Shown: positions 1-64,000 of the stretch, in pieces
Numbering within the stretch: the first letter of the stretch is position 1
Layout of the letters: the number at the start of each line of letters is the position of its first letter
The notes under the pieces: model-generated
What the model saw: the letters and a program-made list of their open reading frames with translations, nothing else
The model's database searches: none
What the model was told of the DNA's origin: nothing
IMG/VR virus record: IMGVR_UViG_3300049491_000465
Location: 1 to 64,000 of that record
Strand: one strand, 5' to 3'
Source: a virus
DNA length: 64,000 bases
Translations under genes and position numbers: made by a program

Positions 1-41
1 ACCCCCCCCCCCCACCCCCCCCCCCCCCCCACCCCCACCAT
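1..41. repeat. Poly-C low-complexity edge
   Basis: The first 41 bases are almost entirely C, broken by single A residues. Nothing else in this AT-rich window resembles it. It may be a homopolymer artefact at a contig end or a genuine low-complexity tract; the sequence alone cannot decide. No gene can be read through it. Confidence 0.6.
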
Positions 42-87
42 CAGACATCTACTATCTTTCTAAAATTTTTTTTATATAATTTTTTTT

Positions 88-133
88 ATGTGGATAGTTA
101 TTCAAGTTAAGTGGGGAGTTAATGTGGATAGTT
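88..133 (+). repeat. Three 12-bp direct repeats upstream of promoter
   Basis: ATGTGGATAGTT occurs exactly at 88-99 and 122-133. A 9/12 match, AAGTGGGGAGTT, lies between them at 109-120. Start-to-start distances are 21 and 13 bp. The cluster ends 16 bp before the TTG box of the promoter at 149-178, where an activator or operator site would sit. The regulator is unknown; an origin iteron is an alternative reading. Confidence 0.5.
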
Positions 134-148
134 CCATGATTGATTGTA

Positions 149-178
149 TTGATTTATTGGAGAGATTATTTATCTTTG
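149..178 (+). promoter_or_regulatory. Bacteroidota-type promoter for the left gene block
   Basis: TTG at 149-151, a 19-nt spacer and TATCTTTG at 171-178 match the Bacteroidota primary sigma consensus (TTG-N19-TAnnTTTG) exactly. Transcription would begin near 184, about 18 nt before the ATG at 202. This is the only promoter match seen before the closely spaced genes that run to about 14.6 kb. Confidence 0.7.
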
Positions 179-201
179 ATTAAATCAAAACTCGGAAGGT
201 T

Positions 202-888
202 ATGAATGAAGAAAAGAAATTCCCTGAGTTATCAGGAATAGAGATCAACTACGATTCGGTAGATGGTTTATCGGTTACAGATCCAAATAAGAAATCCTTT
301 GTTGCCAACGAAGGGGCTATTGGTGCACCTGATGTTTTTTCCGAGTCATCGGGTGTATCCAATGGCTTTAATGTAAGCATACATCAAAGTCCATACATTG
401 CAGGTATTGATCCTGTTATCAACGAGGGATTAGCAACTACTTTTGCAAAGATTCAAGAGGATTTTGAGAGACACCTGATGTTTGGACCCTCGAAGATAAA
501 GCAGGTAGATTCAAATTGGTTTGATCTTACACTTAACGGAAAGGATCTTGAATACTGGGAGCAATTGAAGTCAATGCCAAGATTCATGATTCTGGAAATT
601 ATTGTAGATCCGGAAATGGAATACAAATTTACAAAGATCATGGAGAAAAGTAAGAATCGTATTTCTCGTGTTCTCGGAAAAGATCTAACATACAACCAGG
701 AGACGATATTGATCGAGAGATACAAGGAAGCTGTTTCAGAGCAGATCTTTGGTTCTAAGGACCCAAGTACCATTCAAGAGATTATCGACGCTAAGAAGTT
801 AGAAAGTAAGTTTACGAAATTTAGAACACCATCTGTTGATAATATAGCTGACATGGTTTCAATAGCAAACCCAAATATTAAATTCTAA
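202..888 (+). CDS. Hypothetical protein, first gene of the rightward block
   Basis: This is a 228-residue soluble protein with no signal peptide or membrane segment. I do not recognise a family. The first 75 residues are rich in Ser, Gly and Asp and look flexible; the rest (about residues 80-210) is charged and likely helical. The ATG at 202 is preceded by a GGAAGG-like site 8 nt upstream and lies directly behind a clear promoter, which supports the start. The next gene follows after 5 nt, so they are probably co-transcribed. Confidence 0.75.
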   Translation: MNEEKKFPELSGIEINYDSVDGLSVTDPNKKSFVANEGAIGAPDVFSESSGVSNGFNVSIHQSPYIAGIDPVINEGLATTFAKIQEDFERHLMFGPSKIKQVDSNWFDLTLNGKDLEYWEQLKSMPRFMILEIIVDPEMEYKFTKIMEKSKNRISRVLGKDLTYNQETILIERYKEAVSEQIFGSKDPSTIQEIIDAKKLESKFTKFRTPSVDNIADMVSIANPNIKF

Positions 889-893
889 ATACC

Positions 894-1283
894 ATGCTTA
901 AAAAACTCGGAATAGAGATCCGCAAGATCGGAGATCCAAAGGCTTTTTACAGAGATGTAGATTCTGTACTTGTAGCCGGGGGGATTAAATCAGGGGATGT
1001 CACCAAGGATATCCAGGTGAATGCAGCCGCACATTCCCTTCAGAAGATGTTTAATGGTTCCCACTTCAGTGTGTGCACAATCAATAGCTGTAAAGGCATG
1101 TGTGGAATCGTTATCCAGCAAGAGAGAATGAATGTGTATGATGCGATACACTGCGTTAACTGGTCAGACATGCTTCCGGAGTTCCGCCAACAGATTATCG
1201 CACTTGTCATGGACGATTTTCGTCCTGTTTTCGGAGAACTTTCAGATGAAGCAATAACAGATATATCAACAATCAATTGTTAA
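894..1283 (+). CDS. Hypothetical protein with cysteine cluster
   Basis: This 129-residue protein is of unknown function. The middle carries a compact cysteine group (CTINSCKGMC, about residues 61-70) and a later Cys near residue 87, which could bind metal but match no finger I know. The C-terminal third is predicted helical. It lies 5 nt after the preceding gene and 10 nt before the next, consistent with an operon. No homologous neighbour suggests a role. Confidence 0.7.
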   Translation: MLKKLGIEIRKIGDPKAFYRDVDSVLVAGGIKSGDVTKDIQVNAAAHSLQKMFNGSHFSVCTINSCKGMCGIVIQQERMNVYDAIHCVNWSDMLPEFRQQIIALVMDDFRPVFGELSDEAITDISTINC

Positions 1284-1293
1284 CAACTTAGAT

Positions 1294-1854
1294 ATGAGTA
1301 CAGAGAGAACAATACTGATAACAAAGCTTGTAGGATTCAGAGAGGGAATTACTAATGCTTTAGATTTTTCAGAGATCAATATCCCTGGTGCAATGGGGTA
1401 CGTTAAACTACTTGAAGCAAGAATGGCTATTGGCCGGGCTTGTTTACATCTTGGTTCACCAGATCCATACAAGAGTAATAGAGATTTAAACATGGTCATT
1501 GAGGATGGTGTTGACCTTGGGGAATTGGCAGCTATTTCAAATCCCGGAGATGTGCTTTCATTGAAGTCAATGATTCGTACTTGTGATTTATATCTTAGAG
1601 AGATTGTTGAAATCAGAATGAGACCTCTGCATTCAATAAGTCCTGCTTATGGGTATTTGCTTGTCCGATCATTAGATCGTGCAGTGGATTCCCTGGAAGA
1701 GGCTATCTGTTATTATTCAAGAGATCTTCGTGAGTGGAAGAAAGTGAATGCTGATGCCTATGAAGAAATTCTCAGAGAAAACAACAGCGAAGCAACGGTT
1801 CCGGAGGATGCCGTGCGAACTGATGAGATCATGAAAAACAGATCAAAGGAGTAA
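1294..1854 (+). CDS. Hypothetical helical protein
   Basis: This 186-residue protein appears almost wholly alpha-helical, with two similar-looking helical blocks (about residues 30-60 and 110-150) and an acidic tail. I do not recognise it. A weak resemblance of the segment LLEARMAIGRACLHLG followed by a DPY motif to small helical anti-defence proteins was considered but is not strong enough to name. Its stop codon overlaps the start of the next small gene (TAATG). Confidence 0.7.
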   Translation: MSTERTILITKLVGFREGITNALDFSEINIPGAMGYVKLLEARMAIGRACLHLGSPDPYKSNRDLNMVIEDGVDLGELAAISNPGDVLSLKSMIRTCDLYLREIVEIRMRPLHSISPAYGYLLVRSLDRAVDSLEEAICYYSRDLREWKKVNADAYEEILRENNSEATVPEDAVRTDEIMKNRSKE

Positions 1855-2033
1855 TGAATAATATAATCGACAAAAGAATATGCCCACTATGCATGGGGGA
1901 GGGATCATTAACATTTTGGTCCCCGAACCTGCGTAATGGTTTTTTTGTTTTTGAAGATACAATTGAAGACTGTCCGTTATGCGAGGCTGATGGACATATT
2001 CATGTAATACGAGAATATGAGCACGAAAGATGA
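1854..2033 (+). CDS. 59-residue protein with two CxxC pairs
   Basis: A short ORF starts at the ATG overlapping the previous stop codon and ends at 2033. It reads 59 residues with two pairs, CPLC at residues 10-13 and CPLC at 40-43, each followed by small and Gly residues as in a DnaJ-type or treble-clef zinc site. Four regularly placed cysteines in such a short frame, the TAATG coupling upstream and a 17-nt overlap with the next gene argue that it is real. It probably binds one zinc ion. Function unknown. Confidence 0.65.
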   Translation: MNNIIDKRICPLCMGEGSLTFWSPNLRNGFFVFEDTIEDCPLCEADGHIHVIREYEHER

Positions 2034-2475
2034 AATAGAAAAGAGAGGGATATTTATTCCAGGAGAAGTACCATCATCAAAGAACTCCAAAGAAATAGGG
2101 TACTTCTTTTTGAAAGCCGGAACACCAGCTAAGATTTTCGTGGAAAGAGGAGGTAAATTCCTTCCTGTAAGATTGAATCTTATGCATTCAGATACAACAA
2201 AAAGATACATAAAGGATCACTCAGTCGATTACATGTCAAAAAAAGTTGAATTCCTTAACATGATAAAAGGATTCTCGTCTCCGTATCGTATTTGTTTTAA
2301 GTTCATTAGAGGTAGTCGAAGAAAATTTGATTACATAAATGCAGCTCAAATAGTTCAGGACATGATGGTGGAATATGGATGGATAACAGATGATAACTGC
2401 GATGAGCTTCGTCCATACTTTTTGGAGTACGAATATGACAAAAAGAACCCTGGTGTTATCATATCAATCTTCTGA
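2017..2475 (+). CDS. RusA-like Holliday junction endonuclease
   Basis: This 152-residue protein resembles the RusA family, which cleaves Holliday junctions and helps resolve phage DNA before packaging. The start IPGEVPSSKNS is the usual RusA opening strand. Around residues 104-130 there is an FDYIN, QDMM and ITDDN arrangement that places acidic residues like the catalytic aspartates of RusA (normally DxDN, a second Asp, then DD). The first motif is FDYIN rather than DADN, so one acid is unconventional. Length fits the family (about 120-150). It overlaps the preceding zinc-pair gene by 17 nt. Confidence 0.6.
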   Translation: MSTKDEIEKRGIFIPGEVPSSKNSKEIGYFFLKAGTPAKIFVERGGKFLPVRLNLMHSDTTKRYIKDHSVDYMSKKVEFLNMIKGFSSPYRICFKFIRGSRRKFDYINAAQIVQDMMVEYGWITDDNCDELRPYFLEYEYDKKNPGVIISIF

Positions 2476-2505
2476 TTTTTTTTCATACATTTGAACAAAA
2501 GAAAG

Positions 2506-2835
2506 ATGTCAGATCAACAGAAAATATCACAAAGAGACGATAAGTATTGGATAAAGCCTGGGGTTGAAGTTGCTCATAGAGAATATCCGGATCGAAAAAT
2601 GATTGTCGATGATGTCTTAAAGAAGACTGAGACAGTGATTGATAATGGAAAAGAGAAGCCAAAAACTTTTGTTATCGGAGTTGAATGTCATTGGTTTGAT
2701 AAGTCAGGAAGATACGACAGAGGAAGGTTTCTTACCATGGAGCTTCTTCCATTTGGAAAGAAGATTCAATCAGTAGATCCTGAATCATTCCCTAAACAAA
2801 TTCCAACATCAGCTTTATCAGAAGATGTTCTTTGA
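2506..2835 (+). CDS. Small protein, possibly YodC/DUF2158-like
   Basis: The protein has 109 residues from the ATG at 2506. An upstream in-frame TTG at 2491 was rejected because the ATG has the A/G-rich leader typical of this genome. The core has the pattern of a small beta barrel: KPGVEVAHRE, then FVIGVECHWFD and GRFLTMELLPF. This resembles YodC-like (DUF2158) proteins that carry a VxCxWF strand and a closing L-x-P. Role unknown. It overlaps the next gene by 11 nt. Confidence 0.55.
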   Translation: MSDQQKISQRDDKYWIKPGVEVAHREYPDRKMIVDDVLKKTETVIDNGKEKPKTFVIGVECHWFDKSGRYDRGRFLTMELLPFGKKIQSVDPESFPKQIPTSALSEDVL

Positions 2836-3346
2836 GTTACACAACACAAAAGTAGTCGTGACGGAGCAAGGATTAATGAATGCTTCGATTAAAAGACTGT
2901 ATGATTCTGATACCGGAAAAAACCGTGATAGGTTTTACAAGATGGCCTCATACATTTTTTATGTTTACGACAAAAGATCTATTTACTCCAGCATGAGTTT
3001 ATCTGATCGTCAAAAATTAGTTTCCAATGATATCGTAATGGATCCTGATTATTGGAAATCAGTTGAAGAAAACTCTACATTCAAAGAGATTGTTGATAAG
3101 CTTAACAGCATACAATTCAATCACAAAGAAAGATTGTTAGAGGGGGTAAAGAAAAAGATTGATGAATACCTTGATGTCTTCAATGGGATGAGTATCACAG
3201 AGAAGAATTATAAGGACCATCAAGCGATGGCCAAAGGCAGTCAAGATCTTTTAGAGTTGTATGACAAATTAGAACAGATGGTAAGTAAGGAAGCTCTCTC
3301 TAAACAAGTTGGAGGAGGTACTGCAAGAATGTTTGAAGACGAATAA
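2825..3346 (+). CDS. Hypothetical charged protein
   Basis: This is a 173-residue protein, mainly helical and lysine/glutamate-rich, with a likely coiled coil at about residues 90-165. No family is recognised. It begins inside the end of the previous gene (11-nt overlap) and its stop overlaps the next ATG, so it belongs to the same operon. Confidence 0.7.
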   Translation: MFFELHNTKVVVTEQGLMNASIKRLYDSDTGKNRDRFYKMASYIFYVYDKRSIYSSMSLSDRQKLVSNDIVMDPDYWKSVEENSTFKEIVDKLNSIQFNHKERLLEGVKKKIDEYLDVFNGMSITEKNYKDHQAMAKGSQDLLELYDKLEQMVSKEALSKQVGGGTARMFEDE

Positions 3347-3558
3347 TGGGAGGATTTTTTAGAAAGAGCGGTAACAGCCGGGGAGTATTTCCGGACACTT
3401 CGATAGAGGAGTACAGATCTCTTTTTACAAATGAAGACGAGAGAGATTCGAGTTGCCCATGTTCTATTGCTGATGGAGAAATCAATAACCAGCAACCACC
3501 AACATCATGTACTCCAGCAAATCCTGTTATAGAAGAGATTGTTCCTGAAGATTTCTAA
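3346..3558 (+). CDS. Short Pro/Cys-containing hypothetical protein
   Basis: This is a 70-residue protein with a basic, Gly-rich start (MGGFFRKSGNSRG), a CPC motif near residue 38 and a Pro-rich end. Position just before the tail fibre genes suggests a structural or assembly role, but no family is recognised. ATG overlaps the preceding stop. Confidence 0.6.
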   Translation: MGGFFRKSGNSRGVFPDTSIEEYRSLFTNEDERDSSCPCSIADGEINNQQPPTSCTPANPVIEEIVPEDF

Positions 3559-3578
3559 CTGAAATTAAAATTGAAGAT

Positions 3579-3863
3579 ATGTCACTAAGCGGAGGAATGT
3601 TCAAAGGATTCAATCGAAACTCTTTTTTTAGAGATTCATTGAATGGAAAAGAGAAGAGGAGTATTTTTGGTAATCAAATACCTCAAGTAGCTAAAGCAAA
3701 AGAACCTTTCAGATCATCTGCATGTTGTGTTTACTTGAACGCAGGAGATCTTCCTTCAGGAGGATTCAACATGAATGCTTTCTATCCTTCGATATGGAAG
3801 CATAACATGAGAAATATTTTAATTGGAACCATGGCTTTCGGAGACGAATGCTGCAATAATTAA
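3579..3863 (+). CDS. Short hypothetical protein upstream of tail spike
   Basis: This is a 94-residue protein of unknown function. It begins with Gly/Phe/Asn-rich sequence (SGGMFKGFNRNSFF), has a CC pair near residue 49 and ends with CCNN. It lies 5 nt before the 502-residue spike gene, so it may be an adaptor or assembly factor for the fibre; this is inferred from position only. Confidence 0.6.
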   Translation: MSLSGGMFKGFNRNSFFRDSLNGKEKRSIFGNQIPQVAKAKEPFRSSACCVYLNAGDLPSGGFNMNAFYPSIWKHNMRNILIGTMAFGDECCNN

Positions 3864-3868
3864 TCATC

Positions 3869-5377
3869 ATGTTTGGTCCAGAGTCAAAGTTATTCCCAAA
3901 GCAGTCCAAGGCAAAAGGTCATGGAGGCAATTCACAATATCCAGGTCAGCAAGCTGGAGACATTCCTGATTGGAAGAGGTCTTATGAATATGATTTAGGT
4001 AGAGAAGTAATGAATCCATCTACCGGATTATATTATAGATGTATAGTAAATCATATATCTGGAAACAGTTTTTTAACTGATCTTGGATTAGGCAGGTGGG
4101 TGTTAATGTTTTCCGGTTCATCTGGACCGGCATTGGTGCGTTATTCTAACGTACTGTGGGTTGATCCTATCCACGGAAATAATGGAACTGCTTTACCTGG
4201 TAGATTTGATTTACCATATCAAACAATAAGCCAAGCTGCCTCAGTTGCTTTTTCTATTGGTAGATCAAGCAATGATAAGGTTCTTATACATATCAGACAA
4301 GGTTACTATGCTGATTATGTAGGTTTAATTGATTGGGTTGATTATTATTGTGAGCCAGGAGTTGTACTTGATGGAAGTGAGATTTCTGATGGTGCTTATG
4401 GTGCTGGAACATCAAATTTTTATGGTTATGCAGTTTTGAAAGAAACCATAATAAGAATATTGAATCCTTCGAATTGCATTCTTGAATTTGACAATTATGT
4501 AGCTACGGCCGCAGCAATAATAATAGTTCCATCTTCTGGTGTGGCTAACATCACTATTAACGCTGATTATATTTATGCTTTCGGAAGTGTCAGTGCATTC
4601 GCTATAACAGTCAGAGGTAATTCAAATGTTTTTATAAATGTTTCAAAAAGCATAGAGTGTCCTCATCAATGTATAGTTTTCAGAAACCATACAGGAAAAT
4701 GTGTTGTAAACTGTCCTAAATTGATAATGACTTCCGGCAATGTATTTGGAGGAAATTTTAAAAGCGTTATATCCCTTTTCGATACTGTATCTGGTGAGAT
4801 AATTATAAATGGAGACCTGGTTCATTCTGATGACGACTATTATGGTGGAACATCATCTATGGTTTTGGTTTGGAGTATAAACGCTTTATCAGGTAAGTTT
4901 ACATTAAACGGAAATATTGATGCCAAACTAATTCAACCAATAAACGGAAACGTAACAGGAGGAGGTAGTATGATTTTTAATGGAGACATTGATTCAGTAA
5001 ACTTCGCATCTTACTGTTATGGAAATGGTAAATTCCTATTCAGAAATTCAAAGATAAATATCGGACCAGATAACTTTGAGGCGTTCTTGTTGTTAGTAAC
5101 TGAAACAGCAGAATTGTATATTAAAAATTGTTATATGTATAACGCTAAAGAAGATTCATCATTAGTATCTGTTAATGGAGGAGTTGCTTTATTATCAATG
5201 GATAATGTTGTTGGATTTGGAGAGGGTGTTGGTTTTTCTTTAGAAACAAACGTAGGTGTAACCACTGTTTATGTCACTAATTCTAGATTTAATAACATTA
5301 TAAATCCATTAATAACAAATGCCTGTCTTCCAGATGGAATTGTTATAGATCCAAATATTAAAGTACCTAAATTTTAA
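3869..5377 (+). CDS. Tail spike/fibre with predicted beta-helix
   Basis: This 502-residue protein is probably a receptor-binding tail spike. Residues 1-85 form a domain shared with the fibre at 5701 (both start MFGPESKLFPKQSK and contain GDIPDWK and a YYRC segment), which I read as the virion-attachment module. From about residue 95 it has LWVDPIHGNNG followed by PYQTISQA, the usual entry into a right-handed parallel beta-helix in phage spikes. The remainder is Asn/Gly/Val/Ile-rich with short repeating strands, consistent with that fold. No catalytic residues could be assigned, so depolymerase activity is not claimed. Confidence 0.75.
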   Translation: MFGPESKLFPKQSKAKGHGGNSQYPGQQAGDIPDWKRSYEYDLGREVMNPSTGLYYRCIVNHISGNSFLTDLGLGRWVLMFSGSSGPALVRYSNVLWVDPIHGNNGTALPGRFDLPYQTISQAASVAFSIGRSSNDKVLIHIRQGYYADYVGLIDWVDYYCEPGVVLDGSEISDGAYGAGTSNFYGYAVLKETIIRILNPSNCILEFDNYVATAAAIIIVPSSGVANITINADYIYAFGSVSAFAITVRGNSNVFINVSKSIECPHQCIVFRNHTGKCVVNCPKLIMTSGNVFGGNFKSVISLFDTVSGEIIINGDLVHSDDDYYGGTSSMVLVWSINALSGKFTLNGNIDAKLIQPINGNVTGGGSMIFNGDIDSVNFASYCYGNGKFLFRNSKINIGPDNFEAFLLLVTETAELYIKNCYMYNAKEDSSLVSVNGGVALLSMDNVVGFGEGVGFSLETNVGVTTVYVTNSRFNNIINPLITNACLPDGIVIDPNIKVPKF

Positions 5378-5380
5378 GAT

Positions 5381-5701
5381 ATGCTTATTATTCAATCAGG
5401 ATCAAGTGGATCGATAGGAACCCATGTATTAATGGGCATCTATGGTGATGGAGCTTTATTATACCGCAAGAATGTTGAATTGTTTACTGATTCAAATAAA
5501 GCTATATACAATGACTTTTTCAATCTTGTAGGAAGTCATGCAACGATAGCGTTAATAAATTCACCGTACACAATGATGATTAATCATGTTATACCAGGTG
5601 AAGTTTCAAATGAAATTGTTGAGATAGATTATGAATCATTATCAGAATCAGAAAGATCAATAGTAGATCTTGCTTACAACACCTTTGTAAACGAATTCTA
5701 A
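5381..5701 (+). CDS. Hypothetical protein between two fibre genes
   Basis: This is a 106-residue soluble protein. The first 50 residues are Gly/Ser-rich and mixed beta; the end is acidic. Its stop overlaps the next ATG at 5701. Its place between two fibre paralogues suggests a fibre-specific chaperone or capping subunit, but I recognise no family. Confidence 0.65.
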   Translation: MLIIQSGSSGSIGTHVLMGIYGDGALLYRKNVELFTDSNKAIYNDFFNLVGSHATIALINSPYTMMINHVIPGEVSNEIVEIDYESLSESERSIVDLAYNTFVNEF

Positions 5702-6912
5702 TGTTTGGACCAGAATCGAAATTGTTCCCGAAGCAATCTAAGATAAAAGGGAACTCAGGAAACAGTCAGTACCCCGGAGCTAATCCAGGAGATATTCCAG
5801 ATTGGAAACAGTCGTATGAGTATGATGCTGGAACCGAGGTAAAAGCCCCTGACAACAATTATTATAGATGCGTACAAGATCATGTATCTAACAACTTCGC
5901 TTCTGATCTTGGTTCTGGTAAGTGGACTATTTTTGCCGGCCCAGGAATAAATACGGATCACCAAGTCCTAAGTCTTGATCCGGATAATGTTACATTACGT
6001 TTGTCCGGAGGATTGGTTCCGGATAGCACAGTTGATTTAACACCATTCCTTGATAATACAGACGATCAAGTTTTATCCCTTGATTTAGATGGAACAACTT
6101 TACGGTTATCAAATGGAACCGGTTCAGACACAACTGTTGACCTTTCTCCATTTCTTGATAATACCGATTCTCAGCAATTATCCCTTACCGGAAACACATT
6201 AAGCTTAACTAACGGTGGTTCAGTTGATTTAAGTCCGTATTTAGACAATACCGATGCACAACAACTTTCTCTTACAGGTAATACTTTAAGCCTAACAGGA
6301 GGCGGATCCGTTGATCTCAGTCCTTTTCTCGACAACACAGACTCTCAAACCCTTTCTATATTAGGTAATACTTTATCGATTAGTGGAGGAAACTCTGTTC
6401 CTCTACCAGCTTCGGCTGGAAACAGTGTTGTTTCAGAATTATCATTCGCAACAAATGTAGTTGATACAAGAGTTGGTGCCGGTGCAATGGCTACTGTTTA
6501 CAGTATTCCATACGCAATAAATCCTGCTGTTACCGATGGGAAAACAAGAAGACTTCAATATATAGCTAATTACACGAAAACAGTCGGTGTTACAACTACT
6601 GATTTCGAATTTGTTGTTGGAGGAATAGTTATTCCGTTTACATCAACAGCTATTGGTAATGCGGCTATTACAAATGGAACATATGTATTGAATCTATTGA
6701 TAAACTTCAGAGCTGGAAACCAAGCTTATGTAGGTGTTGAAATAAAGAGATATGATCCTCTTGGTGTATTGGTTCAAACTGCTCTTGTAAAAAGCCCGGT
6801 AGGAACATGGGATAAAACAATTGCGAACACAATCGATTTTAGATGGCAAGTTGTTAGCGGAACAACTACAAATACAATTACGATACTCGATGTAACAAGT
6901 GAATTGATATGA
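5701..6912 (+). CDS. Tail fibre with five tandem beta repeats
   Basis: This 403-residue fibre shares its first ~85 residues with the spike at 3869, then diverges completely. Residues ~82-240 hold five tandem repeats of about 28-36 residues built on DNTD-x-Q-x-LSL ... NTLSL ... SVDLSPFL. This repeat type is common in surface and secreted proteins of Bacteroidota, probably forming a trimeric beta-structured shaft. The last ~160 residues form a beta-rich tip with no recognised enzyme motif. The 4-nt overlap with the next gene couples it to a DUF4376-like accessory protein. Confidence 0.75.
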   Translation: MFGPESKLFPKQSKIKGNSGNSQYPGANPGDIPDWKQSYEYDAGTEVKAPDNNYYRCVQDHVSNNFASDLGSGKWTIFAGPGINTDHQVLSLDPDNVTLRLSGGLVPDSTVDLTPFLDNTDDQVLSLDLDGTTLRLSNGTGSDTTVDLSPFLDNTDSQQLSLTGNTLSLTNGGSVDLSPYLDNTDAQQLSLTGNTLSLTGGGSVDLSPFLDNTDSQTLSILGNTLSISGGNSVPLPASAGNSVVSELSFATNVVDTRVGAGAMATVYSIPYAINPAVTDGKTRRLQYIANYTKTVGVTTTDFEFVVGGIVIPFTSTAIGNAAITNGTYVLNLLINFRAGNQAYVGVEIKRYDPLGVLVQTALVKSPVGTWDKTIANTIDFRWQVVSGTTTNTITILDVTSELI

Positions 6913-7256
6913 ATTTAGATGAACTAAAAAAAGTCAGATGCAAAGAGATCGATCTTCGAACAAGTGAATTGATAGAGGAAGGTTTTGTTTTTGACGGACG
7001 TACATTTTCAATGAGTATTAATGCTCAGATTAATTGGAGTAATTTTCCGAATTTACCTGAGTATGTATTTCCTCTCGTTGTGATTGACAAGAATGATGAA
7101 TCATACTCTTTGTCTCTAAACAATAAATTGAACTTTTATCTTTCGGCATTGAGTTTTAAGAATTCAAAACTTCAAACTGGAGGTGCTCTGAAAATACAAA
7201 TCAACAACTGTTCAGATGAAGAATCTGTATTAGCTGTTATTGATGATAGAAATTAA
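6909..7256 (+). CDS. DUF4376-like tail fibre accessory protein
   Basis: This 115-residue protein follows the order of DUF4376 domains: a charged helix with EGFVFDGRTFSM, then NAQINW, a strand with FPLVVIDKNDES, and a helical end. Such domains are usually found in or next to phage tail fibres, often as fibre-assembly or tip modules. Its start overlaps the fibre stop by 4 nt. Assignment rests on motif order and context. Confidence 0.6.
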   Translation: MNLDELKKVRCKEIDLRTSELIEEGFVFDGRTFSMSINAQINWSNFPNLPEYVFPLVVIDKNDESYSLSLNNKLNFYLSALSFKNSKLQTGGALKIQINNCSDEESVLAVIDDRN

Positions 7257-7267
7257 CAAAAAAGAAT

Positions 7268-7834
7268 ATGGCAGAAGTAATCTCAAATCCATTAAGCAAT
7301 CAACAACCAAGTTCTCAGAATCAAAATGTTTCTGGATTAAGAAACCCTTTGATTTCTCAATTATGTATTGATGCTTTGAATTATAGAATTCAGCAAGAGG
7401 AGTTATCCTCAAGGATATATCTTTCAATGAGCATGTGGTTGAATAACAAAGGATACACTGGTGCAGCTCAATTATGGAGAAAGTATTCAAATGAAGAATT
7501 GATTCATGCAGATTGGGCCAGGGATTATTTATTATCATTTGGTGTTGAGCCAGGAACTCCTGCATTAGAAAAACAAACCTCATCATTCGAAGGTCTTCCT
7601 GAGATTATAAAGAAGTCATTTGATCATGAAGTAGAAGTAAGTAAACAGATCAAACAAATGGCTGATCACGCAATGAAAATAGCAGATCACATGTTGTACG
7701 AACTTTGTTTAAAGTATTTGAAAGAACAAGTTGAAGAGCACAACAAAATGCAAACCTGGATTGATAAACTTGAGATATTTGGCACTGAAAAAATTGCCTT
7801 GAGATTACTGGATAACGAAATGTTAAGTTATTAA
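7268..7834 (+). CDS. Ferritin-like iron-storage protein
   Basis: This 188-residue protein is a bacterial-type ferritin, a four-helix protein that oxidises Fe(II) and stores it in a 24-mer cage. Aligning by eye to E. coli FtnA, all six ferroxidase ligands are kept: E44, E77, H80, E121, Q154 and E157. The first ~27 residues are an extra Asn/Gln/Ser/Pro-rich extension absent from FtnA. There is no methionine haem ligand to suggest bacterioferritin, and the length and ligands do not fit Dps. It lies between tail fibre genes and the lysis cluster on the same strand. Whether it serves the infected cell or is part of the particle cannot be read from sequence. Confidence 0.9.
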   Translation: MAEVISNPLSNQQPSSQNQNVSGLRNPLISQLCIDALNYRIQQEELSSRIYLSMSMWLNNKGYTGAAQLWRKYSNEELIHADWARDYLLSFGVEPGTPALEKQTSSFEGLPEIIKKSFDHEVEVSKQIKQMADHAMKIADHMLYELCLKYLKEQVEEHNKMQTWIDKLEIFGTEKIALRLLDNEMLSY

Positions 7835-7836
7835 AA

Positions 7837-8139
7837 ATGGAAGACGTTAATACTGGTACGCTTTGGTTGGTTGTTGGTATATCCGGAACCCTGATAACAA
7901 TTCTCCTTGGGATTATTGGATTCTTTCTTTCAAGATTGATCTCTGATGTGAAGTCTGTAATTGAAGAGACAGGTAAGAATAAGGGTAGAATAGAGCTTGT
8001 TGAACAACAGCAACAGAATGATGTTAAAAGAATTGAACAGATGACACAATTCGAATTAAAGGTAATGTCTGAGAAAGTTGGTGAACTTGCAAGTAGCATA
8101 AACAGACTTGTTTTTGGAAAAATGACAGGTGATAAATAA
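7837..8139 (+). CDS. Small membrane protein with coiled coil, holin-accessory-like
   Basis: The protein has 100 residues. Residues ~8-32 form one strongly hydrophobic segment (WLVVGISGTLITILLGIIGFF), preceded by an acidic N terminus. Residues ~40-80 are Gln/Glu/Lys-rich and fit a coiled coil. The build is similar to XhlA-type lysis accessory proteins. Neighbours (two-TM protein, cysteine peptidase, M15 peptidase) support a lysis role; no sequence signature proves it. Confidence 0.6.
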   Translation: MEDVNTGTLWLVVGISGTLITILLGIIGFFLSRLISDVKSVIEETGKNKGRIELVEQQQQNDVKRIEQMTQFELKVMSEKVGELASSINRLVFGKMTGDK

Positions 8140-8145
8140 TTCATT

Positions 8146-8403
8146 ATGTTGAAGAGATTGATTGAATACTTTAAAAGTTTAACTTACGGAACCAGTAAGG
8201 AATCCTCTAAACGCTTCATAGCGTTATATGTTGGTGTCGTCCTTATTTCGTACATTGTCTTTGTATTCACAAGACCTTCCAACGTAGAGATGGTCCTTGG
8301 TGAACTGGTTGCATTTGTATGTGTGTTACTTGGTGTTGCCGCATGGGAAAGAAGAGGTGTTTCTTCGAGAAATAAAAAAGATAAAAAAGATGAATCCGAG
8401 TAG
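8146..8403 (+). CDS. Putative holin (two-TM small protein)
   Basis: The protein has 85 residues with two predicted membrane helices (about 24-42 and 49-67) separated by a short turn, and a strongly basic/charged C-terminal tail. Size, topology and position directly before two candidate lytic peptidases fit a holin. The class cannot be named from sequence. Confidence 0.55.
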   Translation: MLKRLIEYFKSLTYGTSKESSKRFIALYVGVVLISYIVFVFTRPSNVEMVLGELVAFVCVLLGVAAWERRGVSSRNKKDKKDESE

Positions 8404-8878
8404 ATATAAAACAGGTGACGTATTCGCTTGCACAGGTAATACCGTGTTAAGTAAAACGATAATGGGCATCACTAAATCAAAGAGATCTCATGCTGCTGTT
8501 TTTGTTGAAATATGGGGGAATCCATACATTGTAGATGCTCAAAGAAATGGTATAAATCCAAAACCTTTACAAGAGTGGATGGATGAATATGGATATTCCT
8601 TTGATGTTTATAGACCACCGGCAGGATTTATTGAAGATGAAAAAGCGTTCTGTATTAGAGCATTCTCAAAAGTTGGACTTACCGGTTATGGTTTTGTTGA
8701 TCTAATTATACGTCATCCATGGAGAGCACTTACAGGTGAATGGAAAGAAAAGAATCCATACGATAAAATGACTTGTGGAGAATATACTCTATGGACATAC
8801 GGTGTTGAGAAGGCTTACAGAATGAATCCAGGAGAAGTAGAGGAATGGTGTATCCAAAACAACTTTACTAAAGTTTGA
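8390..8878 (+). CDS. Permuted NlpC/P60-like cysteine peptidase (YiiX/YaeF type)
   Basis: The protein has 162 residues from the ATG at 8390. A longer frame from 8297 was rejected because it would run deep inside the preceding gene; the chosen start leaves a 14-nt overlap. The order of motifs is His first (RSHAAVFVE, H34) and Cys later (MTCGEYTLW, C129), preceded by GDVFACTGN, as in circularly permuted NlpC/P60 (YiiX/YaeF-like) enzymes. These act on amide or lipid substrates at the envelope. In this cluster it may be a second lytic enzyme or an envelope-modifying factor. No signal peptide is visible. Confidence 0.6.
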   Translation: MNPSRYKTGDVFACTGNTVLSKTIMGITKSKRSHAAVFVEIWGNPYIVDAQRNGINPKPLQEWMDEYGYSFDVYRPPAGFIEDEKAFCIRAFSKVGLTGYGFVDLIIRHPWRALTGEWKEKNPYDKMTCGEYTLWTYGVEKAYRMNPGEVEEWCIQNNFTKV

Positions 8879-8882
8879 TAAA

Positions 8883-9383
8883 ATGAGAAGCACAAAAAAA
8901 CAAAATATCATATTAGTATCTCAAATTCTATTAGGGATACTTTTTCTTTTTATGGTATTCAAGAAAGATATTCAGGTTATAAAATATCCGAAACAAAGAA
9001 CAATCATCAACAATATACAGGGAAAAGAAAGATCAATACAGACAATTGAAAGATCATTAATCCCTGATAATGCTGAGATAAAAAGATTGAATGGAACTGT
9101 TTCTGATCTTATGAATGAAGTTTTGCTTTTAAAAAACCGTAGAGACACAGCTATGCTTGTTGAAACTCAAGATACACTTATAACAGTACTATACACTCAG
9201 GGTCAAATAAAAGATACTGTAATCAATAAACAAGAAAGAATTATTAGTGATCTGAAATACATTAGTAATTCAAAAGATACACTGATAGCAATTAAAGATG
9301 CTAAAATAAAGAAAGCCATTCGTCAAAGGAATATCTTTATGATTACAACAGGAATTTTAACCGGAATAGCAATAGTTAAGTAA
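8883..9383 (+). CDS. Membrane-anchored coiled-coil protein, spanin-like
   Basis: The protein has 166 residues with an N-terminal membrane helix (about residues 9-26), a long charged central region predicted as coiled coil (about 45-140) and a second hydrophobic stretch at the very end (about 150-165). An N-terminal anchor plus periplasmic coiled coil inside a lysis cluster recalls inner-membrane spanins, but the C-terminal hydrophobic segment is unusual for them. Function is inferred from topology and position. Confidence 0.5.
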   Translation: MRSTKKQNIILVSQILLGILFLFMVFKKDIQVIKYPKQRTIINNIQGKERSIQTIERSLIPDNAEIKRLNGTVSDLMNEVLLLKNRRDTAMLVETQDTLITVLYTQGQIKDTVINKQERIISDLKYISNSKDTLIAIKDAKIKKAIRQRNIFMITTGILTGIAIVK

Positions 9384-9384
9384 T

Positions 9385-9885
9385 ATGGACCAGATAACAA
9401 TCGACAGAATCAAGAAAGCTCATCCTAAAGTTAGAGAAGAGTTAGAGACTCAATATCGTGAGATAAACAATAGACTTCCGGTTGGATGTAGATTGCGATT
9501 TGCTTACGTTCTAAGAACTCCAGAAGAACAGCACACACTTTACCTTCAAAGACCAAAAGTTACTAATGCAGATGCATGGCAATCAATCCATAATTACGGT
9601 TTGGCTTTCGATATTGTTTTGCTTTACGACAACAATGGAGACGGTAAATTTGAAGAAGCTTCATGGTCTTTAAAGAAAGACTTTGATGGAGATGGTACTC
9701 CTGAGTGGATGGAGGTTGTTAACTATTTTAAATCAAAAGGATGGACCTGGGGAGGTGATTGGAAATCTTTTAAAGATGCACCACACTTCGAGAAAAGCTT
9801 TGGTCTCGGATGGAGAGATATGAAGAAAATGGTTGACAATGGAAATTGCGTTATAGAGAATGGTGTAAAGTACATCAACTTATAA
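9385..9885 (+). CDS. M15 peptidase endolysin (L-alanyl-D-glutamate endopeptidase type)
   Basis: This 166-residue protein has the metal-site pattern of M15 peptidases: SIHNYGLAFDIV gives H69 and D76, and WGGDW followed by DAPHFE gives H134. The early RFAYVLRTPEEQ segment is the usual substrate-side motif. It would cut peptidoglycan stem peptides at lysis. Two calcium-loop-like segments, DNNGDG (residues 82-87) and DFDGDG (99-104), are inserted between the second and third zinc ligands; the latter fits an EF-hand-type loop of 12 residues ending in Glu110. Calcium control is known for the T5 M15 endolysin, so a similar switch is plausible. There is no signal peptide, so a holin is needed. Confidence 0.85.
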   Translation: MDQITIDRIKKAHPKVREELETQYREINNRLPVGCRLRFAYVLRTPEEQHTLYLQRPKVTNADAWQSIHNYGLAFDIVLLYDNNGDGKFEEASWSLKKDFDGDGTPEWMEVVNYFKSKGWTWGGDWKSFKDAPHFEKSFGLGWRDMKKMVDNGNCVIENGVKYINL

Positions 9886-9906
9886 TCACAGATAAAAAGA
9901 CGAAAG

Positions 9907-10254
9907 ATGAACAGATTTAAAGATACAGAGCTTGGTGAATTTTTGATTAATAATTTTCCAGATATTGCAGATGAGGTAATTACTCTTACAAGTTTAAACA
10001 GATTACCTGATCCTGAGATAATAAAAGAATCATGGAAGAATACTCCAGGAATTGAGTTTAGTGATCGTATGAAGTTTGAAGAGCTTATGGCTTTTTATCC
10101 TACTGATGGATGTGAAACTAAAAACGACATGATGAATGATATGATTGATCCTGGAAGAAGTATCAAGTTTCCAACAAAAGAGATAGGAGTAATCGTTCTT
10201 TGTTTATTGGCATCAATTGGTTTGGCTGCTTTTATTACTAAATTAATAGGGTAA
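9907..10254 (+). CDS. Small protein with C-terminal membrane anchor
   Basis: The protein has 115 residues. The first 90 are soluble and acidic; residues ~94-114 form one hydrophobic helix ending in a basic tip, so it is probably tail-anchored in the membrane. It lies between the endolysin and the terminase. It may be a lysis regulator or a terminase-adjacent helper; no family recognised. Confidence 0.6.
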   Translation: MNRFKDTELGEFLINNFPDIADEVITLTSLNRLPDPEIIKESWKNTPGIEFSDRMKFEELMAFYPTDGCETKNDMMNDMIDPGRSIKFPTKEIGVIVLCLLASIGLAAFITKLIG

Positions 10255-10255
10255 C

Positions 10256-12127
10256 ATGTACGCCAATACGGTATTATTTTCACCGGTTGTTACCGATGGA
10301 TTATGTCGTGCCAACCCATTGTCGTATGAATATCGTCAATGGTGGCATGAGCAGAAGAGGCGTTGTCTTGAAGGATACACTATTGCCGGAACTTATATAC
10401 CTGGAGACTATTATTGGTATTTGAATTTCTGGAAAATCAGAGGTAAGGATCCTAAGACTGGTAGAAAAACATTGATATCTCCAAGGTTCCTTGATATGGA
10501 TCTTGAGTATTTTCTTGCAGTTGAAGAAGCAAGGAAAGCCGGGAAACACATGGTTGTTGTTAAGGCCCGGCAGAAAGGTTTCTCTGAAAAACATTCCGCA
10601 TTACTTGGAAAAGAGTTTACGTTCTTTCCGCATTCTCAAGCGATTATTACAGCAGGAGAAGAGAAGTATTCAAATGCAACAATGAGAATGTGTGTTCGTG
10701 GATTAAACTCTCTGAAGGAAACGGAATTCTATAAAAGGAGAATGCCTGATACACTGGATTATATTCAGGCTAAGTACAAGGTGATTGAAAATGGAGTCCC
10801 ACATTGGAAAGGAATTCACAGTGAGGTTTACAACATTACATCAAAGAATAATCCACAAGCAACAATTGGTAAGTCCCCTTCATTAATCATTTTTGAAGAA
10901 GCTGGTAAGTTTCCGGGATTGATTGATTCTTTCAAATATATCCAACCAGCACTTGAAGCTGAAGGAGGAGAAAAGACTGGATTCGCAATTATTGTTGGAA
11001 CAGGTGGTGACATGGAGAAGGGAGCAGCAGAACTTGAACAAATGTTCTATCATCCTGAAGCTTACGACATGATGGCTTACCGTAATGATTACGAAGAAGA
11101 TGGTGGAGATTCAAAAATTGGATACTTTGTTCCAGCATCAAAATTCAAGATTGTAGATCAATTCGGGAACTCTCTAAAAAAGGAAAGTGAAGACTTCATA
11201 AATGTAAAACGTGAGGCTGCAAGAACCTCAAATAAAGCAAGTGACTTCATAAACACAATAACCCAGGACCCATTAGTTCCGAGTGAAGCGTTTATGAGAA
11301 CCGGTGGAAACATGTTTAATGCTAATTTACTTAACAAGCAATATGCGAGATTAAGAAATGATAAGGCATTATCAAACATGGCTGATCAAGGAAGACTTGA
11401 ATGGGTTCGTGATGATCTTGGTAAGATTTCTGGTGTTAGATTCGTTCATGATTCAGAAGGAAACTTATTAATCATGGAACATCCTGAACTTGACGAGAAC
11501 GGAGAGACTTACTTAAATCTATATGTGGCCGGAACCGACTCCTATGACAAGGACGAGGCTAACACATCTGATTCAAAGGGATCTTGTTCTATGTATAAAA
11601 TCTTTAAGGATATTAATTCAACATCTAATATCTTTGTAGCAAGATATACAGATCGACCATCAACAGCGGAAAAGTTTTATGAAGAGACAGCTAAACTTTG
11701 CATGTACTATAAATCTCCAAATTTGATTGAGTGGTCAAATATATCGATATTTAACTGGTACAAAAACAATGGGTTTGAAGGTTATTTAAAAGAACGTCCA
11801 CAAATAGCTTACGCTAATGTTAAGGACAGCAAGGTGAATAATCGTTACGGTGTAGATCCAGGAACAAAACTTGAATGGTTGATTATGTATAGAGATTACA
11901 TTGAGCAATATTCAGAGGTTATGTATGATATGCATCAAATTGATAGAGCAATAAAGTTCAGAAATGAAAGAAGTTATAACTGTGATATTACCATATCTTC
12001 AGCCTTGGCAGTTTGTCATGCTAAAGATAACATAGATATAAAATTGAAAAAAAGTCAAGACATAGGTGTAAAGGAAGAGTTCTTTCATTACAAATCAAAT
12101 CAAGGTAGAATGCAAGTAAAATTTTAA
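10256..12127 (+). CDS. terL: Terminase large subunit
   Basis: This 623-residue protein is the DNA-packaging motor. The N-terminal ATPase domain has a Walker-A-like segment KARQKGFS (about residues 103-110; the usual GKT is replaced, as often in phage terminases) and a Walker B with catalytic glutamate in SLIIFEEAG (about 208-216). The C-terminal part begins with YVAGTDSYDKDE (first nuclease aspartate near 428), typical of the RNase H-like headful nuclease. The long N-terminal extension with WYLNFW is found in terminases of large Bacteroidota phages. It is followed after 5 nt by the portal gene. No separate small subunit was recognised. Confidence 0.9.
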   Translation: MYANTVLFSPVVTDGLCRANPLSYEYRQWWHEQKRRCLEGYTIAGTYIPGDYYWYLNFWKIRGKDPKTGRKTLISPRFLDMDLEYFLAVEEARKAGKHMVVVKARQKGFSEKHSALLGKEFTFFPHSQAIITAGEEKYSNATMRMCVRGLNSLKETEFYKRRMPDTLDYIQAKYKVIENGVPHWKGIHSEVYNITSKNNPQATIGKSPSLIIFEEAGKFPGLIDSFKYIQPALEAEGGEKTGFAIIVGTGGDMEKGAAELEQMFYHPEAYDMMAYRNDYEEDGGDSKIGYFVPASKFKIVDQFGNSLKKESEDFINVKREAARTSNKASDFINTITQDPLVPSEAFMRTGGNMFNANLLNKQYARLRNDKALSNMADQGRLEWVRDDLGKISGVRFVHDSEGNLLIMEHPELDENGETYLNLYVAGTDSYDKDEANTSDSKGSCSMYKIFKDINSTSNIFVARYTDRPSTAEKFYEETAKLCMYYKSPNLIEWSNISIFNWYKNNGFEGYLKERPQIAYANVKDSKVNNRYGVDPGTKLEWLIMYRDYIEQYSEVMYDMHQIDRAIKFRNERSYNCDITISSALAVCHAKDNIDIKLKKSQDIGVKEEFFHYKSNQGRMQVKF

Positions 12128-12132
12128 ATGAT

Positions 12133-14655
12133 ATGCCGTTACCAAATCAAAATATTCCAGAGGGTGCCAAGACTCAAGAATGGATGGAAAGATGTGTGAG
12201 TGCCATAGTAAACATGTCGTTTACAAATCGTCTTGCAAAAGCAAAGGATAAGTTTTGTTACGACCTATATAATGGAGTTCAAAATGAAGGAGACTTCGAT
12301 TACCTGAGAAAGGTCGATGATTATGAATACCCTGCAAAGATCCGATTCGTTCCTTTGTTACGTCCAAAGTTTGATCGTCTTCGTGCTGAAGAAACAAAAC
12401 GTCCATTTAATTACCGGGTGTTTACAATTGACAGTAATTCTATAAACGATAAAAGTCAAAAGCGTTTCGAGAAGATCATTTCTGCGATGTCAGCTAATAA
12501 ACAGAAGGTTAGTCTTGCTTATGCCGAAGCATTGCGTGGTATTGAAGAAATGAAGGCCCAACTTAATGCTGCAAGGCAACAGGCGGCTCAACAAGGAACT
12601 CAGATCGACCCTCAAACAGAAATGAATCTTAGAGCTGCTGAAAGAGAACTTGAGATGGGTAAATTCGCTATATCTCATGAGAGTTTGATTTCAGAAAAGG
12701 AGCTTGAAGAAATCAATGTTTACTTCAAATATAAATACAAGGATTTCCTTGAGATCATGGCTGAAAAAGGTATTAAATACCTTATGGCTACTCAAGGGTT
12801 AAAAGACACTTTCAACCGAGGATTCGAAGATAAACTTGTCACTGATAAAGAGATTTATTATGTAGACTGGGAAGATACAATGAATTCAAAAGATCCTGTT
12901 TGTCGTAAAGTAAGTCCTATGGGATTCTACTACTCAGGTGACAGTCAAGTTGAATGGATTGATGATGCTGAATGGGCAATGGAAGAAAGGTTTCTTACAG
13001 CCAATCAGATTATTGATGAGTTCGGTGATAAGCTTTCATTTGAAGATCTTGAGAAGATCAAATCAAGACACTCGTACATAAATACTCAAACTGGATACGG
13101 TTATGGATACTATGGCTTTAATAGTTCTGTTGGAGGATCTGAATATGGGTCAAACAACGTCGAAGGATGTGGTCCCGATAGTTTATACTCTGGATCAGAA
13201 GATTTTTCTTCCGTAATAAGAGTTTGTAAAGTTTTCTGGAAATCCCCAAGAAGAGTTCGATCTAAAAAATCACCAAACCCACACAATGAAGAATCGGAAT
13301 TTACACATGTTATTTCTGATCAAGAAAAAATTAAACCTGAAAAAGGTGAGAAAGAACAGGTTGGCTACATGAATGATGTCTACCAAGGAGTAATGATTGA
13401 CACAAACATATTTATTGATTGCAGAAAGAAAGCTGTTGTTCGTGCTAATGATAACTTCGGTAAAGTTCAACTTCCATTCATAGGTCGTGCTTACAATTTC
13501 TACACAAGAAAACCATACTCTCTTGTATGGGCTGCAAAAGATGTTCAGATTTTGTACAATATCATTCACTACCATAAAGAGCTATGGTTGGCACTATCTG
13601 GTGTAAAAGGATTCATCATGGATAAGTCTCAGATCCCGGAAGGTATGTCAATGAAAGAATGGATGTATCAAAGAAAAATGGGAGTTGGGTGGATTCAATC
13701 TGTAAGATCAGGTTTGAATAAGCAAGCTACATTCAATCAATTCCAAAACTTTGATGACTCAATGGGTCAAGGTGTTCAATATCTACTTGTAATGCTTCAG
13801 CATCTTGAACAACTTGCCTCAAGTATTACCGGTGTATCTCCTCAAAGAATGGGTGATGTTGCTCCAACAGACCAGGTTGGTACAACTGAGCAAAGTATCC
13901 GGAATTCGGCATTGGTAACTGAGATTATCTTCTATGATCATGAACAGACCAAACGAAGAGTTTGTAACAGACTAATCAATCTTTGCCGAAGAGCATGGAA
14001 AGATGGAAAACATGGATCCTATGTTTTAGGAGATTTCGCACAAGAACTCTTTAACATACCAGCTAATGCATTGGAAAGAGCTGACTACCTTGTATTCGCA
14101 AGTGATAGCGGTCAGGAGGAAAGAGCTTTAAATGATCTTAAACAATTGTCAATGGCACAATACCAAAAAGGTATGTTGTCATTCTCAAATATTGTTAAAC
14201 TGTACAACACAGATAATCTTCGGGAAATGGAGGCTAAAGTTGAGCAGTATGAAGAGATAGCTTTAAAGAGAGCTGAAGCAGTAGGTGAAACACAGAGACA
14301 GCATGATATTCAATTAAAGCAAATGGACCAGGAGTTTAAAGCTATGATTGATAAGCAAGCTGATGATGCTAAAATGATCATGGCTGAACTTGAAAAAGCT
14401 AAGTTCGAATGGGAAATGCAGAAATTTGGAATGGATCAACAACTTAAAAAATACGAAGTTGATGCTAAAAATAATATTGACAATAAAAACATCGATACAG
14501 AGAGAGATGTTGAGTTGGCATATCTTGAACAGCAGAAAAAAGAAGCTAATCAAGAAGTTCAAATAGCAAGAGCAGATTTAGCAATGAGAGGCGTTGAGGC
14601 TACTGAGTCTCAACTCGATCAATCTCGAAAACAAAAAGAGAGTATAAAAGATTGA
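12133..14655 (+). CDS. Portal protein
   Basis: This 840-residue protein directly follows TerL and has the size and layout of portals in crAss-like phages. It has a mixed alpha/beta N-terminal body with a helical insertion at about residues 110-200. A central region ends in SITGVSPQRMGDV, the conserved portal segment before the crown. A long Lys/Glu/Gln-rich coiled coil fills about residues 690-840. The portal forms the 12-subunit channel for DNA entry and the base of the tail. Identification comes from position, size and the SITGVSPQR-type motif; I cannot show homology by alignment here. Confidence 0.8.
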   Translation: MPLPNQNIPEGAKTQEWMERCVSAIVNMSFTNRLAKAKDKFCYDLYNGVQNEGDFDYLRKVDDYEYPAKIRFVPLLRPKFDRLRAEETKRPFNYRVFTIDSNSINDKSQKRFEKIISAMSANKQKVSLAYAEALRGIEEMKAQLNAARQQAAQQGTQIDPQTEMNLRAAERELEMGKFAISHESLISEKELEEINVYFKYKYKDFLEIMAEKGIKYLMATQGLKDTFNRGFEDKLVTDKEIYYVDWEDTMNSKDPVCRKVSPMGFYYSGDSQVEWIDDAEWAMEERFLTANQIIDEFGDKLSFEDLEKIKSRHSYINTQTGYGYGYYGFNSSVGGSEYGSNNVEGCGPDSLYSGSEDFSSVIRVCKVFWKSPRRVRSKKSPNPHNEESEFTHVISDQEKIKPEKGEKEQVGYMNDVYQGVMIDTNIFIDCRKKAVVRANDNFGKVQLPFIGRAYNFYTRKPYSLVWAAKDVQILYNIIHYHKELWLALSGVKGFIMDKSQIPEGMSMKEWMYQRKMGVGWIQSVRSGLNKQATFNQFQNFDDSMGQGVQYLLVMLQHLEQLASSITGVSPQRMGDVAPTDQVGTTEQSIRNSALVTEIIFYDHEQTKRRVCNRLINLCRRAWKDGKHGSYVLGDFAQELFNIPANALERADYLVFASDSGQEERALNDLKQLSMAQYQKGMLSFSNIVKLYNTDNLREMEAKVEQYEEIALKRAEAVGETQRQHDIQLKQMDQEFKAMIDKQADDAKMIMAELEKAKFEWEMQKFGMDQQLKKYEVDAKNNIDNKNIDTERDVELAYLEQQKKEANQEVQIARADLAMRGVEATESQLDQSRKQKESIKD

Positions 14656-14683
14656 AAATTATACACTTAATTCTCTATATTTG
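14652..14683 (+). promoter_or_regulatory. Bacteroidota-type promoter before scaffold and capsid genes
   Basis: TTG at 14652-14654, a 21-nt spacer and TATATTTG at 14676-14683 lie at the end of the portal gene and in the 72-nt gap after it. The predicted start near 14689 gives a ~39-nt leader to the ATG at 14728. It would give the scaffold and capsid genes extra transcription, as high-copy products need. Confidence 0.65.
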
Positions 14684-14727
14684 CTTGAAAGATTTAAGAA
14701 TAAAAGAAACAAGAAAAACCAAATGTT

Positions 14728-15879
14728 ATGAGTGATAATATGAACAACGGTCAAGGCCAAAATACAGATCCATCATTAGAGGTTAACTTTGATGCTTTAT
14801 CTGCTCCGGAAGGACAGTATAATCCATTTATTCATGGCGATGGTAATGGAAACGTAAATAATTCTGGTTCTAACGAACCGGGTGAACCGAGCATTCCAGG
14901 AAGTACTGAAGATCTTATTAATGGACTTCCTAACTTAGATAAGGAATTCAATCAACAGCAATTAGATCAACAGAATCAACAGCAAAGCCAAGATCAGCAA
15001 CAGAATCAGAATCAAGATCCTAATGCTGGGCAAAACAATAATCAACAGCAAACTTCCGGTGATTACTGGATGAAGCCGTTTGAGCAAATAAAAGCAGCTA
15101 ATCCTGAATGGGAAATCCCCCAAGGATTGAACGAAGAGAACTACCTTCAAACTCTTCAGGAAATATTTACGCCAGAACTTCATCCTGAAGTCGTGAAAAT
15201 ACAAGAGGCAATTGATAAAGGAGTTACTTTTGATCAAGTTGTTGAGGCGTATAAAGGAGGTAACGATATGTCGAAAATGACAGATCGTGAAATGATGGAT
15301 CAGCATTTCAAAAATTCTTACAAGGATTGGGACGATGCTAAAATCAAAGAAGTTCTTGATAAGATGGAGAATTCCGGTTATCTTGAAATTGAAGCCGGTA
15401 GGCTTAGAAAAGAGATCAACGAGCAACAGTCAAGTGCTCTTGACAATATGACGAAAACTTTTGAGCAACAACGCTCTCAAGAAGTCGCAAGGATCAATGA
15501 TGAGCGTTCAAAGCAAATCAATGAATCACTCAATATAATCAACAAAGCAAATGATGTTTATGGTCTACCACTAAGTCAATCTGAAAAGGTAGAGTTCAGT
15601 GAATATTTCGCTAAGTTGGTTACTCCAGACGAAACTGGTATGGCCCCTATGTTCCGGGAATTGCAAAGCAATGAAACATTGGTGAAAGTAGCAGCTATGT
15701 TATGGAAAGGTGATTCAAAAATCCGTGCAGCTTTAACGAGTGCTAAAGAATCTGGTAAAGCATCAGTTCTTGATAAGCTTGATAAAACTCCGAATAATGT
15801 TCAGAGAGGTGGCGGTAATCAAGATCCAACCCAAGTAGATTTCGATGCATTGTCAGCTCCAGAGCGATTGATGCATTGA
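14728..15879 (+). CDS. Putative scaffold protein
   Basis: The protein has 383 residues, acidic, very rich in Gln, Asn, Glu and Asp, with predicted disorder over residues 1-110 and helices after that. It sits immediately before the major capsid protein, where scaffolds usually lie. The peptide FDALSAPE occurs at both ends (about residues 21-28 and near 374-381), each preceded by VN or VD. This suggests a repeated short binding motif. I saw no protease active site, so prohead protease is unlikely. Preceded by its own promoter. Confidence 0.6.
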   Translation: MSDNMNNGQGQNTDPSLEVNFDALSAPEGQYNPFIHGDGNGNVNNSGSNEPGEPSIPGSTEDLINGLPNLDKEFNQQQLDQQNQQQSQDQQQNQNQDPNAGQNNNQQQTSGDYWMKPFEQIKAANPEWEIPQGLNEENYLQTLQEIFTPELHPEVVKIQEAIDKGVTFDQVVEAYKGGNDMSKMTDREMMDQHFKNSYKDWDDAKIKEVLDKMENSGYLEIEAGRLRKEINEQQSSALDNMTKTFEQQRSQEVARINDERSKQINESLNIINKANDVYGLPLSQSEKVEFSEYFAKLVTPDETGMAPMFRELQSNETLVKVAAMLWKGDSKIRAALTSAKESGKASVLDKLDKTPNNVQRGGGNQDPTQVDFDALSAPERLMH

Positions 15880-15917
15880 TGAATTAAATTATTGTTGAAT
15901 TTAAAAAAAGGTACGAG

Positions 15918-17372
15918 ATGAAAATTATCGGTACTGGCACATACGATGCCAACAGGACCACAATGACAAACTCCCTTGCGGCAGCTCTTTTGACTCGCCC
16001 GGAGATTTCGTCAAACGTGGTGAATTTATTTGAGGACAATTTTACAGCGTTCTCATCTTACCTCGCACGAAGAGGTTTTATGAAAAAAGGTCTGACTCCC
16101 GGATTAGAAACATCTGATTTCAAAGTGATTGGAAACCGAAAGTTCATGTGGGCTTTGAAAGGTTATCCTTTCCGAAAAGGAAGAATCGTTGTTGATGCTA
16201 CCGATGCAAATGGTGGTGCAACAGCACAACCGGGTGTTAATCAATCAGTGTTCATCATTACTTTGGATACTAATTTCTTTTCACCAAATGATACTTTGGA
16301 ATTGGGAGATCGTAGAACGATCGTTCAAGTCATGGATGAGTATCCGGTGGAAGTGGGTTCAGGAAACTGGAAATACAAAGTGAAGTTAGTTACCAATGTT
16401 CAAGGTGCATGGGTTGATCCTACTCTTGTCTCTGCTGACAGAGAAGTTGGTTTCAGTTACACTGCGTTCCCGGAACTTTCTGAAACTGGTTACGAGAAAA
16501 ACACATTCCCTGAGTGGCATACAAACTACATGACTATCCAACGTATGCAATTCTCAATTTCTGGTTCTGCACAGAACACAGTATTGTGGGTTGAGCACAA
16601 TGGTCAAAAATTGTGGTTTAAGCAACAAGAGATGGACATGCTTCGTCGTTGGGCTTATGCTCGTGAGAATCAATTGATTTTCGGTAAAGCATCTATTGAT
16701 GCAAACGAAAATGTATTGCTTCGTGACTTGAAAGGTCGTGAGATCATCCAGGGAGATGGTATCGTTGCACAAGGAGATTCTTCATTGAAATTCCAGTACA
16801 ACAACTTGAATGTAAAAACTCTTGAGAACATCATGCAGAACTTACAATTGTTGTCTAACAACGATGGTATGACTGAGGTGTTTGTAATGGGTGGTCAAGC
16901 ATTCGTTTGGAACTTCCAACGATTGATGCGTGATGTATTCAAGTACAATCCTACTCCATTATTTGTTTCTGAAGGAGACAAAGAAAAAGGAGTTAAAGTG
17001 GCTTTCAACAGCTACGAGATGGGTGGTGTTAAGTTGGTTGTTGCTTGGAATAAAGCAATGGACGCAGCTTGGAGACCGCAAGAGAAAGATATCTATGGTG
17101 TAAACCTTGAGTCTTATCGTGGATTCTTCGTGAGTCTTGGTAACACTATCGGAGGTGATGCAAACGTAGATCTTGTTGCTCTTGGTAACGGATCTGATGA
17201 TCGTCGATATGTGAAAAAGATTATCGACGGTATGTCCACTCCACAAGGATCTGGTCGTCGTGAATTCGCTTCAAATTCAGTTGATGGATACCAAGTACAG
17301 ATCTTGTCTGAGACAGGTCTTTGCTTGAAAAATCCATTCGGATTTGCTGAGATCTACAAACCAAGAGGATAA
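15918..17372 (+). CDS. Major capsid protein (HK97-like fold expected)
   Basis: This 484-residue protein follows the scaffold-like gene and is taken as the major capsid protein. Size, mixed alpha/beta content, absence of membrane or enzyme motifs and a promoter upstream of the pair all fit. The segment GLETSDFKVIGNRKFMW resembles the N-arm to E-loop transition, and MGGVKLVVAWNKAMD resembles the conserved P-domain strand of capsid proteins in this phage group. Codons look more biased toward GGT/CGT than in neighbours, as expected for a highly expressed gene. There is no cleavage site I can assign. Confidence 0.8.
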   Translation: MKIIGTGTYDANRTTMTNSLAAALLTRPEISSNVVNLFEDNFTAFSSYLARRGFMKKGLTPGLETSDFKVIGNRKFMWALKGYPFRKGRIVVDATDANGGATAQPGVNQSVFIITLDTNFFSPNDTLELGDRRTIVQVMDEYPVEVGSGNWKYKVKLVTNVQGAWVDPTLVSADREVGFSYTAFPELSETGYEKNTFPEWHTNYMTIQRMQFSISGSAQNTVLWVEHNGQKLWFKQQEMDMLRRWAYARENQLIFGKASIDANENVLLRDLKGREIIQGDGIVAQGDSSLKFQYNNLNVKTLENIMQNLQLLSNNDGMTEVFVMGGQAFVWNFQRLMRDVFKYNPTPLFVSEGDKEKGVKVAFNSYEMGGVKLVVAWNKAMDAAWRPQEKDIYGVNLESYRGFFVSLGNTIGGDANVDLVALGNGSDDRRYVKKIIDGMSTPQGSGRREFASNSVDGYQVQILSETGLCLKNPFGFAEIYKPRG

Positions 17373-17419
17373 TCTCAAAAGAAAAAAGAATTAAGGACCC
17401 AGATAAAAGACTTTAAGAA

Positions 17420-18277
17420 ATGGAAGCTTTAACATCAAATATTAAAAGACTGGTGGCAACTGATAAAAAGTATCATGAGGCCCCAGTCTTCATTGCTCCG
17501 AAGGAGGATTCGAAGACAAGAAAACCAATTGATTACGCTGCTCGATTGAGTGATGCTCAAAGAGAGAAGCTGACAATTACTCTTGCTCCGAAAGAAGATC
17601 GTGATGGAAACATCGTTGACGAAATGGTTATCAGAATTGGTCATCTTCATGTCTTTGACTTGAGTATGCCAAATGATGCCTTACTTTTCGAAGTAGTCAA
17701 AGATGACGAAATGATCGCCGCTTCTAAGGCTCATGTGAACCCCACGGTTCATCGTTTCTACATTGAGGATAAAGAGAAAGAAGCTGTTGCTACTATCAGT
17801 AAGTCCAAATTGAAGAAACAAGCGTTTGCTGTCATCGATGGTTTATCCATTGATCAAATGGCAAATTACGCTAAGATCCTTGGGAAGTTTGTACAATCAC
17901 TTTCTGCAACTCAGATTGAATCTGCTTTGTATGAGATTGCTGAAGACAAACCACAATTGATCCTTGATGTGAATAATGATAAGGATCTCAAATACAAGAT
18001 CTTCTTGAAGAAATGTATTGAGAAAAATTATCTTCACATGGACAATGGGAAGTACATGAATGGTAAAGATCTTGTTGGAGTAAATGAAGATTACGCTATC
18101 CAATGGCTAAAAGATCCACAGAACGCTACTATTGTAAGCCAGTGGGGATCTATGTTTGAAGGTAGAAACGTCAGCAATTACGACCCAATTAAAGATCAGA
18201 ATTTTGATGATGCTCCCAAGAAGGTAGGTGCCAAAGGTGCAACTACCAAAGCGAATGAAAGCAAAACTGACGAGTAA
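17420..18277 (+). CDS. Structural-block protein after the capsid gene
   Basis: The protein has 285 residues, soluble, Lys/Asp-rich, with a beta-containing N-terminal half and a helical C-terminal half. No family recognised. Crassvirales often carry an uncharacterised conserved gene right after the capsid gene, so this may be its counterpart. The end (after residue ~260) is low-complexity and basic. A 47-nt gap separates it from the capsid gene. Confidence 0.65.
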   Translation: MEALTSNIKRLVATDKKYHEAPVFIAPKEDSKTRKPIDYAARLSDAQREKLTITLAPKEDRDGNIVDEMVIRIGHLHVFDLSMPNDALLFEVVKDDEMIAASKAHVNPTVHRFYIEDKEKEAVATISKSKLKKQAFAVIDGLSIDQMANYAKILGKFVQSLSATQIESALYEIAEDKPQLILDVNNDKDLKYKIFLKKCIEKNYLHMDNGKYMNGKDLVGVNEDYAIQWLKDPQNATIVSQWGSMFEGRNVSNYDPIKDQNFDDAPKKVGAKGATTKANESKTDE

Positions 18278-18290
18278 AAACTGATACACC

Positions 18291-19013
18291 ATGTTGATCA
18301 CTGCTCAAAATATGTTCACGTTGTTTCTTGATCTCCTCAATAAAGAGGAGACAGGAACCGTGACACCTGCTGAATTCAATAGATTGATAAACAATTCCCA
18401 AGAGGAATTGGTAAAGAATAAATATCATGAAGTTGAGTTGACTCAGAAAAGAGTAGATGATCTAAGAATTTTAGAAGTTAGAGATGTTCTTCCTAATGTA
18501 GGAGTGAATGTTCCTGGTGGTGAAATTTTTGAATTGCCTTATAGCGAAACAGGAATGGTAACAACCCCAGGAAATCCTAATGGAGATAATCATGGTTATA
18601 TGTTTTTATTGAATGTAGCATTCAGGATTCAATATGTAAACAATAAATGTAAGCATACTGGAATCTCAAAACCCTTAAAGACAAAGCGAATGACTGCTGA
18701 TAAGGAATATGAGATAGATAGTGATCCATACAACAAACCAACTGATGAACGGTTGTATCACAAAATGATTGGTAATACAATCAGATGCATTACAGGAACA
18801 GAATCGTTTGGTGTTGAAGCTTATATTGATTACTTGAGATATCCGAGACAAATCAATGTTCCGGTTCCAAATGCAAATCAGGATATTCCATGTGAACTTC
18901 CATTGCATTTGAGAGAGGAGATTGTAAGAATTGCTGTCAGAAAGAAACTTGGTATCTACGAATCACCGAGATACCAACAATCAATTGCTGAAGATGCTCA
19001 GTCAATAACGTAA
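18291..19013 (+). CDS. Putative connector/neck ring protein
   Basis: The 240-residue protein begins with a helical block (TAQNMFTLFLDLLNKEETG, TPAEFNRLINNSQEELV), then beta structure, and ends with LPLHLREEIVRIAVRKKLG. This layout, helices then a short beta barrel and a final HLREEIV helix, recurs in head-tail connector proteins of Bacteroidota phages. It would sit between the portal and the tail. Assigned on pattern and position only. Confidence 0.55.
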   Translation: MLITAQNMFTLFLDLLNKEETGTVTPAEFNRLINNSQEELVKNKYHEVELTQKRVDDLRILEVRDVLPNVGVNVPGGEIFELPYSETGMVTTPGNPNGDNHGYMFLLNVAFRIQYVNNKCKHTGISKPLKTKRMTADKEYEIDSDPYNKPTDERLYHKMIGNTIRCITGTESFGVEAYIDYLRYPRQINVPVPNANQDIPCELPLHLREEIVRIAVRKKLGIYESPRYQQSIAEDAQSIT

Positions 19014-19037
19014 AAATAATTTTTAAATCTAAAAGAA

Positions 19038-19808
19038 ATGTTAAGAAGACATGCCGATAGGATTTTGATTAACTCAATCAATCCTGCACTAATCACAAAC
19101 GTAGTTCCTGGTGTATCGTTGACGATCGAAGGATACGGAACTTTGACTGTTGCTGGTCAAGTAGAGTCTCATAAAGAGTGCACAACTCCGGAAATCGCTA
19201 AAGTTGTTGGTGTTACAGTTGTAATTCCAGTATCATGCGAATGTCCTTACGAGTGGTGTATGACTGTTGAGTGCTTGCCAAACCTTAAAAATTATGAGGT
19301 TCAAACAACATTCCCTGCTATTCGTACTTATTGTTACGAAGATCCTGCTGGTGGAACTCCGACTGCTGCTGCTACTGCTGCTGCTATCACTGCTTCCATC
19401 AACAACGATCCTTTCTCTTGTGTTACTGCTTCTGTTGTTGGAACTGTAATCACATTGACAGGGAAACCTGGTGTGAATTTCAATGCTTACACAGCTTCAG
19501 GGGCCGTTGCGGAGGTAACTCCTTACACTCCTGCTTTGATTGATTCAGAGTATATGGCTCGTTTGTTCCCAATTCGTCATGGTTCTTTTGGTTCTCAACC
19601 AAATTTACCTCTTCCTGGAAGCGACTATTGTGAGTATCACTTCACAATTCGTAAGCAATCTGATGTTCAGGATGTTGACGGTGCGAATCATTGGAATGAT
19701 TACGAAAAAGAAGTTTACTTCTATGTTCGTCCTGATGATGCGAACTACGCAGCATTCGATACTCCTGTTGCAGGATTAATTCCAATTGCTAACGGTGGTA
19801 CTCTATAA
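19038..19808 (+). CDS. Beta-rich virion protein, possible head fibre or tail component
   Basis: The protein has 256 residues with an unusual number of cysteines in the first 110 residues (CECPYEWCMTVEC), a low-complexity Ala/Thr run (residues ~108-124) and mainly beta structure. A segment like SINNDPFSCVTASVVGTV followed by ITLTGKPGVNF resembles beta-sandwich repeats of tail-tube or head-decoration proteins. Its stop overlaps the next ATG. Likely virion protein; exact place unknown. Confidence 0.5.
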   Translation: MLRRHADRILINSINPALITNVVPGVSLTIEGYGTLTVAGQVESHKECTTPEIAKVVGVTVVIPVSCECPYEWCMTVECLPNLKNYEVQTTFPAIRTYCYEDPAGGTPTAAATAAAITASINNDPFSCVTASVVGTVITLTGKPGVNFNAYTASGAVAEVTPYTPALIDSEYMARLFPIRHGSFGSQPNLPLPGSDYCEYHFTIRKQSDVQDVDGANHWNDYEKEVYFYVRPDDANYAAFDTPVAGLIPIANGGTL

Positions 19809-20155
19809 TGAGTTTCACTGAATTAATAGTGGCAATATCCCTATTCTGTCTTGGTCTTCGTGAGGTAACTGACGAAATAGATCAAGGCAGGATAGGGTAT
19901 CCTATTAGACGGTGGTTCATAGATCAAGAATGGATTCCATTATTTATCGCAAAGCCTATCATTCTTTGTGTGGCTTGTATGGCAAGTTTCTGGGGATCCA
20001 TTATTTACTGGTCTATTGTTTATTATCAATCCAACAACTTCGATTTTATTTCTGATCCAATGACGTATATCAAGTGGATTTTTTGCTGTACATCAGCTTC
20101 ATTTGTAAACACATTATTCTGGACAATAAGAAATAGATTCATCGGGGTTTCTTGA
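19808..20155 (+). CDS. Two-TM membrane protein in the structural block
   Basis: The protein has 115 residues with membrane segments at about residues 50-75 and near 90-105, and a more weakly hydrophobic N-terminal helix. The middle (DEIDQGRIGYPIRRWF) is amphipathic. A membrane protein among neck genes is unexpected. It could assist genome entry or be an unrelated small gene carried here. No family recognised. Confidence 0.6.
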   Translation: MSFTELIVAISLFCLGLREVTDEIDQGRIGYPIRRWFIDQEWIPLFIAKPIILCVACMASFWGSIIYWSIVYYQSNNFDFISDPMTYIKWIFCCTSASFVNTLFWTIRNRFIGVS

Positions 20156-20165
20156 TTAATTAGTT

Positions 20166-20831
20166 ATGTCAAAGACTCTTGCTGAAGTAGGATATAGCAT
20201 CCGAAATCAAATTAAAGGTTACTTCTCAACTGATGATGAGCGAATTGATATTCAACTTATCTATGACAAGTGTTGGGATGTAAGATCTATTTTACTGAAA
20301 GAAGAGTATCGTCAATTCAAGAAGATAAATGATCAAGATTTTACTACTGAGTGCTGCCTTGAGGTTCAATGTAGCAGTATCGTATGCAACGGAATTGATT
20401 CCGGAGTAAAAGAATTTTTCGTTCAGATACCAAAAATTGAAGCTTCCATTGGTTACGATGGAATTAAATATTTTGGTACAGTTGATAAGAAGACTCCATT
20501 CAGAAGAGTTAATTATCAAGGACACATGTTTTCCGGCCATGAGAAATATACCGGTAGAGCACCAATGTTCACTCTGGTTGATGATAAAGCAATATTGTCA
20601 AACATGCCAACGTCAGGTATGAAGTTCGTCTGCCTCATTGCTATTTTCGAAGATCCAAGAGGTATATGTAATGAAAATGATCCATTCCCATTAGCAAGAC
20701 ATTTAGTTCACAAACTTGAATTGATTGTTATTCAACAATTGATGAGCACAATTCAAATAGGACCAGATGAAACTAATAATGGAAGAGACAATTCTCCGGA
20801 TCAATTACAGAAACAAAGCCGTGTAGAGTAA
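20166..20831 (+). CDS. Putative neck/ring structural protein
   Basis: The 221-residue protein has an N-terminal helix pair, a beta body with FFVQIPKIEASIGYDGIKY, and a C-terminal segment FPLARHLVHKLELIVIQQLM followed by a polar, Asn/Asp-rich tail. The FPxxxHLVxKLE pattern with a following polar tail recurs in structural proteins near the neck of Bacteroidota phages. It probably belongs to the connector assembly. Confidence 0.5.
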   Translation: MSKTLAEVGYSIRNQIKGYFSTDDERIDIQLIYDKCWDVRSILLKEEYRQFKKINDQDFTTECCLEVQCSSIVCNGIDSGVKEFFVQIPKIEASIGYDGIKYFGTVDKKTPFRRVNYQGHMFSGHEKYTGRAPMFTLVDDKAILSNMPTSGMKFVCLIAIFEDPRGICNENDPFPLARHLVHKLELIVIQQLMSTIQIGPDETNNGRDNSPDQLQKQSRVE

Positions 20832-21226
20832 TGGAAAATACAAACATAATAAAGCAGGTAAATCACAAAGGACATGTGACATTCCAGAATCGTGTTTACA
20901 TGGCTGGTGTTCTTTTTAAGATCAACAGTCAATGGCCTTTTGATATGGTTGTATGGCTTCGTGTTGGTTGTGGTTGTAGCGGTTCTACATTCCAAGATAT
21001 AAAACATTATCGTGTATTAGCAAGTGGACATGCAATACTTATAGATGCAAGGTACGTTGTTGAAACTACCGTTCCTATACCTATTGAAAGTCAAGACTTT
21101 GATGAGGCACGAAGAGAACAGCATTTGAATCCAGGAACAGATTTCACAGACATTGTGGCTCATCCGGATCCAGATGCAATAAGAGCATTAGCAAATGGTC
21201 AAGCTATTGATCGTTTCAAACATTAG
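20831..21226 (+). CDS. Small structural-block protein
   Basis: The 131-residue protein is beta-rich in its first 80 residues (with CGCSG near residue 49), followed by an acidic helix and a short tail. ATG overlaps the preceding stop. Probably part of the head-tail interface because of its position; no family recognised. Confidence 0.55.
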   Translation: MENTNIIKQVNHKGHVTFQNRVYMAGVLFKINSQWPFDMVVWLRVGCGCSGSTFQDIKHYRVLASGHAILIDARYVVETTVPIPIESQDFDEARREQHLNPGTDFTDIVAHPDPDAIRALANGQAIDRFKH

Positions 21227-21235
21227 ATAAACAGA

Positions 21236-21688
21236 ATGAAGTACAAAAGATGGTACTGTTTAGATCATGCTTATACGCATAAAGTCAATTACATTGACGA
21301 TGTGTTTGATTTAAAGAGGTTTAAAAAGCGTTCTTTTACAGATTTCAAAGAGTTACTTAATATGCCAAAGGAAAGAGAGGCAAAGCAAAAAGCAAAAAAT
21401 GTTTTAACTTCTTTTCTAAAAACTCTTGCTCAAGATATCATTGTTAAAAATGAAATATTTGTTCTTCCGTGTGTGAATTTTGGTTACATAAAAATAACCA
21501 ATACAGCAGATCCGAGAAGAAAAGATTATTTCTACGACATAGAATCTGAAGGTAAGATTTTTACACCTAAATTGACTCTTGATAATCGTGTAGTTAAAAT
21601 GAACAAAAAACATTACAAGTTAAGGTTTAATCAAAACCTCAGAATTCAAATGATGAATTTGATTAAGTCAGGACATAAATACATGTGA
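21236..21688 (+). CDS. Basic protein, possible IHF/HU-like
   Basis: The 150-residue protein is strongly basic. The stretch NVLTSFLKTLAQDII, then FVLPCVNFGYIKI (about residues 60-95) resembles the HU/IHF pattern of two helices followed by a G-F-G-x-I-type turn into the DNA-binding arm. Crassvirales encode IHF-like proteins just before a tail tubular gene, exactly this position, which raises the likelihood. The match is weak and the arm is not clear, so this stays tentative. Confidence 0.35.
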   Translation: MKYKRWYCLDHAYTHKVNYIDDVFDLKRFKKRSFTDFKELLNMPKEREAKQKAKNVLTSFLKTLAQDIIVKNEIFVLPCVNFGYIKITNTADPRRKDYFYDIESEGKIFTPKLTLDNRVVKMNKKHYKLRFNQNLRIQMMNLIKSGHKYM

Positions 21689-21689
21689 T

Positions 21690-22442
21690 ATGAGCGACAA
21701 TTTCAATAATCCGGCATATACTGTCAACATTAGTGTTGATCCGAGCTTGAGAGCCCTTAATGATAACTCTGTCAATCTCACATGTAACGATGGTAGTTCA
21801 ATAAATTTCCAGGCAAGTTCAGTTGAAGAAGTTGGTTCTGGAAAATATTCTTCGGTAAAAAATGTTGCCGCAAGAATAGCAAGAAATGTTAAAGGAAAAG
21901 AGTTTGACATTTACGATATCGCAGAATGGTGTGGTGAATGTGAGACTGATGAAATTGGCATGTATGAAGGTTTTGCTAAGTATCGCAATGTACCAATACA
22001 GGTCAAAAATAATAAAGGGTATGTCCCTTGCAATGTGTACCGGTTATTAAGTGTTCACAGAAATAAATGTTCTGTTGCTAAATACGACTGGGATGGTGCA
22101 TTTCTTCGATTCAACTTTGATGATCCAGGAACGATGAATAGTGAATACACTGTTTACATCGATTACCTTGGTGTGAAAGTTGACAGTGAAGGATTGCCAA
22201 TGATCTTAGATGGACATCAAGAAGCTTGCTTCTGGTACTGCATGACTAAGATCTATTTCGAAGATTATATGAATGGCCTTACTCCGGAAAATAGATTCAT
22301 GTTTCTCCAGGATCGTCTTGGTCATTATGTAAGTAAAGCAAAAACTTCATTCAGATATGTCACAAGAGATGATATGAATGAGATCCAGAGAATCATGCAT
22401 AATCTGGTTCCTAAAGTGAAAATGTCAAGAAATGTAGGGTAA
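21690..22442 (+). CDS. Putative tail tubular/ring protein
   Basis: The 250-residue protein has a first helical block (residues ~45-70), a beta core with CNVYRLLSVHRNKCSV, a strand YTVYIDYLGVKVDSEGLP and a helical end with HQEACFWYCMTKIYFEDYMNG. This order, strand-rich core, a GLP turn and an amphipathic helix rich in aromatic residues, is like ring or tail tubular proteins of crAss-like phages. Its stop overlaps the next ATG, coupling it to the SET-fusion gene. Confidence 0.5.
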   Translation: MSDNFNNPAYTVNISVDPSLRALNDNSVNLTCNDGSSINFQASSVEEVGSGKYSSVKNVAARIARNVKGKEFDIYDIAEWCGECETDEIGMYEGFAKYRNVPIQVKNNKGYVPCNVYRLLSVHRNKCSVAKYDWDGAFLRFNFDDPGTMNSEYTVYIDYLGVKVDSEGLPMILDGHQEACFWYCMTKIYFEDYMNGLTPENRFMFLQDRLGHYVSKAKTSFRYVTRDDMNEIQRIMHNLVPKVKMSRNVG

Positions 22443-24568
22443 TGAAACTGAAGACTAAAATAGGGAAATCTGAAATCCATGGTAAAGGTCTTATGGCTGG
22501 AAAGGATTTGAAGCCAGGTGAAAACCTTGGAGTTTCTCATGTTGACAATTGGCCCACAAAAGATATTGGTGAAAACTATAATCATTCAGATAATCCAAAT
22601 GCCATGAGTAAAAATGTAGGTAATAAAAAGATTGTCGTTCCGATAAAGAAGTTAAAGAAAGGCGATGAGATTACTGTTGATTATAGAACTAATCCTGAAC
22701 TGGAACAGCCTGAAGGTTTTAAATCTGGAGGTAGTCTTTATAAGATGATGGATTATCAAAATGGAGGACCCGAAAATTCATCTTCAACACCAGTCAGACC
22801 TGTATCAAACAAACCAAAACCATTAGAGATAGCTGATCCTAAAGAATACAAGTATAGAAAATCTATGTATGATGATAGTTTAAGTCTTTTTAATGCATAT
22901 CAATTTCAGAAAAAGAATATTAATCCCACACCAATATTAAGGGAATATGTAGAGGATTACAATACCACTACTAAAAAATATTTTAATGGAAAAAGACCCA
23001 CCCTAACAGTAGATCAAATAAAAAAAACACGAGATACTAACTTCAACAAAAACTTACCTAAGTTTAGTCACAATGAATACTTAAAAACTAAAAAAGATCC
23101 ATCAGGAGGATTTGATCCAATGGATAAAGCAAGTGGAGATTATAAGATTTATGACCATAATAAAAAGTTAAATTTTAATTATCCAGTATCGTTAGGAAAA
23201 CACAGTTCTCCTGATCTTTGGCATTCAAAAATAAACCCATCAGGTTCTTATTTTGATGGTGTTGCTTATTCTCCAAAGTATAAAAAACCAATTCAACCTG
23301 TTCAGTTTGTTGAAAAACAAACGGAAACATCCGAGAACACAATTAAAGAAGGGTTAAATACAGAAGTAAAAACAATATCTCCTGAAGAACAAGCACCAGT
23401 ATCAAATACGACACCAGAATCTAAAACAACAACTAAATATCCAATTCAACAAGCTTACAGAGCTCAAACAATAATGGAGCCTGATACTGCAATGCCTGGT
23501 AAATACAAAGTAAAAGAAATAAGACAAGTGCCTTATCAAGCTACATCAGGAGATAGTGAATCAGACTGGAAAGATGTTCATGCACCAATTATGCTGTGGG
23601 TTAATGATAAAGGAGAAGAAGTTGAATATGATCCAAGAAAAGGACAAGATTCAGTTAATCATACACAAAACAACGCATCTCAAACAGAGGTTCAGAACGA
23701 AAAAGCTAAAGCAGAAAGAAGATCTCAATTCTTTGATCCAAGTGATCCCAACAGACCTTCGTTCAATAAGGGCGGAAGTATCTATGGTATGATGGAGTAT
23801 CCCGATGGTGGACCAGGTTCAATGACTCCTCCGGCAATGAGTTTAGGAATGACTGATTCAGCCGCAGGGAAAACCATGTTGAATCCATTTTACAGAGAAC
23901 AGCTTAAAATTTATAACGACTGGCCCACATCGTCAAATTTTGGATCAACCACAGCTAAGGTTTTAGAAGGAAGAGAACTTGATAATTGGTATTCAGAAGC
24001 GGTAAAAAATCAACCTGATTTAATTAAAGAAGGAGGGTTGTATGCCGGTAATTTTAAGCCATCAAGAGTTTATTTAGATGAAACAGGAATTTCAGCTTAC
24101 CCAATGTTTAATAAACCTTCAAGATATATACCGGCACCAGAACCAACCCCTCCTCCAGCTCCAGTACCAGTTAAAAGACCTGGTATGTATTTGAGTGCGA
24201 ATACCGCACAGCCAATGCCTGATAGAGGATCTCCTGGACAAGTTGATAGACAGTACAGTCAATACTTAGAAGAGTTCGCAAATTCTCCAGAACAAGTTGC
24301 AGCAAGACAATCTACTCAAGCTAACATGAGTAGTAACACAGAGTTGCTTCAAACCATGACTGAAGAACAGAAGGCTGAAGCCAGAAAAAAGAAAATGACC
24401 CCTACTGAATTTCTTTCTACACAAAATAAAAGTGATTCTGTACAGTCGTCAGGATCGATTGCCAATCCAGTTTCAACAGAAAATACATCTCCGTTCTTTG
24501 ATCCAAACGATCCTAAAAGACCGTCTTTTAATAAGGGTGGTAGTCTGTATAGAATGATGAAATATTAA
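22442..24568 (+). CDS. SET-domain fusion protein with GGSLY repeats
   Basis: This is a 708-residue protein. Residues 7-81 are a compact SET-type methyltransferase domain: IHGKGLMAGKDLKPGE (12-27), YNHSDNPNA (46-54, the NHS cofactor-binding motif) and KKGDEITVDY (72-81, catalytic tyrosine). SET enzymes methylate lysines on proteins using S-adenosylmethionine. The domain is shorter than usual (~75 against 110-130 residues), missing most of the insert between first strand block and NHS. The rest is low-complexity and Pro/Lys/Asn-rich. It carries three copies of a GGS[LI]Y-x-MM motif: near residues 97-104, 446-453 and 699-706; the last two are preceded by FFDP-x-DP-x-RPSFNKG. The surrounding genes are virion genes, so it may be packaged. 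Methylation activity is inferred from motifs. Confidence 0.75.
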   Translation: MKLKTKIGKSEIHGKGLMAGKDLKPGENLGVSHVDNWPTKDIGENYNHSDNPNAMSKNVGNKKIVVPIKKLKKGDEITVDYRTNPELEQPEGFKSGGSLYKMMDYQNGGPENSSSTPVRPVSNKPKPLEIADPKEYKYRKSMYDDSLSLFNAYQFQKKNINPTPILREYVEDYNTTTKKYFNGKRPTLTVDQIKKTRDTNFNKNLPKFSHNEYLKTKKDPSGGFDPMDKASGDYKIYDHNKKLNFNYPVSLGKHSSPDLWHSKINPSGSYFDGVAYSPKYKKPIQPVQFVEKQTETSENTIKEGLNTEVKTISPEEQAPVSNTTPESKTTTKYPIQQAYRAQTIMEPDTAMPGKYKVKEIRQVPYQATSGDSESDWKDVHAPIMLWVNDKGEEVEYDPRKGQDSVNHTQNNASQTEVQNEKAKAERRSQFFDPSDPNRPSFNKGGSIYGMMEYPDGGPGSMTPPAMSLGMTDSAAGKTMLNPFYREQLKIYNDWPTSSNFGSTTAKVLEGRELDNWYSEAVKNQPDLIKEGGLYAGNFKPSRVYLDETGISAYPMFNKPSRYIPAPEPTPPPAPVPVKRPGMYLSANTAQPMPDRGSPGQVDRQYSQYLEEFANSPEQVAARQSTQANMSSNTELLQTMTEEQKAEARKKKMTPTEFLSTQNKSDSVQSSGSIANPVSTENTSPFFDPNDPKRPSFNKGGSLYRMMKY

Positions 24569-24580
24569 AATTTACACACG

Positions 24581-27500
24581 ATGCCAGTACAAAATAATGA
24601 ATTTTTCAAAGGAGACAACAGGGATCTTGATGTTCTGAGAATGCCGAATGATACAGCTCGGAGACTTCAGAACATGCGTATTATTGATGTCGATGGAAAA
24701 GGTCTTGTTTGTACTAATATTGGTGGTAATGAATTCAGATTCTCTTTGACTCATGGATTCATTCCAATTGGAAGATGTGAATACAATGGTATAGGATATA
24801 TCGCTTCAGTTAATCCTGATACAGGGGAAGGTGAAATAGGATGTTATCCTGCACCAACAGCATTAGCGGATCAGAATCCTTCTGCCGTAGGATTTGGTGC
24901 AAAGGTATATGCTCCGTTATTCAATTTTACCGGTGGAAATATTTCGAGAGATCCAAATTCAATTGCTCAAGCATTTAGAACTCCATTGTTCAATTTTGAT
25001 TGTCACAATCAGATCGACATGTTTGCCAGAGAAGATTATGATGGATCTGTAAATCTTTATCTTGCGGAAAAAGGAAATCCATTAAGGGTTATTAACTCTG
25101 GATTTGATAAATCAGGTGCTCTTACATCGATCGGAAGAAGATATTGGAATGGATCGTTCCCAAATGCAATCAGCTTGATTAATGAGTCTGAAAATCATAT
25201 TGACGTTCAATTCACTGGTCTTGGAAAAGCAGGATCATTAAGAGGTGGTAACTGGATATTCTTTGTTCGTTATGCTACTGAGAATTTTGACAAGACATCT
25301 TTCTTTACAGAAACGAATGCAATAATGATTACATCCGGTGAATATGCAAACGAAGGCATAAGACATCATGGTGTTAAGGGTGGTGAAGTAACAGACAAAA
25401 GTGTTAATCTTTCGTTTTCCGATATCGATCCAACATACTCTTATCTTGAGATAGGATACATGTATTCATTCAATGAATCACAAGAGTTTGGAATCATTGA
25501 TAAATTGTATGCACTCGATCCAAATTCCTCAACAATAAACATTGAGATAACCGGATACGAAGGTAGATTTGAAACAGGATTCGAAGAGGTTATCAGATCG
25601 AAAGTAAGATTTGACGGAGCCACAACTCATACCCAATTAGAGAACAGATACTTTGCTGCTGATCTTTTTGACAATACTGATTTTGATGATGATGCATCTC
25701 AAGATATTCTTGATTTTGCTCAGAAAATAAAACCAAAGTATGATGATTCAAAACTTATAGCACACATTTCTGGATCCGGATCTCCAATTGGTATCTACAA
25801 CAATGTTGATAACACATACAATTTCACTGGTCATTTTAGAGGAGAGTCGTATGCTTACGGTATAGTTTGTGTTTTGAACAATGGAAGAGAAACTCAAGCT
25901 TATCCAATAGAAGGTGTTGATGATTACAATGGAGTTGGGGGTACTACAAATCAAAATGGTATTTATAGATTTCCGAATATAAACCTATCTCAAACTGTTG
26001 CCGGTAACAATATTCGTGTTATGGGTATCAAGTTCGATATATCGTCTGCAATCGCTTCAATCCCTCAATACATCCTTGATAACGTATCAGGGTTTTACTT
26101 TGTGAGATCTAAAAGAAATGAAACATTACTGTACCAAGGACTTACACTTCCTTGTTACAATGCTGCTGAAGGGAAGGACATTAGAGGATTATGGTTTGCT
26201 TTTCCAGATTTCCCACAGATTCTTAAAAGAAACGAGAATCTGGTTCCTATGTTTGAGTTGAATGGAGATGATGAGAATGGTGCTGAGTTTCCGTACATAC
26301 ACAGATTTGATCCAGACGATCTTCTTGACAGGGAGTTTACCTTTGTGTTCTGGCATAACAATCTGAATAAAAGAATTGCCAATAAATTTGGATTCTATTC
26401 TCCAGATCACTTCTTTAACAAAAGTGTTGGTGTTAATAAAGCTTTTGTTTCAACATTCGCTGATGTTACATTCAATATCTCTCAAGAAGATAAGTTGAGT
26501 AAGCCGGATTATTTTTACGGTGATAATACATACACCTATATTCTTGGACCAAAATCCATGTATGACATTGCTAATATCAAAGAGTGGGAACCGGCTAATA
26601 ATAATGGATATGCTTCCTATTTCAATGAAGGTGCAAAAAGTGATTTCAATGGTAACTTCTATTTCTTTGCGAAAAACTTACTTGGAACAAAGTATATTGA
26701 GGTAAGAAATCATGAGATGGCTTGGAATTCATACATTGGAATCAATTCATCTAATGCTTTAAGATATAGATTGTCAAACATTTACAGAACAAATGTTGAT
26801 CCTTCTATTTTTGATATAAATGATCTTTATGACATCAAGGCAACTGAGTATTACAAGATTAGTAAGTTCTACAAAATATCAGATGTCGTAGCTGATCCAT
26901 CGATTGTAAACGGTAACATCTTTTATCGTGGAGATTGTTTCCTTCAGAGAACTTGGTTGAAGCAGTTATTCAATCCTAAGTACGGTGTAGGTGTGAAAGA
27001 TGATGGAGGAGGCGTGTTCGGATGGACAGCAGCACTTCCGGGACCAATAAAGGAACGGTTATTCACATTTGGTACATCATTCAGTATTATCACTGAAAAC
27101 AAGATTAATACCGAGATGCGTTTGGATAATGCAATTAATAAATATTACCCCGGATCTGTTGCTCTCATATACGATCATGCTGCAAAAAACATTGAGAAGG
27201 AATCTCAGGATTTGAATCGTGGATACAATGAATTGTTGTCTGTAAAATCTTATCGTGGAATTGATAGAGAGATACCGTTTATTCCAGAAAAGAAACACGC
27301 TGCAATCATGGTGAGTAACAAGCATGTTCTCGGATCTTTCCTTGATGGATACCGTGTTATTGATCAGAATGCGATTCGTGATTACGATTACAGAATGGGT
27401 AAAATTGTTCGTATAGGAGTATTGAATAACATACTTTTGAGCGTTCAAGAATTTGGTGTGAATAGACATTTTGTAAATGAAAAAGCTGTACTTAATGGGG

Positions 27501-28495
27501 GTCAATCCTCTGGTGAATTACTTCTGGGAACTGGTGACGTTCTTGATCCTAAACATTTGAATCTTTCTGATTTTGTCGGATCACAACATGCTTGGTCGGT
27601 AGTATTTACTGATCGTGCTATGTATGGTGTGGATTACAATAAGAGAAAAGTCTGGAGAGCACTCCAGCAAGAAGGTGGACTTTCTGTTGAACCAACAAGT
27701 GATATATATGGATACCGAACAACTATACATCAGCTTTGTGAGAAGAATACTGGGGACTCTGATATTACTGAACTTCTTGATGATAACCCTGTATGTAATG
27801 CAGGTATTGTGGCACATTATGACAGAAAACATAATGACATTATCTTCTCTTGGATATATGGAAATCCAACCACTCCAAATGATTGTGACATTAATAAAAA
27901 CGGTTCTACAATTGTTTTCAATGAATGGATGAATGCATTCCATGGAGAGAGAACTGTTGCTTCACCAATGTCTCTTTCTGTGAATGAGGATTTCTTTTAT
28001 TTCAATCCAAACATATTCCCAAGTATGAATCCAATTCCTGTTCCAAATGGAGACGCTTGGATTCAGGATATTAAGATTTCAGGTGGAATTGAAAATGCTA
28101 CATTGTTCTTTGGGATTGCAGATCCTCATATCTCTTTTGTTGAATTCATTGTTAAAGAACCTGCTGATATTGCAAAAGTGTTTGATAATCTTCACATCAA
28201 CTCTTCTCCGGAAGATTTGTATAAAGCTTTCTATGAAACTCAACATCAAACAGGAGAACATTTTCCATGGATCGTTGGAGATGAAATAAACTACTGGAGA
28301 GATCCTATATACCAAGAAAATCTCTGGAGACTTCCGATTATTAGAACTCAGCAAATACAGGAACCTGAAAACAATATCTATGATGTAGATAGCAGATTCA
28401 GAGGGCGTTGGTTGAAAATAAGATTGGAATATAAGACAGGAAGCAATATCTTTATAAAATCAGTTTTGACTGCATTTAGAGAGTCTAAACACTAA
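24581..28495 (+). CDS. Large tail/muzzle-type virion protein
   Basis: The protein has 1304 residues, overwhelmingly beta-structured, with no membrane segment and no enzyme motif. It starts with a short N-terminal arm (FFKGDNRDLDVLRMPNDTA, then RLQNMRIIDVDGKG), as seen in the largest beta-rich tail proteins of crAss-like phages, which form the tail muzzle/nozzle. Size, gene order (after ring-like proteins, before cargo-like proteins) and fold content fit such a component. Repeated aromatic and Gly-Asp turns suggest beta-propeller or sandwich repeats but I cannot count blades reliably. Confidence 0.6.
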   Translation: MPVQNNEFFKGDNRDLDVLRMPNDTARRLQNMRIIDVDGKGLVCTNIGGNEFRFSLTHGFIPIGRCEYNGIGYIASVNPDTGEGEIGCYPAPTALADQNPSAVGFGAKVYAPLFNFTGGNISRDPNSIAQAFRTPLFNFDCHNQIDMFAREDYDGSVNLYLAEKGNPLRVINSGFDKSGALTSIGRRYWNGSFPNAISLINESENHIDVQFTGLGKAGSLRGGNWIFFVRYATENFDKTSFFTETNAIMITSGEYANEGIRHHGVKGGEVTDKSVNLSFSDIDPTYSYLEIGYMYSFNESQEFGIIDKLYALDPNSSTINIEITGYEGRFETGFEEVIRSKVRFDGATTHTQLENRYFAADLFDNTDFDDDASQDILDFAQKIKPKYDDSKLIAHISGSGSPIGIYNNVDNTYNFTGHFRGESYAYGIVCVLNNGRETQAYPIEGVDDYNGVGGTTNQNGIYRFPNINLSQTVAGNNIRVMGIKFDISSAIASIPQYILDNVSGFYFVRSKRNETLLYQGLTLPCYNAAEGKDIRGLWFAFPDFPQILKRNENLVPMFELNGDDENGAEFPYIHRFDPDDLLDREFTFVFWHNNLNKRIANKFGFYSPDHFFNKSVGVNKAFVSTFADVTFNISQEDKLSKPDYFYGDNTYTYILGPKSMYDIANIKEWEPANNNGYASYFNEGAKSDFNGNFYFFAKNLLGTKYIEVRNHEMAWNSYIGINSSNALRYRLSNIYRTNVDPSIFDINDLYDIKATEYYKISKFYKISDVVADPSIVNGNIFYRGDCFLQRTWLKQLFNPKYGVGVKDDGGGVFGWTAALPGPIKERLFTFGTSFSIITENKINTEMRLDNAINKYYPGSVALIYDHAAKNIEKESQDLNRGYNELLSVKSYRGIDREIPFIPEKKHAAIMVSNKHVLGSFLDGYRVIDQNAIRDYDYRMGKIVRIGVLNNILLSVQEFGVNRHFVNEKAVLNGGQSSGELLLGTGDVLDPKHLNLSDFVGSQHAWSVVFTDRAMYGVDYNKRKVWRALQQEGGLSVEPTSDIYGYRTTIHQLCEKNTGDSDITELLDDNPVCNAGIVAHYDRKHNDIIFSWIYGNPTTPNDCDINKNGSTIVFNEWMNAFHGERTVASPMSLSVNEDFFYFNPNIFPSMNPIPVPNGDAWIQDIKISGGIENATLFFGIADPHISFVEFIVKEPADIAKVFDNLHINSSPEDLYKAFYETQHQTGEHFPWIVGDEINYWRDPIYQENLWRLPIIRTQQIQEPENNIYDVDSRFRGRWLKIRLEYKTGSNIFIKSVLTAFRESKH

Positions 28496-28507
28496 AAAAC
28501 GTAAGTT

Positions 28508-29509
28508 ATGCCATGGCCAGCAATTGCCGCAATAGCGGGTAAAGTATTAGGAGGATTAGCTGCATCTGGAGCAGGTGCAGGAGCGGCCGGTGCTGCCGGA
28601 GCAGGAGGAGCTGGTGCAAGTGGTATTGGTGGAATGCTTGGCGGAGGCGGAGGCGGTATGATGGGCGGAAAAGGTATCATGGGAATGATGGGTGGCCAAG
28701 GTGGAGGCGGAGGTCAAGCCGGTGGAATGATGCAAAATATAGCTGGTAAAATAGGATCGACTGGTGCTGCTGTACAAGGTGGACTTGTTAATATGCTTGA
28801 AGCACAAGATGGTTTATTGATTGATCCTAAATTGTTTGATTATTTATCAAAGATGCAAGGAACCGAAGGACAAGCTCCAGCAATGGGAAATCCTCCAGTA
28901 GCAGACAATACTGCTATGGCATCTGGATTAGAAGCTCAAACACCTCAAGTTCAAGGACAAGATGTTCCTGATGCAGCAGGTTCAGCACCTCCAGTAAATC
29001 CAATGACTCAAGTTCCAGATCCAAATCAACAAGTGGCGGATCCGGCAAGGCAACCTGCTCAACAGCAAACTATCACACCTGGAAATCCAAGTGATTTAAA
29101 AACTAATTTACCTGGTGCAAATCAGGGCCCTCCAGGAAAAGGAGCAGCCGGACAGATTAGCTCTTTAATGGGAATGATGGGTAAAGGAAATTATACAACC
29201 GATCAAAGAGGTGTTACACAAGTTTCTGAAACAAGTGATGTTTTAGGTAATTCTGTTAAGAAATTCGACCCTAAAAAGCCTGGCTCAGCCATTACTGCTA
29301 CTGCTGCTTTTGTTACCGGGATAGCTAAACAGCAATCAGAACAGAGAAGAGCTCGTCGTGAAGAAGCACAATTAGCTTCTGATTTCTCAAGAGCACAACA
29401 AGCCTCAAGTGTTTATGCAGATCCAAACAGTGTTTACTATTCTGCAAAAGATGGTGCACCTGTTAGTTTATCAAAGATGATGGTTGGAGGTAGAACTAAA
29501 AACTGTTAA
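28508..29509 (+). CDS. Gly/Ala-rich cargo-like or ejection protein
   Basis: The protein has 333 residues. Residues ~1-100 are extraordinarily Gly/Ala/Met-rich (AAIAGKVLGGLAASGAG, then several GGGGG and GMMGG runs) and weakly hydrophobic, which could insert into or cross membranes. Residues ~110-230 are Pro/Gln-rich and flexible. Residues ~255-310 form a charged helix (KQQSEQRRARREEAQLAS), and the end has YYSAKDGAPVSLSKMMVGG. Composition and neighbours fit an internal or ejection protein. The mixture is unlike neighbouring genes. Confidence 0.5.
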   Translation: MPWPAIAAIAGKVLGGLAASGAGAGAAGAAGAGGAGASGIGGMLGGGGGGMMGGKGIMGMMGGQGGGGGQAGGMMQNIAGKIGSTGAAVQGGLVNMLEAQDGLLIDPKLFDYLSKMQGTEGQAPAMGNPPVADNTAMASGLEAQTPQVQGQDVPDAAGSAPPVNPMTQVPDPNQQVADPARQPAQQQTITPGNPSDLKTNLPGANQGPPGKGAAGQISSLMGMMGKGNYTTDQRGVTQVSETSDVLGNSVKKFDPKKPGSAITATAAFVTGIAKQQSEQRRARREEAQLASDFSRAQQASSVYADPNSVYYSAKDGAPVSLSKMMVGGRTKNC

Positions 29510-29512
29510 GAG

Positions 29513-30988
29513 ATGAGTATCTTGAAAATGTCATACGGAACAATACCTGGTAATGGTCATCATAAGTCTGATGATAAGGTTATGAATGCAGGTCCCGGAC
29601 ATGTTGTTCCAGGGGAAAATCTTCATGTGGCTAAAAGACTTGTTTCTGATATGGGATATGATCCTGATGCAAGTGTTGATCTTAATCAAGGTAGAGGGAA
29701 TGGTCAGAACATAAAGATCAGTTCCGGTGAATTCTTCATGAATGAACAACAAGTTGAGGAGTTGAGAAATAAAGGGGTTAATCCTGAATCTCTGTCTCCG
29801 AACTCAAAGTATAATCAAAGCGGAAACAATATGAACGGTGGTCCAAACGCTTATGCTTCAGGGGGTATGACTCTCTATGAGCTAATGATGAATAACAATA
29901 ATCAGTATCCATCATATCAAGATGCTGGGTCTACCGATCCATTAAAAGATCCTTGGGAACAAAGGCCGGCTAATGAAATTCTAATGCCTCCAGGAGCTAC
30001 TGCTGATCAAGGTTCAGAACTTCCATCTGCACCAAGAGATATGAAAGAAAACTTTCCTATCAGTACAGAGATGCAGGTTCTTGATCCTAACTCATGGAGT
30101 CCAAACATTCCAGATTATGATCCTTTAAGAGAACCATGGGAACAATTACCTGCTGGAGAAATATTATCACCTGGAAATCCAGATCAAGGATCTGATTTAC
30201 CAATAACTCCAGGTAATTTAAGAGAACCATACAATCTTGGACCAAAACCTTTTGAAGCAGAAAAACCTGCTGGAAAAAGTCCTGAAGATATTTACTTACA
30301 AGATTTGCTTCATAAGAACAAGAAGTCAGCAGACAAGGAGGTTCTTGCAAATATGGCTATGTTTGGCTGGAATGCTTCAAGAGGTAGAATGCCTGGTGAA
30401 CAGCCAAAAATGGTTCATATGAGAGAGGCTGTTCGTGATTACCAAGGTATGAAGAATCTTGCTGCTGGAGATCTTGAGAGAGCTGAAAGACGAAACGCTT
30501 ACACATTGAAACAACTTGGTGCTCCAGAAAAGATTGTTGGTCTTCATGCGAATACCATCCAAGGTGCAAACAAGATCAATGAGTCTATCTGGGATATGCA
30601 AGGACAGGATTCTATGCAGAATGCCGGTGTAGCAAATCAGGTTCGTATGGATTACGAGAATGCTATGCGTCAATACCGAGCTAATGAATCTGCTGCAACA
30701 CAGAATTTCAGAGATATGAAAGGTAAAAACATGGCTGAAAATGTTGCTCAAACATTCGATGTTCGTGATAATGAACTCTCAAATGAAACTACTCTTCGTG
30801 GATACAAGAAGAATCAAGAGATGGATGAGCTGGATCGTCAGTACAACACATTGAGCAAAAATGCATTTCAAGGTAAATATTTTAGTAGACAAGATTGGTA
30901 CAAAATGACTCCTGATCAGAGATCTAAATATATAAAGACATCTGATGAGCATACAGCAAAAATGAAAGGCTCAACTAATCAGGGCTAA
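29513..30988 (+). CDS. Cargo/tape-measure-like protein with SGEFF motif
   Basis: The 491-residue protein begins with a Gly/Asn-rich segment. Residues ~65-95 read NIKISSGEFFMNEQQVEELRNKG, close to the SDGEF-V motif found in tail tape-measure and internal proteins. A copy of the GG-x-x-LY-x-x-MM motif occurs (ASGGMTLYELMM, about residues 116-127), as in the SET-fusion protein. Residues ~130-240 are Pro-rich with two similar DPLKDPWEQ/DPLREPWEQ segments. The C-terminal 200 residues are helical and charged. Likely virion cargo; function unknown. Confidence 0.5.
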   Translation: MSILKMSYGTIPGNGHHKSDDKVMNAGPGHVVPGENLHVAKRLVSDMGYDPDASVDLNQGRGNGQNIKISSGEFFMNEQQVEELRNKGVNPESLSPNSKYNQSGNNMNGGPNAYASGGMTLYELMMNNNNQYPSYQDAGSTDPLKDPWEQRPANEILMPPGATADQGSELPSAPRDMKENFPISTEMQVLDPNSWSPNIPDYDPLREPWEQLPAGEILSPGNPDQGSDLPITPGNLREPYNLGPKPFEAEKPAGKSPEDIYLQDLLHKNKKSADKEVLANMAMFGWNASRGRMPGEQPKMVHMREAVRDYQGMKNLAAGDLERAERRNAYTLKQLGAPEKIVGLHANTIQGANKINESIWDMQGQDSMQNAGVANQVRMDYENAMRQYRANESAATQNFRDMKGKNMAENVAQTFDVRDNELSNETTLRGYKKNQEMDELDRQYNTLSKNAFQGKYFSRQDWYKMTPDQRSKYIKTSDEHTAKMKGSTNQG

Positions 30989-30995
30989 AATAATG

Positions 30996-31026
30996 TTGCT
31001 AAATAATTCGTTTTTAAGTAGATTTG
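30996..31026 (+). promoter_or_regulatory. Bacteroidota-type promoter before cargo and giant polymerase genes
   Basis: TTG at 30996-30998, a 20-nt spacer and TAGATTTG at 31019-31026 occupy the 55-nt gap before the gene at 31044, with a predicted start near 31032. It would drive the 648-residue protein and the 19-kb giant gene, and perhaps the receptor-binding genes to 57 kb. Confidence 0.65.
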
Positions 31027-31043
31027 ACAAAAAGAAATAGGTT

Positions 31044-32990
31044 ATGGCGTTAGTGGATTACATGGGTGATGCTCCTGGTTTTATGTCTTATAGAAGACAG
31101 CCTACTAAGAACATGACCGCTATACCACAGCGTCAAGTTCCTGCACAAAAGGAATTCAAACAAGAAGACTACGATATAAAAGCTGAAGGTCTCCCTGGTG
31201 ATAAACAAGTTGTTTATAATCAACAAAAATCATTTAATGATGGTCTTAAATCTTTATACAATCAGTATGGAGGTGAAATGGATTGGGTTACATCTGATCC
31301 AAGATACAAGGAACTTGTTAAATCCCAGGCTTACGCTGTTTATTCTGCTGATGCCGCTGTTCATAACGAAGAGAATGTTAAGGCAAGAAAAACAAAACTA
31401 AACGACGAGAATAGCGGTCATCATGGTAGTGATTTAGAGCTTGTCAGAAATCAAGATGGAACAATGTCTCCTAAAATAGGAGGCTTAGAGTCCGGTTACT
31501 TGAATAAAGAACAATTCGTTCAGCATGTAAGTGAAAATCCTAATTACAAAGAAATGCCTGATGGAAGTCTTGGTATTGGATATGTTGATTTCGATGAATC
31601 GGTTGGTTCAGGAAAAGCTTTTCACGAGATGCTTGATGGTGTTTATAAAGGAGGTGCATTAGGTGTAACAAGAAATGCAAGAAGTCTATCTGAGACTGAG
31701 AACACGAAAGTTACTGAAGGAATGAATTTTGCTGTGAATCATTTTGTGAAACATGGTAGGGATTATTCAGCAAATTTTGATCAATTACAAGATGCAACAG
31801 ACTATTTATTAAGATATGGAATGAATGAAAGTCAAGAGACTTTTCTTTGGCAATCATTTTTTAAAGACGCTCAAAAGGGACGAGAATTCAATATGCCTAA
31901 ATTGGATGAGAATGGTAAAGTCGTAACTAAAGATGGTCAAATGGTTATGGATAAAATCTATCCTACTGATGCAGATCTAAATGATCCTGCAAAGAAAAAG
32001 GTTTTATTCAACGTATATGTTCAAGATAGAATAATAGATTATTCTAAAAAATTCAAAACATCAAGTTCGGAAAGAGATGATCAAGAGCGTTTTGGTTATC
32101 AAAATTTTGATCCAGGAACAGGTCAGCCAATAGTTAATCAACAACTTCCTTGGTGGGCTAATGTTCAGTCAGGTCAAGGACCTGCCGGTGAAGGATTTAA
32201 AAAGAAAGAAACATACCCAACCTCTTCAACAAGTGCATATAGTCCAAGTTTATCTGGAAATCCAGAGAAACTCGAAGGAGATGTAATTGTTTATAATAGA
32301 TCAAATACTTCAAGTCAGTATATGGATCAAGCGGAAAAATCACTAATAGGAAATACTCTTGGGGAGATATCCGATGGAGGTCATTTTTTTGTAGGTAAAC
32401 ACCGCCAACCATTAGGAGGATTAAAAGATGTTACTATTTCTAAAGTAAAAGATATCCGACAAGTTCCAAGCGGAAAAATGGTAAAAGATCCTAAGACAGG
32501 AAAAATGGTTCCTGGAACAACTTGGGCTGCAAGAGTATTTATTGCTGCTGATGATGATTCTGATCTATTTGACAACTTAGAATATTGGGATGGAGCTGAT
32601 GGTTCTATAAAACCAATTGCTACCGAAGGATTTTTCGGAACGGATTACAATGATGAGCAAGCTCAACATATGGGTTATATTGTGGAAATGGATCGTTCTA
32701 TTGCTGAAAGTGATAAACTAATCATTAATGGTGACGAAGGTTCTTCATTGGGTGGTGGATCTCTTCTTGGAGGTGGAAGTGGAAAAGTTAAAGGTATTTG
32801 GGCTGATATTCCTGTTTCAGGTTATACAATGGCTGGATTCGATCAAGCTGGTAGACCTGAGAGTCAAAAATGGAGATCAGAAAAAATACAAGTTGGTGCT
32901 AGTCAAAAAGCTCACGCTATTCATAACGCTCAAAACCAGAGAAGTCAATATGGACAATCTTCAGGTGCGGTTTGGGTTCCGAAAAAATAA
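31044..32990 (+). CDS. Cargo-like protein upstream of the giant polymerase
   Basis: The protein has 648 residues, hydrophilic, without membrane segments. N-terminal residues ~1-60 are Pro/Gln-rich. A helical, charged block covers ~60-330. Residues ~330-560 are mixed, with Gly/Ser-rich linkers and a tandem KDPKTGKMVPGT-type turn. The end is low-complexity. It sits between the cargo-like genes and the giant polymerase, a place where crAss-like phages keep proteins stored in capsid and tail. No catalytic motif recognised. Confidence 0.5.
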   Translation: MALVDYMGDAPGFMSYRRQPTKNMTAIPQRQVPAQKEFKQEDYDIKAEGLPGDKQVVYNQQKSFNDGLKSLYNQYGGEMDWVTSDPRYKELVKSQAYAVYSADAAVHNEENVKARKTKLNDENSGHHGSDLELVRNQDGTMSPKIGGLESGYLNKEQFVQHVSENPNYKEMPDGSLGIGYVDFDESVGSGKAFHEMLDGVYKGGALGVTRNARSLSETENTKVTEGMNFAVNHFVKHGRDYSANFDQLQDATDYLLRYGMNESQETFLWQSFFKDAQKGREFNMPKLDENGKVVTKDGQMVMDKIYPTDADLNDPAKKKVLFNVYVQDRIIDYSKKFKTSSSERDDQERFGYQNFDPGTGQPIVNQQLPWWANVQSGQGPAGEGFKKKETYPTSSTSAYSPSLSGNPEKLEGDVIVYNRSNTSSQYMDQAEKSLIGNTLGEISDGGHFFVGKHRQPLGGLKDVTISKVKDIRQVPSGKMVKDPKTGKMVPGTTWAARVFIAADDDSDLFDNLEYWDGADGSIKPIATEGFFGTDYNDEQAQHMGYIVEMDRSIAESDKLIINGDEGSSLGGGSLLGGGSGKVKGIWADIPVSGYTMAGFDQAGRPESQKWRSEKIQVGASQKAHAIHNAQNQRSQYGQSSGAVWVPKK

Positions 32991-33020
32991 TGTTTGTTTT
33001 GAATTTTAGAATAATTAAAT

Positions 33021-36000
33021 ATGGCAGAAGATCAATTATCGAATGAAGCTCAAGACTTAGAGCTTCCTCAAGATCCTATTCAGGAAACATCTGTTCCGGA
33101 ATCATCTATTCCAGAGGCAGATCCTCCAGTTAAAAAATCATATTCAGTTCCAAAAGAGCATGTTGACTTTTATGGATTAACATCCATATATGGAAATTCT
33201 GATGCTGATGTTTTTGAAATGCAAAAAACAAAACCTCAGAAGATATTATCCATGATGCCGAAGGAAGAGGCTTTCAAACATTATTCTGAAGAGGCTAAAC
33301 GAATGGGTCTTGATTGGACTCCAGAGAAATTCGAACAAGATTATTCTTTTCGTGAAAAACAATATGCTAATTATAAAAAAGGCGTGTTTGATCATGGTAC
33401 TGGATTTGACCATACATTCAATAGAAGTTGGTCGAATCTTTTCGCAGACATGATATCTCCATACGAATTCAATCCATCAAGTGCATGGGTAAAAGTCAAT
33501 CCTCTTGATACTCAATTTATACATGAAGACGGAGAGCTTAAACGTGTAAAAACAAAAGATGAATCCATGTATGATCTTGGGTTTGTTTTGACTGATATTC
33601 AAGGTGATAAAGTAAAAAACGTATATGGTGATTACGTTAAAAACGAAAGGAAATATAAAGAAATAGAGATCGGTGGAAGAAAAATGAGAGTTCTCGATCT
33701 TGAAGCTCATAAAGATGATTTCTTTAATACTTCAAGAAACAACCCTGGTCCTGAAGGGAATACTGTTCTTGTTGCTTCTGAACTTCCAGACGGAACTCCA
33801 GCTTGGAAAGAAGAGACCATCGGTAAAATATCCGGTAAAGTTCATAGTGATGAAGTTGCCAGTGTTTACGGGCCAAGATCAATGAGACAATCATGGCATG
33901 AAAATCTATGGATGGCTTCACTTCCAAATGCAGCAGCTTCTATTCAAACATCTATTGTCGGTTTTGCTGATTATATTAAAGATGCTTTTGGATATGGAAA
34001 TGTTTATCTAAAAAATATGACTGGCGGTATTGGATCGACAGAATCCATTAGTGCGTTATATCAGGCTGGAACACCAGACTGGTTAGATAAAGCAGATAAA
34101 GAGTATAGGGATCATGCTGCTTGGATGAAGCCTAAAGCACCAGAGAATGTTCGTGGTGCTGGTGCTTTTGATAGTGCTCAATCTTTCGCTTGGAGCGGAG
34201 GGGCTGTTGCTGGTGAATTAATTAAAATGATAGCAGCAAGAAACTTCTCTTCATGGGCTGGAAAAACAGTTGGCATGACTCAGATGGGTGCTGCTAAACT
34301 TGGAGGATACATGGGTTCTGGAACCATGGCTATTTCTGCTGCTGATCAATTTAAGCAATCAATGATTGATAATGGTATATCTGAGGATAATCAATTCCTT
34401 CTGTATGGTCCAGCATTAGTTTCTTCATTTTTTGTTGAACGACTTGGCGGTAACATCCTTGATGATGGACTCAAATCATTCTATGCTAAACAGAATGTTA
34501 AAAAATATGTTGATGAAGGGATTCAGGAACAAGTTAAATTGTTCGGATTAAAATCTGCTTCTGAAATGTCAAAAGAACAAGTTAGATCAACTGGTAAAGT
34601 TGTATGGAATAAGATTTTCGATGCAAGTAAGTCGATGGGTGCTTTAGGTGTTAAGGCCGCTGGTGTTGCTGAGAAATATGCCCCTATATCTATTAAAGCT
34701 GCATGGGAGGAAGGAATGGAAGAAGCTGTTGAAGGAAGGATTTATACTGCTTTAGAAACTATTCACGATATGCATCAGGCTCATGATGCAAGAATGGGTA
34801 AAGATCTTGATCGATACACATATTCTTCATCTCCAGATGAAAAGAATTTTTATGAGGTAGACCGTCTTACTGGAATCAAAAGAAAGATTAGTTCTGAAAC
34901 ATACGAAAAGATGTCTTCAGCTCAAAAGATTAAGCCTGGAAACGGAATGTTCGGAGAGTATAATCCTGAGCTTGGTCTTATTTCTAACTGGACAAATAGA
35001 GCTACCGAAGGTCTTGTTGAAGACTTTGTTCTTGGTGCTTTTGCTGGTGGATTAATGACTGGTGCTGGAAAGCTTACTAATGGAAAAGATGCTCAAAAAG
35101 AAAAAACTCTTCAAGATTATGTTGTCCGTGGAAATGGCGATATAATGAGAAGTAAGTTTGCAGAGATGCATGAGAAGGGTCTTTTTGGACCAACAGACAT
35201 AAACACTCAAGATAAAGTTCATAACCCTCAAGATGAGAATTCTTTAAGTCTTAATGACATGGGTTATCAAACTGCTTTGAAAGAACTTGAAGAAGCTGAA
35301 TTAACTTTTAAGTTAACTGGACTTGAAGGAGATGCTCTTAAAGAAATGATGGAGTCTGAATACGGACATTCTCTTCTGAAGGAGGCTTATAACAATGTGG
35401 GCAAACAAAGAGATCTTCAGTCTGAAATAGATGATATTAATAAAGAGATGTCTGAAACAACAGACCCTCAATTAATCAAGAATCTTCAAGAAAAAATTAC
35501 TGATAAAACAAGGTTAAAGGAAGACTTGAATATTCAGTTGGGAGAGATCAGATCTGGAGATCGTATGATTCAAAGTGTTTCTGATTACGCTATAAAAGAT
35601 TGGAGCTCACAAAACAATACTGGTATCATCGATCCTAATGGAAATAAAGTAACTCCTGGTATAGCAGAATTGAAAAACGTAAGTGATCGTTACGATTCTA
35701 AGAAAGCTGCTGAGATTGAAAAAATAAATGAAGCGAAATCAAAAAGAGTACAGCTTGAAAATGAGGTCGGTTCTTTTTCTAAATCAAAAATAGATCCATT
35801 AAGTGCTGAATCAAATGTTTTTGAAAAGATCTCTGATATTCAGATAAAAGCTTCTGAAGTTGGTTTATCTGAATCCGGAACTAAATCAATGATGGATAAA
35901 CTTCAAGGTATTCGAAAAGATATTTTGAGAGGTATCGATCAATTTTTTACAGCGGAACAAATAACTGAAGCAGAAACGTCTCCTGATGAAGAAGCATTAA

Positions 36001-39000
36001 TGACTATGGCTAAATCTGGAATAGCTGGTTCTGATGCTGAAAAGATTGCTAAAACTTATGATGATCTTGATAGATCAATTAAGTCATTCAATGTTGATAA
36101 GAAGCCGGAAATAAAAAAAGATGACTTTGTTCAATGGACTCAATCTGGTCAATCACAATTTGATCAACCCAGAAAAGTTACGAAGATTTCTGATGACGGT
36201 GAATTTGGATTTGTAGAAGGATCTGATACTGGAATTCCTATTTCTCAATTACATGATCCAAATTACACAGGGGGTCGTGTTCGTGGATCTATTCCTGAAT
36301 CTTTTGATGAATCTACATTTAAAAGAAACTTCTACGACACTTATATTGATACTCAAGGAAATGAGGTTAGTATCAATCAAACAATGTCAGATCTCGCAAG
36401 TAGAAAAATGAATAGTGAAGATGAGAAGACTATTGAACTTTTGAATCAAGCTATTTCAAATAATGATTACCTGGCAAATGTTAATCACAATGTTTTAAAG
36501 GATCTTTCAAGCAGTAAAGATATTAATCTTGGTAAATACAAGCCTTCAGATGAGTCTATCTTAAATGATGATGAGTATAAAGCTGTAATAAATGATCTTG
36601 CAGATAAAAAGAATAGACTTAGAGATCTTTCTGAAGTTCAAAAAAAGGATGCTAATAACAAAAAGAATAGAGAGGGAAAGCTTCGTTATAACGATTACAA
36701 AATGCGTAATGACATTCTTGTTCTCGCATCTAATGTTGAGCATATTTCTCTTGATTCAAGAAACGAAATAGCAAGATTAAAAGCTCAGATATCAGAAGCT
36801 TTAGATTTGATTAAAGATAGTTATAGTAGTGAAAAGCAATACAAAAGAGAATATCTTGATCAAGTCGATCCGTTACTTGTAAAGGCTGAAACTATTCTTC
36901 ATTATGAATTTAATGGAGATAATAGAATTGAAATAATTGAAGGTATAACTGCTCAGTTTAAGCAGTATAAAGGATATGGTCCTTACAAGTCTCAAATCTA
37001 TCACAACGCAAGTGAGTTTGTAATGCATGATTTTGAAAATGTTTTTGATTACAGTTCTTTTAGTGAACAGGTGGTTAACAACGGAAAATCTAAAGGGGCT
37101 GCTTTTATGGCTAACATTCAGTTTGCCAATACATATTTCACAAATCATCTTCAAACTATTGATCGATTGGATCCTAAAAGATTCTTTGATTTTTATGCGA
37201 ATTCTGTTGCTGGATTAGATTTAGAATCAGGTCAAGTTCCTTCTTATGAACAGATTAAATCGATCTATCATACTACTGCATTCATGTCAAATCAGAAGAC
37301 TGATCTTCTTTGGAAGGTTCAGGATATTCTCACTGGTGCAAAGAATGAGAAGTCAAAGGAGATGCATTTCAATAGAGCATTATTTCTTCGTGGATTTGCT
37401 GGAACCGGAAAGACATCTTTAGTAATTAAATATGCTTCGAACATATTCTCTGATATGAACCAGAGAGATTTGGTTATAGATGTTGTTGCACCAAGTACAG
37501 AGCTTCAAAAATCATTGAGTTCAAATCTTGTTTCCTTTAGATCAAATTCTACTAATCCGAGTATGGATTATTATTCATTAGTTGATCACATCTTAAACCC
37601 TAAGTCAACTATTGACAAAACAGATTTGATTATAATTGATGAGGCATCTAATTTAAGCAAGAGTCAATTGAAAGATCTTAGAACTGCATTGAGCAAGTCT
37701 CGTGCAAGCAAAAGACTTTCTGTAATATTCCTTGGTGATCAGTCTCAAATGACATCTGTAAACAGTACAGTGAATGAGCTTGTTGCTGTTGAGAGAATCA
37801 TGGAAAGAACAATGCCTACAACTGAGGTATTTCGTTCTGGTGCTGCTGACATTAGTAATCTTCAGAACTCATTCCGTAGCTCAACATTCCAGAGAAAAGA
37901 AGCGATTCTTCCGAAAGGAACTTACGATAAGGAAAAGAACAATGGTCTTCATTATTTTGGAGGTACAAAAAAAGAAATGTACGATCAATTCATTTCTGAC
38001 TTAAACGACGGTGGTGACTTTAAAAAGAACAACACAGCATTGATTGTTTACAAGAAATCTGATCGTGAAGCTGCTATGAATTATGTTCGTAAAGCTTTAA
38101 AGGATGGATCTTTTGATCTTGATTCAAAAATCAAAACAATTGAAGAGGGTGAATTCTCTGCTCAAGGTCTTGGGTATGGAAGAATTTATGTAGCAATTGA
38201 TCAAGCTGATGCTGCTCATTTGTATAACCCAGCAATGCTCACTGCTATTTCCAGAGCAAAAAGAATTGATGATGAACATAATGGTTTTGCTTCAGTTCTT
38301 TCCACAAGAGGATTTAGCCAGGAAGGATCTCCTCTTATTGTTGAAACAAAAACTGCTTCTGCTGAAGATATTGAACGTCACAAATCTTGGGTATCATCTA
38401 TCATAGGTATGCCTGTTGAGTCTTCTGACAAAGCACAAAAAGAAGCTTCATCTACAATTTCTGATGTTACCAGTGCAAACTTCAATTCATTAAAATCGAA
38501 CCTTAGTTCCATTTTAGGAAAAGGAAAAATTGAATTTACTGAAGGAGGCTTTATTGCTGATGGATTAAGATTCAGATACAAAATAAAAAACAAACCGGTT
38601 CAATCTGTAACTCAAAAATTATCTTCAGCAACATCTCAATCTGAGACAGATAGAACATTGGATCCTCATGCTAAAAGAGGAAATGCTGTTCATAGAATTG
38701 TTGAAGCACATTTGTTAAAGCAACAAAAGAAAGGTGGTAAACTGTTTACCAAACAAGATATTGATGCCATCAAAGGGTATGTGAAGAGTTATAACGATCA
38801 GGTAGCTAAATGGAATGAATTGGCTAAACCTGAATCAAGACTTCAAACTATCGATCTTAATAACGATGAGGCTACATTTGAGACTAATAAGTTTATCCAG
38901 GATGTGATAAGTAATGTTGCAATTCCTATTGCAAACAAACTTAATCAAGGAGGTAAGTATTCTATTCCGGAATCTGTTATTGGTATTTATTACAATGACA

Positions 39001-42000
39001 TTGCTGGAACCATTGATATTATCGATCATGTTGGAATGGATGGTGACATCCCTGTCGTTGACATTCTCGACATCAAAACACTCACTCCTTCAGCATACAA
39101 GTTTTTTGGTGATGGAAATGTTGAATCAAAATTAAAGCTTCCAATAATCACTTCTCCGACTGGTGAAACTTATGCGGCAAGCGGATTGAATAAGGCTCTT
39201 TCTCAATTAGCAACATACAAAGCTATGCTTGAGAATGGAGATACTGAGACTGGTTTTAAACCAATGAAAGTTCGTAACGTAACAATCATTAAATCAAGTT
39301 TGACCGGTGCAAATGAAGTGTCTTCAATTGTGAATGATGATTTTGTAACATACGATACTGAATCTTCTGACTTCAAGAAGTTTAAGGATTACGGTGATAT
39401 GACTGTAAGTAATGGTGTTATTCTTCAAAACAAGAATACTCGTAACTATGATCCAAGTGATGAAGCATTAGGTTCTTTGATAACGACTCCTGAAGGAAGT
39501 TCCGTTGAAGTTACTGGAAGCTTTAAAGATGTTGATGGAAATCAGTCTTATGAATTAAACAACGACATCAACAATCCTGTGTCTTCTGATAAGTTTTCCG
39601 AATTGGAGTTAAATAACATTTCTAAGGAAATATCCGAAGATCCAACAATGATGAATAGCGAGAGAGTTTACAAACGATCTGCTGTAAGTCATTCAAATGG
39701 AAACACTTTCTCTTTCTCTACCGCTTCAACTTCTGTTGATAATGGTAAGCCTGGATATGCAAATGATCACTTTAAATTCAAATCTGAATTCATGAAGGTC
39801 ATTGCTCCAAAGATGAATTTCGGTTCTCCAAATGCACCGAAAGTAAATATGGTATTCCATCCGGAGCTTCAGTTATTAAATGACAAAGGTGAACTACAAA
39901 TGTTCAAGAATGTTGTTGCTTCATACATATCTGAAGATTCTATTTCTGATATAGTTAAAGCCGCTAAGACTTTGCCTTGGGCTACTGGAATGACAGATGC
40001 TCAGATCATGAAGGAAATAAAAGATCGTAACTATTTGTTGCTTTCAACTCTTCCTCATCCTGATTCTAATTTCGGTAAAACAGAGCGTGATATCGATTAT
40101 ACCGATCAGGCACAAGTTCAGAAATTGATTGAAAGAATCAAGAATGGATTTACTACCGATGGTGTTGCTGATAAGTTCAAACCACAATTAGTTCAATACC
40201 ATACAGATCTTGTTTCATACAGATCTTTAGGTGCTAAGAATCCAGGTGAAGTATTTGCTACTGTTAAGCTCAAAGGTCTTTCTAATCCATCTGTAATCTA
40301 TGATGGAAAGCAAAGATCAATGGACTCTCTTCTTACAGGTTTAAGTGCTAAAGGATTCAAAATTGGAAAACCATACTTTGGATCAAAACTTTACCAAAAG
40401 GTAGATGCTAATGGTAAGGTTTCGAATATTGCATCTTGGGCCGTTGATGTATGGAGAGTTTCTCCTTCAGTTGATTCTTCAAGAATAATTTTAAGAACCG
40501 GTGAATTTGATGATAATCATTACAGTGAGTTAAAGAAAAATATTAGTGATTTAAGATCTAATAAAGCATTGACTCATGGTGAGATAAATCAATCATTGGC
40601 AATGGGCTTTATTCTTCAGAATAGATCATTCTTGATTGATCCAACAACCGGAAAATTAACAGAAGAGATTCCTGGATTATCAAACTTTATAAAAGTTGAT
40701 GGCCATACAATTGATCTTAATGTTGATGGTAAAAAAACAATTCCAGCATTAATCGATTCTTTATCAAAAGCTATTGACTTGTTGAATGGTTCAAGAAAAT
40801 CAAACAATAAAGTAGCCAAGAATTTACGTCAGTCAGTTCCTTTTGTGATTGGAGATAATAACATGCGTGTTATCCCTTCCGGAATGGAATCTAAGCTGTT
40901 CACATCTGCATCTGATGTTCATTCCTTTGGAATTGAATTAGGAATGTCTGTCGTTAAAACAGAATCAGAAACAGGTGTTTATGGAGGTATGACATCTCCA
41001 TCTAAAAGCGATGAGGATTTATTGAAAAACATGGGTATTATTGATCCTAATCCTAATAAGGGTGGTATAGCATTCATGGAAGATATTGAGGAAGAACCAG
41101 GCATTCCATTGAGCGGCCATGAGTCTTCTTCAGATCCGGATTCCACACCAGTAAATGAGAAGGATCGTACATTCTACGATTTTGCTACAAGATACTTTGG
41201 TGACATTCGTATTATGAATGAAATCAAAAAAGATGTTTCAAGAATACTGATCCAGAATTCAAATTACAATCGTGATTTGAATACTCCTACAATGTCTAAT
41301 ACTGACATGCTCGCAAAAGCTTGGGACCATTATTCAAGATTGTCTGCGTTGATCGCAAAAGATTACAGTTCTATTGATGTGAAGAGTGGTAACAATCATT
41401 ACACTAATCTTTCAGAAATCTCTGGAGATACGGCACATCTTTTATATGAGGATAAATCGGCATTTTCAAGATACTTCAATTATGCAGTAGGATCTGATCA
41501 AGAGTTATTTTTTGCTATTGTTGATCGTGCACTACCAAACTTGAATATCAAGAAAATGAATAAGCTTGATATTGGAGAAGCTCTTGCTTTAAGAATGAAC
41601 TCTTTCCTTGATCGTGATGCTGAAGGTGTTACAGAAGAAGAAAAGGATATCATGTCTGCCAATGAAAACAGTCAGACGAGTGTAATGGATAGTATTAATT
41701 CCAGAGCATTCACTGATACTCTTTCCGGGTTTGTTCATCTAATGAAAAACCATGTTAAGCTAAAGGAATACTCAATTGATCCTAAAACAGGTGATCTTGT
41801 TGGTTCTGAAACTGGAGGATATATTAATCCTAAAACTATCGAAAAATCACTTGTTGATTCAGCTCAAACATCTTCTCCATTAAAAGGAGACTTGATGGAA
41901 CAATGGGTTAATAATTTCTTAGAAATTGCTAATCGATCTGGAGTTGGTTCTCCGACGTACAATCACTTAATGAGTTTTCATGACGATTTCTTTGGAGATC

Positions 42001-45000
42001 AAATGTCCCATAAATATCTTCGTGACAATGCTATTAGAACCGGAGGAGAAAGTTCTTTGATAGAAATTAAGACTGGTGCTAATCCTGAGATTATTAAAGC
42101 AAAAGCAAAAGCTTCAAGCGACCTGCTTAGTGCATTATACTCTCATATGGTATCTGTTTCCAGTAAGAAGTACATAAAGATGAATTTGAATTCTTCTGGT
42201 GATAAAATTTCCAGAAAGATAAAAACTCAGTCTCTTGCTGTTGGGGTTCAGGTTGTTCAGGATATTAAATCAAGAATGAACAATGCGTTATTCTCAATGT
42301 CAGAGAATGGTATTGAAATTAATCCAAAGGTTTCTGAGCTTATCACTGAGGGTCAAAACCAAAGATACAGGATCAATTCAAGTGGTGTATTCGATTTGGC
42401 TGGAGGTAAAGCTACTAAGCTGATCGGTTTCACAACTCAAAATGGAAAAATAGTAGACTTTGTTATTCCAGATGGAATTGCCAGTCAGGACATTAAAGAT
42501 TTGCTGAATATAATCAACCTTAAAGGTGATGTTGTCTACACAACAACAATCAAAACCTATATGGGTAATGAATCAGACAGTAATCCGGATCCTGAAAAAA
42601 GAAGAGATCGAAGCAAGATTGCTGAGATTGTCGGTATGTTCATGTTGACAACTAAGAATGCTGTTAATCCATCTCCTTCAGAAACATCTCTTTTAGATGC
42701 TTATTACAAGGAAAACGGATATACAAAAGACTCTCTTGATGATTTGAATGATGACGGAACAGTTGACATGGAGAAAACTGGAACAGACATCTACAAGCCA
42801 ACAGATCTTTATCGATTGATTGAGAATCTTGCAAAAGTTCAATCTGAAATCGGATTGAATAATCATGCTGATTTCTTCTACAATGTAAATGGAGATAAGG
42901 TTTACAAGCATACTAATGGGAATACATTCTTGAGATTATTCAGTAATGCTGATGTTGGTGATAAACTTCCTACATCAAACATTAAAGAATACTATAAGGA
43001 ATTCGTTCTTTCTGATCAGAACATTGAAAACATCATCTACAATCCAAATGTCGCAAGAGCAAATGATGGTAAGATTAAAGTTCTTAACACATTAATGGAT
43101 CCGAATTCAGATCATCATATCATGGATGCTTATGTTGTTGACGGTACGGAGGGTAACTTCAAGTCTGTTCAACAGGGTAAATCAATGACCGATATGGATT
43201 ATGTAGATTTCTCCATAAACGGAATGTTTGTTGACGATATTTTGAGTGGTAAAAAGATTCAGAATATTAGACTTCCTTATCATCAGATATCAAACAAGTC
43301 AGCTTATGTTGCAGAACATAATTTCGGAAGCAATAAATTTACCCATACAGAAAATGGTATAATTGCTGATCGTGCATGGATAAATGAAAATATTAGTAAG
43401 ATATTTTTCTACCATAATAGTGCCAGAAGAGTCTCTTATCTAAGATGGAGAAACGCATTGGTATCCATGGGTTTTAATGTTGACAGAACAACATTTGAAG
43501 GATGGATGACTGATCCTCAATCTTTTAAAAACACTTTATCCATGGCTTCTCAAAGTCTTGGAAAAGTTAATAAAGGTGCGAGCTTTAACGATTTCATTAC
43601 AGGTAGTACTGAACTTGTTGAAAATCGTGACTACAAAATAGGTAGAGATGGATCTGTTCTTCCGGGTAACGCTCCAATGATGACTATTGACAGTGTTTAC
43701 AATTGGAAAAACTTCAATAAATTAAAAGAGGCCAGTGCTGGTGTTTCAGGACTTACTGTTGATGAATTGATCGATTCTTTATTCTACAAAAGACATATTG
43801 ATACAGCTTCACATTTCTCAAGAAATGGATTCAAACTTGATCAAAGATTAAATAATAACAACTGGTTGTTAAAGCAATCTGATAAGAAGAATGCAAAAGG
43901 ATTCAGTATTTGGAAAGTCAATCCTACTCTTGAATCTTATTTGTACGCTTGGCATATTGCTGATCACAACTTGAGTCAGCTCACAATGGGAGACGCTTCT
44001 CAGTACAAAGATATTTCTGATGTAATTAAAAGAAGCTCTGGTCCATTCGCTCAATCATGGAGACCAGATACAAGTTCACCTAATGGAATTGGTAAGTTCT
44101 CCAATGCTGTTATAATTGAGGATATTCAAGGTGAAACATACGAACAACTTGAAACGATATTTGGTCAACCAGGAAATCATGTTGAAACAGATGGTCTTGG
44201 TATAATCAATCCTATTTCTTTGACGATAATGAAAAATTCTTACGGTGGTGAGGAGCTTGGAGTTATTGGAAAAGGAATGCTTAAACCGGTTTACTTTAAA
44301 CCAGACATGAATACCAATGATGCTGTTTATTTTAAATATGCATTATTACCATTAACACAACAAGTTCTTGAGAACTCTTCAATTGCAAGAGAGACCTTCA
44401 GAAAGATGGTTACTCCAGAAATGTTCGAGATGTGGCAATCTGGTAAGACATTCGATGAAATAGCTGATTACGTCGTTGAAAATGGATTACAGCAAGACAT
44501 GTTAATGCAAGCTGTTTTCAAGTCTGGTAACAAAACCGGTAATCGTGGTGTTCAAAAGTTCGATTCTCCGGAGTGGACTACATCTGTTGAGGTTGATAAT
44601 GACTTCTTTGGTATTCAGTTGAATCCTTCTCAAGATGTTGAGAGTACTGAGAATATGGCTGGTCCATCTCAGCTTAATGCAACTCTTGGAATAGGAAGTC
44701 AAAACACTGAAAGAGTTAGTGCTTTAAATGAATTGAAAGCCGGGATTGCTGTCGATGCTTTAGCTAAAATGAAAGGCGACTTTTCTACCGATGGTAATTT
44801 TGACCCTAAAAAGTTTGAAGATTATCTTCGTAAGATTGGCCAGAAATCATCTGAGAAAACTGGTGAGATAACTAAGTTCGCTGAGATGTTGTACGATGAT
44901 AAGGTTGATTTGAACATACCTACTCAACGAACAAAACTTATTCAAATGTATATGAACCGAATTACATCAGACGTAATTAGTCCAAGATGGAATGGTGTTC

Positions 45001-48000
45001 GTATGTCTCAGGCTCCAGGATTTATGTTTCCTATTTACATGGATGTTGATGGTAATCCATACATGGAGAATGAATACAAAAAATACTTTGGAGAACCGGG
45101 TCCTGAATCAATGTCAAGATCACTTCAACCAATGAAGTTCTATAAGGATGAGAAGTTCATAAATGAAATAACAAGTCAGGAAGAATTCGCTTCACTAATG
45201 GAGACCGGAGAGGTCTTTGTTAAACCAGGAGATGTTATTGTTCCATTTAGTTATTTCGAGAAATTTGGATTGAAAGAATACATTGATGCTGATCCTTCTT
45301 TCAGTTTGAATGATGTATTTATGGTTCAGCTTGAAGATGGTAATCTTGCTAATGTAAGATCCATGAACGAAGATGAAACATCAATTCTAATTGATCGTGC
45401 TTTTGATTCTGCTAAAGACAAAAAAGAAGAAGGACTTGATCAAGATGCTATTACTTTCCTTCAAAAGAAATTCAGTTCAGCCAGTGCAGCGAAAGCATTC
45501 ATAAAAGAATTCAGAGAGGCATTACAGGTTATACCGGATCGTATCCCAACATCATCTACTTCTTTTGGGTGGATAGGTGAGATTACCGGTTGGATAAATG
45601 ACAATGGAAACACTGTTTTCACATCAGCTCAAAAGAATATCCTTGATGGTGGTGACTACGATATTGACCAATTGAATATCTACTTCAAGTTCCTTGATTC
45701 AAATGGTAAAATTGTAAAAGGAGACTCAAAACAAGGTAAGATCAATCAAATGTTTGATTTAATTACTGAGTACTACAACGATCCTAAAAACGCTGAGATA
45801 TTCATGAAGCGTTTGAGTATGGAAAAACTTGAAAGCCAGGTTGAAGAGATAAAAAGAACTCAAACTAAATTCAAAGGACATCATAATGACTTTGGTACAA
45901 ACATTTACTATTACGATAACATCAAGCAAGGAGATTCATTAATTGGTATTTTCGCTAACATCGTAAAAACATTCTCGTATTTATCTCATGTTTCAACAAA
46001 AGCAGATGGTCTGTCTTCTAAAGTTGAAATCAATTCTAATTCATTGAACTCATCAGGTGAATACATCTCAAATGTTCTTGAGAGATTCTTGAATGCTGCA
46101 ATGGATAATGTGAAAGAGTCTATACTTGGATACCTTGGGGCCACAGAAGATGCAGGAAATCTTATTGGTGCTGCTGCAATCAAAGGGATGGATGAGATTG
46201 AAATTGCAAACTTGTTGAAAAACGATGTTGTTGTTGATGTCTTCAGAAAGATGAAAAACAGCAAGCGTGTAACAAGTGCAAAAAAATCAAACATACTTGA
46301 TGTTATTGATTCTAAAATTGAAGACATAACAAAAAGAAATTCTATTGATTTAAGAGAAGATCTCGAAAAGCAACTCAAAGAATTAAAAGGTAAGATTGGT
46401 GCTCCAAGTGAGGATGAAGGAATTGATGATGCCTATGTTGCTGAATTCGATAGACTTCAGGAAATGATTAATGACGCTGATAATTTTGAGGTTGTAAAAC
46501 AAGACCAGCTTGACGTTCTTTATCGATTAAAAGATCTCGCTTATTTTGGTGAATCAATCTCAAGACTAAATTCAATCATTCGAATTGATAGTGTAGGAGC
46601 TCCTGTATTTGATTATCACATTGAGAAACAAATCAGAGATGTAGAATACAATCTTGGAATGCCTTTAGATGATTTCCTTGCCGGAAAAACCGGATCAAGT
46701 GATTGGTATAAATCAAGAAAAACATACTTAACTTTTGATGATTCACAAAAACTTGAAGAGAGAGAACCGGCAATAAGAAGCTACCTTGATCTACAAAAAA
46801 TAACAAAAGAGTTACCTCACATCATGGCTTATCTTGAAGCTTTGAATGAGGGTCGTAACAATATGAAAAATACATTCATCAGAAATAGTAAGTTGATTCA
46901 GGATTTATCTGACAGCTTCCTTGGTAAGATGAAAATGGATTGGTTCAGATCTGAGAGATCTTATTATTCATTCCATAATGAAGTTGATAATTTCTTTATC
47001 GCTACATTCTTTGGAACTCATTTCAAAGGAAAGATGTTCCAGTCTCAATTTGGATTAACAAAAGGATCCGAGAGTGTAAACATTTCAACGAGAGAGGGTC
47101 GTTATCAATTTGGAATTGAATTCCCTACTTCTGTAATTGAAGAGGCGGATAGAATAAGAAGAAAACCAAAAGAAGAGCTTACACCAAGAGAATTAGATCT
47201 TGTTGAAAACACTTTCTTGAATTCATTAACTGTAAACTCAACTCCAAGTGGAGACTTTCTGGAGTTCAAGAACAGTTGGAAATTAACTGAGGATGATTTC
47301 CGTGATCTTCGTGCTTCATTTAAGAAGTTACCTGCTGCTTGGAAAGAGAAGTTCTATGTTTATCAATTAGCAAAGGATGGGTTCAACTTTACAAAAGGAG
47401 GTCTTTATGAGGCTATGGACAATGAATTGTTCAGAATGTATTCTACGTTCCTGGATAAAGTAAAAGGAGCTGTTGACACATACGGAACCGACAAGGAAAC
47501 TCCATTTGATTTCATTGACTCCAATGGTGTTCTTGTTCAGAAAACTCTTTCTGAGATATTTGATTCCAATTTCCTTGAAGATGTTGGTGCTATGTCTGAT
47601 GAGATGAATCTACTTCCTTTTGAACCAAGAGAAGGTGGTTTTGAACCTCATCTACAACCCGATCAACATAAGGTCCGTGAAAAGAATGGAAGCTTTACTG
47701 TTTCAAAGGTTAAGAAGAAAGGTCTTGATTCTACGTTCCAACCATCTTCTAAGAAGACCTTTAATGGATATGATCCTTTGAATTCTGTTCTTACTACAAT
47801 GGATGTTATCCGTAAGATATCAAAGGATACTTACAAGAAATTGAAAAGTGGAGCTGAAGCAACGATCAGGTTTAATGGAAAGGTTCAATACAAATTGAAA
47901 GACGCTTACATTCCGGATGGAACTCTTGTTAGAATAAAAAGTGCTACTTCAAATTCAATAACTGTTCTTCCTATTGTAAGTACAAATCCAATGAATGTTT

Positions 48001-51000
48001 ACCAATCAAAAACTGGTAAGGAGGATTTGTTGAATTCAATTGTTGAAAACTCTAAAAATGATTTGAATTCTAAATTGGCAAAATCAATTTTGGAAATGAC
48101 TGATCCTAAATTCTTACAAAGAGGTTTGGTTAATTTCACCAATGAAGATGCTGATGCTACATTCAATGATCAAAGAGAGAAAGGAAATAAAACTCCTGGA
48201 TACTGGGATCAGGCAAGCCGCACAATAGGTATGAATATGTCTCAAATCAGAGATATAAACAAACTTGAACATGTGTTCCTTCATGAGATGATCCATGACA
48301 TTACATTTAATGCAATGGAAATCACAGATCAGGAAGCTGATTCTTTAGGTGAAAAAGGTCAACGAATCAAAGAATTCAAGGAAAACATCGAGAAGATCTA
48401 CCAGAAAGCTAAGTTGGCTTATACTGACAGCGGTGAGAAACACTACGGAATGAAAGATGCTACGGAATTCCTTTCTGAGGCTATCTCAAACCCTGAATTC
48501 CAAAGATTCTTGTCTAATCAAGAGATTGAAGAATCTGTTGGAACAAGTTTTATCGACAAGGTAAAAGATCTTTACAGAGCTGTTATTGGATCAATAAGAA
48601 ACTTACTTGGTATATCTGAGAAAGATGCTCCATACACCATGCTTGATCAGGTTGTTGGTCTTGTTATTCGTCATGCTAAAGCTGGTGATTACGATTTCAA
48701 AACTTCATCAAATACATCTGAAGGAAAGGTATTCTTCTCTGAAGATTCTAAACCGGAAACCGAAGTGAATGAAACGAAAGACATTATCAATAGTCTTCAA
48801 CCGGACGGATTCTCTAAGACTTATACTCAATATCAAGAAGAGCAGTTAGTTACTGACATCTACAATAGTATCGATCCAAAAACCGGTATCTACTACTACA
48901 ATGGTGATAAGTTCTACTTCAAGAGTAAGGAAGGTGAAATGATGGATGAGCTTTCAGCTAAGAATAAGATCAAAAATGAAGTTGTTCCAAAATTCACTGA
49001 GTTCGAAACCAACTATAAGAATAGTGTTATTGGATGGTTGAACAATGGTGCTCAAGTTGACGGTTCATTGCCAGCTACATTCTTCCCTAAGAAAGGTGGC
49101 ACTTCACGTTACAGCCAGGGAACTCTTGGTGAGATGAGAAGACTTATCGATCATGATGTTAACGATTTCTATGTTCGATATAGTGAATTGAAAAACAATG
49201 AGGAATTCAAGGATATACCTTACATAGCTGAGTTTGAAGGATTTGATCCTATTGTTTCGATTCACAAATCAATCGACGGATCAAACATGTCAATCTCTAT
49301 TTTCGATGCAACATCGTTGAGGCTGAACAAAAAAGGTATCCTTGAAGGCAATATCTTCAAGAAGCATATTGCTGATGATTACGAAGCCAGAAACAAAGGT
49401 GTTACCCTTGGTAATAACGAAGGTGATGTTCGTAGATTACTTCTTGGTCTTCAGGTAATGGCTATGAAAAAAGCTAATCCAGATCTTAAAATCAAACACG
49501 TTGGAGTTCTTGGTGTAAGTAATAAATCAATTGATTCTACATGGGTATTCATGGAAGATTTCGTATCCAATGTAAAGGCTATGAATGGAATTGAGGCAAT
49601 CATGAAAACCCTTCCAGAGTCAATCAAGGATATTGTAAGTGATGATTCATTGCACAAACAGGATTATGATCAGCCATGGATATTTATGCTTCGTAGAAAG
49701 TTCCAGCAACGAGTACAAGATCTTGATGGAATTGAAAACCAAGAATTCAATATCAAGAAAATCAATGATTCAGTGAGTCAAATTGATGCTTATTTGAATG
49801 GTCAAGGAAGTAAAGATGAGGTTCTTAATATGATGATTCATCGAATGGAAGAGATCCAGAATACTTATCACAAAGACGAAGAATTATTGAATGATAAAGA
49901 ATACATCTACCTGTCGAATACTATTCGAGAGATGTCTGCTGTTGCTTCATTTGATAAAAATGGAACCAAGGATCTTGATACTATAAAATCATTCTTAACT
50001 CCAACTCCAGATATCAGTCATGATATTGTCAACTGGGCACAAGAACAGATATTCAAATCAATGAGAATTGTTCAGGATAAAGTTCGTGATTTCCAGAATG
50101 ATAAGTTCGTTCCTATTTTAAAAGACTTCAACAATAGATACTTCAAGAAATATCCGGAACAAAGAGCTATGGATTATTTACAGGATCTTTCCGGTAAAAA
50201 GTTTATGCCTTTATTCAAAACCAGAAAGGTTAAAGATCAATCTGGAAATGATATCGAAGTTAACTCAATGGAGATTCATTGGGACATGAATGATGCCGAA
50301 ACAAAAGAAGCAATCAGAACAAATAAAATATCTACTAAAGATGTTGAGTTTGGTAAGTTCATTGTTGATACTCTTGAAGAGCAAATGATCGAGAATATTC
50401 TCCACTCTAAACGTCATGATAAAGGTTTCAAAAAAGAAGATGCCAAGAAAGATCTTGATCGTAAATGGAGAAGAGGAATGATTCCAGTGATGAGTTCTTC
50501 TGTCAATGAAATGTTAATGAAGAAGGATGCTAAAAGTGCCAAGGCTGCTTATGATAAATTCTTCAGACAATTGACTAATCTTGACGATATCTACGATGAG
50601 GTTGACAAGCAAAAATTAAAAGATACCAAACGTCAAAAGATCCTCAAAGAAATGACTGATTTCTTCATGAATCAAATTGGTCTTGACTCTGATATTTATG
50701 GTTCTGATGCCAGAATGAAAATGATGGGATTAAGAAATGACATTACCGGTCCTATCTTGATGGATTCAAACACTAATGAGAACTTGAGCACAAACCTTGA
50801 GTTGATCACGATGTATATGGTGTCATCAAGTGAGCGTAAACGAGTATTTGACAAGAAGGTTCTTCCTTACGTTAATGCTGCACAAACAATGCTTCATAAC
50901 CCTCAATTATCAGGTCTTGATGGTGATCAGCAGGTAACTAAATCTTATTTCCAGAATTATATCAATTCAGTATTGAAAGGAATGCCTGAGACTACTGATT

Positions 51001-52265
51001 CTAAGATTCTTGGAGTTAATGTTGATGCTGCTATTTCTTCTGTTGTTCAACTTGCTTCATTCAATGGTCTTGCATTAAATGTTCCGGTAGCAGCTTCGTC
51101 TGCATTAATGAATGCCGGTCAATTAATGAACAGTGCAATAGCAAATGATATGGCTACAAATGGTCTTTACGGAAAGGCTGAAGCTATGAAGGCTATTAAA
51201 ATGTTCGGAACTGTTGAGGGTAGAAAGTTCATTGAATCAATTATGGATATGTACAAGGTTGCTGATCGTACAGAAAGAGACATGATGCATAATCCAAGAA
51301 TGAAAGTGACAAACAAGAATATCTTCACTTCCCATCATGCTTACTGGATGAACTGGTACACGGATTATAATGTTCGTGGTATTGTGGCTGCTGCTCAAAT
51401 GATTAAAGACGGTTCTATCGCTGCTTATACTTTAAATAAAAAGACAGGCAAACTTGAGTATGATGAATCAAAAGACCCTAACTTTAAGGGAGAAACTGGT
51501 GAACATTTCAAAAACCACATCAAACAAAGGTTAATCGAAGAGGGTGTTATGAATTCCATGGACGAAAAAATGCCAAGAGGATACGATCACAAGATGGCTT
51601 CTCAATTGAAGCATCTTGCTGACAAACATGTTGTTGGTAACTTGGATGATGCAACAAAAGGTCGATTTGGCCGTACTGTTGCAGCTAAACCATTCATGCA
51701 GTTCATCTCCTGGCTACCTACTAAAATGGTGAATTATTTTGGTAGCACTAAAGCCTCTGCTGTTGGTGGGAAATATGTCACCAACAAGAATGAGCATGGT
51801 GAGGCTGAAACTGTATGGGAACAAACTGTTCAAGAAGGCATCTTTACTACTTTGAAAAACATCCATAGTGAGTTAAGAGAGAATAAATACAAATCAATGC
51901 GTTCTTGGAGTGAAATGAAACCTCATGAAAGATACAATGTCACAAAACTTGGTATCGATTTGATTTCATTCACTGTACTTTACGGATTGTATGCTGGGCT
52001 TACCGGTGACTGGGATGATGAAGAAGGTGATCAAGCAATGGTAGAGGATTCAAGATTAATGAAAGTATTCAAGTATTCAGCAATGGATTATCTTGCTTTC
52101 AATCCATTGAAGATTACAGAGAGTTTATTAACTGTTCCAGTACTTGAACAAGCAGAAAGATTATCAGGAATTTTCATTGGAGATTTTAGTGGAGTAGAAA
52201 GATCACTACCTTTGAGTTCAACAGTAAGATCTTTCTCTGAAGTTTTAAGTGACGAAGAAAAATAA
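33021..52265 (+). CDS. Giant virion polyprotein: helicase, nuclease, RNA polymerase, peptidase
   Basis: This single ORF has 6414 codons (about 0.7 MDa). Visible modules, in order: a hydrophobic Ala/Gly-rich region (~385-450) and an EEGMEEAVEG motif (563-572), as in ejected internal proteins. An SF1 helicase follows, with Walker A GFAGTGKT (1458-1465), IIDEAS (Asp 1540), LGDQ (~1571-1574) and AISRAK (Arg 1745). Next is a PD-(D/E)XK nuclease of RecB/Cas4 type (GNAVHRIVE with H1891, GTIDIID with D1999, LDIKT with D2017/K2019). An RNA polymerase-like core covers about 3970-4300, with RIPTSSTS and GGDYDIDQLNIY giving DxDxD at 4212-4216, the crAss-like virion polymerase signature. A zinc peptidase motif HEMIH lies at 5088-5092, with EFLSEAISNPEFQ downstream. 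Near the C terminus is FISWLPTKMVNYF and a hydrophobic stretch (~6310). It is probably injected with DNA. Polymerase and helicase activities are inferred from motifs. Confidence 0.85.
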   Translation: MAEDQLSNEAQDLELPQDPIQETSVPESSIPEADPPVKKSYSVPKEHVDFYGLTSIYGNSDADVFEMQKTKPQKILSMMPKEEAFKHYSEEAKRMGLDWTPEKFEQDYSFREKQYANYKKGVFDHGTGFDHTFNRSWSNLFADMISPYEFNPSSAWVKVNPLDTQFIHEDGELKRVKTKDESMYDLGFVLTDIQGDKVKNVYGDYVKNERKYKEIEIGGRKMRVLDLEAHKDDFFNTSRNNPGPEGNTVLVASELPDGTPAWKEETIGKISGKVHSDEVASVYGPRSMRQSWHENLWMASLPNAAASIQTSIVGFADYIKDAFGYGNVYLKNMTGGIGSTESISALYQAGTPDWLDKADKEYRDHAAWMKPKAPENVRGAGAFDSAQSFAWSGGAVAGELIKMIAARNFSSWAGKTVGMTQMGAAKLGGYMGSGTMAISAADQFKQSMIDNGISEDNQFLLYGPALVSSFFVERLGGNILDDGLKSFYAKQNVKKYVDEGIQEQVKLFGLKSASEMSKEQVRSTGKVVWNKIFDASKSMGALGVKAAGVAEKYAPISIKAAWEEGMEEAVEGRIYTALETIHDMHQAHDARMGKDLDRYTYSSSPDEKNFYEVDRLTGIKRKISSETYEKMSSAQKIKPGNGMFGEYNPELGLISNWTNRATEGLVEDFVLGAFAGGLMTGAGKLTNGKDAQKEKTLQDYVVRGNGDIMRSKFAEMHEKGLFGPTDINTQDKVHNPQDENSLSLNDMGYQTALKELEEAELTFKLTGLEGDALKEMMESEYGHSLLKEAYNNVGKQRDLQSEIDDINKEMSETTDPQLIKNLQEKITDKTRLKEDLNIQLGEIRSGDRMIQSVSDYAIKDWSSQNNTGIIDPNGNKVTPGIAELKNVSDRYDSKKAAEIEKINEAKSKRVQLENEVGSFSKSKIDPLSAESNVFEKISDIQIKASEVGLSESGTKSMMDKLQGIRKDILRGIDQFFTAEQITEAETSPDEEALMTMAKSGIAGSDAEKIAKTYDDLDRSIKSFNVDKKPEIKKDDFVQWTQSGQSQFDQPRKVTKISDDGEFGFVEGSDTGIPISQLHDPNYTGGRVRGSIPESFDESTFKRNFYDTYIDTQGNEVSINQTMSDLASRKMNSEDEKTIELLNQAISNNDYLANVNHNVLKDLSSSKDINLGKYKPSDESILNDDEYKAVINDLADKKNRLRDLSEVQKKDANNKKNREGKLRYNDYKMRNDILVLASNVEHISLDSRNEIARLKAQISEALDLIKDSYSSEKQYKREYLDQVDPLLVKAETILHYEFNGDNRIEIIEGITAQFKQYKGYGPYKSQIYHNASEFVMHDFENVFDYSSFSEQVVNNGKSKGAAFMANIQFANTYFTNHLQTIDRLDPKRFFDFYANSVAGLDLESGQVPSYEQIKSIYHTTAFMSNQKTDLLWKVQDILTGAKNEKSKEMHFNRALFLRGFAGTGKTSLVIKYASNIFSDMNQRDLVIDVVAPSTELQKSLSSNLVSFRSNSTNPSMDYYSLVDHILNPKSTIDKTDLIIIDEASNLSKSQLKDLRTALSKSRASKRLSVIFLGDQSQMTSVNSTVNELVAVERIMERTMPTTEVFRSGAADISNLQNSFRSSTFQRKEAILPKGTYDKEKNNGLHYFGGTKKEMYDQFISDLNDGGDFKKNNTALIVYKKSDREAAMNYVRKALKDGSFDLDSKIKTIEEGEFSAQGLGYGRIYVAIDQADAAHLYNPAMLTAISRAKRIDDEHNGFASVLSTRGFSQEGSPLIVETKTASAEDIERHKSWVSSIIGMPVESSDKAQKEASSTISDVTSANFNSLKSNLSSILGKGKIEFTEGGFIADGLRFRYKIKNKPVQSVTQKLSSATSQSETDRTLDPHAKRGNAVHRIVEAHLLKQQKKGGKLFTKQDIDAIKGYVKSYNDQVAKWNELAKPESRLQTIDLNNDEATFETNKFIQDVISNVAIPIANKLNQGGKYSIPESVIGIYYNDIAGTIDIIDHVGMDGDIPVVDILDIKTLTPSAYKFFGDGNVESKLKLPIITSPTGETYAASGLNKALSQLATYKAMLENGDTETGFKPMKVRNVTIIKSSLTGANEVSSIVNDDFVTYDTESSDFKKFKDYGDMTVSNGVILQNKNTRNYDPSDEALGSLITTPEGSSVEVTGSFKDVDGNQSYELNNDINNPVSSDKFSELELNNISKEISEDPTMMNSERVYKRSAVSHSNGNTFSFSTASTSVDNGKPGYANDHFKFKSEFMKVIAPKMNFGSPNAPKVNMVFHPELQLLNDKGELQMFKNVVASYISEDSISDIVKAAKTLPWATGMTDAQIMKEIKDRNYLLLSTLPHPDSNFGKTERDIDYTDQAQVQKLIERIKNGFTTDGVADKFKPQLVQYHTDLVSYRSLGAKNPGEVFATVKLKGLSNPSVIYDGKQRSMDSLLTGLSAKGFKIGKPYFGSKLYQKVDANGKVSNIASWAVDVWRVSPSVDSSRIILRTGEFDDNHYSELKKNISDLRSNKALTHGEINQSLAMGFILQNRSFLIDPTTGKLTEEIPGLSNFIKVDGHTIDLNVDGKKTIPALIDSLSKAIDLLNGSRKSNNKVAKNLRQSVPFVIGDNNMRVIPSGMESKLFTSASDVHSFGIELGMSVVKTESETGVYGGMTSPSKSDEDLLKNMGIIDPNPNKGGIAFMEDIEEEPGIPLSGHESSSDPDSTPVNEKDRTFYDFATRYFGDIRIMNEIKKDVSRILIQNSNYNRDLNTPTMSNTDMLAKAWDHYSRLSALIAKDYSSIDVKSGNNHYTNLSEISGDTAHLLYEDKSAFSRYFNYAVGSDQELFFAIVDRALPNLNIKKMNKLDIGEALALRMNSFLDRDAEGVTEEEKDIMSANENSQTSVMDSINSRAFTDTLSGFVHLMKNHVKLKEYSIDPKTGDLVGSETGGYINPKTIEKSLVDSAQTSSPLKGDLMEQWVNNFLEIANRSGVGSPTYNHLMSFHDDFFGDQMSHKYLRDNAIRTGGESSLIEIKTGANPEIIKAKAKASSDLLSALYSHMVSVSSKKYIKMNLNSSGDKISRKIKTQSLAVGVQVVQDIKSRMNNALFSMSENGIEINPKVSELITEGQNQRYRINSSGVFDLAGGKATKLIGFTTQNGKIVDFVIPDGIASQDIKDLLNIINLKGDVVYTTTIKTYMGNESDSNPDPEKRRDRSKIAEIVGMFMLTTKNAVNPSPSETSLLDAYYKENGYTKDSLDDLNDDGTVDMEKTGTDIYKPTDLYRLIENLAKVQSEIGLNNHADFFYNVNGDKVYKHTNGNTFLRLFSNADVGDKLPTSNIKEYYKEFVLSDQNIENIIYNPNVARANDGKIKVLNTLMDPNSDHHIMDAYVVDGTEGNFKSVQQGKSMTDMDYVDFSINGMFVDDILSGKKIQNIRLPYHQISNKSAYVAEHNFGSNKFTHTENGIIADRAWINENISKIFFYHNSARRVSYLRWRNALVSMGFNVDRTTFEGWMTDPQSFKNTLSMASQSLGKVNKGASFNDFITGSTELVENRDYKIGRDGSVLPGNAPMMTIDSVYNWKNFNKLKEASAGVSGLTVDELIDSLFYKRHIDTASHFSRNGFKLDQRLNNNNWLLKQSDKKNAKGFSIWKVNPTLESYLYAWHIADHNLSQLTMGDASQYKDISDVIKRSSGPFAQSWRPDTSSPNGIGKFSNAVIIEDIQGETYEQLETIFGQPGNHVETDGLGIINPISLTIMKNSYGGEELGVIGKGMLKPVYFKPDMNTNDAVYFKYALLPLTQQVLENSSIARETFRKMVTPEMFEMWQSGKTFDEIADYVVENGLQQDMLMQAVFKSGNKTGNRGVQKFDSPEWTTSVEVDNDFFGIQLNPSQDVESTENMAGPSQLNATLGIGSQNTERVSALNELKAGIAVDALAKMKGDFSTDGNFDPKKFEDYLRKIGQKSSEKTGEITKFAEMLYDDKVDLNIPTQRTKLIQMYMNRITSDVISPRWNGVRMSQAPGFMFPIYMDVDGNPYMENEYKKYFGEPGPESMSRSLQPMKFYKDEKFINEITSQEEFASLMETGEVFVKPGDVIVPFSYFEKFGLKEYIDADPSFSLNDVFMVQLEDGNLANVRSMNEDETSILIDRAFDSAKDKKEEGLDQDAITFLQKKFSSASAAKAFIKEFREALQVIPDRIPTSSTSFGWIGEITGWINDNGNTVFTSAQKNILDGGDYDIDQLNIYFKFLDSNGKIVKGDSKQGKINQMFDLITEYYNDPKNAEIFMKRLSMEKLESQVEEIKRTQTKFKGHHNDFGTNIYYYDNIKQGDSLIGIFANIVKTFSYLSHVSTKADGLSSKVEINSNSLNSSGEYISNVLERFLNAAMDNVKESILGYLGATEDAGNLIGAAAIKGMDEIEIANLLKNDVVVDVFRKMKNSKRVTSAKKSNILDVIDSKIEDITKRNSIDLREDLEKQLKELKGKIGAPSEDEGIDDAYVAEFDRLQEMINDADNFEVVKQDQLDVLYRLKDLAYFGESISRLNSIIRIDSVGAPVFDYHIEKQIRDVEYNLGMPLDDFLAGKTGSSDWYKSRKTYLTFDDSQKLEEREPAIRSYLDLQKITKELPHIMAYLEALNEGRNNMKNTFIRNSKLIQDLSDSFLGKMKMDWFRSERSYYSFHNEVDNFFIATFFGTHFKGKMFQSQFGLTKGSESVNISTREGRYQFGIEFPTSVIEEADRIRRKPKEELTPRELDLVENTFLNSLTVNSTPSGDFLEFKNSWKLTEDDFRDLRASFKKLPAAWKEKFYVYQLAKDGFNFTKGGLYEAMDNELFRMYSTFLDKVKGAVDTYGTDKETPFDFIDSNGVLVQKTLSEIFDSNFLEDVGAMSDEMNLLPFEPREGGFEPHLQPDQHKVREKNGSFTVSKVKKKGLDSTFQPSSKKTFNGYDPLNSVLTTMDVIRKISKDTYKKLKSGAEATIRFNGKVQYKLKDAYIPDGTLVRIKSATSNSITVLPIVSTNPMNVYQSKTGKEDLLNSIVENSKNDLNSKLAKSILEMTDPKFLQRGLVNFTNEDADATFNDQREKGNKTPGYWDQASRTIGMNMSQIRDINKLEHVFLHEMIHDITFNAMEITDQEADSLGEKGQRIKEFKENIEKIYQKAKLAYTDSGEKHYGMKDATEFLSEAISNPEFQRFLSNQEIEESVGTSFIDKVKDLYRAVIGSIRNLLGISEKDAPYTMLDQVVGLVIRHAKAGDYDFKTSSNTSEGKVFFSEDSKPETEVNETKDIINSLQPDGFSKTYTQYQEEQLVTDIYNSIDPKTGIYYYNGDKFYFKSKEGEMMDELSAKNKIKNEVVPKFTEFETNYKNSVIGWLNNGAQVDGSLPATFFPKKGGTSRYSQGTLGEMRRLIDHDVNDFYVRYSELKNNEEFKDIPYIAEFEGFDPIVSIHKSIDGSNMSISIFDATSLRLNKKGILEGNIFKKHIADDYEARNKGVTLGNNEGDVRRLLLGLQVMAMKKANPDLKIKHVGVLGVSNKSIDSTWVFMEDFVSNVKAMNGIEAIMKTLPESIKDIVSDDSLHKQDYDQPWIFMLRRKFQQRVQDLDGIENQEFNIKKINDSVSQIDAYLNGQGSKDEVLNMMIHRMEEIQNTYHKDEELLNDKEYIYLSNTIREMSAVASFDKNGTKDLDTIKSFLTPTPDISHDIVNWAQEQIFKSMRIVQDKVRDFQNDKFVPILKDFNNRYFKKYPEQRAMDYLQDLSGKKFMPLFKTRKVKDQSGNDIEVNSMEIHWDMNDAETKEAIRTNKISTKDVEFGKFIVDTLEEQMIENILHSKRHDKGFKKEDAKKDLDRKWRRGMIPVMSSSVNEMLMKKDAKSAKAAYDKFFRQLTNLDDIYDEVDKQKLKDTKRQKILKEMTDFFMNQIGLDSDIYGSDARMKMMGLRNDITGPILMDSNTNENLSTNLELITMYMVSSSERKRVFDKKVLPYVNAAQTMLHNPQLSGLDGDQQVTKSYFQNYINSVLKGMPETTDSKILGVNVDAAISSVVQLASFNGLALNVPVAASSALMNAGQLMNSAIANDMATNGLYGKAEAMKAIKMFGTVEGRKFIESIMDMYKVADRTERDMMHNPRMKVTNKNIFTSHHAYWMNWYTDYNVRGIVAAAQMIKDGSIAAYTLNKKTGKLEYDESKDPNFKGETGEHFKNHIKQRLIEEGVMNSMDEKMPRGYDHKMASQLKHLADKHVVGNLDDATKGRFGRTVAAKPFMQFISWLPTKMVNYFGSTKASAVGGKYVTNKNEHGEAETVWEQTVQEGIFTTLKNIHSELRENKYKSMRSWSEMKPHERYNVTKLGIDLISFTVLYGLYAGLTGDWDDEEGDQAMVEDSRLMKVFKYSAMDYLAFNPLKITESLLTVPVLEQAERLSGIFIGDFSGVERSLPLSSTVRSFSEVLSDEEK

Positions 52266-52271
52266 TAAGAT

Positions 52272-52628
52272 ATGAACTATTACGAATTACGAGATTGTTC
52301 TAATATTCTGCCCGACATCTGGACGGATGCTGATTTGAGTGATATTAACTTGAATCAGCTCCTCCAGACTGTCGAATATCCTGGTGTATGCTGGGAGATT
52401 ATACAGATTGTCGATTTAGATCCTCAAATGGATCCTATACCGCCATTGACGGTAATAACTCCAGTTGGACCTGTATTCAATACTTGCATCGATTGTACAA
52501 GCAATATTATTCAAGGTTGTACAGATCCAAGAGCTTGTAATTTCAATCCTTGTGCAACTATTGATAATGGTAGCTGCACCTACAATGATATTACAATAAG
52601 GATTCTGTGTAATGATGATAACAACTAA
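52272..52628 (+). CDS. Small protein with GCTDP-type repeat
   Basis: This is a 118-residue protein. Residues ~88-108 hold one copy of the motif GCTDPRACNFNPCATIDNG followed by SCTY, a short cysteine-containing repeat well known from secreted and surface proteins of marine Bacteroidota. The N-terminal part is acidic and unknown. In a tail gene block it is probably a fibre component or adaptor. The motif may have been captured from host surface proteins. Confidence 0.65.
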   Translation: MNYYELRDCSNILPDIWTDADLSDINLNQLLQTVEYPGVCWEIIQIVDLDPQMDPIPPLTVITPVGPVFNTCIDCTSNIIQGCTDPRACNFNPCATIDNGSCTYNDITIRILCNDDNN

Positions 52629-52642
52629 AAATTAAAACGATT

Positions 52643-54517
52643 ATGGCTACTAAATCTTATTATGTATCTAATTTTTACACAGGATATGTTAGGAAGTCAA
52701 CTGACTTATTTGCCACGCTTGGAACAGATATTCCTATACCTTCATCTGATTCCAATCTTGAGGCTATCATGTGTGTTCCTGGCTTTTCTGACAGAGTTAT
52801 AACATGTGGATCTAATAAACGAATCTATTTATCAAATGACGCTGGTGTAAATTGGGTATTAGCTCTTGGTGATTATTCCACAACATCAAACAATCATCCA
52901 ATAAGAGATCTTTGGATTTTGGATCAAAACATTTCTTATGCTGTTGGTCCTGATGGTGCTTGTATGAAATCGATAAATGGAGGTGCTACATTCAATTTAA
53001 CCCCAACACATCCAACTGATACTGGTTCTTTAAGTGTAGATCATCATTGTTCAACACTACATTTCACCAATTTATTATCTGGAGTTGTTGCTACAATTAA
53101 AGATGGTGAAGGTGTTTTTGTTTATAAAACAATTGACGGAGGAGATACCTGGACTGTATTGAATGCTGGTTTACCAATAACAAATGACATTGATGCTGGT
53201 GGTATTCACATGACAGCAGATCAAACAAAAATCATTGTCGTTTGTGCTTCAGGAATTTACACATCAATAGACGGAGGTGTTTCTTTCGGTTTAACTCAGC
53301 AGTTACTTGTTAACAGTACCCCGATAGGTAGGCATTTGACAAGAACTTCTGATGACAACATGTATGTTACATGTCTTTACACAGGGTTTTACCGATCTAT
53401 TGATCAGGGTCTCACATGGATTGAGATAATTACACCGGTTGAATTTGATCCGGATTTCGTGTCATCTTTCTTTTACACGCCAACACAAGGTTTAATTTCT
53501 ACTGGTGGAGAACTTTGGGATTGTAGTGATACTGGTGTTGATTTTAATCAGGCTTTAGAGACTGCTGGCCCAGCAACATCGATATGGATTGAAACAGATC
53601 TGAACATCCCTATTCTTGATTGTCCACATTTCAATATTGACATTACAGGACCTTCATGTGCTCCGGATTGTATTCAACCAGGATCCATTGTTCAGTTTGA
53701 TCTTGGAGGAAGCATCAGTTCAATTGTATATCCTACAACTATAAGTTTCAAGGTTTACAATAAAGCCACAGATCAAGAGGTTTTTAATGCTGAATATCCG
53801 GTTGCTGATGATGATAAGTTAAATGCTATCATTATTAACTTCATAGCTCCTGAACCAGGGAGTTATTGCTCTTATGTAAGTTTCCCTGGATGTAATACAA
53901 TCAAGGCTTTGTGTTTTGATGTTTGTGAACCGTTTGACATTTACAAAGATGAATGTAATAAATGGCATGTTCATCGTCCAGAACAATCTTCAAGAACAGA
54001 GTTTCTTGTTGATTTAAGAGAACTTGAGGGTGAATACTTGATTACAGATCAATTATGGGATACTGATCAAGATAACACTTTTGAGTTTGAACTTACTGGA
54101 GATGGTATTTATATCTTCGAAATGAAAGATGTGGATACTGGTGAAGTTATTTACAGTTTTAGTTCATTTGAAACATGCTCTCTTCAGGAATGCTATATGA
54201 TTATGATGGATAAAATCATGTGTAGCTGTTCTGATCCTTGCTGTAAAAAATGTACTGGTGTTCCTGATCAGCATAGAGAGTTTGCTCGAATGACATTGAA
54301 CAAATTGGTTCCATTGTATTTAACATACCTTGGTATGGCAAGAAGAAACGAGCTATACACCACTGGAATGAAATTAATTAGTGATGAGCAAATATGTTTT
54401 TTACATGATGCCAACCAGGTTCTTGGAAAGATTTTAGAAATAATTGAGGATTGCGGATGTCTTTGTCCAGAGCAGAAAAATACTGCTTCAAATAGAGGCG
54501 GATGCACAAGTTGTTAA
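52643..54517 (+). CDS. Asp-box beta-propeller receptor-binding protein
   Basis: The 624-residue protein has at least five Asp-box/BNR-like motifs at roughly residues 60, 107, 160, 203 and 250: SNDAGVNW, SINGGATF, TIDGGDTW, SIDGGVSF and SIDQGLTW. Such motifs sit on beta-propeller blades in sialidases and sortilin-like proteins. The catalytic residues of sialidases cannot be seen, so binding is more likely than cleavage. Residues ~330-480 are beta-sandwich-like, and the C-terminal ~100 residues have Cys clusters (CSCSDPCCKKC and CGCLC) and a GGCTSC end. Position suggests a tail tip or fibre protein. Confidence 0.65.
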   Translation: MATKSYYVSNFYTGYVRKSTDLFATLGTDIPIPSSDSNLEAIMCVPGFSDRVITCGSNKRIYLSNDAGVNWVLALGDYSTTSNNHPIRDLWILDQNISYAVGPDGACMKSINGGATFNLTPTHPTDTGSLSVDHHCSTLHFTNLLSGVVATIKDGEGVFVYKTIDGGDTWTVLNAGLPITNDIDAGGIHMTADQTKIIVVCASGIYTSIDGGVSFGLTQQLLVNSTPIGRHLTRTSDDNMYVTCLYTGFYRSIDQGLTWIEIITPVEFDPDFVSSFFYTPTQGLISTGGELWDCSDTGVDFNQALETAGPATSIWIETDLNIPILDCPHFNIDITGPSCAPDCIQPGSIVQFDLGGSISSIVYPTTISFKVYNKATDQEVFNAEYPVADDDKLNAIIINFIAPEPGSYCSYVSFPGCNTIKALCFDVCEPFDIYKDECNKWHVHRPEQSSRTEFLVDLRELEGEYLITDQLWDTDQDNTFEFELTGDGIYIFEMKDVDTGEVIYSFSSFETCSLQECYMIMMDKIMCSCSDPCCKKCTGVPDQHREFARMTLNKLVPLYLTYLGMARRNELYTTGMKLISDEQICFLHDANQVLGKILEIIEDCGCLCPEQKNTASNRGGCTSC

Positions 54518-54520
54518 GCT

Positions 54521-54976
54521 ATGGCGTGTTGCGAAGATAAAATAACAATGAATGATATCTTGTTCCGGGATTACTGGGACAAGATGTTTCCATATTTATC
54601 AGACAGAATATGTGATGTTCATAATTTTGAAGTATTCGGTAATTCAAAAGGGGCTTTAGAGCAATATGATCTAATGAACGAGATCTATTACATGTTTTTG
54701 TATGGATATATCGCTTATTACGAACAGGAAATGATGCTAAAGAAACTTTATCCATCAGCACCAGGTCAATGCCCGGATAAAACACCGGTAATGAAAGACG
54801 TATGGGATAAATTTGGCTTTGAATGTAAAGCTGATTACTTCCGTTGTAAGCATGGTATTGATCTAAAAGATGTATTAATTCGAGTTTTTGGTCTCGGTAC
54901 AGGTATTGGGAAAGGAATTGACTATATGCGTATCGAAAATGATGACGATTGTATTCCACCATTTAAAATAAAGTAA
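54521..54976 (+). CDS. Hypothetical protein in the tail-tip block
   Basis: The 151-residue protein is mostly helical, with aromatic-rich segments (YYMFLYGYIAYYEQEMM at about residues 47-63) and several isolated cysteines. No family recognised. It lies 3 nt after the Asp-box protein and 2 nt before the collar-domain protein, so it is likely a fibre-assembly or structural partner. Confidence 0.6.
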   Translation: MACCEDKITMNDILFRDYWDKMFPYLSDRICDVHNFEVFGNSKGALEQYDLMNEIYYMFLYGYIAYYEQEMMLKKLYPSAPGQCPDKTPVMKDVWDKFGFECKADYFRCKHGIDLKDVLIRVFGLGTGIGKGIDYMRIENDDDCIPPFKIK

Positions 54977-54978
54977 TC

Positions 54979-55965
54979 ATGATTGTAGGAAGAGCGTATT
55001 TTTTTACACCGACAGTTAACACGGAGCGTTTCTTGTCGAAAGATGAACCGACAGAACAAGTAATGAGAAATTTCTTGGATTCTATTGCGTTTAAAAAGGA
55101 GGCTTCTGATACAGCCTCCGAAACACAACAAGGTCTTGTTGAAACAGCTACACAAGCTGAGTTTATTGCCGGAACTGATAACAATGCAAATGGATATGCA
55201 TTGTATGTTCGTCCTTCAATGATTAAGTCAACCCTTGATTCTATTGTTTCGAATTTCAACTCACAGATCTCAACGATCACTAATGATATAACGAATCTTC
55301 AGAATTCAGTAACGAATCTTGAGAACAATGTAACAAACCTTACCAATACGGTAACTCTTGGTTTCCAGGAACAAATGCCGATTGGTTCAATGATTGAATA
55401 TCCTGTTGCTACACCTCCAAATTCAAAATGGTTGTTGTGTGAGGGTCAGACATTAAACACTGGATCGTATCCTGACTTATTTGCATTGATAGGATATAAT
55501 TTTGGTGGAGCTGGTGTTAACTTCAATCTTCCTGATAAAAGAGGTAAGTTTACTGCTGGATTTGATTCTGCCGGTTCTGCTGAATATCAAACTATTGGAC
55601 AAGGTGGCGGTTCAAATGATGTAACATTGACAAATGCACAAATACCAAAACATAATCACGTTTTAGATACTGGTGTCGATGGTGCAAGTCAATCTGATCC
55701 AGGGGATCATAATCACCGTGGAGGTTATACATTTAATTCAATATTAGAAGGAGGAGATGTACCGCCTGATCAAACATGGGATATTGATGAAGGAGGTGCT
55801 GCTGGTCCAAACTTTAAGCGTGTTGGTGCTGTTCCATTTTCTGATGGTGCACACACCCATACTGGTAATACTGGTGATGGAACTACCGATGGTCTCAATA
55901 ATCAACCTCACGAGAACCGTCCGGAATTCGTAGTATTCCCTACAATGATTAAAGTATTAAATTAA
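54979..55965 (+). CDS. Tail-collar-domain fibre protein
   Basis: This is a 328-residue fibre protein. Residues ~88-125 form a coiled coil of SxxTNDITNLQNSVTNLE type, the trimerising neck. Residues ~132-195 are a phage tail collar domain: MPIGSMIEYPV, then WLLCEGQTLN, YPDLFALIGYNFGG and FNLPDKRGKF are its standard succession. The C-terminal region contains His-rich turns (KHNHVLD, GDHNHRGGY, AHTHTGN) and ends NRPEFVVFPTMIKV, as in short tail fibres where such histidines bind metal along the shaft. It is likely to bind host receptors. Confidence 0.85.
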   Translation: MIVGRAYFFTPTVNTERFLSKDEPTEQVMRNFLDSIAFKKEASDTASETQQGLVETATQAEFIAGTDNNANGYALYVRPSMIKSTLDSIVSNFNSQISTITNDITNLQNSVTNLENNVTNLTNTVTLGFQEQMPIGSMIEYPVATPPNSKWLLCEGQTLNTGSYPDLFALIGYNFGGAGVNFNLPDKRGKFTAGFDSAGSAEYQTIGQGGGSNDVTLTNAQIPKHNHVLDTGVDGASQSDPGDHNHRGGYTFNSILEGGDVPPDQTWDIDEGGAAGPNFKRVGAVPFSDGAHTHTGNTGDGTTDGLNNQPHENRPEFVVFPTMIKVLN

Positions 55966-55977
55966 AAATTGAATAAG

Positions 55978-57027
55978 ATGTCTGGATGTGGATCTTGCGG
56001 AAGCAAAAAGAAATGTAATTGCCCGGAACAAATTCCTGGGCCAATTGGACTTACCGGCCCTCAAGGCCCACAAGGTCCTACCGGTGATCAGCCGGCTTAC
56101 GAATGGAATGGAACTCAAATCAGATTTGAGAATCCTGATGGATCATGGGGTCCATGGGTGAATCTTCAAGGACCTCCGGGACCATGTTCTTCTGGTACAC
56201 AAGGATTGCAAGGACCACAGGGTCCTGCTGGGCCTGCTGGTCCAAGCGGACCTGCTGGTGTGTCTGGTCCTCAAGGTATAGAAGGTCCTATCGGTCCTCA
56301 AGGTCCAGCCGGTCCATCTGTTATACTACCTGATTCAGGTTGGCAAGACTTACTTGGTTTTGAGTTTTACACATCTCAAATAAAGCCTCAAGCCAGAAGA
56401 ATTGGAAATATAGTTTATTTCAGAGGTACTGCAATTATTCCTTTAAGTTCAACGGCAGATGGATTGACCCTTGAAGATCCAGCAGGATATATTTCAGAAG
56501 CTTCTCCCTATTCTTATATTGGAGTTGGAGGTGTTGATGTTAATACTAATGGAAGTTTGATCTTCAACGATAACAACCCTATAATCCCTCCTACATTGGG
56601 AATAGTTCCTACGGCAGGTAATTATTTTGATAGTATTCGTATTAATCCACAAATAGCAATTAGGATTGTTGATACTTCAAGTGCTTCAGATTCAATAGCT
56701 TTGAGTGCCTGGTTGAATGTTCAGATTTTAGCAAATGGTAAGTTGCAAGTTGTAACTCTTAAAGATCCGGAAATAGCTTCTGGTAATTCAGGTTTACTTG
56801 GATCTTCTCATTTGCGATATATAACATCAAATATTAGATCTGGAGAGAATGTTCCTGATTACAATAATGCAGGATCAGATATACACAACTTTAGTGCCTC
56901 CGGTTTACAGCCTGTTATTGTTGATGCAAGTGTAAATACATATACATTTTCTTGTGATGCATCTTTAGCAGAACAAGTTGGTGGTTTTGCTTTTACTTTA
57001 GATGGATTGACATCTTTTATAGTATAA
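55978..57027 (+). CDS. Collagen-like fibre protein
   Basis: The protein has 349 residues from the ATG at 55978; an in-frame TTG at 55969 was rejected because the ATG sits 13 nt downstream of the preceding stop with an A-rich leader. It starts with a Cys cluster ([12 protein letters not shown]). Two collagen-like G-x-y runs follow (about residues 20-36 and 63-108), separated by a short [14 protein letters not shown] segment common in phage fibres. The last ~230 residues are beta-rich and probably form the receptor-binding tip. Triple-helical collagen shafts are common in phage fibres. It is the last gene before the terminator. Confidence 0.8.
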
Positions 57028-57088
57028 TTTATTATATTAGTACTCTATTAGTATTGTTCCAATACTTGCACAGCTAAAAACCCAACCT

Positions 57089-57132
57089 AAAAAAAAGACC
57101 CCCACTCTGTAATAGAATGGGGGTCTTTTTTT
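57089..57132. terminator. Bidirectional intrinsic terminator between convergent blocks
   Basis: Perfect stem GACCCCCA (57097-57104) with TGGGGGTC (57118-57125), extended by an A-run on the left and a T-run (57126-57132) on the right; loop GTAAT with a TCT/AGA inner stem. U-tracts follow on both strands, so it can stop the rightward block and the leftward block. The right arm touches the stop codon of the leftward gene at 57131. Confidence 0.85.
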
Positions 57133-57382
57133 ATTTAGAGTACTTCTTTGCGAATTTTAATATGAATGCATTTTCAAGACATGCTCTGTTCAATCCGTCT
57201 GCTTTTGTTAAAGCCCAATAATAATCTCCTGCAAGAACAGCTTTCATAAATGAACCTGCTCCTCTTTCGTATCTTTCAACATCAATTTGTTTATTGATTA
57301 TTTTGGTGCAAACTTCAGCTACATTTTCATTACCAGATTTGGTTAATGCTTTAAGCATTTCATCTCTTGTTAAATTATTCAT
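57131..57382 (-). CDS. Hypothetical protein, last gene of leftward block
   Basis: The 83-residue protein is helical, with a segment RYERGAGSFMKAVLAGDYYWALTKAD cut here into two halves: RYERGAGSFMKAVLAGDYY and WALTKAD. The rest is hydrophilic. No family recognised. Its start overlaps the preceding gene by 8 nt and it ends in the terminator. Confidence 0.65.
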   Translation of the reverse strand: MNNLTRDEMLKALTKSGNENVAEVCTKIINKQIDVERYERGAGSFMKAVLAGDYYWALTKADGLNRACLENAFILKFAKKYSK

Positions 57383-57767
57383 CGCTCATCATGTTTTTGA
57401 TGGTTGAAGGAATTAGTCTATCTGGAATTTCCATTCCATTGGCTATCATAAAAGCCAGCTCTATTGAGTCCCGGTATTCCTGATTAGTAAATCCTTTAAG
57501 AAATCTTATAGTACAATTTTCGAATCCGAATTCACGCTTAATATCTTCAGTTGTAGGAAGAATACATGGTTTTCCATCTGATGATTCTAATGAAAAATCA
57601 ACAAACTTATATTGATCTTTTATATAGATGTTTCTGCTTAAAAAGCTGATAAACTCTCTATTGTTTTTACAAAAGATTAAATAATGTTTTTTGCTTGATC
57701 TTAAACCTCTTAAAGGCTGAACATTCTGACGAATCTTTTTACTGTCGTCACTACTTTTCTGGTTCAT
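57375..57767 (-). CDS. Hypothetical protein
   Basis: The 130-residue protein has a basic N-terminal half and an acidic helical C-terminal half. No family recognised. Overlaps the gene before it (17 nt) and the gene after it (8 nt), consistent with one leftward operon. Confidence 0.65.
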   Translation of the reverse strand: MNQKSSDDSKKIRQNVQPLRGLRSSKKHYLIFCKNNREFISFLSRNIYIKDQYKFVDFSLESSDGKPCILPTTEDIKREFGFENCTIRFLKGFTNQEYRDSIELAFMIANGMEIPDRLIPSTIKNMMSDE

Positions 57768-58131
57768 ACTTCACATCATTAAATGATCCGTCATCCAATA
57801 TTGTTGACGTTCCCAGAACTCCCTGGGTAATAAACAACTGTTCCAATGAACTGATTACATCCCTCAAATGCTTTGCACTGTCAATTAAGCCCATTTGATG
57901 AGCGTAATGAATGTTTGCTGCTAAAGAGGTTACGAGAACTTCTTTTATGGCATTACAGCCATCTAAAGTAGGTTTTCCCTCAGAGTCTTTGTAGGCTTCT
58001 TCTCTTAGATTATCAGAAACCTCTAAAGAATACCTTGATGTTCTATGTTGTTTTGCATCAGTTCTATCCCTGTCAAAATTTTGTACTTCTATTTCAAGAA
58101 AGCTTACGACTTCAAATACTATTTTACTCAT
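57751..58131 (-). CDS. Hypothetical protein
   Basis: The 126-residue protein has an N-terminal beta hairpin-like part (KIVFEVVSFLEIEVQNF) and a helical end (YAHQMGLIDSAKHLRDVI). No family recognised. Overlaps the upstream gene by 8 nt. Confidence 0.65.
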   Translation of the reverse strand: MSKIVFEVVSFLEIEVQNFDRDRTDAKQHRTSRYSLEVSDNLREEAYKDSEGKPTLDGCNAIKEVLVTSLAANIHYAHQMGLIDSAKHLRDVISSLEQLFITQGVLGTSTILDDGSFNDVKYEPEK

Positions 58132-58438
58132 TTTCTTCCGGTCTTTTAATTTCTATTTCTTTTCTGCTTGTTACTTTATCAAGTAGTTCTGGTAGTACTT
58201 CCCATCCATCGCATTTTGCAACGTCATAAAATGGTTTTCCTTCATTGTTGTAATTTACTGATGGAAAAAATGCTTTCTTCAAACAATACATGTGAGGTCT
58301 TTCTCTGGTTCCGTTGAGAACCTCTTCATTAGACATCGGTATTTTTCCTGACGGCATGTGGATACATGATTCGCAAAGAGATGTCATTTTGAATTCACCA
58401 ACTGCTATTGCACGATGCTTAAACTTTTTGTCATTCAT
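58124..58438 (-). CDS. Cysteine-containing protein, possible zinc binder
   Basis: The 104-residue protein has CESC at residues 22-25, then single cysteines in MYCLKK (~52) and AKCDGW (~75). The spacing could form one zinc site, CxxC plus two. No known family. The C-terminal tail is charged. Confidence 0.6.
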   Translation of the reverse strand: MNDKKFKHRAIAVGEFKMTSLCESCIHMPSGKIPMSNEEVLNGTRERPHMYCLKKAFFPSVNYNNEGKPFYDVAKCDGWEVLPELLDKVTSRKEIEIKRPEENE

Positions 58439-58450
58439 TTCAAATCGTTT

Positions 58451-58744
58451 TTAAGGTTTCTTTTTTGATTTTATTTTGTTCTTCAGATAATCTAATCTTC
58501 TTTTTATCTGATCGATTTTAGTGATCTTTTCAGAGTCTTTTCGTTTAGCTTTGAAATAATGTTTAAATTGATTCATTGACGAAACGTGATACTTATCACA
58601 ATGTTCGCACAAATATATCCCTTTAATCGTTTTTCCTTCTCCTGTTTCTGAAACATCCCTATTTATGTAAAACCTAACTCTTCTTGCTTGTTTTTTTGTT
58701 AGCATTCTTTTCCCAGTAAACCAACATAATTCCCAATCGGTCAT
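58451..58744 (-). CDS. Basic small protein with CxxC-type site
   Basis: The 97-residue protein is highly basic. It has CEHCDKYHVSS (about residues 46-56), resembling a zinc-finger half site followed by a His, plus an upstream Cys (LCWFTGKR). The Lys-rich C-terminal helix suggests nucleic-acid binding. Function unknown. Confidence 0.6.
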   Translation of the reverse strand: MTDWELCWFTGKRMLTKKQARRVRFYINRDVSETGEGKTIKGIYLCEHCDKYHVSSMNQFKHYFKAKRKDSEKITKIDQIKRRLDYLKNKIKSKKKP

Positions 58745-58746
58745 CT

Positions 58747-58935
58747 TTAATTTGATCGATTTTTTGAATCGTATTCAATAAGTTCTTTTAGAAAAAACAA
58801 TTCCATTGAGAACATCCTGTTTCTCTCGATAAGGATCTCTTTTTCTGTATCATTTTTTTCTCTTAGGAAGTTTCTCATTAACTCCTCTTTTTGCATTTCA
58901 ATCTTTGAAATTCTGTTTTTGATTTTCTCAATCAT
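58747..58935 (-). CDS. Short coiled-coil protein
   Basis: The 62-residue protein is nearly all charged helix with a heptad-like distribution of Ile/Leu/Met, so a coiled-coil dimer is likely. It lies 2 nt upstream of the gene at 58744. No family recognised. Confidence 0.5.
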   Translation of the reverse strand: MIEKIKNRISKIEMQKEELMRNFLREKNDTEKEILIERNRMFSMELFFLKELIEYDSKNRSN

Positions 58936-58971
58936 GATTCAATTATTTAGTTTGACAAAAGGTTAAATTGA

Positions 58972-58997
58972 AAAGCCCCCTAATAAAAGGAGGCTTT
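58972..58997 (-). terminator. Intrinsic terminator-like hairpin between leftward genes
   Basis: A 10-bp stem with one mismatch pairs 58972-58981 with 58988-58997 around a 6-nt AATAAA loop. Read on the minus strand, it ends in GGGGGCTTTTC, so the U-run is short. It lies in a 125-nt gap after the signal-peptide gene and may split the leftward block into two transcripts. Nothing else is apparent in the gap; I found no clean TAnnTTTG promoter. Confidence 0.5.
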
Positions 58998-59060
58998 AAC
59001 CTAAACCACTATTCACTGAACTTGAATGTACATAAATATACAAATTTCTCTTATTAAATC

Positions 59061-59465
59061 CTAATTGTAAGATGTTAATTCCGAGTAGTTTGACGTTTTT
59101 GTACCTGAAGTATATTTAATACCATTTAAGTTGTAAGCCCTACCTATTCTGAGGCTTCCAGACCCTTCAATTATCGCATAAGAATAAACTGTTCCTGTAA
59201 GACTTGATACACAAGTGAATGTCAGCATGTTTTCTTCTTCGATATATTCATGGAGGTTTATGTAATAACATTGACTGGCTGTAACATTGCCATTTGCATC
59301 CATGACTATATGTGTCATATATTCATCAGCTACGTTTACTATGTAAATGTCATTAACACGCTCAATTACGACTCCATCTTTCGACCATTGAGACACCCTG
59401 AATGTTAATTGGGAATAAGATATCCCTGATAAAGCTATGAAGATAGCTAAGATTAAATTTTTCAT
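59061..59465 (-). CDS. Secreted or envelope protein with signal peptide
   Basis: The 134-residue protein starts with a clear signal peptide (basic MKN, hydrophobic core, cleavage likely after GISYSQ near residue 19), typical of Bacteroidota exported proteins. The mature part is beta-rich with two cysteines (in SQCYY and FTCVS). An exported phage protein from an early-type block might act on the envelope, for example to exclude other phages; that is speculation. Confidence 0.7.
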   Translation of the reverse strand: MKNLILAIFIALSGISYSQLTFRVSQWSKDGVVIERVNDIYIVNVADEYMTHIVMDANGNVTASQCYYINLHEYIEEENMLTFTCVSSLTGTVYSYAIIEGSGSLRIGRAYNLNGIKYTSGTKTSNYSELTSYN

Positions 59466-59471
59466 AAATCT

Positions 59472-59660
59472 TTAAAAATTGGTTTTTCGATATGTGTCAT
59501 TCAAATCATCCTCAATCAACTCCTGGGTTAATTTTTTGGCAAGATAAACAGAGCACTTGAATCTTTTCCGAATGTAAGCCTCAATTTCTTTTGGATCTTC
59601 TGGAAAATCTCTTCTGTCTCTATTTATTATCAGTTTTATTGATCTTCTCTTTGTACTCTT
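59472..59660 (-). CDS. Small hypothetical protein
   Basis: The longest frame starts at 59765 but would overlap the upstream gene by 146 nt. I prefer the internal ATG at 59660 (62 residues, MKSTKRRSIKLII), which leaves a ~40-nt overlap. The protein is basic at the start and acidic at the end. The start is uncertain. Confidence 0.45.
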   Translation of the reverse strand, partial: KSTKRRSIKLIINRDRRDFPEDPKEIEAYIRKRFKCSVYLAKKLTQELIEDDLNDTYRKTNF

Positions 59661-59928
59661 CATACACTTGTTTGTGAAATTTAGAATTGATTTTACTGTT
59701 TTGATCTTTCTCTGCATGAAACCACACTGGCACTTTCTTCCATTCTTCCCATTCAAGAGATTCATACCTTACAGAGATCACGTCATGATCTCTTTTAATG
59801 ATGAAAATAGCAGCTTTGATTTGTTCTTCTGTATGAACTCCTTTTAAAGGGAACAACCAGAATCTTGCACCTCCAACACCTAAAGCGTAATCGTACTTTA
59901 TGGTTGTATTTTCTACAAGTTCAGTCAT
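59620..59928 (-). CDS. Hypothetical protein
   Basis: The 102-residue protein has a Gly/Ala-rich first third (YALGVGGARFWLFPL) and then charged residues, ending in a Lys-rich tail. No family recognised. It begins exactly at the end of the upstream gene. Confidence 0.6.
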   Translation of the reverse strand: MTELVENTTIKYDYALGVGGARFWLFPLKGVHTEEQIKAAIFIIKRDHDVISVRYESLEWEEWKKVPVWFHAEKDQNSKINSKFHKQVYEEYKEKINKTDNK

Positions 59929-60290
59929 TAGTTGAACAGTTCTTGATCATTGGTGTGATCACCTTTTTGAGCATCTATCTCAAGTGTTTGTTTCACAGAT
60001 TTCATTACCTGAAGACAAACATCTTGATGATACGATATCAAGTCATCAATTATAATGATTGTGTTTACAGTATCTTCAATTTTTTGCAACTCTTCTTTCT
60101 TTGCTTTAATCTTGAACTGTAATCCTTGAGGAGAAGGTTCGATTTTAGCACAGGAGTATGAAGCATCAACTTTCATGAAGTGTTCTCCAAATCCAGGAGA
60201 ATGAAGTACGATTGATCCATTGATGTCGTACTTGTCAAGAATAGCCTTGATATCTTTCATGGCATTCTTTAGTTTAGGGTCAAATTTCAT
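59928..60290 (-). CDS. Hypothetical protein with NGSIVLHSPG motif
   Basis: The 120-residue protein has a start (KNAMKDIKAILDKYDI, then NGSIVLHSPGFGEHFMK) that looks like a small conserved phage family I have no name for. The second half is a charged helix. Overlaps the upstream gene by 11 nt. Confidence 0.6.
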   Translation of the reverse strand: MKFDPKLKNAMKDIKAILDKYDINGSIVLHSPGFGEHFMKVDASYSCAKIEPSPQGLQFKIKAKKEELQKIEDTVNTIIIIDDLISYHQDVCLQVMKSVKQTLEIDAQKGDHTNDQELFN

Positions 60291-60723
60291 TCAAATAATC
60301 GTAATTACCGCCAAAAAGATCTGGTTGTTTTGTGTATCCTCTCTTTCGACATTCGTTAATAAACACTTGTGGAGTCTTCACTCCATACTTTTGATCTTCA
60401 TGGATCAGGTACTCTATATCTAAGTAATCCCAACATTCATACACCCTTTTACAGCATCCGAAATTCTCTATTTGCTCTTCATATTCAAGATCAGAAATCT
60501 CTCTTGTTACGATAACTTCAATTGCTTTATCCATTGCTGGAGGACGTATTTTCCCAGGAAAATGATCAATTAAAAATAAAATATATCTGTTGTTTCTTCT
60601 TTCTTGTTTCCAGATGCAATACTTTATTTTCCATTTTGATTTAGGAAGCTTTTTTCTTAAGAATGCTTTTTCCTTATCTGTAAACTTTCTTCCTTTTACG
60701 TTGTAAAGATCATCAAGTTTCAT
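60280..60723 (-). CDS. Hypothetical basic protein
   Basis: The 147-residue protein is basic in the first half (KFTDKEKAFLRKKLPKSKW) and has a CC pair near residue 91. C-terminal segment FINECRKRGYTKQPDLFGG. No family recognised; could bind nucleic acid on charge alone. Confidence 0.6.
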   Translation of the reverse strand: MKLDDLYNVKGRKFTDKEKAFLRKKLPKSKWKIKYCIWKQERRNNRYILFLIDHFPGKIRPPAMDKAIEVIVTREISDLEYEEQIENFGCCKRVYECWDYLDIEYLIHEDQKYGVKTPQVFINECRKRGYTKQPDLFGGNYDYLNEI

Positions 60724-60748
60724 CAGTCTTTTTTTTTAATTTTTAGAA

Positions 60749-61048
60749 CTACACCAATTCATTTAAATGACGTAAACTGAACTCGATTTTTGAATTACAT
60801 CTCTCTAACTTCTCAATTAGACGAAGAACTTCGTCCGCAAAGCTTTCTGATTCATTAATTGATCTTTCATCTTCCACTTCTGGTTCAGAATATCTTTTGA
60901 TAATCTGTAATTTTGAATCCAAATCAAAAGTAAGACATTCAAAATGATTTACAGCGTTAGTTAGTCTTTCTGTTAATTCAACTAATTCAGGTCTTCTATC
61001 TCTCATTGGACGAGCGACCTCTTCACATTGTTTGTTTTTACTTACCAT
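60749..61048 (-). CDS. Short helical protein
   Basis: This 99-residue protein, acidic and helical, is likely a coiled coil or helical bundle. No family recognised. It overlaps the small membrane protein gene upstream by 11 nt. Confidence 0.55.
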   Translation of the reverse strand: MVSKNKQCEEVARPMRDRRPELVELTERLTNAVNHFECLTFDLDSKLQIIKRYSEPEVEDERSINESESFADEVLRLIEKLERCNSKIEFSLRHLNELV

Positions 61049-61181
61049 TTTGTTTTTCTAATTGTTTAATAATAATGTATCCCGTAAGGAATATAGCACC
61101 CAGTATAGCGTAGGTGTCGCTTTTGAATAAAAGACAGAAAAATGTTGATATTATTCCTGATGCGTAAAGAACTTTTTTCAT
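61038..61181 (-). CDS. 47-residue membrane protein
   Basis: A short frame from the ATG at 61181 to the stop at 61038 encodes 47 residues, with two hydrophobic stretches (about 5-18 and 24-39) around a short polar turn (FKSDTYAI) and a charged end. It starts with a basic MKK. Overlap of 11 nt with the downstream gene supports it being translated. Probably a small inner-membrane protein; function unknown. Confidence 0.6.
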   Translation of the reverse strand: MKKVLYASGIISTFFCLLFKSDTYAILGAIFLTGYIIIKQLEKQNGK

Positions 61182-61202
61182 TTGTTAATTTTTAAAATTT
61201 AA

Positions 61203-61254
61203 CATAACAAAGCGTAAGCGAGACTTCGCCATCGCCTACTTGCCTTCCGTTATG
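61203..61254. repeat. GC-rich imperfect palindrome
   Basis: CATAAC (61203-61208) and GTTATG (61249-61254) are exact inverted repeats framing an inner imperfect pair: GCGTAAGCGA (61212-61221) against TCGCCTACTTGC (61232-61243). The interior is far richer in G and C than its surroundings. It begins in the 68-nt gap after the gene that stops at 61250. It may be a terminator-like hairpin, a REP-like element or an attC-like folded site. Confidence 0.5.
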
Positions 61255-61690
61255 AACCATATTTCTCTAAAAATGATACTACATCACTTATGTCTCGAAT
61301 TTTTGTTTTTAAATTCCTCATGTCAAATAATCCATAATTCGATGCAAGATCATGTTCAACATCTGCACTTTCTATTTTTTGTTCAATTATACTTTCTTCA
61401 GGAGGAGAATTATGAGAAATTTCAAACCCCCAATCACCATCGTGATCAAGATAAAATATAAGGGTTCTCATATTGGTATCTCTTGAAACTAAAACTTCTT
61501 TCATATTATCTAAAGAATAATCGAAAGTGAAATCTGGACTGTCGAAAGCGAATTGTAATGCTTCTGAAATAATTATTACTTCTTCATCTGAAATAATCCC
61601 TTCATTTACATGAAAAAACATTGCATCAATTCCAACTCTAACATTAATTAAAAGTTCTAATGAATCTTCTGTAAAAGAAATTGTTGTCAT
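61250..61690 (-). CDS. Hypothetical acidic protein
   Basis: The 146-residue protein is strongly acidic, with a strand-rich centre (LIFYLDHDGDWGFEISHN) and a helical end. Acidic pI and small size recall DNA-mimic or anti-defence proteins but nothing specific supports that. Its 3' end coincides with the palindrome at 61203-61254. Confidence 0.6.
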   Translation of the reverse strand: MTTISFTEDSLELLINVRVGIDAMFFHVNEGIISDEEVIIISEALQFAFDSPDFTFDYSLDNMKEVLVSRDTNMRTLIFYLDHDGDWGFEISHNSPPEESIIEQKIESADVEHDLASNYGLFDMRNLKTKIRDISDVVSFLEKYGS

Positions 61691-61920
61691 ACTATTCCAA
61701 GTTTTTTAAAGCTCCATTGATACTTACATTTAGGACATGTTACATATAGCCATTTACGATTCCTGAATCCTTTGACTTTATATCCGGCTTCATGATCGTA
61801 ATGCTCTATTTTTAGCCCTTTAAGAAAAACAAAAGAGGATTCTTTCGAATCTGTTCTTCTACACCATTTACAATCTTTTTGATCCAACTCTTGTTGGTGT
61901 TCCTCAATTGATTTTATCAT
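61687..61920 (-). CDS. Zinc-ribbon-like small protein
   Basis: The protein has 77 residues from the ATG at 61920 (a start at 61941 is possible but increases the overlap with the upstream gene to 38 nt). CKWC (about residues 17-20) and CPKC (about 62-65) form two CxxC knuckles, fitting a zinc ribbon. It may bind nucleic acid. No specific family recognised. Confidence 0.6.
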   Translation of the reverse strand: MIKSIEEHQQELDQKDCKWCRRTDSKESSFVFLKGLKIEHYDHEAGYKVKGFRNRKWLYVTCPKCKYQWSFKKLGIV

Positions 61921-62152
61921 TTTTAACAGTTGAAGGGTCAATGAAACTTTTGTTTTTAATTAAATAATCCCAATGCTTCTCGAATCTTTCTACTTTTCGA
62001 TACCTTGGAACAATAAAGAATATGGTTTTTGGTATTTTGATTAATCCCCAAAATATTAATCTTACAAGCTTCAATTCATAAACAGTTCCGACATCTCTAT
62101 CGGAACTTTGTATGCTTGAAACTTTATAAGATACTAATTGAATTTTACTCAT
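61904..62152 (-). CDS. Hypothetical protein with one hydrophobic segment
   Basis: The 82-residue protein has a basic hydrophobic stretch (LVRLIFWGLIKIPKTIFFIV, about residues 29-48), so it may associate with the membrane. No family recognised. Start overlaps the nuclease stop by 4 nt. Confidence 0.55.
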   Translation of the reverse strand: MSKIQLVSYKVSSIQSSDRDVGTVYELKLVRLIFWGLIKIPKTIFFIVPRYRKVERFEKHWDYLIKNKSFIDPSTVKNDKIN

Positions 62153-62928
62153 ACAGTAACGATTTTCTTTGCTTTTGTAGCATCAACACAAAGACTTTCA
62201 GCTAATGGACAATTCTTGCAATTGGATTCCATTGGCCGGGTGTAATAACCTTTGCTTTCATGCCGGTTAATTTTTTCGATTGTAGATCTAATTGCTTCTT
62301 GTAGTTCGTACTTCTCCAACGTACCCATCAATTTCTTAATGATTTTGTATTCTGGAGTCGGTTTGTAATCAAACACAAGGTAGTAGAATGGCACATCCTT
62401 TCCATACAGTATCTCATACAGAGTTTTATACATATAAACCTGCGTATGATCCATATTATGAGGAAAATGCCAACAGTAGGGTCCAAATTGAGAATAAATA
62501 TTCTCTGTCAGTTTAAGATCAAATATCACATCCGGAAGAGGTCCATCTGTATCATCCCATACTGATCCAGTAAAATCAATTTCACCACACATGAAAAGAT
62601 CCTTCTCAAACTCATGTTCTAAATACAATTGAGTTTTATCAATTTTAATTCTGTGAGCATTAAGGACGTTTGGAAACTCCATTGCTTGCATATCAATACG
62701 CAATTGAGCAGTAGATTTGTTTCCGTTTTTCAATCTCTTCAGATCGGTTATTTTCTTCCCTTTTGCTCCAGAGCCTAAACAGAGAGTCTCAAAGTAAGCC
62801 CCTCTGTTCATAGCTTCTGACGGAATTAAATCGTGAGTCTTATCAATGTAAACTTTTTTGAGCTTCATCGGACAATAATCATCCGTGTTGAACGCTTTGA
62901 TTAATGATTGACTGATTTTTAGTACCAT
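62149..62928 (-). CDS. Cas4/RecB-like PD-(D/E)XK nuclease with four cysteines
   Basis: This 259-residue protein matches the RecB/Cas4 exonuclease fold. RGAYFETLCLG is the helix before the active site, CGEIDF supplies an acid, IFDLKL gives D137 and K139 (the D-x-K motif), and MDHTQVYMY is the family's Q-x-x-x-Y helix. Cys19 (DDYCPMK) plus CKNCPLAESLC (C237, C240, C247) is the four-cysteine arrangement that holds an Fe-S cluster in Cas4 and AddB. In phages such enzymes process DNA ends during replication or recombination. It overlaps the DnaA-like gene upstream by 50 nt. No Cas1/Cas2 or CRISPR is nearby. Confidence 0.8.
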   Translation of the reverse strand: MVLKISQSLIKAFNTDDYCPMKLKKVYIDKTHDLIPSEAMNRGAYFETLCLGSGAKGKKITDLKRLKNGNKSTAQLRIDMQAMEFPNVLNAHRIKIDKTQLYLEHEFEKDLFMCGEIDFTGSVWDDTDGPLPDVIFDLKLTENIYSQFGPYCWHFPHNMDHTQVYMYKTLYEILYGKDVPFYYLVFDYKPTPEYKIIKKLMGTLEKYELQEAIRSTIEKINRHESKGYYTRPMESNCKNCPLAESLCVDATKAKKIVTV

Positions 62929-63451
62929 ATAGATTTGTTTTAGTAGTGTTACAGAATATTGAATTTATTCTCTCAGAAACTTCATCTCTCAAATCGTCTC
63001 CTCTTAAATAGGAGTCAAGTAGGTTCTGTTTTATCTTGATTACCAATTCTTCAAGCTTATCCATTTCCTGTATCAATTCGTAGAATGATTGGTCTTGAAG
63101 TTTTTGAAATTGTTCATCACTTTTCTTTGATCGAAACAGAAATTCTCTTCTGATTGGATCGAATAGATTCTTGTAGTTTTTGTAGTTCTGACTGTACAAT
63201 TCAATATGCTCAACAAGACCATGTGTAATTGATGAATGGTCTTTATTAACCAAAGTAGCTACATCTATATTGCTTTCTTCGATTTCATCCATTAACGCAT
63301 ACATCATGTATCTTGAGAATACTACTTCTTGTTTTCTGTTTTTTGAATAGATATCATTCCTGTTTAAGCCTAAATAGCTTGATATAATCTCCAAGGCAAG
63401 ACAGAAATTTAATTTGGTACTATTCTTTATTAAATTTGAATTCTTTCTCAT
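62879..63451 (-). CDS. Stand-alone DnaA domain-IV-like DNA-binding protein
   Basis: The 190-residue protein contains a DnaA C-terminal (domain IV) pattern: ISSYLGLNRNDIYSKNRKQE, then VVFSRYMMYAL and DHSSITHG (residues 71-78), the DHSTVxHA-type signature helix that reads the DnaA box. There is no AAA+ ATPase part, so it cannot be a full initiator. The remaining ~110 residues are helical and charged. It may bind DnaA boxes on the phage origin or compete with host DnaA. It overlaps the nuclease gene by 50 nt. Confidence 0.75.
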   Translation of the reverse strand: MRKNSNLIKNSTKLNFCLALEIISSYLGLNRNDIYSKNRKQEVVFSRYMMYALMDEIEESNIDVATLVNKDHSSITHGLVEHIELYSQNYKNYKNLFDPIRREFLFRSKKSDEQFQKLQDQSFYELIQEMDKLEELVIKIKQNLLDSYLRGDDLRDEVSERINSIFCNTTKTNLYGTKNQSIINQSVQHG

Positions 63452-63454
63452 AAT

Positions 63455-63742
63455 CTAATCGATGTCGTAATTTGTTTTACCTAGATCTTTCAGTATTTCA
63501 ACTGAGTTAATGTTTGGGTCTGATAATTTATCATAGTTGAGATGAAGCTGTAAACACACCTTTTTTATCACCCTTTCTTTGAATTTAACAACCCTTTTCT
63601 CTTCGTTGATGATAAGTATTACCTCAACTGCTTTGGTTACAACTGGAACAGGAAACTCAACTTTTCTTCCATTTGGATTTATCTTGTAAGTTTTCTCGTT
63701 GTACTTGATTGATACTTTTGCGAGTTTAATTGATCCTCTCAT
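63455..63742 (-). CDS. Hypothetical protein
   Basis: The 95-residue protein has a strand-rich, basic first 60 residues (KVSIKYNEKTYKINPNGRKV) and a helical end. Could be a small beta-barrel-like protein. No family recognised. Overlaps the upstream gene by 17 nt. Confidence 0.6.
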   Translation of the reverse strand: MRGSIKLAKVSIKYNEKTYKINPNGRKVEFPVPVVTKAVEVILIINEEKRVVKFKERVIKKVCLQLHLNYDKLSDPNINSVEILKDLGKTNYDID

Positions 63743-63971
63743 CGACGTTCTTTACTGAATTCCACAAAATTGATAGTTTTTCATAAGGGATTTTGACCAC
63801 AAGATCTCTTCCACCAAGGAAAATGATGGTACTGGACTCCGGGTTTTCTCCAGGCATTATTCCAGACACATGTTTTAAATCAAATTGTATTTCCTCCTCT
63901 TGATCGATGCTCTTCCCAAGTAACTCGGTATGGTATTCATCTGTAAAGATTATTGTTGATTTTATTATCAT
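63726..63971 (-). CDS. Hypothetical protein
   Basis: The 81-residue protein is acidic and beta-rich (STIIFLGGRDLVVKIPYEKL near the middle). No family recognised. Its ATG overlaps the stop of a gene entering from beyond the window (ATGA). Confidence 0.6.
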   Translation of the reverse strand: MIIKSTIIFTDEYHTELLGKSIDQEEEIQFDLKHVSGIMPGENPESSTIIFLGGRDLVVKIPYEKLSILWNSVKNVDERIN

Positions 63972-64000
63972 AATATTTTCTCGTAAATAAGATTCATGAA
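63968..64000 (-). CDS. Partial CDS entering from the window edge
   Basis: An open frame from the window edge (64000) ends with the codons for MNLIYEKIL and a TGA at 63968-63970 that overlaps the next ATG. It is probably the C-terminal end of an upstream leftward gene; only ten codons are visible, so nothing more can be said. Confidence 0.35.
   Translation of the reverse strand, partial: FMNLIYEKIL

Follow-up and report, generated by a model that had tools for sequence, protein, structure and literature searches.

Ferritins of crAss-like phages that are interchangeable with Dps-like proteins and may be docked to the particle by a terminal peptide

Results

A ferritin gene in a crAss-like phage

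The window, i.e., the whole stretch of DNA analysed here, covers 64 kb of a virus record of 77,884 bases and encodes an intact open reading frame of 188 residues with an ATG start (positions 7268-7834, plus strand). Pfam Ferritin (PF00210) matches residues 34-169 of its product beyond the cut-off (E-value 4.6e-23), and bacterial FtnA structures match residues 28-185 (E about 1e-21), the fifth-helix (C-terminal) region included. The ferroxidase ligands E44, E77, H80, E121, Q154, and E157 are the counterparts of E17, E50, H53, E94, Q127, and E130 in E. coli FtnA, and E76, E153, and E156 are extra ligands of the third site. In an alignment with 53 phage homologues, the six ferroxidase ligands, E153, and E156 are invariant, and E76 is at least 90% conserved. 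The phage ferritins evolve under purifying selection (median dN/dS of 0.085 in 46 pairs of close homologues). An earlier note on this DNA had described a phage-encoded ferritin with an intact ferroxidase site and a polar N-terminal extension of about 27 residues, and this description holds. Judged by the alignments, the gene is a bacterial-type (FtnA) ferritin with every ferroxidase ligand, for which a 24-subunit cage and iron mineralisation are predicted. Ahead of the conserved core (N26), the extension counts about 25-27 residues, is rich in S, N, and Q, and lacks an LKR-type tag of the sort described below (residues 1-26; 7268-7345, plus strand).

The gene is tightly packed, 11 bp from the preceding gene and 2 bp from the following one, and all of its neighbours described here are on the plus strand. 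Upstream are fibre-like genes, as the earlier note had seen: the adjacent one (6909-7256) has weak tail-fibre-like matches (phrog_3811, 5.7e-5; phrog_1348, 0.008) and is preceded by another at 5701-6912. The product of the latter has an N-terminal module in common with that of 3869-5377 (MFGPESKLFPKQSK...GDIPDWK.SYEYD) and diverges from it beyond this module, a pattern of constant anchor and variable body within the window itself. The lysis genes that the same note had placed beside the ferritin lie downstream. They start with a small membrane protein (7837-8139), holin-like by its position and hydrophobic N-terminal stretch, which also adjoins the ferritin in the homologous contigs L002 and L003, and continue with a papain-like gene and an M15 peptidase endolysin (9385-9885; PF13539, 3.2e-17). 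The large terminase (10256-12127; phrog_6681, 3.9e-94), the portal protein (12133-14655; phrog_6547, 1.2e-87), and the crassvirus major capsid protein (15918-17372; PF23898, 1.8e-39) follow and identify the phage as crAss-like. Among the phage-record matches listed, this capsid protein comes closest to uncultured crAss-like phages of the gut, with an identity of about 25%. No Dps-like gene was found elsewhere in the virus record. Further downstream, a single open reading frame of 6414 residues (33021-52265) has only weak family matches, and it is exceptionally large even beside the giant virion or RNA-polymerase-region proteins of crAss-like phages.

A family found, as far as sampled, in crAss-like phages only

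Scans of IMG/VR gave 24 contigs, and then the best 80 of 94, with ferritins 53-73% identical to that of the window. The crassvirus capsid family PF23898 was present in all 11 ferritin records checked, one of which is that of the window. The possibility of an assembly chimera with host DNA, which the earlier note had named as a refutation, is ruled out, since contigs from two other metagenomes (L002, L003) have this gene between the same neighbours and more than 80 contigs encode homologues, at 50-73% identity. Two family-motif scans of 84,980 prokaryote species genomes, of a kind that misses distant relatives, found no close cellular relative of the phage ferritins, which argues against a host-like ferritin. 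The sampled cellular ferritins are only about 30-34% identical to the window protein, and the best matches in plasmid records reach at most about 34%.

In the ferritin tree, 59 phage proteins lie on one side of a branch with 100% support, opposite 10 non-crAss comparators that are a small cellular sample (nine plasmid-borne bacterial ferritins and one fecal fragment). The window protein and that of L002 group together inside the phage side. The origin from a Bacteroidota host implied by the earlier note, if recent, finds no support in this tree, where the window ferritin is nested among phage sequences, within the limits of the small cellular sampling. As far as sampled, the family seems confined to crAss-like phages, and we found no description of a ferritin in these phages in the open-licence literature searched.

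Ferritin genes appear to circulate between phage lineages

The capsid tree and the gene order define three main ferritin arrangements. In lineage A, which includes the window, the ferritin precedes the lysis genes and the terminase. In lineage B, it lies close to the portal gene, usually with the capsid gene on its other side (in L053, it is upstream of the terminase). In lineage C, the main and largest one, it has a constant position between two genes, c2 and c8, that match virion-structural families (c2 also weakly matches an adaptor family). The tail/lysis context given in the earlier note is thus a feature of the window's sub-clade; elsewhere, the gene lies between virion genes.

The capsid proteins of the window lineage and the main lineage are 24% identical and their ferritins 61%. 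Across lineages, the ranges are 24-27% for the capsid and 58-61% for the ferritin, against 82% and 59% within lineage C. Because ferritins are as similar across lineages as they are within lineage C, despite capsid identities of 24-27%, their genes appear to circulate between lineages of crAss-like phages. The ferritin tree suggested multiple independent entries of ferritin into the second lineage. A single clade was nevertheless compatible with the data in an AU test (p 0.46), and the case for horizontal spread therefore rests on the contrast between capsid and ferritin identities.

Relatives of the window lineage were found by way of the large terminase. Within lineage A, ferritin is present in the window and in L002/L003. 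It is absent ahead of the terminase in L164, L168, L173, and L177, relatives that cover this interval, which argues that the gene is dispensable in this lineage. Another relative, L205, has its ferritin elsewhere (20240-20812), about 9 kb downstream of the gene for the capsid protein, and with a different N-terminus. Given this patchy presence and the other site in L205, acquisition in lineage A was local and probably repeated.

Ferritin and Dps-like proteins alternate at one slot

We surveyed the slot between c2 and c8 with a scan seeded on c8, independent of ferritin, which gave 80 loci. A ferritin occupies the slot in 18 of them, a Dps-like protein in 49, neither in 13, and both in none; the two are mutually exclusive with p 6e-10, in a sample biased to relatives of L017 and with near-duplicates counted. 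The alternative protein belongs to DUF5856/phrog_858, has 141-174 residues, and weakly matches Dps structures. Its Dps ferroxidase motif, H-x11-H-x14-D-x3-E, is intact (H65, H77, D92, E96) and invariant in 41 sequences, and its overall sequence similarity to the phage ferritin is undetectable. On the c8 tree, ferritin and Dps-like proteins must have replaced each other 16 times or more, a count that recombination at c8 itself could have inflated. Since two different iron-oxidising cages replaced each other many times, the oxidation and sequestration of iron would be the selected trait of the slot.

One exchange can be seen at the nucleotide level. The DNA of L085 and L083 is 97-99% identical on both flanks, and the two differ exactly by a swap of the ferritin and Dps bodies, with divergence that begins right after the codons for MAEQPRNLLKR and ends past the stop codon. 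In several main-lineage phages (L119, L130, L139, L146, L152, L154), c2 and c8 are nearly adjacent, and neither a ferritin nor a Dps-like gene was found elsewhere in the records checked. In L004 (9866-10917), L018 (9983-10938), and L044 (9522-10495), ferritin and Dps-like genes stand in tandem.

Two different bodies share an N-terminal peptide

The ferritins and Dps-like proteins of lineage C share a type of N-terminal peptide of about 11 residues, e.g., MAEQPRNLLKR or MEKPRMLKR, which is followed by a disordered and variable linker, 4-42 residues long and enriched in P, S, T, A, or K. A loose motif for this tag matches 40 of 58 ferritins and 38 of 49 Dps-like proteins, against 116 of 1575 other genes (7%); it was defined post hoc on sequences related by descent, so formal p-values overstate the case. 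Three observations, among them the exchange between L085 and L083, carry more weight than the motif counts: identical peptides are encoded by different synonymous codons in different phages, and the tags of Dps-like proteins are nearer to those of the most closely related ferritin phage than to ferritin tags at large (p 0.03). Lineage B has a different tag (MALDIN-like), common to the ferritin and the Dps-like protein that it encodes in tandem. The LKR tag is on the ferritin in L004 and L010, where the Dps-like protein starts otherwise (KLKKEELF).

No LKR-type tag was recognised in the window ferritin or in its only close relative (L002/L003), and their N-terminal extensions show no clear mutual alignment. 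A short, targeting-like terminal peptide on a flexible linker, of the kind expected for encapsulin cargo, is thus found in the main-lineage homologues and not in the window protein. Virion-anchored phage proteins usually combine a constant anchor with an exchangeable body. By analogy, the tag and exchangeable body of lineage C may be organised like encapsulin cargo or like anchored appendages of the virion.

Discussion

Our analysis points to an iron-oxidising ferritin that is owned by phages, traded among crAss-like phages, interchangeable with Dps, and docked by its tag in the main lineage, a reading to which we give a probability of roughly 0.55. The ferritin would oxidise Fe(II) and mineralise the iron inside its cage, late in infection. 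The most likely role of the peptide of about 11 residues on its flexible linker in the main lineage is to dock the cage to the virion or to an assembly component, and the docked cage would keep iron and peroxide off packaged or replicating phage DNA. The sequences themselves establish the ferritin's identity, the intact sites, purifying selection, horizontal spread, the slot, the swap, and the common tag; assembly of the cage, its activity, late expression, docking, and DNA protection are inferred from them. If particle-bound, cages would remain in or on the particle and protect its DNA rather than be injected, because the tail constrictions of crAss001 are narrower than 50 Å (PMC10172136), too tight for a folded cage to get through. 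Inside the crAss001 particle there is a cargo zone of up to about 5.1 MDa, and head fibres are attached at its capsid (PMC10172136). For the window phage, the claim is limited to a predicted iron-oxidising cage, because a recognised tag is missing there. Our results suggest that cages for the oxidation of iron belong to the standard equipment of these crAss-like phages and may be bound to the particle. It is possible, and we propose it tentatively, that many environmental crAss-like phages carry interchangeable ferritin or Dps as virion-bound cargo or decoration, with an encapsulin-like peptide docking to a component of the HK97-type capsid or of the tail, and thereby shield their DNA from Fenton chemistry.

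The ferritin could instead be a soluble auxiliary protein of the infected cell, unlinked to the particle, which buffers Fe(II) from host breakdown and limits Fenton damage; the N-terminal extensions would then be unconstrained tails or translation-start elements. This is quite possible for the window protein, which has no recognised tag, is beside lysis genes, and is missing from most relatives of its lineage. A parallel exists in Gratiaviridae, for which phage Dps and Mn-catalase were proposed to serve oxidative-stress tolerance (PMC8008677). Solubility accounts poorly for the main lineage, where the gene has a constant position among virion genes and where the tags are kept despite synonymous codon changes, are common to two different bodies, and follow the phage lineage, and we regard it as a somewhat unlikely general explanation. 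Less probable still is that the constant N-terminal coding segment serves chiefly as a handle for recombination when cassettes are swapped, with no role in docking. The 5' breakpoint between L085 and L083 falls where such a handle would place it, but across phages diverged codons specify one and the same peptide, so that the protein sequence is kept beyond DNA homology, and the conserved upstream gene could equally serve recombination. We find very improbable the Ferrojan-horse device raised in the earlier note, in which particle-borne iron lures host iron-uptake receptors or is delivered on entry: fibre genes are near the ferritin in the window, and a study of Vi01-like phages ties the idea to a ferritin-like protein detected in virions by mass spectrometry (PMC10892097), but iron inside a ferritin cage is hidden, most phages of the family have the gene away from fibre genes, and the exchange with Dps suggests selection for ferroxidase activity rather than receptor mimicry. 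In Vi01-like phages, the one tested case of a ferritin-like virion protein, infection was independent of TonB and FeoB (PMC10892097). Iron delivery has no specific support here.

A phage family with tagged and interchangeable ferritin and Dps, encoded beside HK97-type capsid genes, would show that such phages repeatedly need to detoxify iron. It would also make testable the link between HK97-type phage capsids and encapsulins, which are regarded as relatives of these capsids and whose cargo is often ferritin-like. The natural swap pair L083/L085 offers a clean comparison. If the reading as virion-bound cargo is true, these phages would provide a natural counterpart of encapsulated ferritin.

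Among known systems, bacterial FtnA (PF00210) resembles the window ferritin in its five-helix length, its ferroxidase ligands, and its third-site glutamates; the phage protein differs from it by the N-terminal extension, the phage-only clade, the place among phage late genes, and an identity of only about 30-34%. The Dps and Mn-catalase of 'Gratiaviridae' (Benler 2021, PMC8008677) are likewise ferritin-superfamily enzymes of gut phages. They are different proteins, and the part of that article available to us describes no tagged swap slot. Protein gp217 of Vi01-like phages is ferritin-like and was linked to the particle by mass spectrometry; as presented in the sections of the report at hand, gp217 is a structure-prediction match at 22% identity, from an unrelated phage group and without a ligand analysis (PMC10892097). 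Giant viruses also have ferritins in their genomes (PMC9270025), but these are viruses of eukaryotes and a different group. EncFtn, too, is an iron-oxidising protein of the ferritin superfamily encoded with an HK97-type shell (PMC8229669, PMC5012862). The phage tag differs from the encapsulin signal by being N-terminal and of another sequence, the shell would be a DNA-filled phage capsid, and the docking is putative. The organisation is nonetheless alike: encapsulins load ferritin-like cargo via a short terminal peptide on a flexible linker (PMC8229669), and this peptide of about 10 residues with its variable linker (PMC8229669, PMC5012862) has the same layout as the N-termini of the tagged phage proteins.

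Follow-up and report, generated by a model that had tools for sequence, protein, structure and literature searches.

What kind of protein is encoded by a single frame that fills almost a quarter of a viral record, and is that frame real? The window analysed here, a stretch of 64,000 nucleotides from IMG/VR record IMGVR_UViG_3300049491_000465, contains an open reading frame (33021..52265, plus strand; hereafter the giant ORF) that begins with ATG and encodes 6414 aa under translation table 11 with no internal stops. Its product has a computed mass of 722 kDa, and the frame accounts for 24.7% of the 77,884-base record. A first-pass annotation, made from the letters alone, had described it as a single chain of extreme length with SF1 helicase motifs (~1458-1745), a RecB/Cas4-type nuclease (~1891-2019), an RNA polymerase core with a DxDxD motif (4212-4216) and a HEMIH peptidase motif (5088-5092), about half of the length being without a domain. 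We demonstrate that the frame is kept open in two divergent viruses, that its parts are homologous, in the same order, to the proteins of the crassvirus transcription block, and that its catalytic motifs are intact. The giant ORF very probably encodes a crassvirus virion RNA polymerase and its two partner proteins as one polypeptide.

The giant frame is intact and is conserved in a divergent virus

At the base composition of the giant ORF, 6414 open codons would arise by chance with a computed probability of ~10^-224; across the same interval, the remaining five frames contain 305-854 stops. An IMG/VR scan with the polymerase region found a relative, IMGVR_UViG_3300025093_000019 (79.3-kb record), whose contig carries a colinear homologue of 6829 aa in a single frame (7779-28268, minus strand). 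The two proteins align over their full length at ~38% identity, ranging from 31 to 56% per 200-residue block with a coverage of at least 0.84 in each block. The biggest insertion in the homologue (~167 aa) follows residue 2238, and smaller ones at 4889 and 4927 mark the joint between the polymerase and the third protein (near 4825-5055) as variable. Substitutions between the two rank codon position 2 < 1 < 3 in all 500-codon blocks, so that protein-level selection also acts on those regions of the giant ORF in which no domain was recognised.

Since both known joints separate genes in some relatives, we considered whether two or three adjacent genes had been merged by an assembly or base-calling artefact through missed stops or indels, a frameshift or assembly error being the objection that the first-pass annotation itself had named. 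However, an independent contig, only ~38% identical, has this frame undivided as well and colinear through the two joints, and the substitution pattern is of the coding type in every block. The giant ORF is therefore not an assembly accident, the probability that we leave to an artefact is negligible, and the single 6414-residue frame stands as first described.

The window represents a divergent lineage within or next to Crassvirales

The structural genes of the window gave strong profile matches: the capsid protein to Crass_capsid (E 1.8e-39), ring proteins 1 and 2 at E 3.6e-23 and E 1.7e-13, TerL to phrog_6681 (E 3.9e-94) and the portal to phrog_6547 (E 1.2e-87). These capsid, portal, terminase and ring genes, together with a muzzle gene (Table 1), show that the window lies within Crassvirales or next to it. 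Because identity to named crassviruses is at best ~29-33% for TerL and ~25-29% for the portal, and is spread over several groups, the virus appears from these genes to represent a divergent lineage. Seven IMG/VR scans with different segments of the giant ORF reached the one relative only (six scans) or nothing (one scan), a genome-contig scan for relatives of the giant ORF found none, and no annotated phage was matched by tblastn with the polymerase segment or the helicase segment. The two divergent homologues define a crassvirus lineage that has no close relatives in the collections we searched.

The order of ring proteins, muzzle, further genes and giant ORF is alike in the window and in the relative. 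As in known crassviruses, the giant ORF comes after the muzzle gene and the cargo genes and shares its strand with the structural module. The two genes directly 5' of it (491 and 648 aa) occupy the position of cargo genes gp45 and gp46 of crAss001 and have homologues at the matching place in the relative; direct BLAST comparison matched neither protein to a known cargo protein.

Other parts of the window were also of note. Between ring protein 1 and the muzzle (22442-24568) lies a gene for a 708-aa protein with an N-terminal SET-like domain (Pfam SET E 2.5e-5, NHSDNPN...GDEITVDY), which is 41% kept over 173 aligned columns in a 1012-aa protein of the relative; the remainder of the 708-aa protein carries the motif GGS(L/I)YxMMxY three times. 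Shortly 3' of the giant ORF (52643-54517), a 624-aa protein shows weak BNR/sortilin-like repeats and is possibly a host-contact protein. From ~57.4 kb onward, all ORFs of at least 100 aa (57375-63451) are on the minus strand, facing the structural module, and the GC skew becomes negative.

The giant ORF is colinear with the crassvirus transcription block

Profiles made from the two homologues, the giant ORF and its 6829-aa relative, were compared by hhalign with the block proteins of reference genomes, using column-reversed profiles as controls; no match to a reversed profile exceeded the reporting threshold. We found that matches to the first block protein, the polymerase and the third protein follow one another colinearly along the giant ORF (Table 1). 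The first protein was matched at E 2e-6 over 53 columns (residues 273-330) and at E 1e-4 over a longer stretch of 311 columns. The polymerase core matched 16 crAss RNA polymerases at E 9.2e-18 over 656 columns, and the giant ORF has in common with this family the GDxxxYK region (3657), KSGNKTG (3834) and DYDID (4212), as well as LIGIFAN and LNAAMDN. The catalytic positions of DYDID are kept in the 6829-aa homologue. The weaker match to the C-terminal part of the polymerase protein reached E 1.6e-4 over 269 columns, with none in the reversed control, and that to the gp49 family E 4.2e-17 over 401 columns. The RNA polymerase core first proposed around the DxDxD motif is thus supported by profile homology, as a polymerase of the crAss type.

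Outside the crAss profiles, the polymerase part had no Pfam or PDB sequence match; the sole match of its profile to the PDB (E 0.22) was spurious. N4-type polymerase models matched no segment of the giant ORF in Pfam or PHROG. The stretch around 3970-4300, where the first-pass annotation had asked for a structural match to a DPBB polymerase, falls within an AlphaFold model of residues 3560-4559 that was built from two sequences only, had a mean pLDDT of 33.6 and was not fold-searchable. Residues ~690-1440, 2150-3640 and 5230-5915 (~2,900 residues) matched none of the profiles tested, and residues 1-1450, 2100-3700 and the nuclease gave nothing above controls against subfamily profiles of the N-terminal and polymerase proteins. 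The half of the length first listed as lacking a domain thus becomes smaller, since parts of it match known block proteins. Weak MqsR, Mnd1 and PIF1-type Pfam matches fell below the cut-off and were set aside.

Table 1. Features of the giant ORF (residues of the 6414-aa product) and of its surroundings in the window
Feature	Residues	Window position	Strand	Basis
Crassvirus head/tail module (terminase, portal, capsid, ring proteins)		10256..22442	+	profile matches
Muzzle (tail) protein, 5' of the transcription block		24581..28495	+	Pfam crAss_MUZ E 7.6e-42
Two genes (491, 648 aa) directly 5' of the giant ORF		29513..32990	+	
First-block-protein N-terminal homology (crAss001 gp47; cr118_1 gp14 N part)	273-683	33837..35069	+	hhalign
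SF1 helicase, RecD/Dda-like	1451-1760	37371..38300	+	Pfam AAA_30 E 4.6e-12
RecB/Cas4-type PD-(D/E)XK nuclease motifs	1886-2066	38676..39218	+	
crAss virion RNA polymerase core	3644-4431	43950..46313	+	hhalign
DYDID, aligned to the crAss polymerase DxDxD metal-binding motif	4212-4216	45654..45668	+	
Polymerase-protein C-terminal part, weak match	4496-4823	46506..47489	+	
Zincin-like metallopeptidase (predicted)	5055-5222	48183..48686	+	homology to crAss zincins
Third block protein C-terminal part (crAss001 gp49 family)	5919-6365	50775..52115	+	

Helicase, nuclease and zincin motifs are intact

The SF1 helicase assignment was upheld by its Pfam match and by motifs I, II, III, V and VI, all of which are present in both homologues (in the giant ORF, GFAGTGKT at 1458, IIIDEAS at 1537, LGDQSQ at 1571, AQGLGYG at 1714 and TAISRAK at 1741); the region also matched RecD in the PDB at E 0.0025. 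A direct orthology with the helicases of cr118_1 and cr50_1 (E 1e-9) was not accepted, the cr118_1 helicase itself matching 1730 phage records that are largely Dda/RecD-like.

For the nuclease, the proposal stands as far as motifs go: GxxxH, GTxD, DxK and QxxxY occur in order (RGNAVH at 1886, AGTIDI at 1995, ILDIKT at 2015, QLATY at 2062), and the catalytic positions of both nuclease and helicase are kept in the 6829-aa homologue. Pfam did not bear it out, with no match even at E 10, and a PHROG exonuclease match was weak (E 0.017). An AlphaFold model of residues 1430-2150 was partly usable (pLDDT 46.9), and its nuclease stretch, with pLDDT mostly 50-78, showed the expected alpha-beta-beta-beta-alpha-beta order. 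A fold search with this model returned, among the matches listed, generic ATPases and helicases at TM ~0.1-0.2 and was discarded as evidence.

The HEMIH motif proved to lie in a region homologous to the third proteins of phi14:2 (gp76), cr4_1 and cr1_1 (hhalign E 2.3e-12). In gp76 the matching residues are 146-335; BLASTP to gp76 gave E 1e-10, and a SprT-like match had E 0.003. A candidate third ligand, E5153, lies within TEFLSEA at 5148, and the 6829-aa homologue has HEMLH followed downstream by EFVAEA. This region is thus predicted to be a zincin-like metallopeptidase homologous to known crAss zincins.

A proposed role for the fused chain and its alternatives

From the N to the C terminus, the chain would consist of a first block protein (gp47/gp78-like), an SF1 helicase and PD-(D/E)XK nuclease insert, a polymerase equivalent to phi14:2 gp77 (GenBank; g066 in RefSeq) and crAss001 gp50, and a zincin-bearing third protein (gp76/gp49-like). 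It would most likely be made late and packed in the capsid beside the portal, be threaded down the tail as infection begins, either before the DNA or together with it, and then refold in the host and transcribe early genes without the host polymerase. The fusion would fix the subunit ratio and deliver all parts together.

Packaging, injection and polymerase activity of the giant chain are suggested by its homologues. In crAss001, gp47, gp49 and gp50 were detected in virions by mass spectrometry, and it is through such virion homologues that an injected state may be proposed (PMC10172136; PMC6235969). Similarly, gp76-78 of phi14:2 are recorded as structural proteins detected by mass spectrometry, and the predicted phi14:2 vRNAP has had its RNA polymerase activity confirmed in vitro, according to a review (PMC10136315). 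The capsid cargo zone of crAss001 is estimated at ~5.1 MDa, and ejection has been proposed to occur via the tail, with constrictions under 50 Å (PMC10172136), so that the cargo would need to unfold partially. By simple arithmetic, seven 722-kDa chains would fit ~5.1 MDa if the capsid is similar. More speculatively, the helicase-nuclease might work on incoming or host DNA, and the zincin might cut the giant chain into working pieces.

If such cutting went to completion, the giant ORF would be a polyprotein, translated whole and cleaved, whether by its zincin or by a different protease, into at least three proteins equivalent to gp47, gp50 and gp49, so that the working parts are not fused. The chain does contain a zincin whose HExxH is followed downstream by EFxxEA, the joint between polymerase and third protein is variable and takes up insertions in the relative, and N4-like virion polymerases, like polyvalent proteins, have been proposed to be autoprocessed by such peptidases (PMC5512222). 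However, viruses that encode the proteins separately can have a homologous zincin too, as phi14:2 does in gp76; the zincin is therefore not there only to undo a fusion, and we consider a polyprotein possible but rather unlikely. It is more doubtful still that an injected AddAB/RecD-like module is the main point, destroying host DNA or blocking a host exonuclease, with the polymerase as a passenger. Intact SF1 and RecB-type motifs do adjoin, block proteins of cr118_1 and cr50_1 have a helicase too, and PD-(D/E)XK domains occur in some crAss transcription proteins (PMC7886860). Yet crassvirus blocks with no detected helicase retain the polymerase and its partners, which makes the polymerase the constant part, and membership of the nuclease family was assigned from motifs only. 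We give an equally small chance to a single injected 722-kDa chain whose helicase, nuclease and polymerase work in cis on the genome as it enters, before the zincin frees the parts; if true, DNA ends might for instance be unwound or trimmed and DNA be pulled in by transcription, and the chain would be a one-molecule takeover machine. A virion RNA polymerase fused to its two partners remains our preferred reading.

Comparison with known transcription blocks and giant virion proteins

We examined the transcription block in 16 crassvirus genomes (crAss001, phi14:2, DAC15, cr106_1, cr128_1, LMMB, crAss002, Rudgehvirus, cr3_1, cr107_1, cr118_1, cr50_1, cr60_1, cr4_1, cr1_1 and cr130_1), a sample rather than a census that leaves aside the Zeta and environmental groups, with the blocks of Azobacteroides phage ProJPt-Bp1 and MT835470 kept out of the mapping. 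The block consisted of two or three ORFs, and full fusion in one frame occurred in none of the 16. Whole-block totals were ~5,400-7,900 aa and the largest single ORF had 5801 aa (cr130_1); a review gives crAss polymerase genes as "up to ~6000 aa" (PMC10136315). The size of the giant ORF alone is therefore not extraordinary, and calling it extreme was an overstatement. What differs is that all three block proteins share one frame, with a helicase and a putative nuclease inside. The giant ORF carries the fusion of a known machine further and is not a new kind.

In Steigviridae the block is three ORFs. Those of phi14:2 (gp78, gp77 and gp76; 1797/2180/1421 aa) share with the giant ORF the order of N-terminal protein, polymerase and zincin protein and the DxDxD motif, but are separate, and gp78 and gp76 have no Pfam helicase. 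In PhiCrAss001 (2341/2412/1349 aa), gp47, gp50 and gp49 total 6102 aa, close to 6414, with gp50 matching the polymerase region and gp49 the C-terminal region, but the three ORFs lie on two strands. Intestiviridae (crAss002 gp32 + gp33, crAssphage LMMB) share the fusion of polymerase and third protein (about 4070-4245 aa), whereas their first protein (about 2000 aa) is separate and bears a zincin, and crAss002 has no Pfam helicase. Suoliviridae share instead the fusion of first protein and polymerase (4491-5801 aa) and keep the third protein (1386-2074 aa) separate, as in cr118_1 gp14 (4946 aa) + gp15 (1667 aa) and in cr130_1 gp79 + gp80 (2074 aa), which have in-frame TAG codons. Each joint of the giant ORF is thus already known singly, since Intestiviridae and Suoliviridae each close one.

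Two reference records showed further peculiarities. The cr130_1 block genes contain 74 (NC_055901.1, 5778-23183) and 31 (L039, 2554-8778) in-frame TAG codons, with neither TAA nor TGA inside them; the 5801- and 2074-aa proteins therefore require TAG to be read as an amino acid. Flavobacterium phage Fpv1 (KU599877.1), a record not filed under Crassvirales, has at 10491-28516 a 4401-aa ORF (GLDYDID, HEVIH) followed by a 1596-aa ORF, a pair that resembles the crAss transcription block.

The giant ORF completes a series in which the crassvirus transcription proteins come as three, two (joined either way) or one polypeptide. That the same protein set occurs in all these forms suggests that its parts work as one complex with fixed order and stoichiometry. 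This would be of help in predicting how the complex of crAss001 is built, its subunits being unresolved in the virion map. The SF1 helicase of the cr118_1 and cr50_1 blocks is C-terminal to the polymerase, whereas that of the giant ORF lies upstream of it; the module would thus have either moved or been acquired separately. This difference in position suggests that crassvirus cargo takes up and loses accessory enzymes.

Beyond crassviruses, polyvalent proteins and N4-like virion polymerases (PMC5512222) likewise combine many unlike enzyme domains with a zincin and are presumed to be injected, but N4-like polymerases belong to another polymerase family, the profile of the giant ORF being crAss-type. 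The 5002-aa fusion of P23-45 (PMC10770324) is also a giant virion protein with a polymerase homologous to cellular ones; in that long-tailed phage the polymerase is joined to the tape measure, whereas the giant ORF sits in a crassvirus cargo block.
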